Shown here: positions 1 to 46,408 of the stretch, piece by piece
Layout: every line of letters starts with the position of its first letter
Position numbering within the stretch: position 1 is the first letter of the stretch
Source: an uncultured Bacteroidota bacterium
Lineage (GTDB): Bacteria; Bacteroidota; Bacteroidia; Flavobacteriales; Flavobacteriaceae
DNA length: 46,408 nt
Reading direction: 5' to 3'
Assembly: GCA_902586435.1 (NCBI GenBank)
Contig: CACIHJ010000008.1
Span: 1-46,408 of the forward strand
The notes under the pieces: generated by a model
Told to the model about the DNA's origin: nothing
Database searches by the model: none
The model's input: only the letters and a program-made list of their open reading frames with translations
Program-made: the position numbers and the translations under genes

Positions 1-476
1 CCCCCACTCGATTTAAGAGCTGAAATAACATTTTTAACTGGAGATTGAAGTAAAGTAATAATCTCTCCTATTATTTCTTGCTTAGATTTGAGTGTAGAAA
101 GAAAATCTATCTGTTCATCTCCTATGTATATTGCTTCATCAATAAAAGCTCCTTTTAAAATAGGCTTATCTCCACCTTTTCTAAACTTTTTAATAACTTT
201 TGCAGGTGCATTTCCTTTATCGGAAATCATTATAGTTGTGTTTCCCTTTAAATGTTCTTTAAGTTCTCCAAAATCAACCCCAGAGTCATCCATCGCACGA
301 TTCAGAAATGTATTCTTAACTACAGATAGCTTTACATCTGAGTTAAAGCATTCCCTTCTTAGCTTACTTGTTTGAAGAGAATCAAGACCTGCTATATCAG
401 TTAAGTAGATAGTCTTACAATCAACAAGATCATTTTTTAAATCTTCAACCGCTTTAATTTTTTCTTCCTTATTCAT
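1..476 (-). CDS. rplJ: 50S ribosomal protein L10 (partial)
   Basis: Reading leftward from an ATG at 476, the frame is open to the window edge for 158 codons, beginning MNKEEKIKAVEDLKNDLVD and containing DIAGLDSLQTSKLRRE and VVKNTFLNRAMD, which are typical of L10. L10 forms the base of the ribosomal stalk and binds 23S rRNA and the L7/L12 dimers. The C-terminal end lies outside the window. It follows rplA by 6 bases in the usual rplK-rplA-rplJ order, and rplL and rpoBC would be expected beyond the edge. A 95-residue frame on the opposite strand here is only a shadow. Confidence 0.95.
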   Translation of the reverse strand, partial: MNKEEKIKAVEDLKNDLVDCKTIYLTDIAGLDSLQTSKLRRECFNSDVKLSVVKNTFLNRAMDDSGVDFGELKEHLKGNTTIMISDKGNAPAKVIKKFRKGGDKPILKGAFIDEAIYIGDEQIDFLSTLKSKQEIIGEIITLLQSPVKNVISALKSSG

Positions 477-482
477 TATTTC

Positions 483-1172
483 TTATTCTACGTTTGTTTC
501 TATTGAAATCCCAGGACTCATTGTACTAGACATAGAAATACTTTTTACATATGTACCTTTAGATGATGATGGCTTTAATTTTAGTATAGTATTTATTAGC
601 TCATTAGCATTATCTTTTATTTTATCAGCTGTAAATGAAACTTTTCCAACTGAAGCATGTACTATACCTGTCTTATCAACTTTGAAATCAATTTTACCAC
701 CTTTAATATCTTTTATTGCTTTTCCAATATCAATAGTTACAGTTCCTGTTTTTGGATTAGGCATCAACCCTCTTGGGCCTAAAACTTTTCCTAGTGGTCC
801 AAGTTTTGGCATGATACTAGGCATAGTGACTATTACATCTATATCAACCCATCCATTCTTTATTTTTTCTATATATTCATCAAGTCCAACATAATCAGCT
901 CCTGCTTTTTTAGCTTCATCTTCTTTATCTGGACTGACAATTGCCAGAAGTTTAAGTGATTTTCCAGTTCCATGAGGAAGAGAAACAACTCCACGAATCA
1001 TCTCATTAGCATTTTTTGGGTCAACTCCTAGTCTAATAGCCAAGTCAACTGAAGCATCAAATTTTGTTGTAGTGATATCTTTCACCAACTCTGAAGCTTC
1101 ATCTAGACTATATAGTTTATCTAGGTCTAATTTCTCAAACGAGAGTTTTCTATTTTTACTTACTCTTTTCAT
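483..1172 (-). CDS. rplA: 50S ribosomal protein L1
   Basis: This 229-residue protein has normal L1 length, with the family segments [20 protein letters not shown] and [12 protein letters not shown]1 binds 23S rRNA at the E-site stalk and, in other bacteria, can repress its own operon by binding the rplK leader. The ATG overlaps the rplK stop by one base (TAATG), which indicates translational coupling and supports this start. It lies in the secE-nusG-rplK-rplA-rplJ run. Confidence 0.97.
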
Positions 1173-1618
1173 TATTTACTAACAGGAGGTTGTTCACCAT
1201 TTACTTTAATACCCATTGATCTAGCAGTTCCTGCAACCATTCTCATAGCTGATTCAACTGTAAATGCATTTAAATCAACCATCTTATCTTCTGCTATTTT
1301 TTTTATTTGATCCCATGAAACAGAGGCAACTTTTTCTCTATTAGGTTCCCCAGAACCCTTCTTTATTTTTGTTGCTTCTAGAAGTTGAACTGCTGCTGGA
1401 GGAGTCTTAATTACAAAATCAAAACTCTTATCTTTAAAGACACTAATTACTACAGGTAAAATTTTACCTGGTTTGTCTTGACTCCTAGCATTAAACTGTT
1501 TACAGAACTCCATAATATTAACACCTGCAGCACCAAGCGCTGGTCCTACTGGAGGTGCTGGGTTAGCTGCCCCTCCTCTAATTTGAAGTTTTAATACTTT
1601 ATCTATCTGTTTTGCCAT
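1172..1618 (-). CDS. rplK: 50S ribosomal protein L11
   Basis: The 148-residue product has the L11 N-terminal signature [20 protein letters not shown] and the C-terminal rRNA-binding segment ending in [11 protein letters not shown]11 sits in the GTPase-associated centre of the large subunit. The gene begins 9 bases after nusG and ends by overlapping the rplA start codon by one base. Identification is secure. Confidence 0.97.
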
Positions 1619-1627
1619 CTTACTTAA

Positions 1628-2179
1628 TTATATTTTTTCAACTTGCATATAGCTTAACTCAAGCGGTGTCTTTCTACCAAATATTTTAACCATAACTTCA
1701 AGTTTTCTTTTCTCTTCATTGACATTATCAATTGATCCTGTAAATCCATTAAATGGGCCATCTATAACTTTAACGCTCTCTCCTATATTAAATGGAATTG
1801 AGATTTGCTCTCCTGATATGGCAAGCTCATCAACTTTTCCTAACATTCTATTGACTTCAGTTTTTCTAAGAGGTATAGGTTCACCTCCTTTAGTTTCTCC
1901 TAAAAATCCTAATACACTTGTTATCGATCTTATAATATGAAGAATCTCTCCTGAAATATCAGCTTTAATCATAATGTAACCAGGAAAATATGTTTTTTCT
2001 TTTTGTACTTTTTTCCCTTGCCTTATCTGAATAACTTTCTCAGTAGGGACTAGTATCTCTTCAACTTGTTTATCAAGACCCACTCTAGTTAATTCAGTCA
2101 TAATATATTGTTTAACCTTAGTCTCTTGTCCTGTTACAGACCTAATTACATACCAATTTTTATCCGCTACACTAACCAT
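1628..2179 (-). CDS. nusG: Transcription antitermination factor NusG
   Basis: The 183-residue protein has the NGN domain at about residues 8-120 (NWYVIRSVTGQE near the start, FPGYIMIKADI in the middle) followed by a C-terminal KOW domain (VKVIDGPFNGFTG). NusG binds RNA polymerase and couples transcription to translation or to Rho. It is placed 2 bases after secE and 9 bases before rplK, the near-universal order. The first ATG fits the spacing; translation could also begin a few codons later, at the GTG before ADKNWYV. Confidence 0.96.
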   Translation of the reverse strand: MVSVADKNWYVIRSVTGQETKVKQYIMTELTRVGLDKQVEEILVPTEKVIQIRQGKKVQKEKTYFPGYIMIKADISGEILHIIRSITSVLGFLGETKGGEPIPLRKTEVNRMLGKVDELAISGEQISIPFNIGESVKVIDGPFNGFTGSIDNVNEEKRKLEVMVKIFGRKTPLELSYMQVEKI

Positions 2180-2181
2180 AA

Positions 2182-2376
2182 TTAACTAATAATATCAAAA
2201 TAAAATCCTACTATTCTTGATAAAACAGAGTCTGCTGCCCAAATAGCTAAAGAAAAAAGAACAGAGAATACAATTACCAATCCTGATAAATTCAAAAGTT
2301 CTGAACGAGGAGTCCACTTAACATTGTCCCTCAGTTCAGTTAAAGATTCTTTAATAAAGTTTATAATCGATCCCAT
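2182..2376 (-). CDS. secE: Preprotein translocase subunit SecE
   Basis: I place the start at the ATG at 2376, giving 64 residues beginning MGSIINFIKESLTELRDNVKW. The longer open frame to 2445 runs through the tRNA-Trp gene and cannot be the real start. The protein has the short amphipathic SecE helix with the conserved N-V-K-W segment and one membrane span (about residues 31-51). SecE clamps the SecY channel. It lies between tRNA-Trp and nusG, as in most bacteria. Confidence 0.95.
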   Translation of the reverse strand: MGSIINFIKESLTELRDNVKWTPRSELLNLSGLVIVFSVLFSLAIWAADSVLSRIVGFYFDIIS

Positions 2377-2387
2377 CTTATTTTGTG

Positions 2388-2460
2388 CACGGGTTGAGAG
2401 ACTCGAACTCCCGACACCTGGTTTTGGAGACCAGTGCTCTACCAACTGAGCTAAACCCGT
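2388..2460 (-). tRNA. trnW: tRNA-Trp (anticodon CCA)
   Basis: The reverse complement folds into a 73-base cloverleaf: acceptor ACGGGTT/AACCCGT, D arm GCTC..GAGC, anticodon stem CTGGT/ACCAG with loop CTCCAAA (anticodon CCA), and T arm GGGAG-TTCGAGT-CTCTC. The discriminator is G. The 3' CCA is not encoded (CAC follows). It lies 11 bases upstream of secE and so is likely co-transcribed with it. Confidence 0.97.
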
Positions 2461-2475
2461 TTATATTTGACACAA

Positions 2476-2504
2476 AAGGCGTCAATCAAATTGAATGACA
2501 CCTT
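2476..2504 (-). terminator. Hairpin after tuf (terminator or processing site)
   Basis: AAGGCGTCA and TGACACCTT form an imperfect nine-position stem with one C-A mismatch. In the direction of tuf transcription it is followed by TTTTG. It lies in the 67-base gap between the tuf stop and tRNA-Trp. The short U run suggests partial termination, letting a fraction of transcripts continue into tRNA-Trp, secE and nusG. Confidence 0.5.
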
Positions 2505-2527
2505 AGAGTAAATTAAACTTTGTTTTA

Positions 2528-3715
2528 TTAATCCAAAATTTCAGTCACCTGACCTGCTCCAACAGTTCTTCCACCTTCTCTAATAGCAAATCTTAGACCA
2601 TCATTTAACGCAATAGGTGATATCAAATCAACAGTAATTGTTAAATTATCACCAGGCATCACCATCTCAACACCATCAGGAAGCACAATATTACCTGTTA
2701 CATCTGTAGTTCTAACATAGAACTGAGGGCGATAATTGTTGTGGAATGGAGTATGACGACCACCTTCTTCTTTTTTCAAGATATATACCTCAGCCTTGAA
2801 CTTAGAATGAGGTGTAACGGAACCTGGTTTACAAATAACCATTCCCCTACTAATATCTGTTTTTTCAATACCTCTTAATAGAATACCTACATTATCTCCA
2901 GCCTCTCCTCTATCAAGAATTTTTCTAAACATTTCAACACCAGTAACAGTAGATTTAAGTTTTTCAGCACCCATACCTATGATATCAATTTCATCACCAG
3001 TATTAGCAACACCAGTCTCAATTCGACCAGTTGCAACTGTTCCTCTACCTGTTATAGAGAATACATCCTCTACAGGCATTAAAAAGTCTTTTTCAGTGTC
3101 TCTTTTAGGAAGTTCAATATATTTATCAACTTCTTCCATAAGCTTCATAACACTTTCAACCCATTTTTCTTCTCCATTTAAAGCTCCTAATGCAGAACCA
3201 AGAATAACAGGAGTATTATCTCCATCATATTCATAGAAAGAAAGTAAGTCTCTTACTTCCATTTCGACAAGCTCAAGCAATTCAGCATCATCAACCATAT
3301 CAGCCTTATTAAGAAATGCAACAATTCTAGGAATACCAACTTGTCTTCCAAGTAAGATATGCTCTCTAGTTTGAGGCATTGGTCCATCAGTAGCTGCAAC
3401 AACTAGTATTGCGCCATCCATTTGAGCGGCACCAGTAACCATATTTTTCACATAATCAGCGTGACCTGGACAGTCAACGTGAGCATAGTGACGATTAGCA
3501 GTTTGATACTCTACATGAGATGTATTAATAGTAATACCACGTTCTTTCTCTTCTGGAGCATTATCAATTGAATCAAAACTTCTAGCTTCTGACAATCCAG
3601 CATCAGCTAAAACCTTTGTTATTGCAGCAGTAAGAGTAGTTTTTCCGTGATCAACGTGTCCGATAGTCCCAATATTCAAATGGGGTTTTGATCTATCAAA
3701 TGTTTCTTTAGCCAT
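2528..3715 (-). CDS. tuf: Elongation factor Tu
   Basis: The 395-residue protein is full-length EF-Tu, with G1 GHVDHGKTT near residues 18-26, the G3 motif [13 protein letters not shown]4 NKADM, and domains 2 and 3 ending in [10 protein letters not shown]. It delivers aminoacyl-tRNA to the ribosome. In many Flavobacteriia tuf directly follows the Thr-Tyr-Gly-Thr tRNA cluster. Here its upstream neighbour is a divergent membrane-protein gene and the tRNAs lie 24 kb away, so it needs its own promoter, which is visible at 3747-3754. Confidence 0.98.
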
Positions 3716-3746
3716 AACAGTATAATTTTCTAATTTTTACGAAGTG

Positions 3747-3754
3747 CAAATTTA
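3747..3754 (-). promoter_or_regulatory. Candidate tuf promoter -7 box
   Basis: On the minus strand this reads TAAATTTG, a full match to the Bacteroidota -7 box TAnnTTTG, 31 bases upstream of the tuf ATG. No clear -33 TTG is seen at the normal spacing. It would give tuf a short leader of about 25 bases. Confidence 0.55.
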
Positions 3755-3818
3755 TAAACTTTTTTAATATAATTAGGGTTTTTGAAGTTTTTTTTATACA
3801 AAAAAAAAATATGTTTAA

Positions 3819-3826
3819 TATATTTG
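3819..3826 (+). promoter_or_regulatory. Candidate -7 box for the 3845 gene
   Basis: The sequence TATATTTG matches TAnnTTTG and lies 18 bases before the ATG at 3845. Together with the tuf box on the other strand it forms a compact divergent promoter region. Confidence 0.5.
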
Positions 3827-3844
3827 TATAGCAAATTTTAAATT

Positions 3845-4216
3845 ATGTCCCAAATAAGCAAAATTTTATCCGCAGTTGTATCATTTACAATAATTAATGT
3901 TTGGCTTTTTAGATCAAATAAATCCTCGCTATACCGAGGTGGTAATGCATCAAATTTGTATGAAGAATTTGAAGTTTATGGGCTATCAGATTACTTTCTA
4001 ATTATTGGAATTATAAAGGTTTCATTGGCTATTTTACTTTTAGTTGGTGTTTTTTATAAAAAACTAACCCTTTTTTCAGCAAGCGGAATAGCAATTATGA
4101 TGTTAGCAGCTGCATATTTTCATTTTAGTGTTGGAGATGAACTTATAAAAGCCTTACCATCATCAGCAATGCTTTTGTCATGCATTATTATAATTTATAG
4201 TTCACTAAAAAAATAG
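3845..4216 (+). CDS. Small four-helix membrane protein, DoxX-like
   Basis: The 123-residue protein has about four hydrophobic segments: near the N-terminus, at YFLIIGIIKVSLAILLLVGVF, at ASGIAIMMLAAAYFHF, and at the C-terminus before a final KK. Size and topology resemble the DoxX-like family, whose members are poorly characterised inner-membrane proteins. No catalytic motif is visible. It starts 129 bases from the divergent tuf gene and precedes another small membrane protein and a subtilase on the same strand. The family assignment is tentative. Confidence 0.6.
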   Translation: MSQISKILSAVVSFTIINVWLFRSNKSSLYRGGNASNLYEEFEVYGLSDYFLIIGIIKVSLAILLLVGVFYKKLTLFSASGIAIMMLAAAYFHFSVGDELIKALPSSAMLLSCIIIIYSSLKK

Positions 4217-4254
4217 TTTACTATATTTAGATTGTAAAATAAAAACACTTAATT

Positions 4255-4599
4255 ATGAATGCGTCAAAAGCTAACCTAATTAATTCTATTTCCCTAATTG
4301 TTCTTGGATTTTGGGGTTATATAGATAGTTCTTCAATGACAGCTTTAATTCCAGTTGGAATGGGATTAATTCTAGGAGGTTGTACTAATCAAATTAAAAA
4401 AGGAAATAAACTAATAGCACATATTGCTGTTTTGGGAACACTAATGATCCTCATTTCACTTATTGGAATGAGACTTCCTAAGTCAATTGATCAAGGAGGT
4501 GTCGGCCTTTATAGAGTTATTGGTATGATTGCAACGTCATCTATTGCTTTTTTATATTTTATAAAAAGCTTTATTGATAATAGAAGATCAAAACAATAA
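4255..4599 (+). CDS. Small membrane protein of unknown function
   Basis: This 114-residue protein has about four hydrophobic segments, a positively charged loop (NQIKKGNK) between the second and third, and a basic C-terminal tail (DNRRSKQ). I do not recognise a characterised family; the spacing of helices and glycines faintly recalls TMEM14-type proteins. It lies 38 bases after the DoxX-like gene and 3 bases before the subtilase, so it is probably co-transcribed with the latter. Confidence 0.6.
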   Translation: MNASKANLINSISLIVLGFWGYIDSSSMTALIPVGMGLILGGCTNQIKKGNKLIAHIAVLGTLMILISLIGMRLPKSIDQGGVGLYRVIGMIATSSIAFLYFIKSFIDNRRSKQ

Positions 4600-4602
4600 A
4601 TA

Positions 4603-6183
4603 TTGAAAAAATATAATTTCTGCTTACTAATATTATTGCTATTAGGTCTTAATTCATGTGGATCTATAAAGTTTACTAATGACTATATATCTTCTATTTC
4701 ATTTATAAAATCAACTGAGCCATCTTTAACAGAAAAACAAAATTGGCATAATCTTGATCCTGAAATTGATTCAATTCCTGGGACAAGTGTAGAAAGAGCT
4801 CATGATGAGCTTCTAGAAGGGTTAAAAGGCAAGGAGGTAATCGTTGCAGTTATTGATACAGGTTTAGATATTCATCATCAAAGTTTATCAAATAACATTT
4901 GGATTAATAAAGATGAAAAAATAAATGGAAAAGATGATGATAACAATGGATATATTGATGACATACATGGTTGGAATTATTTGGGATCTTCGTACAATGA
5001 AACCAGAGATATGACAAGAATATTAAGAGATAATAAGGTTAATAACAGAAAATACGACCAAGTTGAAGGGGAAATCAAGAAAGAAATTAAAAAATCTAAT
5101 GAACAATTAGATATTTTAAATTATTACATTCAACTTCTTGAAGATTCAAAAGATCTTTTGTCAGAGTATCTTAACAAGGATGAATATAGTATTGAAGATG
5201 TTAATAATATTGTAACTGAAAATGAAAAATTAAATCTTGCAAAAAATATTTATAAAGATTTTGACTTTTATGGTTATACAAAAGAATATTTGAATCAGGG
5301 CATAGATCAATACAATGATTTTATCAATTATCATTTTAATGTTGATTTTAATGGTAGAACAACAAATGATAATATATATGATATTAATGATACTAATTAT
5401 GGAGATTCAAACGTAAGTAACATAAAAGAAAGTGAATCTCATTCTACTCATGTTTCAGGAATAATATCTGCTGATAGACAAAATAAAGAAGGCAATAAAG
5501 GAATAAATAATTTAGCTAAAATTATGGTACTAAGAGCTGTTCCTAATGGTGATGAATATGATAAAGATGTAGCTTTAGCAATCAGATATGCTGTTGATAA
5601 TGGAGCAAAAATAATAAATGGAAGTTTTGGTAAATATTTTTCATCAAACCCAGAATGGGTAATTGACGCGATTAGATATGCCTCAGAAAATAATGTTTTA
5701 TTTATTGCTGGTGCTGGAAATGAATCTAAAGACTTAGATTCATTATCCAATGATAATTATCCCAATGATCAATTTTTTAATAAAGATGAATTCTCAGATA
5801 CCTTTATCAAAGTAGGAGCATCAAGTATTAATTTAAAAGAAGATTTCACTGCATACTTCTCAAACTATGGTAAAATTAATGTAGATATTTTTGCGCCTGG
5901 TGTTGATATTTATTCTTCAATGCCTGGTAATAAGTATAAATCTCAAGATGGAACATCAATGTCTTCCCCAGTTGTAGCAGGAGTTGCTTCACTTATAATG
6001 TCATACTTTCCAAAATTATCTGCAAAAAAAGTAAAAGAAATTATTTTAGAATCTGGCATTGAAGTAGACCTAAAAATTGGAAATCTTGGAGATAATGAAC
6101 ACTTTAGGGAGTATTCAAAGTCTGGAAAACTTATAAATGCTTATAACGCCTTAATTCTTGCTTCAAAAAGTAAGAGGAAATAA
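4603..6183 (+). CDS. Lipoprotein subtilisin-like serine protease (S8)
   Basis: The start is a TTG giving a lipoprotein signal with lipobox LNSC (Cys19). The S8 triad is complete: Asp85 in VIDTGLDIHH, His280 in ESHSTHVSGI, Ser452 in GTSMSSPVVAG, with oxyanion Asn373 in AGAGNES. The spacing is unusual: about 195 residues separate Asp and His, against roughly 30 in subtilisin, and the insert is rich in charged, helix-prone sequence (about residues 150-245). It is predicted to be membrane anchored and exported. It ends 4 bases from the convergent rlmN. The substrate is unknown. Confidence 0.9.
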   Translation: MKKYNFCLLILLLLGLNSCGSIKFTNDYISSISFIKSTEPSLTEKQNWHNLDPEIDSIPGTSVERAHDELLEGLKGKEVIVAVIDTGLDIHHQSLSNNIWINKDEKINGKDDDNNGYIDDIHGWNYLGSSYNETRDMTRILRDNKVNNRKYDQVEGEIKKEIKKSNEQLDILNYYIQLLEDSKDLLSEYLNKDEYSIEDVNNIVTENEKLNLAKNIYKDFDFYGYTKEYLNQGIDQYNDFINYHFNVDFNGRTTNDNIYDINDTNYGDSNVSNIKESESHSTHVSGIISADRQNKEGNKGINNLAKIMVLRAVPNGDEYDKDVALAIRYAVDNGAKIINGSFGKYFSSNPEWVIDAIRYASENNVLFIAGAGNESKDLDSLSNDNYPNDQFFNKDEFSDTFIKVGASSINLKEDFTAYFSNYGKINVDIFAPGVDIYSSMPGNKYKSQDGTSMSSPVVAGVASLIMSYFPKLSAKKVKEIILESGIEVDLKIGNLGDNEHFREYSKSGKLINAYNALILASKSKRK

Positions 6184-6187
6184 GCAT

Positions 6188-7216
6188 CTACTTGTTAGCA
6201 AGTTGACCACAAGCTGCATCAATATCTTTCCCCCTTGACCTTCTAACTGTTACAGTAATTTTATTTTTTTCCAATAAGTCTTTATATAAATTAATCATAT
6301 TTGGATTGGCTGATTGGAAATTCTGATCACCTATTGAGTTGTATTCAATTAAATTTACTTTTGAAGGAATTGATTTACAATAATTGACTAAAGCATTAAT
6401 ATGCTCAATGCTATCGTTAACGTCTTTCCAAACTATATACTCAAAAGTTATTTTACTTTTTGTTTTTTTATACCAATAGGCCAATGAGTCTTGCAATTCA
6501 TTTAATGGAAAATCTTTTGTGAATGGCATAATTTTATTCCTGGTTGATTCAACTGCAGAGTGAAGAGAAACAGCTAAATTAACTTTTAATGATTCATCTG
6601 CTAACTTTTTTATCATTTTGGGAATACCAGAAGTTGAGACTACTATTCTTTTTTGAGATATTCCAAGTCCTTTTTTTGAGCTTATTAAATGTATAGCTTT
6701 TATTAAATTATTATAGTTCATCAAAGGTTCTCCCATTCCCATAAAAACAATGTTTGTAAGAGGCCTATTATAAAAATTTTGACTTTGCCTATCTATGGTC
6801 ACAACTTGATCATAAATTTCATCTGGATTCAAATTCCTCATCCTCTTTAATTTTGATGTAGCACAGAACTCACAATCAAGGCTACAACCAACTTGAGATG
6901 ACACACATGCGGTAGATCTTTTATTACTAGGTATAAGGACAGATTCCACTAAAAGGCCATCAAACAACTTCACTGCATTTTTAATTGTCCCATCTTTACT
7001 TTTTTGAATTTTATCTACCAATAGATTGTTTATAACAAAATTATCATCAAGTGTCTTTCTTAATGGCAATGATAGGTTTGTCATTTTCCCAAAACTGTTT
7101 ACAGATTTATTCCATAACCAATTATAAACCTGTTTTCCTCTAAATGGCTCATAACCTTCATTTACAAAAAAATCACATAGCTGATCTTCTGAAAGACTTC
7201 TAATATCTTTTTTCAT
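6188..7216 (-). CDS. rlmN: 23S rRNA (adenine-C2) methyltransferase RlmN
   Basis: The 342-residue radical-SAM enzyme has the cluster motif at Cys111, Cys115 and Cys118, with a conserved Cys104 seven residues before. The C-terminal Cys336 in DIDAACGQL corresponds to the methyl-carrying cysteine of RlmN. The GMGEPLMNY motif is present. The enzyme methylates C2 of A2503 in 23S rRNA, and some members also methylate tRNA A37. The gene begins 10 bases after the SDR and is probably the last of a cupin-SDR-rlmN transcript. Confidence 0.96.
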   Translation of the reverse strand: MKKDIRSLSEDQLCDFFVNEGYEPFRGKQVYNWLWNKSVNSFGKMTNLSLPLRKTLDDNFVINNLLVDKIQKSKDGTIKNAVKLFDGLLVESVLIPSNKRSTACVSSQVGCSLDCEFCATSKLKRMRNLNPDEIYDQVVTIDRQSQNFYNRPLTNIVFMGMGEPLMNYNNLIKAIHLISSKKGLGISQKRIVVSTSGIPKMIKKLADESLKVNLAVSLHSAVESTRNKIMPFTKDFPLNELQDSLAYWYKKTKSKITFEYIVWKDVNDSIEHINALVNYCKSIPSKVNLIEYNSIGDQNFQSANPNMINLYKDLLEKNKITVTVRRSRGKDIDAACGQLANK

Positions 7217-7226
7217 TATATGATGT

Positions 7227-8012
7227 TTAAATTGATCTTAAAAAACCACCATCGATTGGGATAGCAGTTCCAGTAATATAAGAGGCTTTATCTGAGGCAA
7301 TGAATGTTGCCAATTGTCCCATTTCAGATGGTTTTCCTAAGCGATTTGATGGTATTGATTTTTTTATCCCTTCTAGAATTTCAGAAACAGGAATATTCAT
7401 ATTATTTGACTTTTGTTCATTTAAATGTGCTAAGTGTTCTGTATCAATAAATCCGGTTATGATACTATTAACTGTAATCCCAAAAGGCGCAAGATCAACT
7501 GAAAGACTTTTACCCCATGTGACAACAGCAGCTCTAATACTATTTGATAGAACTAAATAATTCAAAGGCTCTTTTACAGAGATTGAAGTAAGATTTATAA
7601 TTCTTCCCCAGCCCTTCTCTTTCATTTTATTCAAAGCAATTGAAGAGGTATATACGACACATTTAAAGAGAATATCAAAAGCATTTTGATAATCATCAAT
7701 AGACTTAGATAAAGAATTTCCAGCAGGAACTCCTTGAGTGTTATTTATCAGGATATCAACATGCCTTTCACTCAAGTATTCATCAATGATACTTTTAAAT
7801 GAATCAAAATCTGAGAAATCAACCACTAGGTATGAATGTTCTTGTGAATTATTTGATGGTAGAGACTGGACCAACTCTTTCATTTTTTTTTCATCTCTAG
7901 CCATAAGGCAAACAGATGCTCCAGACTCTGCTAATTGTTTTGCAATTCCAAAACCAATCCCTTTGCTGCTTCCACCGACCAATGCGCTTTTACCTTCTAA
8001 TGAAATTCTCAT
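7227..8012 (-). CDS. Short-chain dehydrogenase-like protein lacking YxxxK
   Basis: The 261-residue SDR has the Rossmann glycine motif GGSSKGIG (residues 13-20), INNTQG, and a C-terminal GTAIPIDGG. The catalytic serine region is present (INLTSISVKEP), but the usual Tyr-xxx-Lys is replaced by LVLSNSIRAAV, so both Tyr and Lys are missing. This pattern is typical of a divergent 3-oxoacyl-ACP-reductase-like SDR subgroup. It lies 2 bases after a KdgF-like cupin, which suggests a role near uronate or keto-sugar metabolism, but its activity cannot be predicted without the standard proton donor. Confidence 0.85.
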   Translation of the reverse strand: MRISLEGKSALVGGSSKGIGFGIAKQLAESGASVCLMARDEKKMKELVQSLPSNNSQEHSYLVVDFSDFDSFKSIIDEYLSERHVDILINNTQGVPAGNSLSKSIDDYQNAFDILFKCVVYTSSIALNKMKEKGWGRIINLTSISVKEPLNYLVLSNSIRAAVVTWGKSLSVDLAPFGITVNSIITGFIDTEHLAHLNEQKSNNMNIPVSEILEGIKKSIPSNRLGKPSEMGQLATFIASDKASYITGTAIPIDGGFLRSI

Positions 8013-8014
8013 AA

Positions 8015-8323
8015 TTATAAATCTTCTCTAACTGGTGTAAATACATCCATAATTTTACATTGAGTTAATGCTACTCCTGAGTGAGGCATATTTGATGGTA
8101 TAACAACTATTGAACCCGGACCATGAACTAAAGTCTTTCCATCAAATGTAAACTTAATTTTTCCATCTATTACATGCATTATTTGTTCATGAATATGTTT
8201 GTGTTCAGGAAGCTCCGAACCTTCATCTATCCTCCAAAATGCCCATGTTATATTATCACCATTAATAATCTTGCCATGAAAACCAGGCATTATTTCTCTT
8301 TCCTTAATTTTATCTAACTCCAT
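8015..8323 (-). CDS. KdgF-like cupin (unsaturated uronate processing)
   Basis: The 102-residue single-domain cupin has metal ligands in HKHIHEQ (about residues 37-43), a later His in PSNMPHSGV, and the C-terminal DVFTPVRED. The spacing and the DVF-P-RED ending match KdgF, which speeds linearisation of 4,5-unsaturated monouronates released from pectin or alginate. It is followed by an SDR and is divergent from an SSS symporter, a combination seen in uronate loci. No lyase, KDG kinase or aldolase is present in the window, so the pathway link is inference. Confidence 0.7.
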   Translation of the reverse strand: MELDKIKEREIMPGFHGKIINGDNITWAFWRIDEGSELPEHKHIHEQIMHVIDGKIKFTFDGKTLVHGPGSIVVIPSNMPHSGVALTQCKIMDVFTPVREDL

Positions 8324-8422
8324 GATTAAAATTTAAAAATAAAATTAAGCAATTTTGATTTAAGCTTTATTAATATTTGTATATATCAAATCGATTCAAT
8401 AATATTATGCAACAAAAATTAT

Positions 8423-10111
8423 ATGACAGGAAGTTTTGAATTTTTAGACTACTTAATTTTTGGGCTCTATGCAATCACAATTTTAGGAATAGGTCTTTGG
8501 GTTTCTAGAGATAAAGCTGGTCGCCAAAAAAATACAGAGGATTATTTCCTAGCAAGTAAATCATTGCCTTGGTGGGCAGTAGGCGCATCACTAATTGCAG
8601 CAAATATATCAGCTGAACAATTTATCGGCATGTCAGGATCTGGGTTTGCATTAGGACTAGCTATAGCTTCATACGAGTGGATGGCAGCAATAACTCTTCT
8701 AGTAGTTGGGAAATATTTCTTGCCAATTTTTATTGAGAAAGGGCTTTACACTATTCCAGAGTTTATAGAAAAAAGATATAGCACTAACCTTAAAACTATA
8801 CTTGCAGTTTTTTGGATTGCCTTATTTGTATTTGTTAATTTAACTACAGTTCTTTATTTAGGGGGTAAAGCACTGGATACAATAATTGGAATTGGTGATG
8901 GTGGCATACTTTTAAATAGTATAATAGGCCTTGGTCTGTTTGCAGCTGCTTATTCATTATGGGGTGGACTTGCAGCAGTTGCATGGACTGATGTTATTCA
9001 AGTAATCATTTTAATCCTTGGAGGGCTGATGATGACTTATTTTGCATTATCAAATGTAACAGATTCAGGAAGTTTTATAGATGGTTTAAATTATGTATAT
9101 GAGAAAGCACCTGAAAGGTTTTCGATGATTCTCTCGAAAGGAGAAATTATTACACCTAATGGACGAGATGCATGGCTTGATCTTCCTGGAATAGCTGTTT
9201 TAATAGGAGGTATGTGGGTAGCTAATTTATATTATTGGGGTTTCAATCAATATATTATTCAAAGAACGCTTGCTGCAAAAAGTTTAGCTGAAGGTCAAAA
9301 AGGAATTGCATTTGCAGCATTCTTAAAACTTATTATTCCTATAATAGTTGTCCTACCAGGAATCATTGCCTATGTAATGAATTTAGATGATACAGGTACT
9401 TTAACTGTTGCTTCTGTTGATCCTGGATTTATCGGTACTGCAGGAAATTTTGCTAATGATAATGCAGCCCCATGGCTTATTAAAAACTTTATTCCTGTTG
9501 GTGTCAAAGGATTAATTCTAGCTGCATTAGCTGCTGCAATTGTATCTTCATTAGCATCAATGTTAAACTCTACTTCTACAATTTTTACAATGGATATCTA
9601 TAAATCCCATTTTAATAAAAGTGCCGATGACAGAACAATGCTTAGAGTAGGGAGGATTACAGTTGTTGTTGCCTTAATTATAGCAATGATAATTGCTCCT
9701 CAGTTAGGAAGTCTAGGACAAGTATTTCAATTTATACAAGAATATACAGGTGTAGTAAGCCCTGGAATTTTAGCTGTCTTTTTAATGGGTCTATTTTATA
9801 AAAAATCTACTAATAATGCTGCTATTTGGGGTGCCATCTTATCTATTCCTATAGCAATGTATCTGAAGGTTGCTCCCAAAGGATGGAGTAATGCTTCAAT
9901 TTTTATTGATTTACCATTTATGAACCAAATGATGATAACATGTATTGCTACAATATTGATTATTGCTGGTATTAGTTATCTTGAAGGAAATAAAACTGAT
10001 TCAAAGGGTATTCATCTTTCAAAAAAATTGTTTGCTACAAGCCCTACTTTTAATATAGCTGCTTTTTCTGTATTGATGATTACAAGTTTCTTATATGCTA
10101 TTTTTTGGTAA
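8423..10111 (+). CDS. Sodium:solute symporter (SSS family, sugar/uronate type)
   Basis: The 562-residue protein has about 14 hydrophobic segments, the N-terminal EDYFLASKSLPWW motif and the SSS signature around YSLWGGLAAVAWTDVIQ. Conserved Ser/Thr residues near ALAAAIVSSLASMLNSTSTIFTMD would form the second Na+ site. It resembles SglT-type sugar importers. It is divergent from the KdgF-like cupin and SDR across a 99-base gap, so uptake of a monouronate or related sugar is the leading guess; glucose or galactose are alternatives. Confidence 0.88.
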   Translation: MTGSFEFLDYLIFGLYAITILGIGLWVSRDKAGRQKNTEDYFLASKSLPWWAVGASLIAANISAEQFIGMSGSGFALGLAIASYEWMAAITLLVVGKYFLPIFIEKGLYTIPEFIEKRYSTNLKTILAVFWIALFVFVNLTTVLYLGGKALDTIIGIGDGGILLNSIIGLGLFAAAYSLWGGLAAVAWTDVIQVIILILGGLMMTYFALSNVTDSGSFIDGLNYVYEKAPERFSMILSKGEIITPNGRDAWLDLPGIAVLIGGMWVANLYYWGFNQYIIQRTLAAKSLAEGQKGIAFAAFLKLIIPIIVVLPGIIAYVMNLDDTGTLTVASVDPGFIGTAGNFANDNAAPWLIKNFIPVGVKGLILAALAAAIVSSLASMLNSTSTIFTMDIYKSHFNKSADDRTMLRVGRITVVVALIIAMIIAPQLGSLGQVFQFIQEYTGVVSPGILAVFLMGLFYKKSTNNAAIWGAILSIPIAMYLKVAPKGWSNASIFIDLPFMNQMMITCIATILIIAGISYLEGNKTDSKGIHLSKKLFATSPTFNIAAFSVLMITSFLYAIFW

Positions 10112-10172
10112 ACCCTAATTTCTTTTATAGTAAAGAAATTTTAAAAAAAGTTCTCTTTTACAATATATAAGT

Positions 10173-10180
10173 TATATTTG
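10173..10180 (+). promoter_or_regulatory. Candidate -7 box of the cold-shock gene
   Basis: TATATTTG is an exact match to TAnnTTTG and lies 20 bases before the ATG at 10201, implying a very short 5' leader. That contrasts with the long thermosensor leaders of enterobacterial cspA. Confidence 0.55.
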
Positions 10181-10200
10181 CACAATTATAAATTCGAATT

Positions 10201-10392
10201 ATGCAAGGTACTGTTAAGTTTTTCAACAATTCAAAAGGCTACGGATTTATCACTGATGATGAAACAGGTAAAGATTGTTTCGTTCACATTAACTCTTTAA
10301 ATGGAGTTGAAATTAAAGAAGGTGATAAAGTAGAATATGAACAGGAAGAAGGACAAAGAGGTGTTCAGGCTACTAACGTTAAGTTAGCTTAA
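10201..10392 (+). CDS. Cold-shock domain protein
   Basis: The 63-residue single cold-shock domain has RNP1 KGYGFI (residues 12-17) and RNP2 DCFVHI (25-30), the nucleic-acid-binding motifs of CspA-type RNA chaperones. It is one residue type away from the canonical RNP1 KGFGFI. It has its own upstream -7 box and no close neighbour on the same strand. Which paralogue it corresponds to cannot be decided from sequence. Confidence 0.95.
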   Translation: MQGTVKFFNNSKGYGFITDDETGKDCFVHINSLNGVEIKEGDKVEYEQEEGQRGVQATNVKLA

Positions 10393-10492
10393 GCTATTGA
10401 ATAAAATCTAAGTTTTACTCACCAAATACAAAATAATTATTTTTTAATAGGTCTTAATTATACTATTAGTATGGGAATCGTATGCTTTATAC

Positions 10493-10735
10493 TCAAATAA
10501 ATATTTGATATAAGATTATATGTATTCCAAGGATTATAATAGTCCAGAGCATTACTCCTGTAAATTCTTTCTTTTTAAAAAAGACTGACCATATTATTGA
10601 TGACAAGATGTATACAGCAACTACTGTAACAATTGCATTAGGAACAATATATTCAATCGCATTATTTGTTAGGAATGAAACTAAAAAGGCAATAGTTATA
10701 ACTAATACGAAATTTCTTTGTTTTATATTTATCAT
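10493..10735 (-). CDS. Small hypothetical membrane protein
   Basis: The 80-residue frame has three hydrophobic segments separated by short charged turns (FFKKKEF in the middle). It lies 21 bases after the haloperoxidase gene on the same strand, so it may be the last gene of that operon. I recognise no family. It could be a chance frame, but its membrane-helix pattern and placement favour a real gene. Confidence 0.5.
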   Translation of the reverse strand: MINIKQRNFVLVITIAFLVSFLTNNAIEYIVPNAIVTVVAVYILSSIIWSVFFKKKEFTGVMLWTIIILGIHIILYQIFI

Positions 10736-10756
10736 ATATCAGTATTAAATTTTATT

Positions 10757-12136
10757 TTAATTCTGCACAACTTCCTGATTACTAATAAGTGAATTTAGAT
10801 TTCGGGAAATATATTCTCCAATTTTTTCTCCTTGATCAACACCATAATCTATAGCCATTCTGTAATGAATTCCACCATAAAGTCTTGATATTGCAGCCTC
10901 ATCTGCAGCTTCCATAAAAGAATTAAACGATCTTACCGGTAGACCATACTTTACTTCCGTTGTATCATCAAATCCAAAATCGTCTCCATAAATTTTAGTT
11001 AGCACAACAGCAGAAGCTTTTGAGATTACAGAGTGGCCTGATGTATATTCAGGAAATGGTGGAGTCTGAAGCTTTGGAAGCCATTCTTCGTCTATGTATT
11101 TATTTATTAATGTCTCTGGTCTAACAACCAAAGTATTCCATTTAGTGTCCCAACATGAAATAAATCCATCAAACAGTGCAATTGAAACTTGTAAATAAGA
11201 ATTGATTGCCTCATCAAAACTATCATTAGCTAATTCAGTTGCAATTTTTGTAATTCCAATCCAGTGGCCTCCTGGAGTAATTTTCTTAATTGCAAACATA
11301 GCATGACCTTTATGATAAGAAACGTATGGATTACAGTCCCAAAAAGCAGCTATCTTAGCCTCTTCACTCTCGTTATTATCTTCTGTGACTTGCGCTCCTA
11401 ATCTATACACTTCCATTAACTCATTGTAAAATTTACTACCTCTTCTCATATCTATTGCAAGTGGTGCTGGTGGATTAAATATATCAACAGATGATATTAC
11501 CATAGGTCTTATCTTATTCCAATGAGGCTCTATACCCTCCATATAATCAGGCGGAGTTGGCTTCCAATATTTGTCATCTTTTTGAATTGTATATTTTGGA
11601 TATGTTCTTGTCTGCTTGTAAAAATCATTGTCAGCCCATCTTAAAATTTCGTTTGCAACTATTTCACCATATTCAATAGATTTATTTAGTTCTCTTCTAG
11701 ATAGTCCCTCTTCTCTTAGCTCTTTGTATAAATTTTCGCGATAGGCATCAATCTTATTCTCTGAAAAAATTAATTCCTTTCCCACAACTAAAAATGCATG
11801 AAGTGCAGCAAGATTAGGAATTATATTTGGGTCTGAATAATCTGATACATCAATATAATCTGTTAACTGACCCTCTAGACTCATATACTTATTAGGATGT
11901 TTTTTCTGAATAATTGAGTAAGCTGCTATAGTAGGATACACATATACCCTAGATGCAACAGGTGGTGAAAAGATATCATATACTACTACATCTGTTAGTT
12001 GTTGCATAGCTTCATTGAACAATGCTGTATCGTTTAGACGATCTAAATATCGATTATCTGTCTTACAACTATTTAGAAATAATAATAATGAAAACAGAAA
12101 TGCGCAAAAAATAGTTTTACTATTAAATTTAACCAT
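10757..12136 (-). CDS. Vanadium-dependent haloperoxidase-like lipoprotein
   Basis: The 459-residue protein has a lipoprotein signal with lipobox LNSC (Cys24). All three vanadate-binding motifs are intact: Lys332-x6-Arg339-Pro340, Ser366-Gly367-His368 in PEYTSGH, and Ser417-Arg418-x5-His424, with Asp430 following. These match vanadium haloperoxidases, which use H2O2 to oxidise halides, and the related acid phosphatases (PAP2). It lies 19 bases after the third VCBS/ASPIC lipoprotein, implying the same operon and an exported, membrane-attached enzyme. Halide or phosphatase specificity cannot be read from sequence. Confidence 0.88.
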   Translation of the reverse strand: MVKFNSKTIFCAFLFSLLLFLNSCKTDNRYLDRLNDTALFNEAMQQLTDVVVYDIFSPPVASRVYVYPTIAAYSIIQKKHPNKYMSLEGQLTDYIDVSDYSDPNIIPNLAALHAFLVVGKELIFSENKIDAYRENLYKELREEGLSRRELNKSIEYGEIVANEILRWADNDFYKQTRTYPKYTIQKDDKYWKPTPPDYMEGIEPHWNKIRPMVISSVDIFNPPAPLAIDMRRGSKFYNELMEVYRLGAQVTEDNNESEEAKIAAFWDCNPYVSYHKGHAMFAIKKITPGGHWIGITKIATELANDSFDEAINSYLQVSIALFDGFISCWDTKWNTLVVRPETLINKYIDEEWLPKLQTPPFPEYTSGHSVISKASAVVLTKIYGDDFGFDDTTEVKYGLPVRSFNSFMEAADEAAISRLYGGIHYRMAIDYGVDQGEKIGEYISRNLNSLISNQEVVQN

Positions 12137-12155
12137 TATGCAAATTTATAGTTTT

Positions 12156-15100
12156 TCAATTAGATTTAAAGAGGTAGCTATTATTGTTGTTTCCAATAAT
12201 TATAAAAGTATCATTATTGACTTTATCAATATGTCTTCCTTCAAAATTTATTGGTAACATTAAAGACCTATGTGAACTATAAGTATCACCATTAAATCCT
12301 GTTAATACTCCTCCAGGATTAGAATATGAAGGTCCTAGCTCACTAACATAACCGCTGAAATTTCCAACATAATAAATCTTATCATTATCTACATAAAAGT
12401 CTTCGATTGTAGAAAACTGTAGCTCTTTAGGAAGGGGTAAAGAGATAAACTTATTTTCTTCACCTTGCATAAAAGCCATAGATCTCATTTCAACAACAGA
12501 TTTTGTTTCAAAAATCTTATTTCTTTCAGTTAAGGAAACAATGTCTTTAGCATTTACAAAGTCATTGTATTTCAGAAACTTTTTTTTAAGGTAGGGTAAT
12601 GAACTAACTAATTTATCTCTTGATGCGAAAGGAACTTGATCTCCAAAAAAACTATAAAATATAATTGGATCTAAAGATGAGTTTTCATCAAAATCATCTA
12701 AATAAACAACTACTGGCGAACTTTCAGATGCATGCCATTTATGATTCAATCCAGAATTTCCAGCTATAATATCTAGTTTTCCATCATCATTTAAGTCTAC
12801 TATTTCAACTGTGTTCCAAAATCCTGCGGTATTTCCTAATCCATAATTAGTAGTTTGATTAGAAAAACTATCTTCTCCTTCACCAATAAGCACAGTTACA
12901 GGCATCCAATCTCCTACTACAACAAGATCTAAGATACCATCATCATTCAAGTCTGCGAATTTACTATCAGTAACCATTCCTAATGGAGCTTGAGCTATAG
13001 CTTCAAAGTATGCGTCTGATTCAGGAGAACTTTTTACAATTACACTTGTTGGAGATAGTCCATACCCCCCTGGGATAGATCTACTTCCAATAAATAAGTC
13101 AGGGAATTTGTCATCATTAAAGTCAGATGAACTAATTGAACCTCCATTGGTACTTGGTAAATTTGCAGGAAACTTGTTAAACTTGCCCTTACCATCATTA
13201 ATATATAATCTATCCATCAGATTGCTATCTCCATCAACAAATTCATTACCTCCACTCATAACATATATATCTAGGTCTCCATCTAAATCAAAGTCAAAGG
13301 CATCTGCATCGACATCTTCAAATAAAGCGTCTTGACTAAAAATTCTATTCTTAAGAGATTCAAAACTACCATCAGACTTCTGGATTAATAATTGAGAAGA
13401 TTGTTGTCTAGCACCACCAATAAATATATCCTTAAGCCCATCTCCATTGAAATCAGCTCCAACATATGCAGGCCCTTCAATGGATAGTCTTTCAGGCATT
13501 AAGGGCTCTCTCTCATAATCAAGATAACTATTTTCAATATGTTTAAAACCTAAAGGATTCATTTCAAAATGTTTGTTTTTTGTTATATTTTCCTCTTGAG
13601 TTTTGCCAATATTTATAGGATTAATTTGGTGAATCTGATTAGTTTTTAAACCAGAGTATTTCTTGTAATTACCATTCAACCATTTTACATGAACAGAGTC
13701 AATACTTTTTAAATCATCTAATCCAAAATGAACCCTTGGCGAGGAAGTTGATGCAAAACCTCTAGCATTAGTAATCTCCCTTGTGATTTCTTTTTCACCT
13801 GAAAAAATAATCACTTTTGCTCCAATGGCATTAGAACCATATTTGTTCAATACATTAAACTGAACAAATGATCTATTTAATTTTTCAGATTTATTTTCTA
13901 AAATCTGAGCCTCATCATTAATATTATTTGAAACTATATCTAAATCACCGTCATTATCTAGATCTGAAACCGCTGCACCATTTGAATATGAAGGAGGTAT
14001 TCCACTTAACTCATCTAACATAATAAATTCAAGAGGATTGTCTTGCAAGAAGACTGTATTAGAAAGCTTTAGCATTGGCATTTCTTCAATTAAGTCTTTC
14101 TCAAGCTTATCTTCTTCTTCAGCTCCATAGTTATCATATAAAACATTACTTTGAAAATTTATAAAGTCCAGATCATTTGGTCTTTTATAAATTCCATTAG
14201 TTATAAAGATGTCAGTATCATTGTCATTATCAAAATCTTCTAACAGAACAGACCAACTCCAATCTGAAGCGTAAGTTCTAGATGCCAATGCTACTTCTTT
14301 GAAAACTCCTTGCTCTGTTCCAAGTTGCATGTGATTTCGGGCCAACTGTTCATTATATCCATAATCCTTCTTTATCTGAGAAACTTTGTCAGAATCTTCA
14401 CCTCCTGATTTCATAAAAATATCTGCTTTATAAGGCATCATATCAAGTGTAAATATGTCTTGAATTTGATCACTATTAATATCTGCAATATCAACCCCCA
14501 TTGTAAATCGACTAGTATGACTTAATCTTTCTTTAGAGACCTCTGAAAACGTTTTGTCTCCATTGTTTAGATAGAGATAATCATTCTCATGAAAATCATT
14601 ACCAACATAAATATCTACATAGCCGTCATTATTAACATCAACAGTAGCAATAGCTAATCCATATCCAAGAGCACTAGAATAAATTCCTGCTTTACTAGTT
14701 ACTTCAGTAAAATTTAATATTCCTTCATCTAAAAGATTTTCATAAAGCCTATCCCCTGATTTGTTATCTCTTTCTTTTCTTTTTTCTGAACTACCATAAT
14801 TTCTTGGAGTATGAACTGTATGGTTCAATAGATATACATCCAAATCACCGTCATTATCATAATCAAAAAAGCTTGCATGTGTTCCAAATCCTTTAAAATC
14901 TAAGCCTACATCCTTAGATTTTTCTGTAAAAGTTAAGTCGCCATTATTAATATATAACCTATTATGTCCTTTAAGATTTTTATAGTCACTTACTGTTGAA
15001 ACATAAATATCAATCAATCCATCATTATTAATATCTGCCATACTTACACCATTTGACCAATAACCTTCTAAATCTAATCCAGCACTTTCAGTTATATTTT

Positions 15101-15401
15101 TAAAAACCATATTCCCTTGGTTTAGATACAATTCATCCCTTACTTCATTTCCTGAAAAATATATATCATCAAAACCATCATTATTAATATCTCCTATACC
15201 TACACCTCCCCCATTGTAATAATATAGATATTCAATAATATTCATATCCGAATCAGATCTTAGGCTATTATTGAAATAAACTCCTGTTTTATCAGAACTT
15301 AAAGCATCAAACTTGAGATCATTGCTACTCTTGTTATCTTGATTATTCTTTAAGTTGCATCCTATAATTAAAAGGATAAATAAATAATAATATCTAATCA
15401 T
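12156..15401 (-). CDS. VCBS/FG-GAP-repeat lipoprotein with ASPIC/UnbV domain (paralogue 3)
   Basis: The 1081-residue lipoprotein (lipobox LIIGC, Cys15) has many FG-GAP/VCBS blades with DxNxDG-type Ca2+ loops, such as GDINNDGFDDIYFSGN near the N-terminus. An ASPIC/UnbV domain lies at about residues 510-585 (conserved NARGFAS and HFGL), followed by a second set of blades and a C-terminal segment with RDKLVSSLPYLKKKF. The architecture matches CRTAC1-family proteins, which are predicted beta-propeller surface proteins without known enzymatic activity. It overlaps the preceding paralogue by 8 bases and precedes the haloperoxidase. Binding of a substrate or partner is inference. Confidence 0.92.
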   Translation of the reverse strand: MIRYYYLFILLIIGCNLKNNQDNKSSNDLKFDALSSDKTGVYFNNSLRSDSDMNIIEYLYYYNGGGVGIGDINNDGFDDIYFSGNEVRDELYLNQGNMVFKNITESAGLDLEGYWSNGVSMADINNDGLIDIYVSTVSDYKNLKGHNRLYINNGDLTFTEKSKDVGLDFKGFGTHASFFDYDNDGDLDVYLLNHTVHTPRNYGSSEKRKERDNKSGDRLYENLLDEGILNFTEVTSKAGIYSSALGYGLAIATVDVNNDGYVDIYVGNDFHENDYLYLNNGDKTFSEVSKERLSHTSRFTMGVDIADINSDQIQDIFTLDMMPYKADIFMKSGGEDSDKVSQIKKDYGYNEQLARNHMQLGTEQGVFKEVALASRTYASDWSWSVLLEDFDNDNDTDIFITNGIYKRPNDLDFINFQSNVLYDNYGAEEEDKLEKDLIEEMPMLKLSNTVFLQDNPLEFIMLDELSGIPPSYSNGAAVSDLDNDGDLDIVSNNINDEAQILENKSEKLNRSFVQFNVLNKYGSNAIGAKVIIFSGEKEITREITNARGFASTSSPRVHFGLDDLKSIDSVHVKWLNGNYKKYSGLKTNQIHQINPINIGKTQEENITKNKHFEMNPLGFKHIENSYLDYEREPLMPERLSIEGPAYVGADFNGDGLKDIFIGGARQQSSQLLIQKSDGSFESLKNRIFSQDALFEDVDADAFDFDLDGDLDIYVMSGGNEFVDGDSNLMDRLYINDGKGKFNKFPANLPSTNGGSISSSDFNDDKFPDLFIGSRSIPGGYGLSPTSVIVKSSPESDAYFEAIAQAPLGMVTDSKFADLNDDGILDLVVVGDWMPVTVLIGEGEDSFSNQTTNYGLGNTAGFWNTVEIVDLNDDGKLDIIAGNSGLNHKWHASESSPVVVYLDDFDENSSLDPIIFYSFFGDQVPFASRDKLVSSLPYLKKKFLKYNDFVNAKDIVSLTERNKIFETKSVVEMRSMAFMQGEENKFISLPLPKELQFSTIEDFYVDNDKIYYVGNFSGYVSELGPSYSNPGGVLTGFNGDTYSSHRSLMLPINFEGRHIDKVNNDTFIIIGNNNNSYLFKSN

Positions 15402-18400
15402 ATAAATATTTAAATTGAACTAATGAATTCGAATTTCTTCCAACAATAACATTTGAATTTGAGAATATTAAAGAGCGTACTTCTCCATTTACATTAAAAC
15501 CATAGCCATCAGATGGAATTTCAAAAATACCTTTTCCATTATTTTCTAAAAAAACACCAAAACTTGCATCATATCTGCCAATTTCTGGTTTTGTTTTATA
15601 AAGATTTCCCCCTGCTATAACATCCATATCTCCATCTTTATCAAAGTCTTGAATCAAAAAAGAATATATTGGAGAAAATTGTGCTTTTTGCGGTAATTCA
15701 TAAAATATAAACTCACCATTTCCTTTATTTATAAAAACTGAACTTGCTAAGATATTAACGTCTAGTTTAAGACTTTCTTCGATCTGTAAAGCACTAAACA
15801 TATCATTAATACTGGCTGACCGAAAAGATTTATAATTTGGAAAAACTTTCTTAAGAGGCTTCATCTGATCAATTAAATTATGTCTTAAATCATATGGATA
15901 AAACTTTCCATTTTCACGTTTAAAAGTCAATACAGGGTCTAACTGCTCATTTCTATCATAATCATTAAGGTATAGTCTTATTGGGCTTTTTTCATTTGCA
16001 TTAAATCGAGAATTAAGTCCATGATTTCCAACAATTATATCCATTAACCCATCTCCATTAAAGTCAGCTGAATCAATTGTTTGCCACCACCCCTTATAAT
16101 TAGTCAAATTTGATGAACTAGAAGTGAATTTTCCACTCTGATTATAAAATAGATTTATTCCCATAAATTCTCCTACAACAATTAAATCTTCATCATTATC
16201 ATTATCAATATCAACAAAGATGGCATCTGTAATCATTCCAAGATTAAGAAATTCGGAGGCATTATCTTTAGTTACATTAGTAAAAGAACCTTCTCCATTA
16301 TTAAAAAGCAAAACTCCTGAACCAGGCAAACCATATGAATCGGAAATTAATCTTTCTCCAACAAATAGATCTAAATCTCCATCACCATCAACATCAGATA
16401 CTTCTACAGTTCCTGAATTAAAAAAATCTATCTCGGTTGGAAGTTTATTTTCACTTAAACTAAAGTTTCCCTTTCCATCATTAATGTATAATTTGTCTTC
16501 AAGAAATGACATAAACCTTGAAAACTCTACTCCTCCATTTGCAGTATATAAATCTAGGTCTCCATCACCATCAGCATCAAAAAAAAGAGGTTCAATTATT
16601 TCTCTAGGAAGCTCTTCCATTAACTCAAATGACTCAATTAATTTAAGATTTTGTTCTTCCCATTTAAACATTCTACTTTTATTGTCCTTTGAACCCGGAA
16701 TTAAGATTTCTTCTAAACCATCACCATTTATGTCTCCTTTTATAATTTTTGGTCCAGGGGTACTTAACATATGAGGTAATAATCTGTTTTTATTAAAATC
16801 AATAAAAATATTTTCAGCATGTGAAAAATTCATGTCTGAATTTAATCTTTCAAACAAAGCTTTGGAGATAATTTTAGTTTTGTTATTAGATTCAGAATAG
16901 TCAACATCTGACTGTGAAATTGAAATAATTTGATTTATTTCTACATTATCAAAATTACTTTTTAAACCATTAGTCCATGTTACCTCTATATCAACGTTAT
17001 TTTTTGTTGGGAGACCAATATGAGGACGAAGATCAACACTAGATTGGAAACCTCTAGTTGGCTGATGTTGGGTATAATAATAATTTAATCCATCATAAAC
17101 TCTAATTTGTGTTCCAATAGCCATAGTATTCTTCCCAATACCTTTTAAATCAAATTGAATATAATTTCCAGAATCTTTCTTATCGGTGTGATTTTCATAA
17201 ACAAAAGAAGGCATATTAACATTGTTTACTACAAGATCTAAGTCACCATCATTATCTAGATCCCCATAAGCAGATCCATTTGAAAAACTTGGATCAAGAA
17301 GACCTGTATTTTTATCATTTTCAAATCTTAAATCTCCTAAATTTATATATGCATGATTTTTAACTGGTCTAGATGGGATTATTTCAACTAAACTTGCATA
17401 GTCCACCTCTTCATTTGAAAAAATTGACATTAAAACCTGTTCGCTTGAAACGTATTGCAAATAATCTTGATCAGTTAAATCACGATATATACCATTAGCA
17501 ATAAATAAGTCTCTGAGTCCATCATTATTCATATCAAAGAAAAGAGCTCCCCAGCTCCAATCAGAGGCTTCTACACCTGCTAATCTACCTATTTCACTAA
17601 ATGTATCGTCTCCATTATTAAGTTGTAGAGTATTTCTTGTGAACTGATGATAATATCCATTATCTACATTGTATTTATACTTGTCCCAATTTTCAAAAGT
17701 GGTTACTGATTTTAAACGTTCGTACTCAGATGGCAGCATCTCTGTGACAAAGATATCAGCCATTCCATCATTGTCAATATCTGCCATATCAGCTCCCATT
17801 GAAGCAGCACTAATTGATGAAATAGCGTCAGTTAATTTCTCACTAAAAGTTCCATCTTGATTATTAATATATAAATAGTCTCTTTCAAAAAAATCATTTG
17901 AAACATAAATATCTTCCCAACCATCAGAGTTAACATCCCCAACAGTAACTCCAAGTCCAAAGCCAATCACAGAACCATATATCCCAGATTTTTCACTCAC
18001 ATCAATAAATTTTCCATTTTGATTTTCTAATAACTTATCACCCCCGTCTTTATCTCTCTTTGGTCTTTCATTTCTTCTTAGATCAAAGCTTCCAATAGCT
18101 TGATAAGAATTATTTAGAAGATAGACATCTAAATCACCATCTTTATCATAATCAAAAAAACTAGCATGAGTTGAATAGCCTGGATCAGCTAGTCCATATT
18201 CTAATGCTTCTTCTTTAAAAGTAAGATCACCCTGATTAATAAATAATTCGTTTTGTTTATTATCTCCCTCCACATCTCCAGAATTACAAACATATATATC
18301 AAGAAGACCATCACCGTTTATGTCAACCATAGTTACACCTGTCGACCATGCTCTAGCCCCAACAGTACCAGATTTTTCCGAAATATTTTCAAACTTAAAA

Positions 18401-18672
18401 TCTCCTTTATTTAGATATAACTGATTAGGTTTTTGATTAGCTGTAAAATAAATATCTTGTAACCCATCATTATTGATGTCTCCTATAGATACCCCTCCAC
18501 CATTATAAAAGTTTCTATAAGTATAAACATTAAATTTTTGGTCAAATGTTAGTGTATTTTCAAAGTTAATATTAGTATCAGAAAAAGATTTCAATTCAAA
18601 AACAAAGTCATTTTTGGTTTGACAACTAGTGAAAAAAACTATAGATAATAAAATTATTAGATGTCTTTTCAT
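15394..18672 (-). CDS. VCBS/FG-GAP-repeat lipoprotein with ASPIC/UnbV domain (paralogue 2)
   Basis: This 1092-residue paralogue of its two neighbours has lipobox FFTSC (Cys17). The first blade begins NFYNGGGVSIGDINNDGLQD. The ASPIC/UnbV domain lies at about residues 500-580 (PTRGFQS, PHIGL), followed by more Ca2+-loop blades such as DADGDGDLDLYTANGG and the segment RHNLIDQMKPLKKVFPNY near the C-terminus. The start is 1 base after the 190-aa lipoprotein gene ends, so translation is probably coupled. It overlaps the next paralogue by 8 bases. Confidence 0.92.
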   Translation of the reverse strand: MKRHLIILLSIVFFTSCQTKNDFVFELKSFSDTNINFENTLTFDQKFNVYTYRNFYNGGGVSIGDINNDGLQDIYFTANQKPNQLYLNKGDFKFENISEKSGTVGARAWSTGVTMVDINGDGLLDIYVCNSGDVEGDNKQNELFINQGDLTFKEEALEYGLADPGYSTHASFFDYDKDGDLDVYLLNNSYQAIGSFDLRRNERPKRDKDGGDKLLENQNGKFIDVSEKSGIYGSVIGFGLGVTVGDVNSDGWEDIYVSNDFFERDYLYINNQDGTFSEKLTDAISSISAASMGADMADIDNDGMADIFVTEMLPSEYERLKSVTTFENWDKYKYNVDNGYYHQFTRNTLQLNNGDDTFSEIGRLAGVEASDWSWGALFFDMNNDGLRDLFIANGIYRDLTDQDYLQYVSSEQVLMSIFSNEEVDYASLVEIIPSRPVKNHAYINLGDLRFENDKNTGLLDPSFSNGSAYGDLDNDGDLDLVVNNVNMPSFVYENHTDKKDSGNYIQFDLKGIGKNTMAIGTQIRVYDGLNYYYTQHQPTRGFQSSVDLRPHIGLPTKNNVDIEVTWTNGLKSNFDNVEINQIISISQSDVDYSESNNKTKIISKALFERLNSDMNFSHAENIFIDFNKNRLLPHMLSTPGPKIIKGDINGDGLEEILIPGSKDNKSRMFKWEEQNLKLIESFELMEELPREIIEPLFFDADGDGDLDLYTANGGVEFSRFMSFLEDKLYINDGKGNFSLSENKLPTEIDFFNSGTVEVSDVDGDGDLDLFVGERLISDSYGLPGSGVLLFNNGEGSFTNVTKDNASEFLNLGMITDAIFVDIDNDNDEDLIVVGEFMGINLFYNQSGKFTSSSSNLTNYKGWWQTIDSADFNGDGLMDIIVGNHGLNSRFNANEKSPIRLYLNDYDRNEQLDPVLTFKRENGKFYPYDLRHNLIDQMKPLKKVFPNYKSFRSASINDMFSALQIEESLKLDVNILASSVFINKGNGEFIFYELPQKAQFSPIYSFLIQDFDKDGDMDVIAGGNLYKTKPEIGRYDASFGVFLENNGKGIFEIPSDGYGFNVNGEVRSLIFSNSNVIVGRNSNSLVQFKYLYD

Positions 18673-18673
18673 T

Positions 18674-19246
18674 TTATTTAATAAGGTTTGGATATTTATA
18701 TCTTAAATCAAGCAATTGAGCTCTAACATCTTTTTCATCTATAATATGAATTAATATCTGTCTATTTCCATCTATTTTAACAAATGTCTTATTTGGAAAA
18801 TTTTCATTTTCAATAGAAATAAAGTTATTTCCTGGATACCATTCCATAAGTTTATCCATAGCAACTGGAAGGACTTTATCAGATTGCAACTCTTCATTCC
18901 AAGGGGCCCAACCTAAAAAATAAAATCGCATATCTAAGCCAGTCATTATATCATTTTCATTAAATATTCCATAAAATAAATGATTTACTCTCTTACCTTC
19001 AGGCATATTTTCTATTTCATATGCTATAAATTCATTATTAGGACCATGGGTTACCTTTCCATCAGCATTTAGCTCCCAAGCTTTTGTAAAAAAAGTTTTT
19101 TTCGTATCCCCTATTGTAAGACCAAACTGCACAGAATCAGTATATACTCCTCTAGCCATTTCATCTTTTACGATTCGTTCATATTCTGAGACATTTTGAC
19201 AAGAAATAATTAATGCAATAAAAAATATATATAATCTATTTAACAT
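18674..19246 (-). CDS. Lipoprotein of unknown function between VCBS paralogues
   Basis: The 190-residue protein has a lipoprotein signal (lipobox IISC, Cys16). I do not recognise a family. The mature part has a mixed alpha/beta look with a conserved-looking segment GLDMRFYFLGWAPWNEELQ. Its start overlaps the end of paralogue 1 by 11 bases and it ends 1 base before paralogue 2, so it is tightly embedded in the operon. It may be an accessory subunit of the surface complex; this is inferred from position alone. Confidence 0.85.
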   Translation of the reverse strand: MLNRLYIFFIALIISCQNVSEYERIVKDEMARGVYTDSVQFGLTIGDTKKTFFTKAWELNADGKVTHGPNNEFIAYEIENMPEGKRVNHLFYGIFNENDIMTGLDMRFYFLGWAPWNEELQSDKVLPVAMDKLMEWYPGNNFISIENENFPNKTFVKIDGNRQILIHIIDEKDVRAQLLDLRYKYPNLIK

Positions 19247-22200
19247 ATTTAGTTATAATCTTTGAATTTGAAATTCCAGTTACTAAAAGTAGTGAATCAG
19301 ACGATTTTAATGATGGTACTATAGTAAAATCTCTAATTTCCCCATAAATGTTTAATGGTAATAATTTATCAAATTTTGTTTTTGAATTGTCGTCACCATA
19401 AAGGATCCATCCTTTTGATGCATCAAATGCACCATACTGAGGTTTAACTAGATATTGATTTCCACCTAAGATTAGATCATTAAAGCCATCTTGATTTATA
19501 TCAAAAATATTAATAGCGTGCACACTTGAATACTGAATTTCTTCTGGTAAAAGTTTCTTAGAATATGAAAGAGGTGAATCTGACATAAATAATAAACTCC
19601 TTGTCTCTTTTATTTCCAATACTTGAGATGAAGATATTTGGGTTTCATTAAATATATCTTTAATTGATTGATTAGCATAATCTTCATAATAAAGTAGTTT
19701 CTTTTTCAGATCTGGTAATTGCTTAATCAGTTCATCTCTGTCATGGATAGGAAAATCTTTATTATCAATGCTATATGTATAAATAGCCTCTAATTTTCCA
19801 TTTTGATCGTAATCATTCAGGTATAGTTTCATATTAGGTTTATATAGACCATTTTGCCCCATATTTCCTAAAACAAGATCTGGAACTCCATCTCCATTTA
19901 AATCAGATGTTTCTATAGACTGCCACATTCCATTTGTTTCTTCGAATCCAATACTTTCAGAAATAGACTCCCAACTGGATTCATTATTTAAAAAAGCAAG
20001 AATTGGCATCCATTCACCAACAACGATCAAATCTCCTTTTTCATCAGAATTAAGATCTGTGAATTCTATATCGGTTATCATACCAATATTTTGAAACTCT
20101 GGAGGATAAGTAGCTTCAAAACTACCGTTTCCTCTATTTATCATTAAAGAAATAGATCCAGGAATTCCATAGGTGTCTACATTAAATCGTTCACCTATAA
20201 ATATATCTAATAATGCATCATTATTAGCATCACCAATAGCAATAGCTCCAGTACTAAAGAATTTAGAGAAATTTAATGCAGATGAATCATATATAAATTT
20301 ACCTGATTCATTTCTATAGAATCTATCATTAAGAGTTCTAGATAATGTAGAATATGCTTTACCCCCAGAGGCAACATACAAATCTTGATCTCCATCATTA
20401 TCAGCATCAAAAAAAACAGCTTCAACATCCTCAGATTCTTTATGTAAATCAAATGGTTTACTAACTTTTTTAAAACCATTTGTATCACTTAAAAAAAGCT
20501 GACCTGTTTGCCCTTTAGCTCCTCCTATATAAAAGTCTTGAATACCATCATTGTTAAGATCATAATTAGCTATACATGGCCCCTCATTAGAGAACATATG
20601 AGGTAATAACCTCTCAGAATCAAAATCAACATAATAATTCTCATCATGCTTAAAATCAATTAATTGTTGACCTTCTGTTTTTTTTATAATAAAAGTAGGC
20701 TTAGGATCTACAGATTCAGATTGTAAATTATCCCGATCTATTTCTAATATTTGATCAATTTGAATATCTCTTATGACTGAACGCTTTCTATCAGGCCAAT
20801 ATATTTCTAAGGAATCTAATGAATTTACTTTACCAAGTCCAAAATGAAGTCTATATGGAACAGAGCTTTGAAAGCCTCTAGAAGGAAATTGTTCAATCAT
20901 AATTTTATTTCCATCTGTTAAATAAGCAATAGCCTTTGCCCCTATAGCAAATTTATTTGGACCGTTATCTCTAAGAATAACTGAAAGAAAATGATGATTT
21001 TCAACTTCAGAGTGGTTCTCAAATATGAAAGCTTCAGAATTTACATTATTAACAACTAAGTCTAGGTCTCCGTCATTGTCTAAGTCACCATATGCAGAAC
21101 CATTACTAAAACTAGGTTGGTTTAAACCCCAACCCAATCTTTTATCTGAAAAGGTAAAATCACCATTATTTCTAAACACTGAATTTGTAACAGCTTTAGA
21201 GGGCATTAAGTCGATTAAATCTGTAATAACTTCTTTTCCTTCTCTTAATATTTGACTAATCTGTTCATCATTAGCATAATAATTTAAATAATCACGATCT
21301 AACAAATCTTTATATATTCCATTACTGATATATACATCTTTATAACCATCATTATCCATATCAAATAAAAGTGCAGCCCAACTCCATTCTGTTGCAGATA
21401 AACCAAGTTGCCTTCCTACTTCATAAAATGTGTTACCTAAATTTCTTTGAAGAGCATTTCTAGGATATTGCTTATGATATCCTTTAGATCCTGCTAGAGT
21501 AAATTTATCATACGATTCATACACTTGTTTGTTTTTTTGCCTTGATAGAGTTTCTGGTAACATTTCAGTAACAATTAAATCAGGTATCAAATCGTTATCC
21601 ATATCTGCTGCATCAGCACCCATAGAGCCCATTGACAATGCATCAAAATAAGTTAATGATTCTTCTGAGAATCCATCTCCATTATTATTTAAATACAAGT
21701 AATCTTTTTCAAAAAAATCATTAGAAATAAATAAATCAGGCCAAAGGTCTCCATTGAAATCAGATAAAGTTATCCCTAAGCCAAATCCTATATTTGAAGA
21801 GAATATACCCTTATCTGAAGATACATTCTCAAACTTATTATTCCTATTCTCCAAAAGTTGATTTCCATCTTGACTAGGAATATTTCTTTGCCCTTCAATC
21901 AAATCGTAACTCCCCACAGATCGAATTGAATTGTTTAAAACATATGCATCTAGATCAAGGTCACCATCATAATCAAAGAAAGCAGCATGCACAGATAGTC
22001 CTTCAATATCTAAACCGTATTGAGATGATGATTCCTTAAAAGTTAAGTCTCCATTATTTATAAAAAGTTCATTATGTCTATTCTCGCCTCCGGGTTTTCC
22101 AGATTTGGTTACATATAAATCTAATAATCCATCTTGATTTATATCAACAAATGTAGCTCCTGTAGACCAATTATCTTTACATGATACACCTGCAAAATCA

Positions 22201-22487
22201 GTTATATCATCAAATTTCCAATTTCCTTTATTTAGATATAGAGCATTATCTACAATATTACCAGTGAAATATATATCAATTAATCCGTCATTATTAATAT
22301 CTCCCAGAGCTACTCCACCACCATTAAAAAAATTACGATATGTATATGGATTAAAATCCTCAGTATAAGAGAGTAAGTTATTGAAAGAAATCCCAGTATG
22401 ATCTGATAATTTTTTTTCAAATCTTGAATCAATATTATTACATGAAACTAGACAGAGAGTTAACAATATTAGAGACCTATATCGCAT
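19236..22487 (-). CDS. VCBS/FG-GAP-repeat lipoprotein with ASPIC/UnbV domain (paralogue 1)
   Basis: The 1083-residue lipoprotein (lipobox LVSC, Cys16) is the first gene after the susD terminator. Its blades carry DINNDGLIDIYFTGN-type Ca2+ loops. The ASPIC/UnbV domain lies at about residues 495-575 (PSRGFQS, LHFGLG), with a second blade set and the C-terminal segment RDELIKQLPDLKKKLLYY. It shares its domain order with paralogues 2 and 3, consistent with tandem duplication. It is likely displayed on the cell surface beside SusCD. Confidence 0.92.
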   Translation of the reverse strand: MRYRSLILLTLCLVSCNNIDSRFEKKLSDHTGISFNNLLSYTEDFNPYTYRNFFNGGGVALGDINNDGLIDIYFTGNIVDNALYLNKGNWKFDDITDFAGVSCKDNWSTGATFVDINQDGLLDLYVTKSGKPGGENRHNELFINNGDLTFKESSSQYGLDIEGLSVHAAFFDYDGDLDLDAYVLNNSIRSVGSYDLIEGQRNIPSQDGNQLLENRNNKFENVSSDKGIFSSNIGFGLGITLSDFNGDLWPDLFISNDFFEKDYLYLNNNGDGFSEESLTYFDALSMGSMGADAADMDNDLIPDLIVTEMLPETLSRQKNKQVYESYDKFTLAGSKGYHKQYPRNALQRNLGNTFYEVGRQLGLSATEWSWAALLFDMDNDGYKDVYISNGIYKDLLDRDYLNYYANDEQISQILREGKEVITDLIDLMPSKAVTNSVFRNNGDFTFSDKRLGWGLNQPSFSNGSAYGDLDNDGDLDLVVNNVNSEAFIFENHSEVENHHFLSVILRDNGPNKFAIGAKAIAYLTDGNKIMIEQFPSRGFQSSVPYRLHFGLGKVNSLDSLEIYWPDRKRSVIRDIQIDQILEIDRDNLQSESVDPKPTFIIKKTEGQQLIDFKHDENYYVDFDSERLLPHMFSNEGPCIANYDLNNDGIQDFYIGGAKGQTGQLFLSDTNGFKKVSKPFDLHKESEDVEAVFFDADNDGDQDLYVASGGKAYSTLSRTLNDRFYRNESGKFIYDSSALNFSKFFSTGAIAIGDANNDALLDIFIGERFNVDTYGIPGSISLMINRGNGSFEATYPPEFQNIGMITDIEFTDLNSDEKGDLIVVGEWMPILAFLNNESSWESISESIGFEETNGMWQSIETSDLNGDGVPDLVLGNMGQNGLYKPNMKLYLNDYDQNGKLEAIYTYSIDNKDFPIHDRDELIKQLPDLKKKLLYYEDYANQSIKDIFNETQISSSQVLEIKETRSLLFMSDSPLSYSKKLLPEEIQYSSVHAINIFDINQDGFNDLILGGNQYLVKPQYGAFDASKGWILYGDDNSKTKFDKLLPLNIYGEIRDFTIVPSLKSSDSLLLVTGISNSKIITKYVK

Positions 22488-22526
22488 ATTGTAAAATTAG
22501 ACAATTTTAGCTTGGTTTTAAAAACA

Positions 22527-22552
22527 AAAAGGCCACCAAATGGTGGCCTTTT
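22527..22552 (-). terminator. Strong intrinsic terminator between susD and the VCBS genes
   Basis: A near-perfect palindrome, AAAAGGCCACCA/TGGTGGCCTTTT, forms a 12-pair stem with a GC-rich core. In the susD direction it is followed by T5-G-T5. It lies between the susD stop and the first VCBS gene, which share orientation, so it would separate abundant susCD mRNA from lower downstream expression by partial read-through. The 39 bases beyond hold only a weak -7 candidate (TAATTTTA). Confidence 0.85.
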
Positions 22553-22573
22553 ATATTATTCAAAACTTAAGAA

Positions 22574-24175
22574 TTAATATCCTGTGTTTTGAGATAGACT
22601 TGAGTTTGCAGTAAGCTGCTCCGATGGTATCGGGAAAACAGTTCTGTAAGCATCAGAATTTGTTTTTTCCCACCAAGAATCATTCCACTTACCAAAACGG
22701 ATAAGGTCTGTTCGTCTCGAAGCTTCTTGGAACATTTCACGGCCCCTTTCTGCTAAAAACTGCTCAGCAGTTAACGAGCTCAGAGCTGATACATTAGCTC
22801 TTGCACGAATTGCATTAACTTCTGGAAGAGCTAAAGCCCAATTTCCAGCTGCTCTAGCCGTAGCTTCAGCATGCATTAAGTGAACATCACCTAATCTAAC
22901 AATCGGATAATCATTATCTAGATTTGGTCTTGCAAATTGTTTAAAAGCAAATTTTCCAAGACGATACCCACCAGTTCGAGCACCATTTGGCTCAAGTTCA
23001 TTTATTCCTATTGAATAGACAATCTCTGGTGTTGGAGAATCTGAAGCAAGATCTACTAATGCATTTCCACCATAATCTAATTGTGGACCAGCAATAAAGT
23101 TTGCTTTTCTTCTATCATCCCCTGCCTCATATGAATTCACGAATTCCTCTAGTGCAACATAACCATTCCAAGGTTGAGCCTCAAAATTCCATGTATACTG
23201 AGAAGCATAGTGAAGAGTCATATGATGGAAATTCATACCACCTGCAGTTGCTTCATCATATTCAACAGACCAAATAATTTCTGGATTGTTTTCATTATTA
23301 GGAGCAAATATTGCAGCGTATCCTACCAAATTATCAGGATCAGACGAAACCGCTGGTCTCTTTCCTAGATTAGGAACTGATATACCACTATCAGATAATG
23401 AATAAGGTCCATTATCGATAATATGTCCTGCTGCAGCTGCTGCATCAGAATATCTTTCAGTTCCAGTATATACCCCAGCATTTAGATATAATTTAGCTAA
23501 AATACCAAGTGCAGAATACTGGTTAATTCTATACTTTACATCATTAGTACCTAAAGATGAATTTGATAGACCTGATAAATCAAAAGAAGATCCCATTCCT
23601 AAAGCAGAAAGTAATTCTCCTTCTACCCAATTAAAAACTGCTGACCTAGATGATTGATTAGAAGATCCTGATCCATCAGCAATAACGATATTACCGTATA
23701 AATCCATTAATCTCCAATGCAAATAAGCACGGACTACTTTAGCTTGTGCCATTTGGTTAGCATCTAACCCTGCATTACTAATTGCATTATTTACCTCAGC
23801 TATTGAACCATATTGTTGAGACCAAGTCCCAGTAACTGGACCATTAGCAGGAGTAAAAGTGTGACGATGCATTTCAAGCCAAATACCACCATCATACCAG
23901 TCACCTCCCTTTTGAGTAATAGCCATTTCATCAGATGAAACTGACTGTACAGAGAAATATCCACCATGATTAGCAGTTCCAGCATTTCTAACAGCGTTAA
24001 ATACTCCTGTTAGAGCATCACCACCCCCACCAGAACCTCCTGTAGAAATTCCTTCTAGAGAGAAGTCTGATGTAAGATCTCCTAAGAGTTCTTCTTCAAG
24101 ATCAGTACAAGAATAGGTAATACCTATTAAACCGATTCCTAATATAATTTTATTTATAGTTTTCATAGACTTCAT
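22574..24175 (-). CDS. SusD/RagB-family outer-membrane lipoprotein
   Basis: The 533-residue lipoprotein has lipobox TYSC (Cys23) followed by TDLEEE, an acidic stretch like Bacteroidota surface-export signals. The RagB/SusD fold is indicated by the N-terminal TPR-like half (AKVVRAYLHWRLMDLYGN) and the C-terminal segment LMHAEATARAAGNW, NAIRARANV and ERGREMFQEASRRTDLIRFG. SusD caps the SusC transporter and captures ligand. It lies 3 bases after susC. The ligand is unknown; no glycoside hydrolase accompanies it here. Confidence 0.95.
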   Translation of the reverse strand: MKSMKTINKIILGIGLIGITYSCTDLEEELLGDLTSDFSLEGISTGGSGGGGDALTGVFNAVRNAGTANHGGYFSVQSVSSDEMAITQKGGDWYDGGIWLEMHRHTFTPANGPVTGTWSQQYGSIAEVNNAISNAGLDANQMAQAKVVRAYLHWRLMDLYGNIVIADGSGSSNQSSRSAVFNWVEGELLSALGMGSSFDLSGLSNSSLGTNDVKYRINQYSALGILAKLYLNAGVYTGTERYSDAAAAAGHIIDNGPYSLSDSGISVPNLGKRPAVSSDPDNLVGYAAIFAPNNENNPEIIWSVEYDEATAGGMNFHHMTLHYASQYTWNFEAQPWNGYVALEEFVNSYEAGDDRRKANFIAGPQLDYGGNALVDLASDSPTPEIVYSIGINELEPNGARTGGYRLGKFAFKQFARPNLDNDYPIVRLGDVHLMHAEATARAAGNWALALPEVNAIRARANVSALSSLTAEQFLAERGREMFQEASRRTDLIRFGKWNDSWWEKTNSDAYRTVFPIPSEQLTANSSLSQNTGY

Positions 24176-24178
24176 GAT

Positions 24179-27097
24179 TTAAAATTTATAGTTTATACCA
24201 AGTGTGAATGAACGTGCAGAATAATAACTATTTCTACGGTCTATACCTGGAGCAAGCGGATTCCCATCTAAAAGATCGAAAAGAGCAGGCTCAGGATCAG
24301 AACCAGTATAATCAGTAATTACAAATGCGTTCTGAACATTCAGTGATAAATTCATATTATCATTAACTTGACGAGATATTGTTAAGTTATCCAGCTTAAA
24401 GAAATCTGCTTCCTCTACATATAAAGAAGAGAAGTTTGCATTTTTAATTTCCGGATTAGCTAACTCAGTATTTACATAGTTATATGATTTCTGAGAACCA
24501 ACTCTTGGCTCATAGAAAGCACGGAAAGTATTAACAAGACTATGTCCGAATGCTCCTCTAAAAAAAGCATTTATAGTGTAGTCACCAATAGTGATTTGAT
24601 TAGACCAACCTATTTCTAGATCAGGAATACCACTACCAAGAACATCAAAGTCTACATTGTCATCTAAAGCATTGTTCTGACCAACTACTAATTCTCCATC
24701 TCCATTAACATCTTTAAAGTTTTGTGAACCATTAGTAACACTTCCATCCCAAACAGGACCCCAGATTTGACCAACTTGTTCACCTACTTTTACACGTGTA
24801 ACCCATGTACTATTTTGACCAGGAGCACCCAGGTTTCCAAATTTATCAGAATCCTGAACATATTCATCCAGAACAACTTTGTTACTAGATAAAACTATTC
24901 CTGTGTTATAGTTATCAGTAACATCGTAGTTAACTGATAGTTCAAATCCATTAGATGAAAGCTGTCCTGCATTTTCAAATCTTCTATCAAATCCATAAAC
25001 AGCAGCATCTACAACACGATTTATGATAAAGTCCTTAGAGGTTTGCTCATAAATATCAAGTGTAGCTGAAAGACGATCCATAGTTAGATCTATACCAAAG
25101 TTTAACTCAGTTTTTTCTTCCCATTTTAAGTCTGGATTAGCTGCTCTTAAAAGGTTTGTTGAACCTCCTGCAGAGCCACCTCCACCCCAAGACCATCCTC
25201 TGATTTCTTGAGAAAGACCAACTTGACCTGGTAAATTACCAGTAACACCATAAGATATACGTGGCTTTAATTGCTGAACTCCACTAAGACCAAGTATAGG
25301 AGCAAGGTCAGCACCCATACTAATAGCTGGGAACGTTCCATACCTATTATCAGCACCTAGTCTTGTAGAACCTTCTCTACGAATAGATGCATTTAAAAAG
25401 AAATTATTATTCCAAGTCAAATTAACACGAGCAAAGAAAGCATCAATCTCTGTATCAGGATTTCTCCCAGAGTTTGCGATAACATTACCAGCGTTCAATA
25501 AATCTTGAGAATATTCTATTGCATCAATATAATCTATTTCATCACCTGGAAAATCACCTAAAGCAAAAAATGCTTCGTTATAATTTTCTTTTTGATATGA
25601 GTAACCTGCTGTAACGACTAGATTCATATCATCAGTTGACTTTTTCCATGAACCGTAAAGTTCATTTAATTGGAATTCGCTGTTATTCTCATAGAATTCT
25701 GCAGCACCTTTTCTAACTGGTGAATCTGCACCTCCATAATCGTTAGAACTATTCCAAAGTGAAGTTGTTCTAAAATAAACACGATTTGCATAGTCTGAAG
25801 ACTGACGAGCAGAACGGAAATAAGCTGTTATATTATCTGATACATCGTATGTAAGATTAATACCATAGTTTAATTCTCTACGCTCTCCATTATTTAAGTT
25901 TTGTTTGATAATAGAAACTGGGTTATACGAATCGAATAAACCTAAAGTTTCATAATATCCTCCAAACTGAGCACCATTAAAAGCATAAGGTGCATCAACA
26001 GCATAAACTGGAGCAGTAGGGTTATAAAGTGTTGCATAACGCATGGACTCTTTAAAACCATTTTTCTGATCTCTTTGAGTAAATGAAGTATTAAAATCAA
26101 TCTTTAACCTATCATCTAATGCTGTAGTTGAAAAGTTTAAACGAGTGTTAAACTGATCAAACCCACTGTTAAGAAGTATACCTTCAGCTTCACGAAGATT
26201 AGCAGATACTCTATAATTTGTTTTTCCATTTCCACCAGTAGCAGAAACATTGTGAATTTGAGTAAATGCATCACGTGTTACTTCATCTAACCAATCTGTT
26301 TGAGAAGATAGATCTCGTCCACCTGAAGCAATAAATTCTTGAGGAGACATAGTATCAATCTGATTTAGAATACTAGATGAAGATAATTGTCCAGAGTATG
26401 TAAGTTGAGCTGCGCCAACTCCTCCTGATTTAGTTGTAACAATTATTACCCCAGATGATCCTCGAGAACCATATATTGCAGCTGCAGAAGCATCTTTTAA
26501 TACGGTATAACTCTCAATATCACTAGGATCAACATTGTTAAGGGAAGCCCCAACAACGCCGTCAATTACTACAAGAGGAGAAATATTTGCACCTAAACTT
26601 GATAGACCACGAAGACGAATAACAGTTCCTGCATTCGGGTCACCACCTCTATTATATATCTGCAAACCAGCTACTTTTCCTTGTAAAAGTTGAGAGGCAT
26701 CATTTATTGCCCCCTGGTTAAATTCTTCAGCACTAATAGAAGTTACCGCAGAGGTAATTTCTTTTTGTTGCTGAGAACCATATCCAGTAACCAACACTTC
26801 TTCAAGTTCATTAGAAGATTGCAGAACTATATTTATTGTATTCTGGTTGCCCACTGTTATTTCTTGTGCAGTATAACCTACATAAGAAAAAACTAGAACA
26901 TCTCCAGCGCTTGCAGATATGGAATAATTTCCATCAAAATCTGCAACGACACCAGTAGTAGTTCCCTGAACTACCACAGTAGCTCCAGGGAGTGGACCAG
27001 TTTCATCTGAAACATTACCAGAAACCTGTTGAGCACTCAGCATTCCACTAAAAGCAATAGTAAATGCGAGACTCAATTTTAGTAAATTTAGTTTCAT
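24179..27097 (-). CDS. SusC/RagA-family TonB-dependent transporter
   Basis: The 972-residue protein has a cleavable signal (cleavage after about Ala22), a CarboxypepD_reg-like domain (about 24-92), a TonB-box-like ELEEVLVTGYGSQ (97-109), a plug domain (about 113-225, with LLQGKVAGLQI and RLRGLSS) and a beta-barrel ending in FTLGINYKF. It imports large ligands through the outer membrane with SusD. It has its own strong promoter at 27125-27154. At 972 residues it is near the short end for SusC proteins. Confidence 0.96.
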   Translation of the reverse strand: MKLNLLKLSLAFTIAFSGMLSAQQVSGNVSDETGPLPGATVVVQGTTTGVVADFDGNYSISASAGDVLVFSYVGYTAQEITVGNQNTINIVLQSSNELEEVLVTGYGSQQQKEITSAVTSISAEEFNQGAINDASQLLQGKVAGLQIYNRGGDPNAGTVIRLRGLSSLGANISPLVVIDGVVGASLNNVDPSDIESYTVLKDASAAAIYGSRGSSGVIIVTTKSGGVGAAQLTYSGQLSSSSILNQIDTMSPQEFIASGGRDLSSQTDWLDEVTRDAFTQIHNVSATGGNGKTNYRVSANLREAEGILLNSGFDQFNTRLNFSTTALDDRLKIDFNTSFTQRDQKNGFKESMRYATLYNPTAPVYAVDAPYAFNGAQFGGYYETLGLFDSYNPVSIIKQNLNNGERRELNYGINLTYDVSDNITAYFRSARQSSDYANRVYFRTTSLWNSSNDYGGADSPVRKGAAEFYENNSEFQLNELYGSWKKSTDDMNLVVTAGYSYQKENYNEAFFALGDFPGDEIDYIDAIEYSQDLLNAGNVIANSGRNPDTEIDAFFARVNLTWNNNFFLNASIRREGSTRLGADNRYGTFPAISMGADLAPILGLSGVQQLKPRISYGVTGNLPGQVGLSQEIRGWSWGGGGSAGGSTNLLRAANPDLKWEEKTELNFGIDLTMDRLSATLDIYEQTSKDFIINRVVDAAVYGFDRRFENAGQLSSNGFELSVNYDVTDNYNTGIVLSSNKVVLDEYVQDSDKFGNLGAPGQNSTWVTRVKVGEQVGQIWGPVWDGSVTNGSQNFKDVNGDGELVVGQNNALDDNVDFDVLGSGIPDLEIGWSNQITIGDYTINAFFRGAFGHSLVNTFRAFYEPRVGSQKSYNYVNTELANPEIKNANFSSLYVEEADFFKLDNLTISRQVNDNMNLSLNVQNAFVITDYTGSDPEPALFDLLDGNPLAPGIDRRNSYYSARSFTLGINYKF

Positions 27098-27124
27098 ATT
27101 ATTATTTTAAAATTTTCTGATGGC

Positions 27125-27154
27125 CAAATATATGGATAATATGCTCAAAACCAA
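27125..27154 (-). promoter_or_regulatory. susC promoter with -33 and -7 boxes
   Basis: On the minus strand TTG is followed by exactly 19 bases and then TATATTTG, matching the Bacteroidota sigma-ABfr pattern (-33 TTG, -7 TAnnTTTG). The -7 box lies 27 bases before the susC ATG. This is the best-formed promoter I see in the window and suggests high basal susCD expression. No sigma/anti-sigma or hybrid regulator gene is adjacent. Confidence 0.75.
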
Positions 27155-27262
27155 GTAACTAATAATAAAAGTTAATAACACAATAAGAAAAATAGATTAT
27201 CACTAATAAAATTTAAAAAAATCTATAATAAATAAGAATATAATAATATATGGATAGTTTTA

Positions 27263-28144
27263 TTACGAATTTAACATTGAAGCTACTTCATAATTATTAA
27301 TTTTAGGAACTGCACCATTTTTTGTTGTTGTAATTGCTCCGTATGCTGAGGCTAGTCTTAATGAACTTTTTAAATTGTTTTTTTTAATAAATAATTCATC
27401 AATCAATGCAGCTAAAAAATTATCTCCGGCTCCCACATTATCGATTGAATCTACTTTAAATGAATTAGCTATTTCAAAATTTTTACCATCATAAATCATT
27501 GATTCAATTTCTCCATTTGTCACACATACATATTTCAGATCAAATTGTTTTAAAATTTTAAAAATTAAATTTTGAGTGTCTGAAATATTAAATTTAAATA
27601 ACTGATTAATTAGTTCTAGTTCCTCTAGATTTACTTTTAAAAAATCTGCTGAATTAACTAGAGAGCTTACTTTTTCAAAATCATAATAACTCTCTCTTAT
27701 ATTTAGATCCAGAATGTTAAATTTTGATTGTTTAGTTAATTCTTTAAGCGTTTTAAATGATTCTATATTTCTAGATGCAAGTGAACCATAGACTAGTATA
27801 TCCAAATCACTTAAAATCTCATCATAGGAGGCCTTAAGCGGAATGAAGTCCCAAGCTACATTTGATAAAATTTTATATGAAGGTTCGCCATTTTTAAGGG
27901 TAATAATCACACTTCCAGTCTCATATTTCTCATCTATATTTAAAAATTTGTTACTATAATTATTCTGATTAAAGTATTCAAGAATCTCATTACCAAGTTT
28001 GTCATTTCCAATTGATGAAATAAAGTCAACATTATTTCCGAGATTATGAAGTCTAGCAAAAACATTGAATGGGGCACCCCCAATTATTTTTTTATCTGGA
28101 TAGAGATCCCATAGAACTTCTCCGAAGCAAACTATACTTATCAT
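27263..28144 (-). CDS. PfkB-family sugar kinase (fructokinase-like)
   Basis: I place the start at the ATG at 28144 (MISIVCFGEVLWDLYP), giving 293 residues; the longer frame to 28210 runs into tRNA-Thr. Features are the N-terminal GGAPFNV motif (22-28) and the C-terminal NVGAGDNFLAAL with the catalytic Asp, as in Bacteroidota fructokinases. It phosphorylates a hexose, most likely fructose. The gene begins only 24 bases after tRNA-Thr(GGT), too close for an independent promoter, so it is probably expressed by read-through from the tRNA operon. It precedes susC on the same strand. Confidence 0.85.
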   Translation of the reverse strand: MISIVCFGEVLWDLYPDKKIIGGAPFNVFARLHNLGNNVDFISSIGNDKLGNEILEYFNQNNYSNKFLNIDEKYETGSVIITLKNGEPSYKILSNVAWDFIPLKASYDEILSDLDILVYGSLASRNIESFKTLKELTKQSKFNILDLNIRESYYDFEKVSSLVNSADFLKVNLEELELINQLFKFNISDTQNLIFKILKQFDLKYVCVTNGEIESMIYDGKNFEIANSFKVDSIDNVGAGDNFLAALIDELFIKKNNLKSSLRLASAYGAITTTKNGAVPKINNYEVASMLNS

Positions 28145-28168
28145 ATTTAAATATAAAGAAAAGAAGTG

Positions 28169-28240
28169 AGCCAATACCGAGATTTGAACTCGGGACCTTT
28201 TCCTTACCAAGGAAACGCTCTACCCCTGAGCTATATCGGC
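28169..28240 (-). tRNA. trnT: tRNA-Thr (anticodon GGT)
   Basis: The 72-base cloverleaf has acceptor GCCGATA/TATTGGC with one G-T pair, D arm GCTC..GAGC, anticodon stem TTTCC/GGAAA with loop TTGGTAA, and T arm CCGAG-TTCAAAT-CTCGG. The 3' CCA is not encoded. It is the last of four tRNA genes and is immediately followed by the sugar kinase instead of tuf. Confidence 0.97.
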
Positions 28241-28309
28241 AAATTAAGATAATAATTGATTTTTTTGATACTTTTAAAATCTATCGATTGAAAATATTAG
28301 ATTTATTTG

Positions 28310-28382
28310 AGCGGGAGACGGGGGTCGAACCCGCGACATTCAGCTTGGAAGGCTGACGCTCTACCAACTGAGCTACTCCCGC
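28310..28382 (-). tRNA. trnG: tRNA-Gly (anticodon TCC)
   Basis: The 73-base cloverleaf has acceptor GCGGGAG/CTCCCGC, anticodon stem TCAGC/GCTGA with loop CTTCCAA, T arm with loop TTCGACC, and discriminator T. CCA is not encoded. It is third in the Thr-Tyr-Gly-Thr cluster. Confidence 0.97.
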
Positions 28383-28391
28383 ATTAATTTG

Positions 28392-28473
28392 TGGGGAGAG
28401 CAGGATTCGAACCTGCGAAGTTAAAAACAACAGTTTTACAGACTGCTCTCGTTGGCCACTTGAGTATCTCCCC
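28392..28473 (-). tRNA. trnY: tRNA-Tyr (anticodon GTA)
   Basis: The 82-base class II tRNA has acceptor GGGGAGA/TCTCCCC, anticodon stem GCAGT/ACTGT with loop CTGTAAA, a long variable arm, T arm GCAGG-TTCGAAT-CCTGC, and discriminator A. CCA is not encoded. Confidence 0.97.
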
Positions 28474-28491
28474 GATTTCAAAATTTCAAAG

Positions 28492-28565
28492 AGCCGATAG
28501 AGGGACTCGAACCCACGACCTGCTGATTACAAATCAGCTGCTCTAGCCAGCTGAGCTATATCGGC
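28492..28565 (-). tRNA. trnT: tRNA-Thr (anticodon TGT)
   Basis: The 74-base cloverleaf has acceptor GCCGATA/TATCGGC, anticodon stem GCTGA/TCAGC with loop TTTGTAA, and T loop TTCGAGT. CCA is not encoded. It is the first gene of the tRNA cluster, about 19 bases downstream of the predicted -7 box. Confidence 0.97.
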
Positions 28566-28583
28566 TTAACATAAATCGAACTG

Positions 28584-28614
28584 CAAAATAAATGTTTTTT
28601 TATGCTGTATCAAA
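28584..28614 (-). promoter_or_regulatory. Candidate promoter of the tRNA cluster
   Basis: On the minus strand TTTG is followed by 20 bases and then TATTTTG, a -7 box with one base fewer than TAnnTTTG. It lies in the 78-base gap between the end of xerC and tRNA-Thr(TGT) and would also drive the downstream sugar kinase. Confidence 0.5.
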
Positions 28615-28643
28615 GCAAAATTCCAAAATAATTATTAAATATT

Positions 28644-29531
28644 CTACTTTGCCCTTGGATGAGTTTTTTGAAAAACTTCCTTTATTTTTTCCATACTAGT
28701 GTGACTATATATTTGGGTTGCAGACAAACTAGCGTGACCCAAAAGCTCCTTAACAGAGTTAATATCTGCACCCTCATTTATTAGGTGAGTAGCAAAACTA
28801 TGCCTTAAAATATGTGGAGCTTTCTTAGTTTTTGAGGAAACCAATTTGAAGTATTCTGAAACAGTTCTGTACACATATTTTTCAGATAATTTAAATCCTT
28901 TATTAGACAAAAACACTAAATCATCTTCTGGCTTAGTAATAATATTATTTCTTTCAGATATATATTCTTCAAGAAGATTCTTAATTTTTGGTAAAAGAGG
29001 GATTACCCTTTCCTTATTCCTTTTCCCTAAAACTTTAATTACTCCTGAGCTTAAATCAAGATTACTCTCTTTTAATTCTATAAGCTCAACTCTCCTTACC
29101 CCTGTAAAATAAAAAAATGAAATAATTGTTTTTTGAAGTAAACCTTTATAAGAATCGGGAAAATAATCACTATCTAATAAGGAGGAAATTTCTTCTTTAG
29201 AGAAAGGGACTTGAATTTTCTTTTTTTGTTTTAAAGGAATATGACCCTCCAAAGGAGAGGATTCTATTGAATCAGTTTTTATTAAAAATTTAAAAAATGA
29301 TTTAAGAGATGATACTTTTCTATTCACAGTTCTATTAGAAACACCAGTATTAACTAATTCTACTATCCAAGATCTTATTATTGAATAATTTGAATCTTCA
29401 ATATTAATATTATCAAATTTGGATTTTGAAAATTTTTCAAAATCTTTTAAATCTTTATAATAGGCATTAATTGTATTGTGAGAATATGACTTCTCAAGAG
29501 TTAAGTAATCTATAAATTTATCAATTAGCAT
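28644..29531 (-). CDS. xerC: Tyrosine recombinase XerC
   Basis: The 295-residue recombinase has an N-terminal SAM-like core-binding domain (about 1-90) and a catalytic domain with Arg146 (TGVRRVEL), Lys170, His240 and Arg243 (HILRHSFATH), His266 (LLGHAS) and nucleophile Tyr275. Length and the conserved position between rpsU and the tRNA cluster indicate the housekeeping XerC that resolves chromosome dimers, not a phage integrase. A ribosome hibernation factor gene that often follows xerC in this order group is absent. Confidence 0.92.
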   Translation of the reverse strand: MLIDKFIDYLTLEKSYSHNTINAYYKDLKDFEKFSKSKFDNINIEDSNYSIIRSWIVELVNTGVSNRTVNRKVSSLKSFFKFLIKTDSIESSPLEGHIPLKQKKKIQVPFSKEEISSLLDSDYFPDSYKGLLQKTIISFFYFTGVRRVELIELKESNLDLSSGVIKVLGKRNKERVIPLLPKIKNLLEEYISERNNIITKPEDDLVFLSNKGFKLSEKYVYRTVSEYFKLVSSKTKKAPHILRHSFATHLINEGADINSVKELLGHASLSATQIYSHTSMEKIKEVFQKTHPRAK

Positions 29532-29537
29532 CTAAAC

Positions 29538-29545
29538 CAAAGTTA
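29538..29545 (-). promoter_or_regulatory. Candidate -7 box of xerC
   Basis: On the minus strand TAACTTTG matches TAnnTTTG and ends only 6 bases before the xerC ATG. If it is used, the mRNA would start within a few bases of the ATG, making xerC leaderless or nearly so. Confidence 0.5.
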
Positions 29546-29572
29546 CGATGTATTTCAAAAATTTTAAGGTAA

Positions 29573-29767
29573 TTAAAGGTTTTCTTGATCTTTAAGTTTT
29601 TGAACATAACGAGCTTTAAGAATCTTTGCTCTGTGTTCTATAGATGGTTTAACAAATTGCTTTCTATCTCTTAATGATCTCATAACGCCAGTCTTATCAA
29701 ACTTACGTTTAAATCTCTTAAGAGCTTTATCTATATTTTCACCATCTTTAATAGGTATAATTAGCAT
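29573..29767 (-). CDS. rpsU: 30S ribosomal protein S21
   Basis: The 64-residue, strongly basic protein has the bS21 pattern: MLIIPIKDGENIDKALKRFK at the start, then RKFDKTGVMRSLRDRKQF. bS21 binds near the anti-Shine-Dalgarno end of 16S rRNA; in Bacteroidota it has been linked to hiding that sequence. It lies 41 bases upstream of xerC and has its own -7 box. Confidence 0.96.
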   Translation of the reverse strand: MLIIPIKDGENIDKALKRFKRKFDKTGVMRSLRDRKQFVKPSIEHRAKILKARYVQKLKDQENL

Positions 29768-29785
29768 TATCTTCTATTTTGGTGG

Positions 29786-29793
29786 CAAATATA
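29786..29793 (-). promoter_or_regulatory. Candidate -7 box of rpsU
   Basis: TATATTTG on the minus strand lies 18 bases before the rpsU ATG, in the 43-base gap after the AGCS symporter gene. No TTG is seen at the -33 spacing. Confidence 0.55.
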
Positions 29794-29810
29794 AAGAATT
29801 GTATTTAATC

Positions 29811-31313
29811 TTAGCTAGATTTTTTTGCTGAAATTGCATTAATATACTTTTGAAGCTCCTCCCTAACCTTTGGGAATAATATAAATAGTCCAATCATATT
29901 TGGGAAAACTAAGGCTAGAATCATTGCATCAGAGAATGCCCATACAGATGACATATCACCTGCAGCACCTATAACTATAAATATTAAGAATAGAATTTTA
30001 TATGTTAGGTCCGAAACTTTTCCTTTTCCAAAAACATACATCCAAGACTGAAGTCCGTAATAGGACCATGAAATCATAGTAGAAAGAGCAAATAAGACAA
30101 CAGCTAAAGCTAAAAATGGACCTGAGAAGGAAATGTATTCAGAGAAAGCTGCAGATGTTAAGCCAGCGCCCTCAAGTTCTTGACCCCTGACCATAACAGC
30201 GGTTGAACCTTCAACAAGGTTTCCATAAGTGAATAGACTATTATCACCATTAAATATTATAATAACTAGTGCTGTCATTGTACAGATCACAACCGTATCA
30301 ATAAATGGCTCAAGCAGAGCAACTAATCCTTCTGAGGCAGGATAACTAGTAATTACCGCTGAGTGAGCTATAGAGGCTGAACCAGCACCTGCTTCGTTGG
30401 AAAATGCGCCCCTTCTAAACCCTTGAACTAAAACTCCTATAAATCCTCCAACAGCCGCACTTGGAGCAAAGGCTTGATTAATAATCATCGCAAATGCATC
30501 ATCAACAAATGATAAATTTGAAAAAATAATATATAAACAGGCAAGGACATATATACCTGCCATAAATGGTACAATTTTTTCAGTTACAGAAGCTATTCTT
30601 TTTATTCCTCCAATTATAATTATCCCAACAACTATCATCATTATTATTCCAATCATTGTCCTAGCTCCACCACCACTAATTCCAAAAAGGCTGACCATTT
30701 GCAAAGCAGCTTGATTTGACTGCGCGGCATTTCCACCACCAAAGGAAGCCCCAATACATAAAATTGCAAAAGTTACAGCAAGTACCTTCCCTAATTTTGC
30801 AAACCCTCTTTCTTTTAAACCTTTTGATAAATAATACATTGGACCACCATAAACTGTTCCATCTGAACCAACATCCCTATACTTAACTCCCAATGTACAC
30901 TCTACAAACTTTGAAGACATTCCAAGCAATCCACATAATATCATCCAAAAAGTAGCACCAGGGCCTCCAATCGCAATAGCCATAGCAACACCAGCAATAT
31001 TACCATTTCCAACCGTACCGGAGACGGCAGTAGCTAGAGCCTGAAAATGACTAACTTCTCCATTATTAGATCTTTTTTCATCAAGACTATCATATCTACC
31101 CATTACAGTTTTGAGCGAAAGCCCAAAACCTCTTATGTTTATGAAACCAAAATAAAATGTAAAGAAAGCAGCTCCACCAACTAGTAAAAAAATAATAGTT
31201 GGAATTCCTGTTCCAAAAAATTCATGTAAAATAAGTCCTTCCCAAAAACTCGATATAGGCTGAAATGCTTCATTTATCCTTTCATCTAATCCTATCTTAT
31301 CTTGTGTTTCCAT
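29811..31313 (-). CDS. Sodium:alanine symporter family protein (AGCS)
   Basis: The 500-residue membrane protein has about ten hydrophobic segments. The AGCS signature region reads SHFQALATAVSGTVGNGNIA and continues into a glycine-rich helix; later motifs are GGPMYYLSKGL and FRRGAFSNEAGAGSASIAH. It would import alanine or glycine with Na+. It is the last gene of a tight rhodanese-PspC-AGCS run, with gaps of 3 and 2 bases. The exact amino-acid substrate is not determined by sequence. Confidence 0.92.
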   Translation of the reverse strand: METQDKIGLDERINEAFQPISSFWEGLILHEFFGTGIPTIIFLLVGGAAFFTFYFGFINIRGFGLSLKTVMGRYDSLDEKRSNNGEVSHFQALATAVSGTVGNGNIAGVAMAIAIGGPGATFWMILCGLLGMSSKFVECTLGVKYRDVGSDGTVYGGPMYYLSKGLKERGFAKLGKVLAVTFAILCIGASFGGGNAAQSNQAALQMVSLFGISGGGARTMIGIIMMIVVGIIIIGGIKRIASVTEKIVPFMAGIYVLACLYIIFSNLSFVDDAFAMIINQAFAPSAAVGGFIGVLVQGFRRGAFSNEAGAGSASIAHSAVITSYPASEGLVALLEPFIDTVVICTMTALVIIIFNGDNSLFTYGNLVEGSTAVMVRGQELEGAGLTSAAFSEYISFSGPFLALAVVLFALSTMISWSYYGLQSWMYVFGKGKVSDLTYKILFLIFIVIGAAGDMSSVWAFSDAMILALVFPNMIGLFILFPKVREELQKYINAISAKKSS

Positions 31314-31315
31314 AT

Positions 31316-31534
31316 TTATAAGTCAAAAACTGTTTTTCTGTTAACTATTATTAAGTCTTTTATTTTGAAAAATAAAGCAAAGGTCAAATATAAAATAAAT
31401 CCTATGACAACAGTAAAAAAAGAAAAATAAATAAAGAACATTCTTATTTTTCTTGGGTATATACCTATTACGTTTGACATTCTTTGACAAACATTCAATC
31501 CATACTTTTCAAAAAATCTATATAGTCTATTCAC
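31316..31534 (-). CDS. PspC-domain small membrane protein
   Basis: The 72-residue protein has a PspC-like pattern: an N-terminal helix, NVIGIYPRKIRMFFIYFSF leading into a long hydrophobic hairpin, and a C-terminal tail VNRKTVFDL. Short PspC proteins of this kind are common in Flavobacteriia. PspC acts in envelope-stress sensing in other bacteria; the role here is unknown. Confidence 0.75.
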   Translation of the reverse strand: MNRLYRFFEKYGLNVCQRMSNVIGIYPRKIRMFFIYFSFFTVVIGFILYLTFALFFKIKDLIIVNRKTVFDL

Positions 31535-31537
31535 CTA

Positions 31538-31852
31538 TTAATCTTTAACTAGTTCTCCACCCCATTCAGAAATTCCACCTAATAAATTGTAAACATTATT
31601 AATTCCAAATGTTTTCATAATTTGACATGCTTGAACACTTCGTACTCCAGAATGACAATAGACATAATAATTTAAGTCTTTATCAAGATTTTCTATTTCT
31701 TCTATAAAACTTTTAGGGTCTCTAATATCCATTAAAGTTGAATTGGGGATATGAGATTCCTCGTATTCTTCTTTAGTTCTAACATCAACAATAAATGCCT
31801 TATCATCATCATCTAACTTTTTTAATAACTCTTCTTGACCTAGATCTATCAT
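31538..31852 (-). CDS. Rhodanese-domain sulfurtransferase
   Basis: I choose the ATG at 31852 (MIDLGQEELLKKL), giving 104 residues; a longer frame to 31897 adds 15 residues without rhodanese similarity. The single rhodanese domain has IVDVRTKEEYEESHIPNS and the active-site loop CHSGVRS with Cys66. It may carry a persulfide for sulfur transfer. It heads the rhodanese-PspC-AGCS operon. Confidence 0.88.
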   Translation of the reverse strand: MIDLGQEELLKKLDDDDKAFIVDVRTKEEYEESHIPNSTLMDIRDPKSFIEEIENLDKDLNYYVYCHSGVRSVQACQIMKTFGINNVYNLLGGISEWGGELVKD

Positions 31853-31995
31853 TTGAAATTTTCTCGAATTTAATTTAAAATTTTTAATTCTTAACAATAA
31901 TAAGAAAAACTAATAGAGTAATTAGAAAAAAATTAAAACTATATACTTCTCATCTGAAGATATTAGTAATTTTAAAAAGAAATAAAATAAATTAT

Positions 31996-32169
31996 ATGAA
32001 AAAACACTTTCAAACTTCGGATATTTTTCTTCTTGGCGCTGCATTTATTTCTTTTCTTTTATCTGTATCATTATGGTTCTATGGTTATAAAGATGAAGGA
32101 GTTTTTGTAGGACTATGGGTTCCATCTATTCTTGCATTTGGATCTTATTTTAAACAAATGTTAAAATAA
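31996..32169 (+). CDS. 57-residue membrane protein
   Basis: An ATG at 31996 opens a 57-codon frame (MKKHFQTSDIFLLGAAFISF at its start) with two hydrophobic segments split by YGYKDEG and ending KQMLK. The stop is 2 bases before the ATG of the next gene, so the pair is probably translationally coupled. I recognise no family. Length and helix pattern favour a real gene. Confidence 0.6.
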   Translation: MKKHFQTSDIFLLGAAFISFLLSVSLWFYGYKDEGVFVGLWVPSILAFGSYFKQMLK

Positions 32170-32171
32170 AT

Positions 32172-32399
32172 ATGGGGGAAGCTTTTATATTTATAATGGG
32201 TCTCATCTGTACAGGTTCAGTAGTTATAGCTGCAATTCTTTCAATAAATGAGTTAAAGGACATTGAAGAGCCTAAACTACAGGACTATAATATGTCAAAT
32301 GCTGCAAAAAAAAGTTTAAGATTTATTTTTCAAGGAGTCTTTCTAATTATTTTATTAGTTTCTTTAGGTTTAATTTGTTTTTACATTATATTTGCATGA
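32172..32399 (+). CDS. 75-residue membrane protein upstream of trp
   Basis: The protein has an N-terminal membrane helix, a polar middle (NELKDIEEPKLQDYNMSNAA) and a C-terminal helix. The function is unknown. It follows the 57-residue gene by 2 bases. Its last codons contain the candidate trp promoter box (32387-32394), so its 3' end doubles as regulatory DNA. Confidence 0.65.
   Translation: MGEAFIFIMGLICTGSVVIAAILSINELKDIEEPKLQDYNMSNAAKKSLRFIFQGVFLIILLVSLGLICFYIIFA
32387..32394 (+). promoter_or_regulatory. Candidate trp operon promoter (-7 box)
   Basis: TATATTTG exactly matches TAnnTTTG and lies within the last codons of the upstream gene, 7 bases before the leader-peptide ATG at 32402. 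A TTTAG sits at roughly the -33 position. Transcription would start about at the leader ATG. Confidence 0.6.
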
Positions 32400-32401
32400 T
32401 T

Positions 32402-32443
32402 ATGAAAACTAATAATTTTGTTTGGTGGATTGAGAATAGTTAA
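32402..32443 (+). CDS. trpL: Trp operon leader peptide
   Basis: The 13-codon frame encodes MKTNNFVWWIENS, with tandem Trp codons TGG TGG at 32423-32428, and ends in TAA at 32441. It lies between the predicted promoter and an intrinsic terminator directly before trpE. This is the classic layout of a ribosome-mediated attenuator: stalling at the Trp codons under Trp-tRNA shortage would prevent terminator formation. Confidence 0.85.
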   Translation: MKTNNFVWWIENS

Positions 32444-32475
32444 TCATTCGTGAATGAACCATACATTATATATAG

Positions 32476-32502
32476 GCTTGTCTCACGACAAGCTTTTTTT
32501 TT
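32476..32502 (+). terminator. trp attenuator (intrinsic terminator)
   Basis: A perfect 7-base stem GCTTGTC/GACAAGC with loop TCAC is followed by nine Ts, ending 3 bases before the trpE ATG. A competing antiterminator is possible: CGTGA, AA and CC (32449-32460) pair with GG, TT and TCACG (32475-32487) across a small internal loop and a bulge. The Trp codons can pair with the upstream strand of that antiterminator (TGGT with ACCA, plus ATT with AAT). Confidence 0.85.
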
Positions 32503-32505
32503 GCT

Positions 32506-33903
32506 ATGAAAATAAAAATTAATACATATCACAAAAAAATATTTGCAGACACTATTACTCCTGTTGAAGTATACTTAAAGATTAGAGATATCTTTCCTAA
32601 CAGTCTTCTTCTTGAGAACAGTGATTATATGTTAGCAGATAATAATTACTCATACATATGCTTTAATCAGATTGGCCATATTAAAATAAAAGATTATAAA
32701 GTTGATTGTAAATTCCCTGGAGGCATTCTTGAGTCTAAAGAATTAAAAAAAGGCGAAAAAGTTTCAACTGTAATTCATGATTATATAGAAAAATTTGAAG
32801 TAGATAATTCAAGTTTTAAGTTTTTAAATAATGGGATGTTTGGTTTCATGAGTCATGAATCAGTAAAGTATTTTGACAGTGTGGAGATAAAAACTAAAAA
32901 AGATTTTGATATACCTGATATTTATTATGGTTTATATAAAAATATTATAGCAATAAGTCAATTCAATCATGAGGCTCATATTTTCTGTAATACAATTGAT
33001 CAATCATCCAACATAGATACTATAGAAGGTATATTAAATAATAAAAGTTTTTCAGTATTTGATTTTAAAAAAATTGGAAAGTCTGAATCTGAAATTAGTG
33101 ATGAAGAATATGTTGAATATGTTAATAAGGCAAAAGATCATTGTAAAAGAGGTGATGTATTTCAACTTGTTTTATCTAGAAGATATACTCAAAAATTTAA
33201 AGGTGATGAATTTAATGTATATAGAGCATTAAGATCGATAAATCCCTCACCTTATTTATTCTTTTTTGATTATGGTGATTTTAAAATTTTTGGAAGTTCC
33301 CCTGAAGCTCAGATAGTTATTAATAATAAAAAAGCTGAGATTCATCCAATTGCTGGGACTTTTAAAAGAACTGGAGATGATGAGAGAGATCAAATTACAG
33401 CAAAAGAGCTTGCAAAAGATCCAAAAGAGAATTCTGAGCATATAATGCTTGTTGATCTAGCTAGAAATGATCTAAGCAGGAGTGGAAATAATGTTAAAGT
33501 TGAAAAAAATAGAGAAATTCAATTTTATTCCCATGTTATTCATTTAGTCTCAAAAGTAACTGCAGAGTTAAAGAAGGATATAAAATCCTACCAAGTTGTC
33601 GAAGACACTTTTCCTGCTGGGACTCTATCTGGTGCTCCAAAGCATAAAGCTCTAGAACTAATTGAAAAGTATGAAAAAGTTAATAGAAATTTCTATGGTG
33701 GAGCTATTGGTTTTATTGATTTTGATGGAAACTTTAATCATGCAATAATTATTAGATCATTCTTTAGTAAGAACAGTATTTTAAGTTACCAAGCTGGGGC
33801 GGGGATAGTTATTGATTCTAAAACAGAAAAAGAGTTAGAAGAAGTTCAAAATAAATTAAGGGCATTAGATCAAGCTTTGATTGAAGCTGAATTGATAAAA
33901 TGA
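32506..33903 (+). CDS. trpE: Anthranilate synthase component I
   Basis: The 465-residue chorismate-binding enzyme has PIAGTFKRTGDDERDQ, EHIMLVDLARNDLSRS and GTLSGAPKHKALELIE in order. With TrpG it makes anthranilate from chorismate and glutamine. The N-terminal feedback-site motif usually written LLES reads LLENSD here (about 35-40), so Trp inhibition may be altered. It starts 3 bases after the attenuator T run and overlaps trpG by 4 bases (ATGA). Confidence 0.97.
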   Translation: MKIKINTYHKKIFADTITPVEVYLKIRDIFPNSLLLENSDYMLADNNYSYICFNQIGHIKIKDYKVDCKFPGGILESKELKKGEKVSTVIHDYIEKFEVDNSSFKFLNNGMFGFMSHESVKYFDSVEIKTKKDFDIPDIYYGLYKNIIAISQFNHEAHIFCNTIDQSSNIDTIEGILNNKSFSVFDFKKIGKSESEISDEEYVEYVNKAKDHCKRGDVFQLVLSRRYTQKFKGDEFNVYRALRSINPSPYLFFFDYGDFKIFGSSPEAQIVINNKKAEIHPIAGTFKRTGDDERDQITAKELAKDPKENSEHIMLVDLARNDLSRSGNNVKVEKNREIQFYSHVIHLVSKVTAELKKDIKSYQVVEDTFPAGTLSGAPKHKALELIEKYEKVNRNFYGGAIGFIDFDGNFNHAIIIRSFFSKNSILSYQAGAGIVIDSKTEKELEEVQNKLRALDQALIEAELIK

Positions 33904-34466
33904 AAAGAATATTTTTAATTGATAATTATGATTCATTCGCTTATAATCTTCTATTCTATTTGAAGGAGTTGGGTTGTGATGTTACTGTTAAAAGAAATGA
34001 TTTATTCGAAATTGATGATATTAAAGATTTTGATGCTATTCTAATATCTCCTGGTCCTGGGATTCCTTCAGAATCTGGGAAAACATTGGAGGTATTAAAA
34101 TACTATTCCGAAAGTAAAAATATTCTAGGTGTTTGTCTAGGACAGCAGGCAATTGCAGAGGCTTTTGGAGGAAAGCTAAGAAATTTAGAGAAGGTTTATC
34201 ATGGAGTAGCAACTAAAATTAACGTGGTTGAAGAAGATCTAATTTTTAAAGGAATAAAGGGTAAGATTAAAGTAGGGAGATACCACTCTTGGATAGTAGA
34301 TAAGCCAATCCCTGAAAATTTAGTTATAACATCTTTAGATAAAAATGGTGAGATAATGTCATTAAGACACAAAAAATATAATGTAAGAGGTGTTCAATTT
34401 CATCCTGAATCTGTTTTAACACCTAAAGGAAAAAAAATGATCAAAAATTGGGTTAAAAGTATATGA
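33900..34466 (+). CDS. trpG: Anthranilate synthase component II (glutamine amidotransferase)
   Basis: The 188-residue class I amidotransferase has Cys79 in GVCLGQQAIAEAFGG and the His168/Glu170 pair in VQFHPESVLTP, with oxyanion loop SPGPGIP. It supplies ammonia to TrpE. It overlaps trpE and trpD by 4 bases each. Confidence 0.97.
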   Translation: MKRIFLIDNYDSFAYNLLFYLKELGCDVTVKRNDLFEIDDIKDFDAILISPGPGIPSESGKTLEVLKYYSESKNILGVCLGQQAIAEAFGGKLRNLEKVYHGVATKINVVEEDLIFKGIKGKIKVGRYHSWIVDKPIPENLVITSLDKNGEIMSLRHKKYNVRGVQFHPESVLTPKGKKMIKNWVKSI

Positions 34467-35455
34467 AAGAAATTTTAAATAGACTAACAAATTATGAAAC
34501 CTTATCTGAAAAGGAAGCTAGAGATATTATTATTCAAATTTCAGAAGGTAAGTTAAACACAAGTGAGATATCTTCTTTTCTAACAATCTTTATGATTAGA
34601 AACATAACTATTGATGAATTGAATGGGTTTAGAAAGGCTCTAATTGATTTATCATTAAAAATTGATCTTAAAGAATTTGATACTATTGACTTATGTGGAA
34701 CAGGAGGAGATGAAAAAGACACTTTCAATATTTCAACCCTAGCGTCGTTTGTTACAGCAGGTAGTGGAGTTAAAGTTGCTAAACATGGTAATTATGGAGT
34801 ATCATCCAGCTGTGGGTCAAGTAATGTATTGGAATATTTAGGTATAAACTTTACCAACGACTATGATAAAATTAAAAATGCAATAGATAAAGCTAACATC
34901 TGCTTTCTTCATGCCCCTTTATTTCATCCTGCAATGAAAAATGTTGCTCCGGTTAGAAAAGAGCTTAGATTAAAAACATTTTTTAATATGCTAGGTCCAA
35001 TGGTAAATCCATCTATGCCTAAAAAACAAATGGTTGGTGTGTACAGTCTAGAACTTGCAAGAATTTATAATTATCTCTACCAGAATACTGATATAGAATA
35101 TAATATTATTCATGCCTTAGATGGGTATGATGAAATATCTTTAACAGGTAATACTAAAGTTTATTCTAGATCAAATGAATTTATTCTAGAATCAAAAGAT
35201 TTTGAGTTAGATAATATTAATGCAGATTCAATTAAAGGAGGACAAGATGTTGAATCATCATCTAAAATTTTTATGAATGTTCTAAATGGAAAGGGGTCTA
35301 CTGAACAAGAAAATGTTGTTTGTGCAAATGCTTCAATGGCTATTTCTTTATCAAAAAAAGTTACAATAATTGAAGCTTTTGAAATTGCCAAGGAATCTAT
35401 AAAAAGTAAGGCTGCATTAAAATGTTTTGAAAAACTTACTGAATTAATGAAATGA
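34463..35455 (+). CDS. trpD: Anthranilate phosphoribosyltransferase
   Basis: The 330-residue enzyme has the PRPP site CGTGGDEKDTFNIST, KHGNYGVSSSCGSSNVLEYLG and the anthranilate-site segment PVRKELRLKTFFNMLGP. It transfers phosphoribose to anthranilate. It overlaps trpG and trpC by 4 bases (ATGA). Confidence 0.97.
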   Translation: MKEILNRLTNYETLSEKEARDIIIQISEGKLNTSEISSFLTIFMIRNITIDELNGFRKALIDLSLKIDLKEFDTIDLCGTGGDEKDTFNISTLASFVTAGSGVKVAKHGNYGVSSSCGSSNVLEYLGINFTNDYDKIKNAIDKANICFLHAPLFHPAMKNVAPVRKELRLKTFFNMLGPMVNPSMPKKQMVGVYSLELARIYNYLYQNTDIEYNIIHALDGYDEISLTGNTKVYSRSNEFILESKDFELDNINADSIKGGQDVESSSKIFMNVLNGKGSTEQENVVCANASMAISLSKKVTIIEAFEIAKESIKSKAALKCFEKLTELMK

Positions 35456-36243
35456 GAATATTAGACAAGATTGTTGAAAATAAAAGAACTGAGATAATCA
35501 AATTATCCTCTGAGATTCCAACATCCTTATTGGAAAGCAAAAGTTTATTTTCTAAAGAATCCATTTCTTTAAAAGATTCTATTTTAAAAAGTCATAGTGG
35601 AATTATATGTGAATTTAAAAGAAGATCCCCTTCAAATAATAATATTAATTATAAATCAACTATTACAGAAGTTGTAAAAGGATACCAAGAAGCTGGAGCT
35701 GCTGGGTTATCAATTTTAACTAATAAAATTTACTTTGATGGAGATATTAACGATATTATTGATATAAGAAACATTTCAAATATTCCAATTTTACGAAAAG
35801 AATTCATAGTCAGTGAATATCAAGTAATCGAGTCAAAATCAATTGGAGCAGATGCAATACTATTGATTGCATCGATTCTATCAAAAGAAGAAATTTTAAA
35901 ATATAGTTCATTAGCAAAGTGTCTAGGTCTTGAAGTTTTACTTGAAGTTCATTCTGCTGATGAGTTAAATAAAATCTCTGGTAATAATATTGATGTGATT
36001 GGAATTAATAACAGAAATCTTGACACTTTAGAGATAGACATTAACAATAGTATTAAACTATATGATAAGATTCCTAACGAATTTGTTAAGATATCTGAAA
36101 GTGGGATAAGTAAAGTGGAATCAATTTTAGAACTAAAAGAGATTGGTTTCGACGGATTCTTAATTGGAGAGAATTTTATGAAAACTAATAACCCTATGGA
36201 ATCAGCTTATGATTTTATAAAAAAGGTTGAAGATGAAATTTAA
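35452..36243 (+). CDS. trpC: Indole-3-glycerol-phosphate synthase
   Basis: The 263-residue TIM barrel has CEFKRRSPS near the N-terminus, LRKEFIVSEYQ, GINNRNLDTLEID and SESGIS, all typical of TrpC. It converts CdRP to indole-3-glycerol phosphate. Its final codons overlap trpF by 11 bases. Confidence 0.97.
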   Translation: MRILDKIVENKRTEIIKLSSEIPTSLLESKSLFSKESISLKDSILKSHSGIICEFKRRSPSNNNINYKSTITEVVKGYQEAGAAGLSILTNKIYFDGDINDIIDIRNISNIPILRKEFIVSEYQVIESKSIGADAILLIASILSKEEILKYSSLAKCLGLEVLLEVHSADELNKISGNNIDVIGINNRNLDTLEIDINNSIKLYDKIPNEFVKISESGISKVESILELKEIGFDGFLIGENFMKTNNPMESAYDFIKKVEDEI

Positions 36244-36859
36244 AGTATGTGGATTATTTAACGATAAAAATATTCAGGAAATTACTGAATTAAACCCTGA
36301 TTATATTGGTCATATCTTTTGGGAAAAATCTGTTAGGTATGTGGAAAATTTAACTCCAGAATTAAAAAAAGGAATTAAAAAGACAGGCGTTTTCTTTAAT
36401 TCAAATATTGAAAATATATATGATAAAATTGAAAGTCATGGTCTTTCATGTGTTCAATTACATGGTGAAGAGTCACCTCAAATATGCAAACAGATTAAAG
36501 ACAATGGGATTGAAGTAATTAAGTCTTTTAGAATAGATGATTATTTTGATTATAATATTTTAAATAAATATGAAGATTATTGTGATTTGTTTTTATTTGA
36601 TTCAAAGTCAGAACTTCCTGGTGGGACAGGTAAATCATTTAACTGGGAAAATTTAAAAAAATATAATTTAAAAAAAGAGTTTTTTATCAGTGGTGGGATA
36701 GGACTTCACTCTGTTGATTCACTTTTTGAGCTTTTTAAAATGAATCTTCCAATATACGGTATAGATGTAAACAGTAAATTTGAAAACGAAAACCACCTAA
36801 AAAAAATTGATGAACTAAAAACTTTCATACAAATAGTAAAAAATGAAATATACAGTTGA
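36233..36859 (+). CDS. trpF: Phosphoribosylanthranilate isomerase
   Basis: I choose the ATG at 36233 (MKFKVCGLF), giving 208 residues; an upstream TTG at 36227 would add only two. The protein has the catalytic Cys in [30 protein letters not shown] and SGGIG. It isomerises PRA to CdRP. It overlaps trpC by 11 bases and trpB by 17 bases, so translation is coupled. Confidence 0.95.
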
Positions 36860-38024
36860 CAAAAAAGGGTTTTATGGAAACTATGGAGGTGCTTTTGTAC
36901 CTGAGATGCTTTTTCCTAATCTTGATGAATTAGAGAAAAATTATAATAAGATAATCGGTGATAAAGATTTTCAAAATGATTACAATAATCTTTTAAAGGA
37001 CTATGTCGGTAGGCCTACTCCTCTTTATTTTGCAGAAAGAATTTCGGAGAAGTATAAATGCAAAATTTATCTCAAAAGAGAAGACCTATGTCATACTGGT
37101 GCACATAAAATTAACAATACCATTGGGCAAATATTACTTGCAAAAAGATTAGGAAAAAAAAGAATAATTGCTGAAACTGGTGCTGGTCAGCATGGTGTAG
37201 CTACAGCAACAGTTTGCGCATTGGCAGGAATAGAATGTGTTATATACATGGGAGCTGTTGACATTAAAAGACAGGCACCTAATGTAGCTAGAATGAAAAT
37301 GCTTGGCGCAAGTGTAGTTTCTGCTGAATCTGGAAGTAAAACCCTTAAAGATGCAACCAATGAAGCAATAAGAGATTGGATTAATAATCCTGTTACAACT
37401 CATTATATTATCGGATCAGTAGTTGGTCCTCATCCATATCCTGATATGGTTGCTAAATTTCAATCTGTTATTTCTACAGAAATAAGATCTCAGTTATTAG
37501 AAAAAGAAGGAACTGAAAGTCCAAACTACTTAATAGCTAATATTGGAGGTGGGAGTAATGCAGCTGGATTATATTATAATTATTTAGAAGATCATAATGT
37601 CAAAATAATTTCAGTGGAAGCAGCTGGTAAAGGAGTTGAGTCAGGAAAAAGTGCTGCTACTTCAGTTCTTGGAAAAATAGGTATTATTCATGGAAGTAAG
37701 ACACTCTTAATGCAAACAAATGATGGCCAGATAACTGAGCCCTACTCAATTTCTGCAGGATTAGATTATCCAGGGGTTGGACCACTGCATGCACATTTAT
37801 TGGAAACTAAAAGGGCAGAATTTATGTCTATTACAGATGATGATGCAATGCTTGCAGGATTGGAAATCTCAAAGCTTGAGGGTATAATCCCTGCTATAGA
37901 AACAGCACATGCTTTTGCAGCATTCAATTATTTAGATTTTAAATCTGATGACATTATAGTAGTTAATTTCTCTGGAAGAGGAGATAAAGACTTGAATACT
38001 TACATTGATTATTTTAATTTATGA
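36843..38024 (+). CDS. trpB: Tryptophan synthase beta chain
   Basis: The 393-residue PLP enzyme has Lys89 in HTGAHKINN as the cofactor lysine, [14 protein letters not shown], and the phosphate-binding GGGSNAAG. It condenses indole with serine. Length is normal for TrpB1-type enzymes. It overlaps trpA by 4 bases. Confidence 0.98.
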
Positions 38025-38788
38025 TGAATAGGATTGACAAAAAATTAAAAGAAGAAGGAAAGTTATTATCAATATACTTTACAGCTGGATATCCTAGTAA
38101 AGATGATACAGTGGATATTATTTTTAAACTCCAGGAATCCGGTGTTGATATGATAGAAATAGGTCTTCCTTTCAGTGATCCACTAGCAGATGGACCTACA
38201 ATTCAAGATAGCTCCAGTGAGGCAATTAAAAATGGAATGAATACGAATGTTTTGTTTAATCAATTAAAAGGAATCAGAAATAAAGTCTCAATTCCACTAA
38301 TTATAATGGGATATTTTAATCCTATTCTTCAATATGGAGTAGAAGACTTTTGTAAAAAATGTAATGAAATTGGAATTGATGGCCTAATTATACCCGACCT
38401 TCCTATGGATTATTATGAAGAAAATTATAAATCAATATTTAAGAAATATGAGATTTATAATATGTTCTTAATAGCCCCTCAGACTTCAGATGAAAGAATT
38501 AAAAAGATTGATTCTATATCTGATGGTTTTATTTATATGGTTAGTTCTTCAAGTATAACTGGGTCTAAAGACTCATTTAGTTCTGAACAGTTAGAATATT
38601 TTGAAAGAATTGAAAAGATGAATCTTAAAACTCCGAGAATAACTGGTTTTGGTGTGGCAAATAAAAAAACATTTGAAGCTGCAGTAAAATTTTCAAAAGG
38701 AGCAATTATAGGATCAGCATTTATTAAAAATCTTGATTCAGGTGGAATTGAATCAATTGATAAATTTATTAAATCTATTAGGGATTAA
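38021..38788 (+). CDS. trpA: Tryptophan synthase alpha chain
   Basis: The 255-residue TIM barrel has FTAGYPS, and [18 protein letters not shown] with the catalytic Glu (about 46) and Asp (about 57), then GFGVANKK near the end. It cleaves indole-3-glycerol phosphate to indole. It is the last gene of trpEGDCFBA and ends 1 base from a convergent lipoprotein gene, so no separate terminator is visible. Confidence 0.97.
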
Positions 38789-38789
38789 T

Positions 38790-39419
38790 TTAGTAAGATC
38801 TTAAAGTACCTCCAGGTAAAATGCCAAATCTTATTCCAAAACTAACATAGTTTGGAAAATTATATTCATAGTGTTTTTCAAATGATGACCTACCAATTTT
38901 TTTATCTAAAAATACAGCAGTGCCGGTATCCCATTCATAACCCAATCTAATATTTGTAATATTAAAACCAACTTTTGTCTTAAGATTGTCAGCCCCACCT
39001 TCAACAATATTAGATCGAATCTCAGCAAAAGGAGAGTTATAGTCCCATCCATTAAGATAATATCTCAGACTATGATTTATTCTAACTGTCATATCAAGTT
39101 CTTTTCCACCTCCTGCTTGACTATTTTCATTAAACCATATTTCATTAGAATCTGAAAATCTAGCACTATAATAATCACTTGCCCTAACCCCGAAGCTAAG
39201 TCCAGTTGAAAAGCTCTCATCAATGCCAATTGAGCCACCAACAGACATTTCAATAGAGTGCACTTCAATTGTTCCTTCCGAAAGATTATCCGGATCTTCA
39301 ATTGGAAAATCCATCTCTAGATCTGCTAAAAGAGGTAATGGAGAAAAAGTAGCACATGAAGCTAAGCTAAATAAAAACAATAAAGCAAAGAATTTCCTAA
39401 TCATATGCTTTTGTATCAT
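38790..39419 (-). CDS. Lipoprotein of unknown function
   Basis: The 209-residue protein has a lipoprotein signal with lipobox LASC (about Cys22). The mature part is rich in alternating beta-strand-like segments (SVGGSIGIDESFSTGLSFGV, FNITNIRLGYEW, YVSFGIRFGI), resembling a small outer-membrane beta-barrel or a beta-sandwich. The ATG overlaps the stop of the upstream secreted protein by 4 bases, so the two probably work together. I recognise no family. Confidence 0.8.
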   Translation of the reverse strand: MIQKHMIRKFFALLFLFSLASCATFSPLPLLADLEMDFPIEDPDNLSEGTIEVHSIEMSVGGSIGIDESFSTGLSFGVRASDYYSARFSDSNEIWFNENSQAGGGKELDMTVRINHSLRYYLNGWDYNSPFAEIRSNIVEGGADNLKTKVGFNITNIRLGYEWDTGTAVFLDKKIGRSSFEKHYEYNFPNYVSFGIRFGILPGGTLRSY

Positions 39420-40078
39420 AGCCTACTTTGAATTTCTTCTATTAATCCTTCGTACTTTCTCATAATTCTCTGCCATGCTCTAAATCGCTCATCATCTCTA
39501 GGACTTACTTGCCCTCTAGCTCTTTCAGAAACAATTTTAAATCTTACTTCTATAGGGTCTTCATCACTAACTCTAGCAATCAATCTTGTTCTAATTGTAA
39601 ATTCATCAAATGTATCAACAACCCATGAAGTTCTTAGATAGTTCACATCATTATCATTAACTTCAAGAGCATCAAAATTTTCAATAACTAGTCTTACAGC
39701 ATTTTTCCAGACTTCATCTAAATTTCCACGCCTAGGGTTAACAATAATATCATTGTTAGCTAAATCACTTGAAAAAGTAGCATCAAAAGAATCGTCTCTT
39801 GAAAGTGCAATAAATTCTGTTTTTTGCATTTTTGGCATACCCTTTTGTCTACAAAATTTTTTAATTTCAGTTATGTAACCTGTACCTGATACTTGAACTG
39901 TTATACATTCATTTTTTGGGATTTTAATACCTGCTACACTTCCCTGCCCAACTATTTGGCCATTAATAAATATATTGTGTGAGTTATTGTTAGTATTGAT
40001 TGTTGAGCCGCCACCCAAAAGTTGTGAATATGTGCCCGTAGTAAATAATAAAGAAAGGATTAATATTAGGTTTTTCAT
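39416..40078 (-). CDS. Secreted protein of unknown function
   Basis: The 220-residue protein has a Sec signal peptide (cleavage near TYSQ, about residue 18). A short Gly/Asn-rich N-terminal stretch is followed by an alpha/beta domain with VWKNAVRLVIENFDALEVND and YLRTSWVVDTF. The C-terminus is strongly charged and helical. It contains two Cys residues at about 58 and 75. I do not recognise the family. It is coupled to the downstream lipoprotein gene. Confidence 0.8.
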   Translation of the reverse strand: MKNLILILSLLFTTGTYSQLLGGGSTINTNNNSHNIFINGQIVGQGSVAGIKIPKNECITVQVSGTGYITEIKKFCRQKGMPKMQKTEFIALSRDDSFDATFSSDLANNDIIVNPRRGNLDEVWKNAVRLVIENFDALEVNDNDVNYLRTSWVVDTFDEFTIRTRLIARVSDEDPIEVRFKIVSERARGQVSPRDDERFRAWQRIMRKYEGLIEEIQSRL

Positions 40079-40111
40079 AATATCTTTTTATTTCAATATA
40101 AAAAAATTTAA

Positions 40112-40996
40112 TTATAATTGAAAAGATTTGAAATCAGAAAATTTTGAACTTTCTTGATTTTGAAAATCAAATACAGTGAAGAACCCTCCCCCTCCAGATC
40201 CACAAAGTTTCATGAAATATGAATTAGTGTTTAATCCATACTCCCACTTCTCTTTTATTTGATTTGGTATCATCTCTTGAAAATTGTTGAGTGTTATTTC
40301 AGATAAATCTTTAATTGAATCTTGGAAGGAACTTGAATTATTTAAAAGATTATCTATACAGACATTAGTCTTGCTAATGAAGTCATTATTAAAAAAAGCA
40401 TTAAAGTCAGTATCTTTCATTTTCATATTAAACATCTCAATCATTTCTTTAGTTGAAGCATTTATATTACTATCAATTAAATAAATCCTATAATCTCTGT
40501 AGTCTATATCATCCAGAAGTTTGATTTTTTGGTTTGAAAGTAAAATAGGTTTACTATAAAAAGAGACAAGTGGATCAAAGCCTGAAGATTTTCCATGGAA
40601 TTTGGACTCAATAATTGATAAAATATTTTTAATTTCCATGATTTCTAGATTATTTACATCTATTCTTGAATACTTATGAAATATTGATGTAACCAGTGCA
40701 CCACTACTTCCAACTCCAGATGCTATGGGAATATTACTGTCAAAATGAAGACCTAATTCTATGTCTTTTTTTAAGTTTTGAATATCGATTACATCATTAA
40801 TAGTTGAATTTTCGTAGATGAAGTGATATAATTCAATCAATTCATCATTAGAGTGTTTTTGATCTTGATTTAATTTTGTAGACTTATTAAGAAAACCATA
40901 AAATTCTTTAAATGGAACCGATAATGCATTAGAATTTGAGATAATTCCATATTCACCAAATAGTAGAACTTTTGAATAAAAATTTTTCCTTTCCAT
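40112..40996 (-). CDS. Mevalonate kinase (GHMP family)
   Basis: I place the start at the ATG at 40996 (MERKNFYSKVLLFGEYG), which overlaps the upstream stop by one base (TGATG). The 294-residue GHMP kinase has the N-terminal VLLFGEYGIIS, the ATP motif PIASGVGSSGALV and the C-terminal CGSGGGGFF. The adjacent decarboxylase supports mevalonate or phosphomevalonate kinase; mevalonate kinase is the usual assignment for this pair in Flavobacteriia. Confidence 0.85.
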   Translation of the reverse strand: MERKNFYSKVLLFGEYGIISNSNALSVPFKEFYGFLNKSTKLNQDQKHSNDELIELYHFIYENSTINDVIDIQNLKKDIELGLHFDSNIPIASGVGSSGALVTSIFHKYSRIDVNNLEIMEIKNILSIIESKFHGKSSGFDPLVSFYSKPILLSNQKIKLLDDIDYRDYRIYLIDSNINASTKEMIEMFNMKMKDTDFNAFFNNDFISKTNVCIDNLLNNSSSFQDSIKDLSEITLNNFQEMIPNQIKEKWEYGLNTNSYFMKLCGSGGGGFFTVFDFQNQESSKFSDFKSFQL

Positions 40997-42069
40997 CAAT
41001 TTATCTTTTCAGGACCACTACCAACTTTATCCTCAATATATTTATTCGATGAGCAGTATTTTATCAATTCGTTATTAATAAAATCTGAAATTTTATCTTT
41101 TATATTATTTGGATAAAGTAAATGAACATTTGAACCTGCATCCAAAGTAAAACATATAGGGAGTTTACTTTCAGACCTATACTCAGTTATCTTAGATATC
41201 ACTTTCAAAGTATTTGGTTTCATTAGGATGTAGCTTGGATTAGATGTTAACATTAGTGAGTGGATCATTAAAGCTTCAGATTCTGCTATACTTATAAACC
41301 CATCTAAATCTCCACTTTTTAATATATTTTTAAGATCTATCACGTTCTTTCTAGCTATATCATAACGTTGATTAGAGAATGGATTTTTATTCATTAATTT
41401 ATGACCTTCTGTACTGGATATTTTTTTTTGTCCAGGGTCAATTATCAAGATCGTATCATTAAAATCTTTAAATATTTCATGTGTTTGATTTGAAATATTT
41501 ACTGCATACAAGTCATTACTGTTTTCATATGCTTCTGACTCTCCCCAAATTACAACTGGCCCACAGGTACTTCTTGAAGCACTTCCTGAACCAATTCTAG
41601 ATATAAATGAAGCTTTTTTCCAGAAAAAATCATCTGACATTTCTGAGTTATTCATCTTTTCAAAATCAACTAAACAAGCAGATAAGGCTGCCATTGAAGA
41701 TGCTGATGAAGCAATACCACTACTATGAGGAAAGTTGTTTTTAGATTTGATTTCTATATCATGATTTAGAATAAATGGAAAGTATTTATCAATTTTTTTA
41801 AAAAAAGCTCGTGTTTTATCTTCAAAAGCTATATTTGTTTCTCCTTCAAATTCAAACTTCAAATTTGAATTATTATTACTCTTAGGTTTTAAAGAAAGTG
41901 AGGTAGTTGTTATAGATTCATTTAATGTAAGACTAATTGAAGGATTCTGAGGAATTTGATTTTCCAATTTTCCCCAGTATTTTACGATTGCTATATTACT
42001 TGGTGCAGTCCATTTAACTATACCATCTAATTTAATGTCTTTAGAAAAGATAAAATCTTTTTCATTCAT
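40996..42069 (-). CDS. mvaD: Diphosphomevalonate decarboxylase
   Basis: The 357-residue GHMP enzyme has the family start WTAPSNIAIVKYWGKLENQI followed by NPSISLTLN, then SSGIASSASSMAALS, and RSTCGPVVIWGE. It converts mevalonate diphosphate to isopentenyl diphosphate. Together with the downstream kinase it indicates a mevalonate route for isoprenoids, as known in many Flavobacteriia. It is 15 bases after the flavoprotein gene. Confidence 0.93.
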   Translation of the reverse strand: MNEKDFIFSKDIKLDGIVKWTAPSNIAIVKYWGKLENQIPQNPSISLTLNESITTTSLSLKPKSNNNSNLKFEFEGETNIAFEDKTRAFFKKIDKYFPFILNHDIEIKSKNNFPHSSGIASSASSMAALSACLVDFEKMNNSEMSDDFFWKKASFISRIGSGSASRSTCGPVVIWGESEAYENSNDLYAVNISNQTHEIFKDFNDTILIIDPGQKKISSTEGHKLMNKNPFSNQRYDIARKNVIDLKNILKSGDLDGFISIAESEALMIHSLMLTSNPSYILMKPNTLKVISKITEYRSESKLPICFTLDAGSNVHLLYPNNIKDKISDFINNELIKYCSSNKYIEDKVGSGPEKIN

Positions 42070-42084
42070 TCTTTAAAATGAAGT

Positions 42085-43137
42085 TTAGTTTATTTTACTA
42101 ATATTAATCCTTTTTGCCTCTTTTTTACTTCCGTCAAAACCTTCTACCCCACTAATAGTAGTATATTTAAGAGTATTTTTCTTGCCAGGATTTAACAAAT
42201 TATATGCACTATGACACATAACAGCAGCCTCATGAAATCCACTTAAAATCAAATTAAGTTTTCCGGGATATGTGTTCACATCTCCTATTGCATATATTCC
42301 TTTAATATTTGTTTGATAGTCAAGACTGTTATTAACTAAAATAGCATTATTTTCAATTTCCAGACCCCAATCTTTAATTGGACCAAGTTTTGGTACTAGT
42401 CCAAATAAAGGAATGAAATAATCGACAATAATTTCTTTAGATTTACCATCAATATCAACAATAACTGAATCAAGTTTTGAAGATCCTTTAAGAGAAATTA
42501 CTTGAGCAGGTGTTAAAACTTCAATTTTTCCTTCATTCTTAAGATCTTGAACATTAGATACAGAATCATCTGCACCTCTAAATTCATTCCTCCTATGAAT
42601 AAGGATTACTTTTTTAGCAATATCTGATAGAAATAAAGTCCAGTCTAATGCAGAGTCTCCTCCTCCTGCAATTAAAACAACTTTATCTTTATATTTTTCA
42701 GGATCTTTAATTAAATAATCGACACCTTTATCTTCAAACTTTGCAAGATTTTCTAGGTTTGGTTTTCTCGGAGTAAAGGTACCCAGCCCTCCTGCAATAG
42801 CAATAATTTTAGATTGATGTTTTGTTCCTTTATCTGTTGTTACTATAAAAGATTCTTCACTATTTCTCTCTAATGTTAATGCAGTTTCCCCAAGAGTATA
42901 ACCAGGGTTAAATGGTTTAATTTGTTCTAATAACTTTTTAATTAAATCTCCTGCGATAATTTCTGGATATCCTGGTATATCATATATAGGTTTTTTTGGA
43001 TATAGTTCAATACATTGACCTCCAGGCTGGGCTAAAGAGTCTAATATGTGACATTTAAGTTTTAATAGACCTGCTTCAAAAACAGAAAATAGTCCAGTTG
43101 GACCCCCTCCTATAATTAAAATATCTGTTTTAATCAT
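42085..43137 (-). CDS. Ferredoxin-NADP reductase-like flavoprotein (thioredoxin-reductase fold)
   Basis: The 350-residue protein has the FAD motif IIGGGPTGLFS, GGQCIELYPKKPIYDIPG, an NAD(P) motif GGGDSALDW, and AIGDVNTYPGKLNLILSGFHE near the end. It lacks the CxxC pair of thioredoxin reductases, which fits YumC-type ferredoxin-NADP reductases. It lies 11 bases after a NifU-domain gene, so a link to Fe-S or ferredoxin metabolism is plausible. Confidence 0.88.
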   Translation of the reverse strand: MIKTDILIIGGGPTGLFSVFEAGLLKLKCHILDSLAQPGGQCIELYPKKPIYDIPGYPEIIAGDLIKKLLEQIKPFNPGYTLGETALTLERNSEESFIVTTDKGTKHQSKIIAIAGGLGTFTPRKPNLENLAKFEDKGVDYLIKDPEKYKDKVVLIAGGGDSALDWTLFLSDIAKKVILIHRRNEFRGADDSVSNVQDLKNEGKIEVLTPAQVISLKGSSKLDSVIVDIDGKSKEIIVDYFIPLFGLVPKLGPIKDWGLEIENNAILVNNSLDYQTNIKGIYAIGDVNTYPGKLNLILSGFHEAAVMCHSAYNLLNPGKKNTLKYTTISGVEGFDGSKKEAKRINISKIN

Positions 43138-43148
43138 ATGGATAAAAA

Positions 43149-43382
43149 TTAGACTGAATTTACTTCTTCAATATGAGGTACGTGTTTTTTAATTATAGTC
43201 TCAACTCCTAACTTAAGAGTCATTTGATTTACTTTACAATCAACACAAGCCCCATGAAGTTTCACATTGACAATTTTATTATCAGAAATCGATTCTAAGG
43301 AAATATCACCACCATCTTTTTCCAAGAAAGGTCTTATTTCATCTAATGCTATTAATACTTTTTCTTCTACTTCTTTTATCAT
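43149..43382 (-). CDS. NifU C-terminal-domain Fe-S scaffold protein
   Basis: The 77-residue protein is a single NifU C-terminal domain, with IRPFLEKDGGDISLESI and the CxxC at Cys46 and Cys49 in HGACVDCK. This class carries or delivers a 4Fe-4S cluster. It overlaps the Mrp gene by 4 bases, a common pairing in Bacteroidota. Confidence 0.92.
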   Translation of the reverse strand: MIKEVEEKVLIALDEIRPFLEKDGGDISLESISDNKIVNVKLHGACVDCKVNQMTLKLGVETIIKKHVPHIEEVNSV

Positions 43383-44518
43383 GATTTTTTATTAATTGCT
43401 GAACACCCTACTAAATTAGTAATTTTAACAATCTTAGTAGGAGGTAATTCAGTATTTCTTTTTATTAACTCCTCTACAAGAACCTTTGATATATCTCTAA
43501 ATTTATTTTCAATTACTGAGTCTTCTTGAAGTGATGCAGGTCTACCAAAATCTGAAGCTTCTCTTAAGCTTTTAAATATAGGTATCTCACCTAAAAAATT
43601 AATGTCTAAATCTTTAGCAAGATATTTAACTCCACTTTCTCCAAATATGAAATGCTTAACTTCTGGCTCTTCATCTGAAATGAAGTATGACATGTTTTCT
43701 ACAAGACCTAAAATCGGGACATTAATAGTTTCTTGTTGAAACATCTTAATACCTCTTCTAGCATCAGCTAATGCTACATTTTGAGGCGTACTAATTATTA
43801 CAGCTCCACTTATGGGAATAGATTGAACTAAACTGAGATGAATATCTCCAGTCCCAGGTGGTAAATCCAAGAATAAGAAATCTAACTCTCCCCAATTAGT
43901 ATCAAAAATCATTTGTTTAAGTGCTTTTGAAGCCATCGGACCTCTCCAAACTACAGCTTCATCAAGTTTTGTAAAAAAACCTATTGACATCAATTTGATT
44001 CCATAGCTTTCGATAGGATTAATTTTAGAAACACCATCTACCTTAGTTGATTTAGGTACATATCCCTCAACATCTAACATTGTAGGGATAGATGGTCCAT
44101 ATATATCTGTATCTAATATACCTACTTTGCAACCCATTTTAGCTAACATTGCAGCAGTATTAACCGTAAAAGTAGATTTTCCAACACCTCCTTTGGCTGA
44201 AGAAATTGCAATTATAGAGTCAACTCCAGATAATTCCTTTTTAATACTCTGATTCTCAGGCTTAGGTTGTTTTTTAATTTTAGTATTAAATTTAATTTTA
44301 GCTTTACTATTAATTTTTTTGTGTATTGTGGTAGTTATTTCTCCTTCCAACTTTTTTCTAGCTTGGAGTGTTGGATTATCCATAACCAAATCGATATCTA
44401 CTTCCAAATCAAATACCATTATATTAGCAATAACTCCAGATTTTATAATACTATCTTTCGAACCAGATGAATACACGTCTTCTAATACTTTAGAAATTGT
44501 TTTTTTATCTAATACCAT
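43379..44518 (-). CDS. Mrp/ApbC-type Fe-S carrier P-loop ATPase
   Basis: The 379-residue protein has an N-terminal MIP18/DUF59 domain (about 1-82) and the deviant Walker A SSAKGGVGKST (107-116), then DTDIYGPSIP and DLPPGTGD. The C-terminal CxxC found in many Mrp proteins after NMSYF is absent here (FISDEEPE follows); this is common in Bacteroidota. It loads or transfers Fe-S clusters. A clear -7 box lies just upstream. Confidence 0.93.
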   Translation of the reverse strand: MVLDKKTISKVLEDVYSSGSKDSIIKSGVIANIMVFDLEVDIDLVMDNPTLQARKKLEGEITTTIHKKINSKAKIKFNTKIKKQPKPENQSIKKELSGVDSIIAISSAKGGVGKSTFTVNTAAMLAKMGCKVGILDTDIYGPSIPTMLDVEGYVPKSTKVDGVSKINPIESYGIKLMSIGFFTKLDEAVVWRGPMASKALKQMIFDTNWGELDFLFLDLPPGTGDIHLSLVQSIPISGAVIISTPQNVALADARRGIKMFQQETINVPILGLVENMSYFISDEEPEVKHFIFGESGVKYLAKDLDINFLGEIPIFKSLREASDFGRPASLQEDSVIENKFRDISKVLVEELIKRNTELPPTKIVKITNLVGCSAINKKS

Positions 44519-44534
44519 ATTTTAATAATATATA

Positions 44535-44542
44535 CAAAGATA
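44535..44542 (-). promoter_or_regulatory. Candidate -7 box of the mrp operon
   Basis: On the minus strand TATCTTTG matches TAnnTTTG and lies 16 bases before the mrp ATG, in the 64-base gap after the alkyltransferase-like gene. It may drive mrp, nifU-domain, flavoprotein and the mevalonate genes, which follow with short gaps. Confidence 0.5.
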
Positions 44543-44582
44543 CTGTTAACTAGGAATTTAAAATATTTTAATATTGAAAAAA

Positions 44583-44900
44583 TTACTCTGGTTTCCAGAA
44601 TTTAGTTTCAAATTCTTGTACTTGATTATCTATTACATTGACACCTTCATTCTGGAGCAATTGTTCCATTAAATCTCGACCAAAAAAATGATGTTTTCCA
44701 GTCAATAGTCCGTTTCTATTAACTACTCTATGAGCTGGAATTGATGAATCATTATGAGATGAATTAAGTGCCCATCCTACAACTCTTGAACTAGATGGTG
44801 CTCCAATAAATTTTGCTATTGCCCCATATGTAGTTACTCGACCATATGGAACTTTTCTTACTGTCATATAAACCTTTTTGTAAAAATCATCCTCAATCAT
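44583..44900 (-). CDS. Alkyltransferase-like protein (ATL, MGMT homologue without Cys)
   Basis: I start at the ATG at 44900 (MIEDDFYKKVYMTVRKVPYG), giving 105 residues; a longer frame overlaps the kinase gene. It has the MGMT DNA-binding fold with RVTTYGAIAKFIG, SRVVGWAL and the active-site region SIPAHRVVNRNG. The acceptor Cys of PCHR is Ala56 here, so it cannot remove alkyl groups. ATL proteins bind O6-alkylguanine and hand it to nucleotide excision repair. It lies 13 bases after the histidine kinase gene. Confidence 0.9.
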   Translation of the reverse strand: MIEDDFYKKVYMTVRKVPYGRVTTYGAIAKFIGAPSSSRVVGWALNSSHNDSSIPAHRVVNRNGLLTGKHHFFGRDLMEQLLQNEGVNVIDNQVQEFETKFWKPE

Positions 44901-44913
44901 AAAATTTTTATTC

Positions 44914-45969
44914 TTAAGACTTAAAATATTCAAGCGTAAAAGAAAAAGTAGTTCCTTTTCCATATTCACTTTCAACAGAAATATTTTCACTGTGAGCCTC
45001 AATAATATGCTTAACAATTGATAGACCTAGTCCCGAACCTCCTTTTTTTCTTGATCTAGTAGCATCAACTCTATAGAATCTTTCAAATAGTCTAGGAATA
45101 TGCTCTTTTGAAATACCTATGCCGTCATCAGATACTCTGATTAAAACTTTATCATCATTTCTTACTAATGAAACCTCTGTCCTTCCACCATCAATTCCAT
45201 ATTTTAATGAGTTTACTAATAAATTAGTTAAGACCTGTAATATTCTTTCTTCATCTGCAAATACATAAATTGGCTTGGAATAATTCTTATCATATATTAA
45301 TGATATATTACTTTTTTCCGATTCTATCTCAATTAAATCAAAAACATTTTGAACTAACTCCACAATATCAAATTTTTTCTTATCTACTATTTTAATACCA
45401 GATTCAAATTGAGTGATTAGATCAAGATCTAATACAATATTTATTAATCTATCTACTCCCTTTGCAGCTCTTTTAAGATATTTGTCTCTGACACTTTTAT
45501 CTTTTAATGCTCCATCTAATAAAGTTAGAATATAGCCTTGAATAGTAAACAAGGGAGTTTTTAATTCATGTGAAACATTTCCAAGAAATTCTTTTCTATA
45601 AGTATCTTGATCTTTTAGAACATTTATCTCTGTAGTTCTTGCTTGAATTAATTTAATTAAATCTATAGTAGCGGCATCAAGATTTAAATTAGAAATATTA
45701 TTATTTAGGTCTGTATCTTTTGAAATTTCTTTAATTAATCTGATAATATCTTTTTTAACAATTCTCTCAATATTCCATTGGATAATGAAAAAAAAAATAA
45801 CAAATAAGGATAATAAGATTATAAAATATTCTAATATAAAATCACTTAAAATAAAAGTATTCTTAAATATTGAGTTCGAAATAAAATAAAATAAACCAAA
45901 AATTAATGTAATTAACAATGAAAACCTTAGAGAATACTTATACCTAGTAAGCTTTAATATAAAACTCAT
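44914..45969 (-). CDS. Sensor histidine kinase (PhoR-like)
   Basis: The 351-residue kinase has two membrane spans (about 14-31 and 44-64) with a very short extracytoplasmic loop, a linker, then the HisKA H-box GNVSHELKTPL with His134. The HATPase domain has NLLVNSLKYG, DDGIGISKEHIPRLFERFYR and GGSGLGLSIV. The tiny outer loop suggests membrane or internal sensing. It starts 2 bases after the response-regulator gene, its clear partner. Confidence 0.94.
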   Translation of the reverse strand: MSFILKLTRYKYSLRFSLLITLIFGLFYFISNSIFKNTFILSDFILEYFIILLSLFVIFFFIIQWNIERIVKKDIIRLIKEISKDTDLNNNISNLNLDAATIDLIKLIQARTTEINVLKDQDTYRKEFLGNVSHELKTPLFTIQGYILTLLDGALKDKSVRDKYLKRAAKGVDRLINIVLDLDLITQFESGIKIVDKKKFDIVELVQNVFDLIEIESEKSNISLIYDKNYSKPIYVFADEERILQVLTNLLVNSLKYGIDGGRTEVSLVRNDDKVLIRVSDDGIGISKEHIPRLFERFYRVDATRSRKKGGSGLGLSIVKHIIEAHSENISVESEYGKGTTFSFTLEYFKS

Positions 45970-45971
45970 TG

Positions 45972-46408
45972 CTATTGATTAACAAATTTATAACCAACCC
46001 CTTTTACAGTTTTAAAATAGCTATCCCCTATTTTTTCTCTTAGTTTTCTCATATGGACATCAATAGTTCTATCTCCTACCACTACATCTGAACCCCATAT
46101 AGATTGCATAATTTTTTCTCTTTTAAATACTTTTTCAGGTTTGGACGCTAATAAATACAGAAGTTCAAATTCTTTTCTAGGAAGGATAAGTGGTTTTCCA
46201 GAAACTTTCACCTTATACTCATCTCTATCTATCACTAGATTTCCAACTTCAATAGTTGATTCTAAAATACTTTCTTTTTTTAGCCTTCTTAAAAGACCTT
46301 TTACTTTAGATAAAAAAACTTTTGGTTTAACAGGCTTAGTGATATAGTCATCTGCACCTGCATCATATGCCGCTACATGAGAATAGTCTTCTCCTCTTGC
46401 TGTTAAGA
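45972..46408 (-). CDS. OmpR/PhoB-type response regulator (partial)
   Basis: The frame is open from the stop at 45972 to the window edge, 145 codons. The visible part holds the end of a receiver domain (LTARGEDYSHVAAYDAGADD and the YITKP lysine) and a winged-helix domain (PRKEFELLYLLASKPEKVFK, DRTIDVHMRKLREKIGD, KTVKGVGYKF). The phosphorylated Asp lies outside the window. It is the partner of the adjacent kinase. Confidence 0.94.
   Translation of the reverse strand, partial: LTARGEDYSHVAAYDAGADDYITKPVKPKVFLSKVKGLLRRLKKESILESTIEVGNLVIDRDEYKVKVSGKPLILPRKEFELLYLLASKPEKVFKREKIMQSIWGSDVVVGDRTIDVHMRKLREKIGDSYFKTVKGVGYKFVNQ

Follow-up and report, generated by a model that had tools for sequence, protein, structure and literature searches.

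The window, a 46,408-nucleotide stretch of DNA from an uncultured member of the Flavobacteriaceae, contains a gene cluster that we read best as an uptake system resembling a PUL, probably under sugar regulation, with a surface iodoperoxidase associated with propeller proteins. All genes of the cluster lie co-directionally on the minus strand, starting with a SusC-type TonB-dependent outer-membrane transporter of 972 aa (24179..27097; TIGR04056, 577.5 bits against a cut-off of 368, with Plug and CarbopepD_reg_2 domains) and a SusD-type surface lipoprotein of 533 aa (22574..24175), the sole PF07980 match in this genome assembly (G000). These are followed by propeller lipoprotein 1 (1083 aa, lipobox LVSC; 19236..22487), a 190-aa lipoprotein that we call LIP190 (lipobox IISC; 18674..19246), propeller lipoprotein 2 (1092 aa, lipobox FTSC; 15394..18672), propeller lipoprotein 3 (1081 aa, lipobox IIGC; 12156..15401) and, adjoining it, a 459-aa vanadium haloperoxidase lipoprotein of the ZgVIPO1 family (lipobox LNSC; 10757..12136). 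An 80-aa membrane ORF (10493..10735) comes last.

The SusC and SusD genes are separated by 3 bp, and the 86-bp gap between SusD and propeller 1 contains a terminator-like hairpin (22527..22552, minus strand) with an 11-bp stem, a 4-base loop and a T-rich tail. After the hairpin, propeller 1 overlaps LIP190 by 11 bp, LIP190 and propeller 2 lie 1 bp apart, propellers 2 and 3 overlap by 8 bp, and gaps of 19 and 21 bp precede the enzyme gene and the 80-aa ORF, respectively. Thus, both the gene list on one strand given by the initial annotation and its description of overlaps or gaps below 25 bases after the terminator were confirmed. The 80-aa ORF, which the annotation had counted as part of the system, gave no relatives at E values up to 10 among the 108 loci searched; its membership is therefore unsupported, and we discarded it as a component. 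A candidate operon promoter, TTG-N19-TATATTTG, is located just 5' of SusC (27125..27154, minus strand) and fits what we take to be the Bacteroidota-type consensus, and since the window contains five matches to this consensus against 1.58 expected, the match is weak on its own. Upstream of SusC, also on the minus strand, lies a gene for a PfkB-family sugar kinase (27263..28144; PF00294); its listed ORF, 27263-28210, overlaps a tRNA, and the start codon inside it is our choice. The locus is flanked by four tRNA genes (28168-28565) and by a recombinase-like ORF identified by eye (28644-29531), a setting that might suggest a horizontal island, although we do not adopt this reading; the host genome is very small, at about 1 Mb.

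Residues 18 to 459 of the haloperoxidase match the vanadium iodoperoxidase ZgVIPO1 of Zobellia galactanivorans (4cit/4usz; E 6.2e-143, 480 bits). The vanadate site, which we assigned by the motif presumed to be K-R-SGH-R-H, is intact in this PAP2-fold protein (K332, R339, S366-G367-H368, R418 and H424), as the initial annotation had proposed. Its residues were conserved in 91 of 91 ORFs, a set that includes a few duplicates from overlapping stretches, with H424 present in 90 and a gap in one. We infer that the enzyme is located at the surface and that iodide is its substrate in this organism.

Each of the three propeller proteins combines FG-GAP repeats with one UnbV_ASPIC domain, arranged in propeller 1 as FG-GAP/UnbV_ASPIC/FG-GAP. 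Their pairwise identity is 38 to 45%, and each belongs to an orthologue clade of its own, with 14 members for propeller 1 (support 0.987), 20 for propeller 2 (0.987) and 15 for propeller 3 (0.991). Propellers adjacent to the enzyme fell within a single clade of 67 in 40 of 42 cases (support 0.99). For propeller 2, to which the structural comparison was confined, the model (pLDDT 84.4) had the crystal structure of CRTAC1 (9etn) as its top structural match (Z 40.6, 465 aligned, rmsd 2.5, 22% identity). The bacterial proteins share the FG-GAP and ASPIC domains with CRTAC1; however, they contain two propellers, the second at about 604-1092, and are lipoproteins encoded beside SusCD. We rejected the idea that this second propeller is a sugar enzyme: aldos-2-ulose dehydratase (4a7z) scored Z 28.8 at 10% identity, and since the unrelated propellers of LGI1 (31) and KICSTOR (29.5) score as high, nothing can be concluded about sugar-enzyme function. 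In agreement with the initial annotation, we found no established role for ASPIC-UnbV propellers in the literature.

Of the best 80 loci among 584 confirmed relatives, 14 had less than 3 kb of upstream sequence and were left out; 20 of the remaining 66 contained a relative of LIP190. An alignment of 24 sequences (A2) and a structure model (pLDDT 90.2) were obtained. Pfam and NCBIfam searches with LIP190 gave no match, and the model had no clear fold match; the best Foldseek match was 4ygt (E 5e-4, TM 0.33-0.39), and the best VIA match (Z 6.0) was inside the range of chance arrangements.

Among 198 sampled Bacteroidota genomes, an ASPIC propeller was encoded within 10 kb, as flagged by eye, of 44 of 60 such enzymes (matches above 340 bits, a threshold chosen where the scores visibly jump from 341 down to 246 bits) versus about 1.4 expected from random propeller placement, a null model that ignores shared ancestry. 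The other 16 enzymes had no ASPIC protein within this distance, and all 43 enzyme-carrying genomes also have ASPIC proteins. The entire order SusC-SusD-propeller 1-LIP190-propeller 2-propeller 3-enzyme recurs in G016, G017 and G035, and in G009 the same order is interrupted by a contig end. The best 80 of 584 loci, in which near relatives dominate for that reason and whose sequences are not independent, include 15 with the order propeller-LIP190-propeller-propeller-enzyme. In four (L051, L068, L096 and L102), the enzyme gene is transcribed divergently from a block of SusC, SusD, propeller and lipoprotein genes, indicating that the linkage outlasts rearrangement. The initial annotation had proposed one conserved system and had looked to conservation of the neighborhood in relatives, and to co-occurrence across Bacteroidota genomes, as its test; both were borne out. 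In addition, a second class of haloperoxidases carries propeller and enzyme in one protein, with FG-GAP, ASPIC and haloperoxidase domains in all four proteins scanned, and by analogy with these natural fusions a physical association of propeller and enzyme is plausible. When we looked for full-length fusions across the 198 genomes, the two halves came back separately, in single rows, and since at most three candidates were scored per genome, this result does not count as an absence.

The genes beside the enzyme in relatives include GH97, trehalase, GH65, glycerol kinase, sugar transporters and LacI. The next-downstream gene encoded a sugar transporter, trehalase, SSF protein, FGGY kinase or GH97 in 25 of 62 cases, a GyrI-like protein in 11 and malic enzyme/PTA in four. 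Sugar genes, in clusters that we named from sequence with representatives checked, accounted for 22 of 50 adjacent ORFs versus 54 of 507 other ORFs (Fisher 2e-8; five of 55 downstream genes fell outside the comparison set). LacI adjoins the enzyme in L051 and L068, and L051 has LacI, enzyme and a sugar-type MFS transporter in this order on one strand; PfkB and an MFS sugar transporter lie upstream of SusC in G017 and G008 (L027, L038). GH97 was found in all four other enzyme carriers of the same genus and above cut-off in none of 20 others. The initial annotation had stated that no glycoside hydrolase or regulator is present, which stands for the interval itself, where the domain search found no CAZyme among the scanned window proteins and no linked regulator among those in 10493-28210; it does not stand for the same-genus relatives, in three of which GH97 is the first gene after the enzyme and in a fourth the second. 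We found no GH97, GH13 or GH31 in the present genome (a MAG that is 84% complete), which makes an alpha-glycoside ligand a weak proposal for this organism. Loci of the Zobellia-like, Maribacter and Arenibacter type have a GyrI-like gene after the enzyme, not sugar genes. Because the recurrent partners are genes of sugar uptake and catabolism, we regard the locus as PUL-like, a link to sugars that had not been anticipated. Like known Bacteroidota PULs, it has a tandem SusC-SusD pair followed by predicted surface lipoproteins, and GH97, PfkB and an MFS sugar transporter join this set in relatives from the same genus; unlike known PULs, the interval contains no CAZyme or regulator, and its enzyme is a haloperoxidase.

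We therefore favor, tentatively and at somewhat less than even confidence as a whole, a PUL-like system of outer-membrane acquisition. SusC and SusD would import a ligand, most likely one containing an alpha-linked sugar, and the three CRTAC1-like propeller lipoproteins, with their many DxDxDG-type loops, which we presume to bind Ca2+, would form a surface array that grips it. The array may also dock the iodoperoxidase, which would use H2O2 and iodide to generate hypoiodous acid (HOI) right at the transporter opening. HOI, in turn, would most likely condition the ligand by iodinating or oxidizing its non-sugar part or its matrix. A bolder version, which we consider unlikely, is a self-sufficient oxidative acquisition machine in which propellers hold the iodoperoxidase over the SusCD channel and HOI, instead of a hydrolase, readies the ligand. 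Such a machine would have been kept in a streamlined 1-Mb genome that lost the glycosidase of its relatives, would have re-arisen as single fused secreted proteins in the other haloperoxidase class, and would also explain at the molecular level how marine Bacteroidota oxidize iodide in a sugar- and Ca2+-dependent manner.

Alternatively, the enzyme may be co-expressed with sugar uptake and act on nothing that is imported, clearing H2O2 and producing HOI in places where algae leak sugars, as a defense against competitors or the oxidative bursts of algae. We hold this to be a real if rather doubtful possibility. The Zobellia iodoperoxidase vIPO3 is upregulated on the brown alga Ascophyllum versus alginate, in a paper describing algal defense responses (PMC9296495), and of the 53 loci that extend 9 kb or more upstream of the enzyme, 11 have neither propeller nor SusCD. 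However, a peroxide shield would leave unexplained the dedicated propellers and their position-wise orthology, as well as the fusions and the divergent linkage with SusCD.

It is quite unlikely that propellers and enzyme constitute the sugar-dependent iodide-oxidizing system known physiologically in Arenibacter, with H2O2 derived from surface sugar oxidation. According to its genome note (PMC5064120), Arenibacter sp. C-21 takes up iodine in a manner requiring glucose, O2 and Ca2+, with an H2O2 source substituting for glucose, and encodes five or more homologues of ZgVIPO. In Arenibacter palladensis (L115), two consecutive propeller genes precede the enzyme gene, an SSS-type gene and SusD lie upstream, and the DxDxDG-type loops would suit a Ca2+ requirement. 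Yet none of the genes in the loci was identified as a sugar oxidase, the Ca2+ assignment follows assumed motif logic, and SusCD would lack an explanation. The accessible part of the genome note, the one paper found to contain both haloperoxidase and SusD, ties the C-21 phenotype to no gene and does not link those two (PMC5064120).

A phosphatase role, in which the protein would dephosphorylate a glycan or lipid ahead of uptake, is very improbable. The protein does match PF01569 above cut-off, and haloperoxidases and PAP2 phosphatases share a common anion site. Ala428, the fourth residue past the catalytic His, is nevertheless invariant in 10 of 10 sequences where what we take to be the PAP2 motif has Asp, which counts against a phosphatase. 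Because the homology to ZgVIPO1 is full-length, we favor the haloperoxidase from sequence over the dephosphorylating role that the initial annotation had named as an alternative. Equally remote is an ancient cluster retained by vertical descent with no common complex or pathway: propeller-SusCD pairs lacking the enzyme do exist (all ten further same-genus stretches, L121-L130, with GH20 following in the three scanned), but the linkage spans many families, far exceeds its expectation, and persists in rearranged and fused forms.

In a genome very near Zobellia (G025), with an enzyme nearly identical to ZgVIPO1, three propeller genes likewise lie immediately ahead of the enzyme gene, and a GyrI-like gene follows it in loci of this type; however, the SusCD of G025 is more than 10 kb away and 29 to 33% identical to that of the window, where the enzyme runs with SusCD and a small lipoprotein. 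Within a literature search that mostly did not reach subscription papers, no work joined haloperoxidase, SusD and VCBS, or FG-GAP, SusD and polysaccharide utilization, and the accessible parts of the sources do not state what use bacterial vanadium iodoperoxidases are to their owners. That relatives keep the set together, often with sugar genes, suggests a job for these iodide oxidases, and SusCD uptake with sugar genes gives iodoperoxidases and ASPIC-UnbV propellers each a concrete, testable hypothesis, for which Zobellia, Maribacter and Arenibacter provide culturable hosts. If true, the uptake of sugars by bacteria would be tied to the oxidation of iodine at the sea surface, joining the marine iodine and carbon cycles.

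The genes for SusC, SusD, propeller 1, the 190-residue lipoprotein LIP190, propeller 2, propeller 3 and a PAP2-fold enzyme follow one another in this order on the minus strand of the window, from 27097 to 10757. The window is one entire contig of a metagenome-size assembly (1.02 Mb, 24 contigs, 84% complete), whose sole SusD match and three ASPIC matches all lie within this locus. A terminator-like hairpin was found within the 86-bp gap 3′ of SusD, and beyond this gap, from propeller 1 onward, neighboring genes either overlap or are separated by no more than 21 bp. Propellers 1 to 3, LIP190 and the enzyme all carry lipobox-like N termini. The G+C content is 0.34 to 0.36 across SusC and SusD (21001-27000) versus about 0.29 to 0.32 for most of the window. 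Four tRNA genes (Thr, Gly, Tyr and Thr; 28168-28565) lie upstream of the locus, and the open reading frames (ORFs) overlapping them are spurious.

The best PDB match to enzyme residues 18 to 459 was the vanadium-dependent haloperoxidase of Zobellia galactanivorans (4cit/4usz; E = 6e-143), while the second-best match was far weaker (E = 1.6e-4). Two papers term the Zobellia enzyme an iodoperoxidase (PMC13198595; PMC5064120). The vanadate-site residues were invariant in 91/91 ORFs, save for one gap at the last histidine. Two Zobellia enzymes were reportedly described as iodide specific by Fournier et al. in 2014.

Comparison with other genomes revealed that the propeller-linked haloperoxidase system is conserved, PUL-like and set in a sugar context. 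The enzyme was matched in 12 of 60 relatives searched, strongly in 9, and all 9 of these had at least one propeller nearby. The full gene order was complete in three genomes (G016, G017 and G035), the last of which has genes for xylose isomerase, a xylulokinase-like protein and an SSF symporter between propeller 3 and the enzyme; in G009 the order runs into a contig end. Among named-genome loci (the best 80 of 584), 51 contained a propeller, a count that rises to 56 when SusCD is accepted as an alternative; the corresponding counts are 47 and 52 for the 66 loci with at least 3 kb upstream. The enzyme gene was divergent from SusC-SusD-propeller-LIP190 in 4 of these 80. In an unbiased sample of 198 evenly drawn Bacteroidota genomes, the enzyme model matched 55, with 60 matches across 43 genomes at ≥340 bits. 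ASPIC proteins occurred in 97 of the 198, including all 43 of these carriers (Fisher, 1e-16). An ASPIC domain lay within 10 kb of 44 of the 60 enzymes, against 1.4 expected under random placement, and 16 were unlinked; since the p-value is blind to shared ancestry, the effect size is what counts.

Sugar clusters were enriched directly downstream of the enzyme (22/50 versus 54/507 other ORFs; 80 loci, best of 584). Among the 62 same-strand genes directly downstream, Pfam identified sugar-type MFS (7), trehalase (6), SSF (5), FGGY kinase (4), GH97 (3), GyrI-like (11) and malic enzyme/PTA (4) members, and NCBIfam named representative neighbors trehalase, glycerol kinase, xylose isomerase and kojibiose hydrolase, the last at 1101 bits, above the cutoff. 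LacI, the enzyme and a sugar-type MFS are consecutive in L051, and LacI precedes the enzyme in L068. PfkB lies upstream of SusC in the window, as it does, with an MFS sugar transporter, in G017 and G008. The glycerol kinase and alpha-glycosidases hint at glycosylglycerol-type solutes as a lead. Trehalase is directly downstream of the haloperoxidase in L053, L062, L081, L094, L095 and L098; the available stretches of the first three contained no propeller or SusCD pair. A GyrI-like small-molecule-binding protein of ~300 residues directly follows the enzyme in many Maribacter/Arenibacter/Zobellia-type loci (L033, L035, L037, L088, L097, L099, L110-L113, L115, L117 and L119).

The propellers may be general SusCD partners. 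Ten other same-genus stretches (L121-L130) contained SusC-SusD-propeller and lacked the enzyme, and GH20 came next in 3/3 scanned. Such pairs make a ligand-binding role for the propellers likelier than an oxidase-specific one. In L121 the genes are also followed by a membrane ORF that resembles an acyltransferase and has no Pfam match.

A tree of 119 propellers placed each of the window's three in a clade of its own, with 14, 20 and 15 members (supports 0.987, 0.987 and 0.991); none of these clades has two members from the same locus. Of 42 enzyme-adjacent propellers, 40 belonged to one 67-member clade (support 0.99), as did the 10 propellers of enzyme-free same-genus loci. On this phylogeny, the three paralogs are old and inheritance of the cassette has been largely as a unit. 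The propeller 2 model (pLDDT 84, pTM 0.85) best matched murine CRTAC1 (Foldseek E = 6e-25, Z = 40.6), which its sequence profile also matched (E = 9e-22). By eye, the three paralogs share a GN-x-G-x-N motif, located in the second propeller of propeller 2 (about residues 880-890); it is partly invariant in a 35-sequence alignment and is a possible binding site. LIP190 gave a confident model, yet no clear structural match.

Fusions and adjacent genes bring propeller and haloperoxidase together in a second, VCPO-like class too, of which the 198-genome sample holds at least 14. Four proteins of 1335 to 1356 residues from three same-family genomes (L131-L134) combine FG-GAP repeats, UnbV_ASPIC and haloperoxidase-type domains (DUF6851 and VCPO_2nd, with scores straddling the cutoffs). 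All four carry a type IX secretion tail and invariant K..RP, SGH and SR..GGIH motifs. Among the second-class enzymes of the sample, that of L140 is joined to FG-GAP repeats but has no ASPIC domain, four chosen for side-by-side matches have an ASPIC propeller gene 0 to 687 bp upstream, and the 1302-residue L139 enzyme has no propeller part within the protein.

Among 25 genus genomes, GH97 exceeded the cutoff in exactly the four other enzyme carriers (Fisher, 9e-5), in each near the enzyme. GH97, GH13 and GH31 were absent from the source genome, although the contig does span the GH97 site; a cold-shock-protein-like gene (10201-10392, plus strand) and an 80-residue membrane ORF (10493-10735, minus strand) fill it. 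Allowing for the 84% completeness of the assembly, retention of the SusCD-propeller-enzyme set here despite loss of the glycosidases is evidence that glycosidases are not indispensable to the set. In this organism, we infer that the system would combine surface docking with iodide oxidation.
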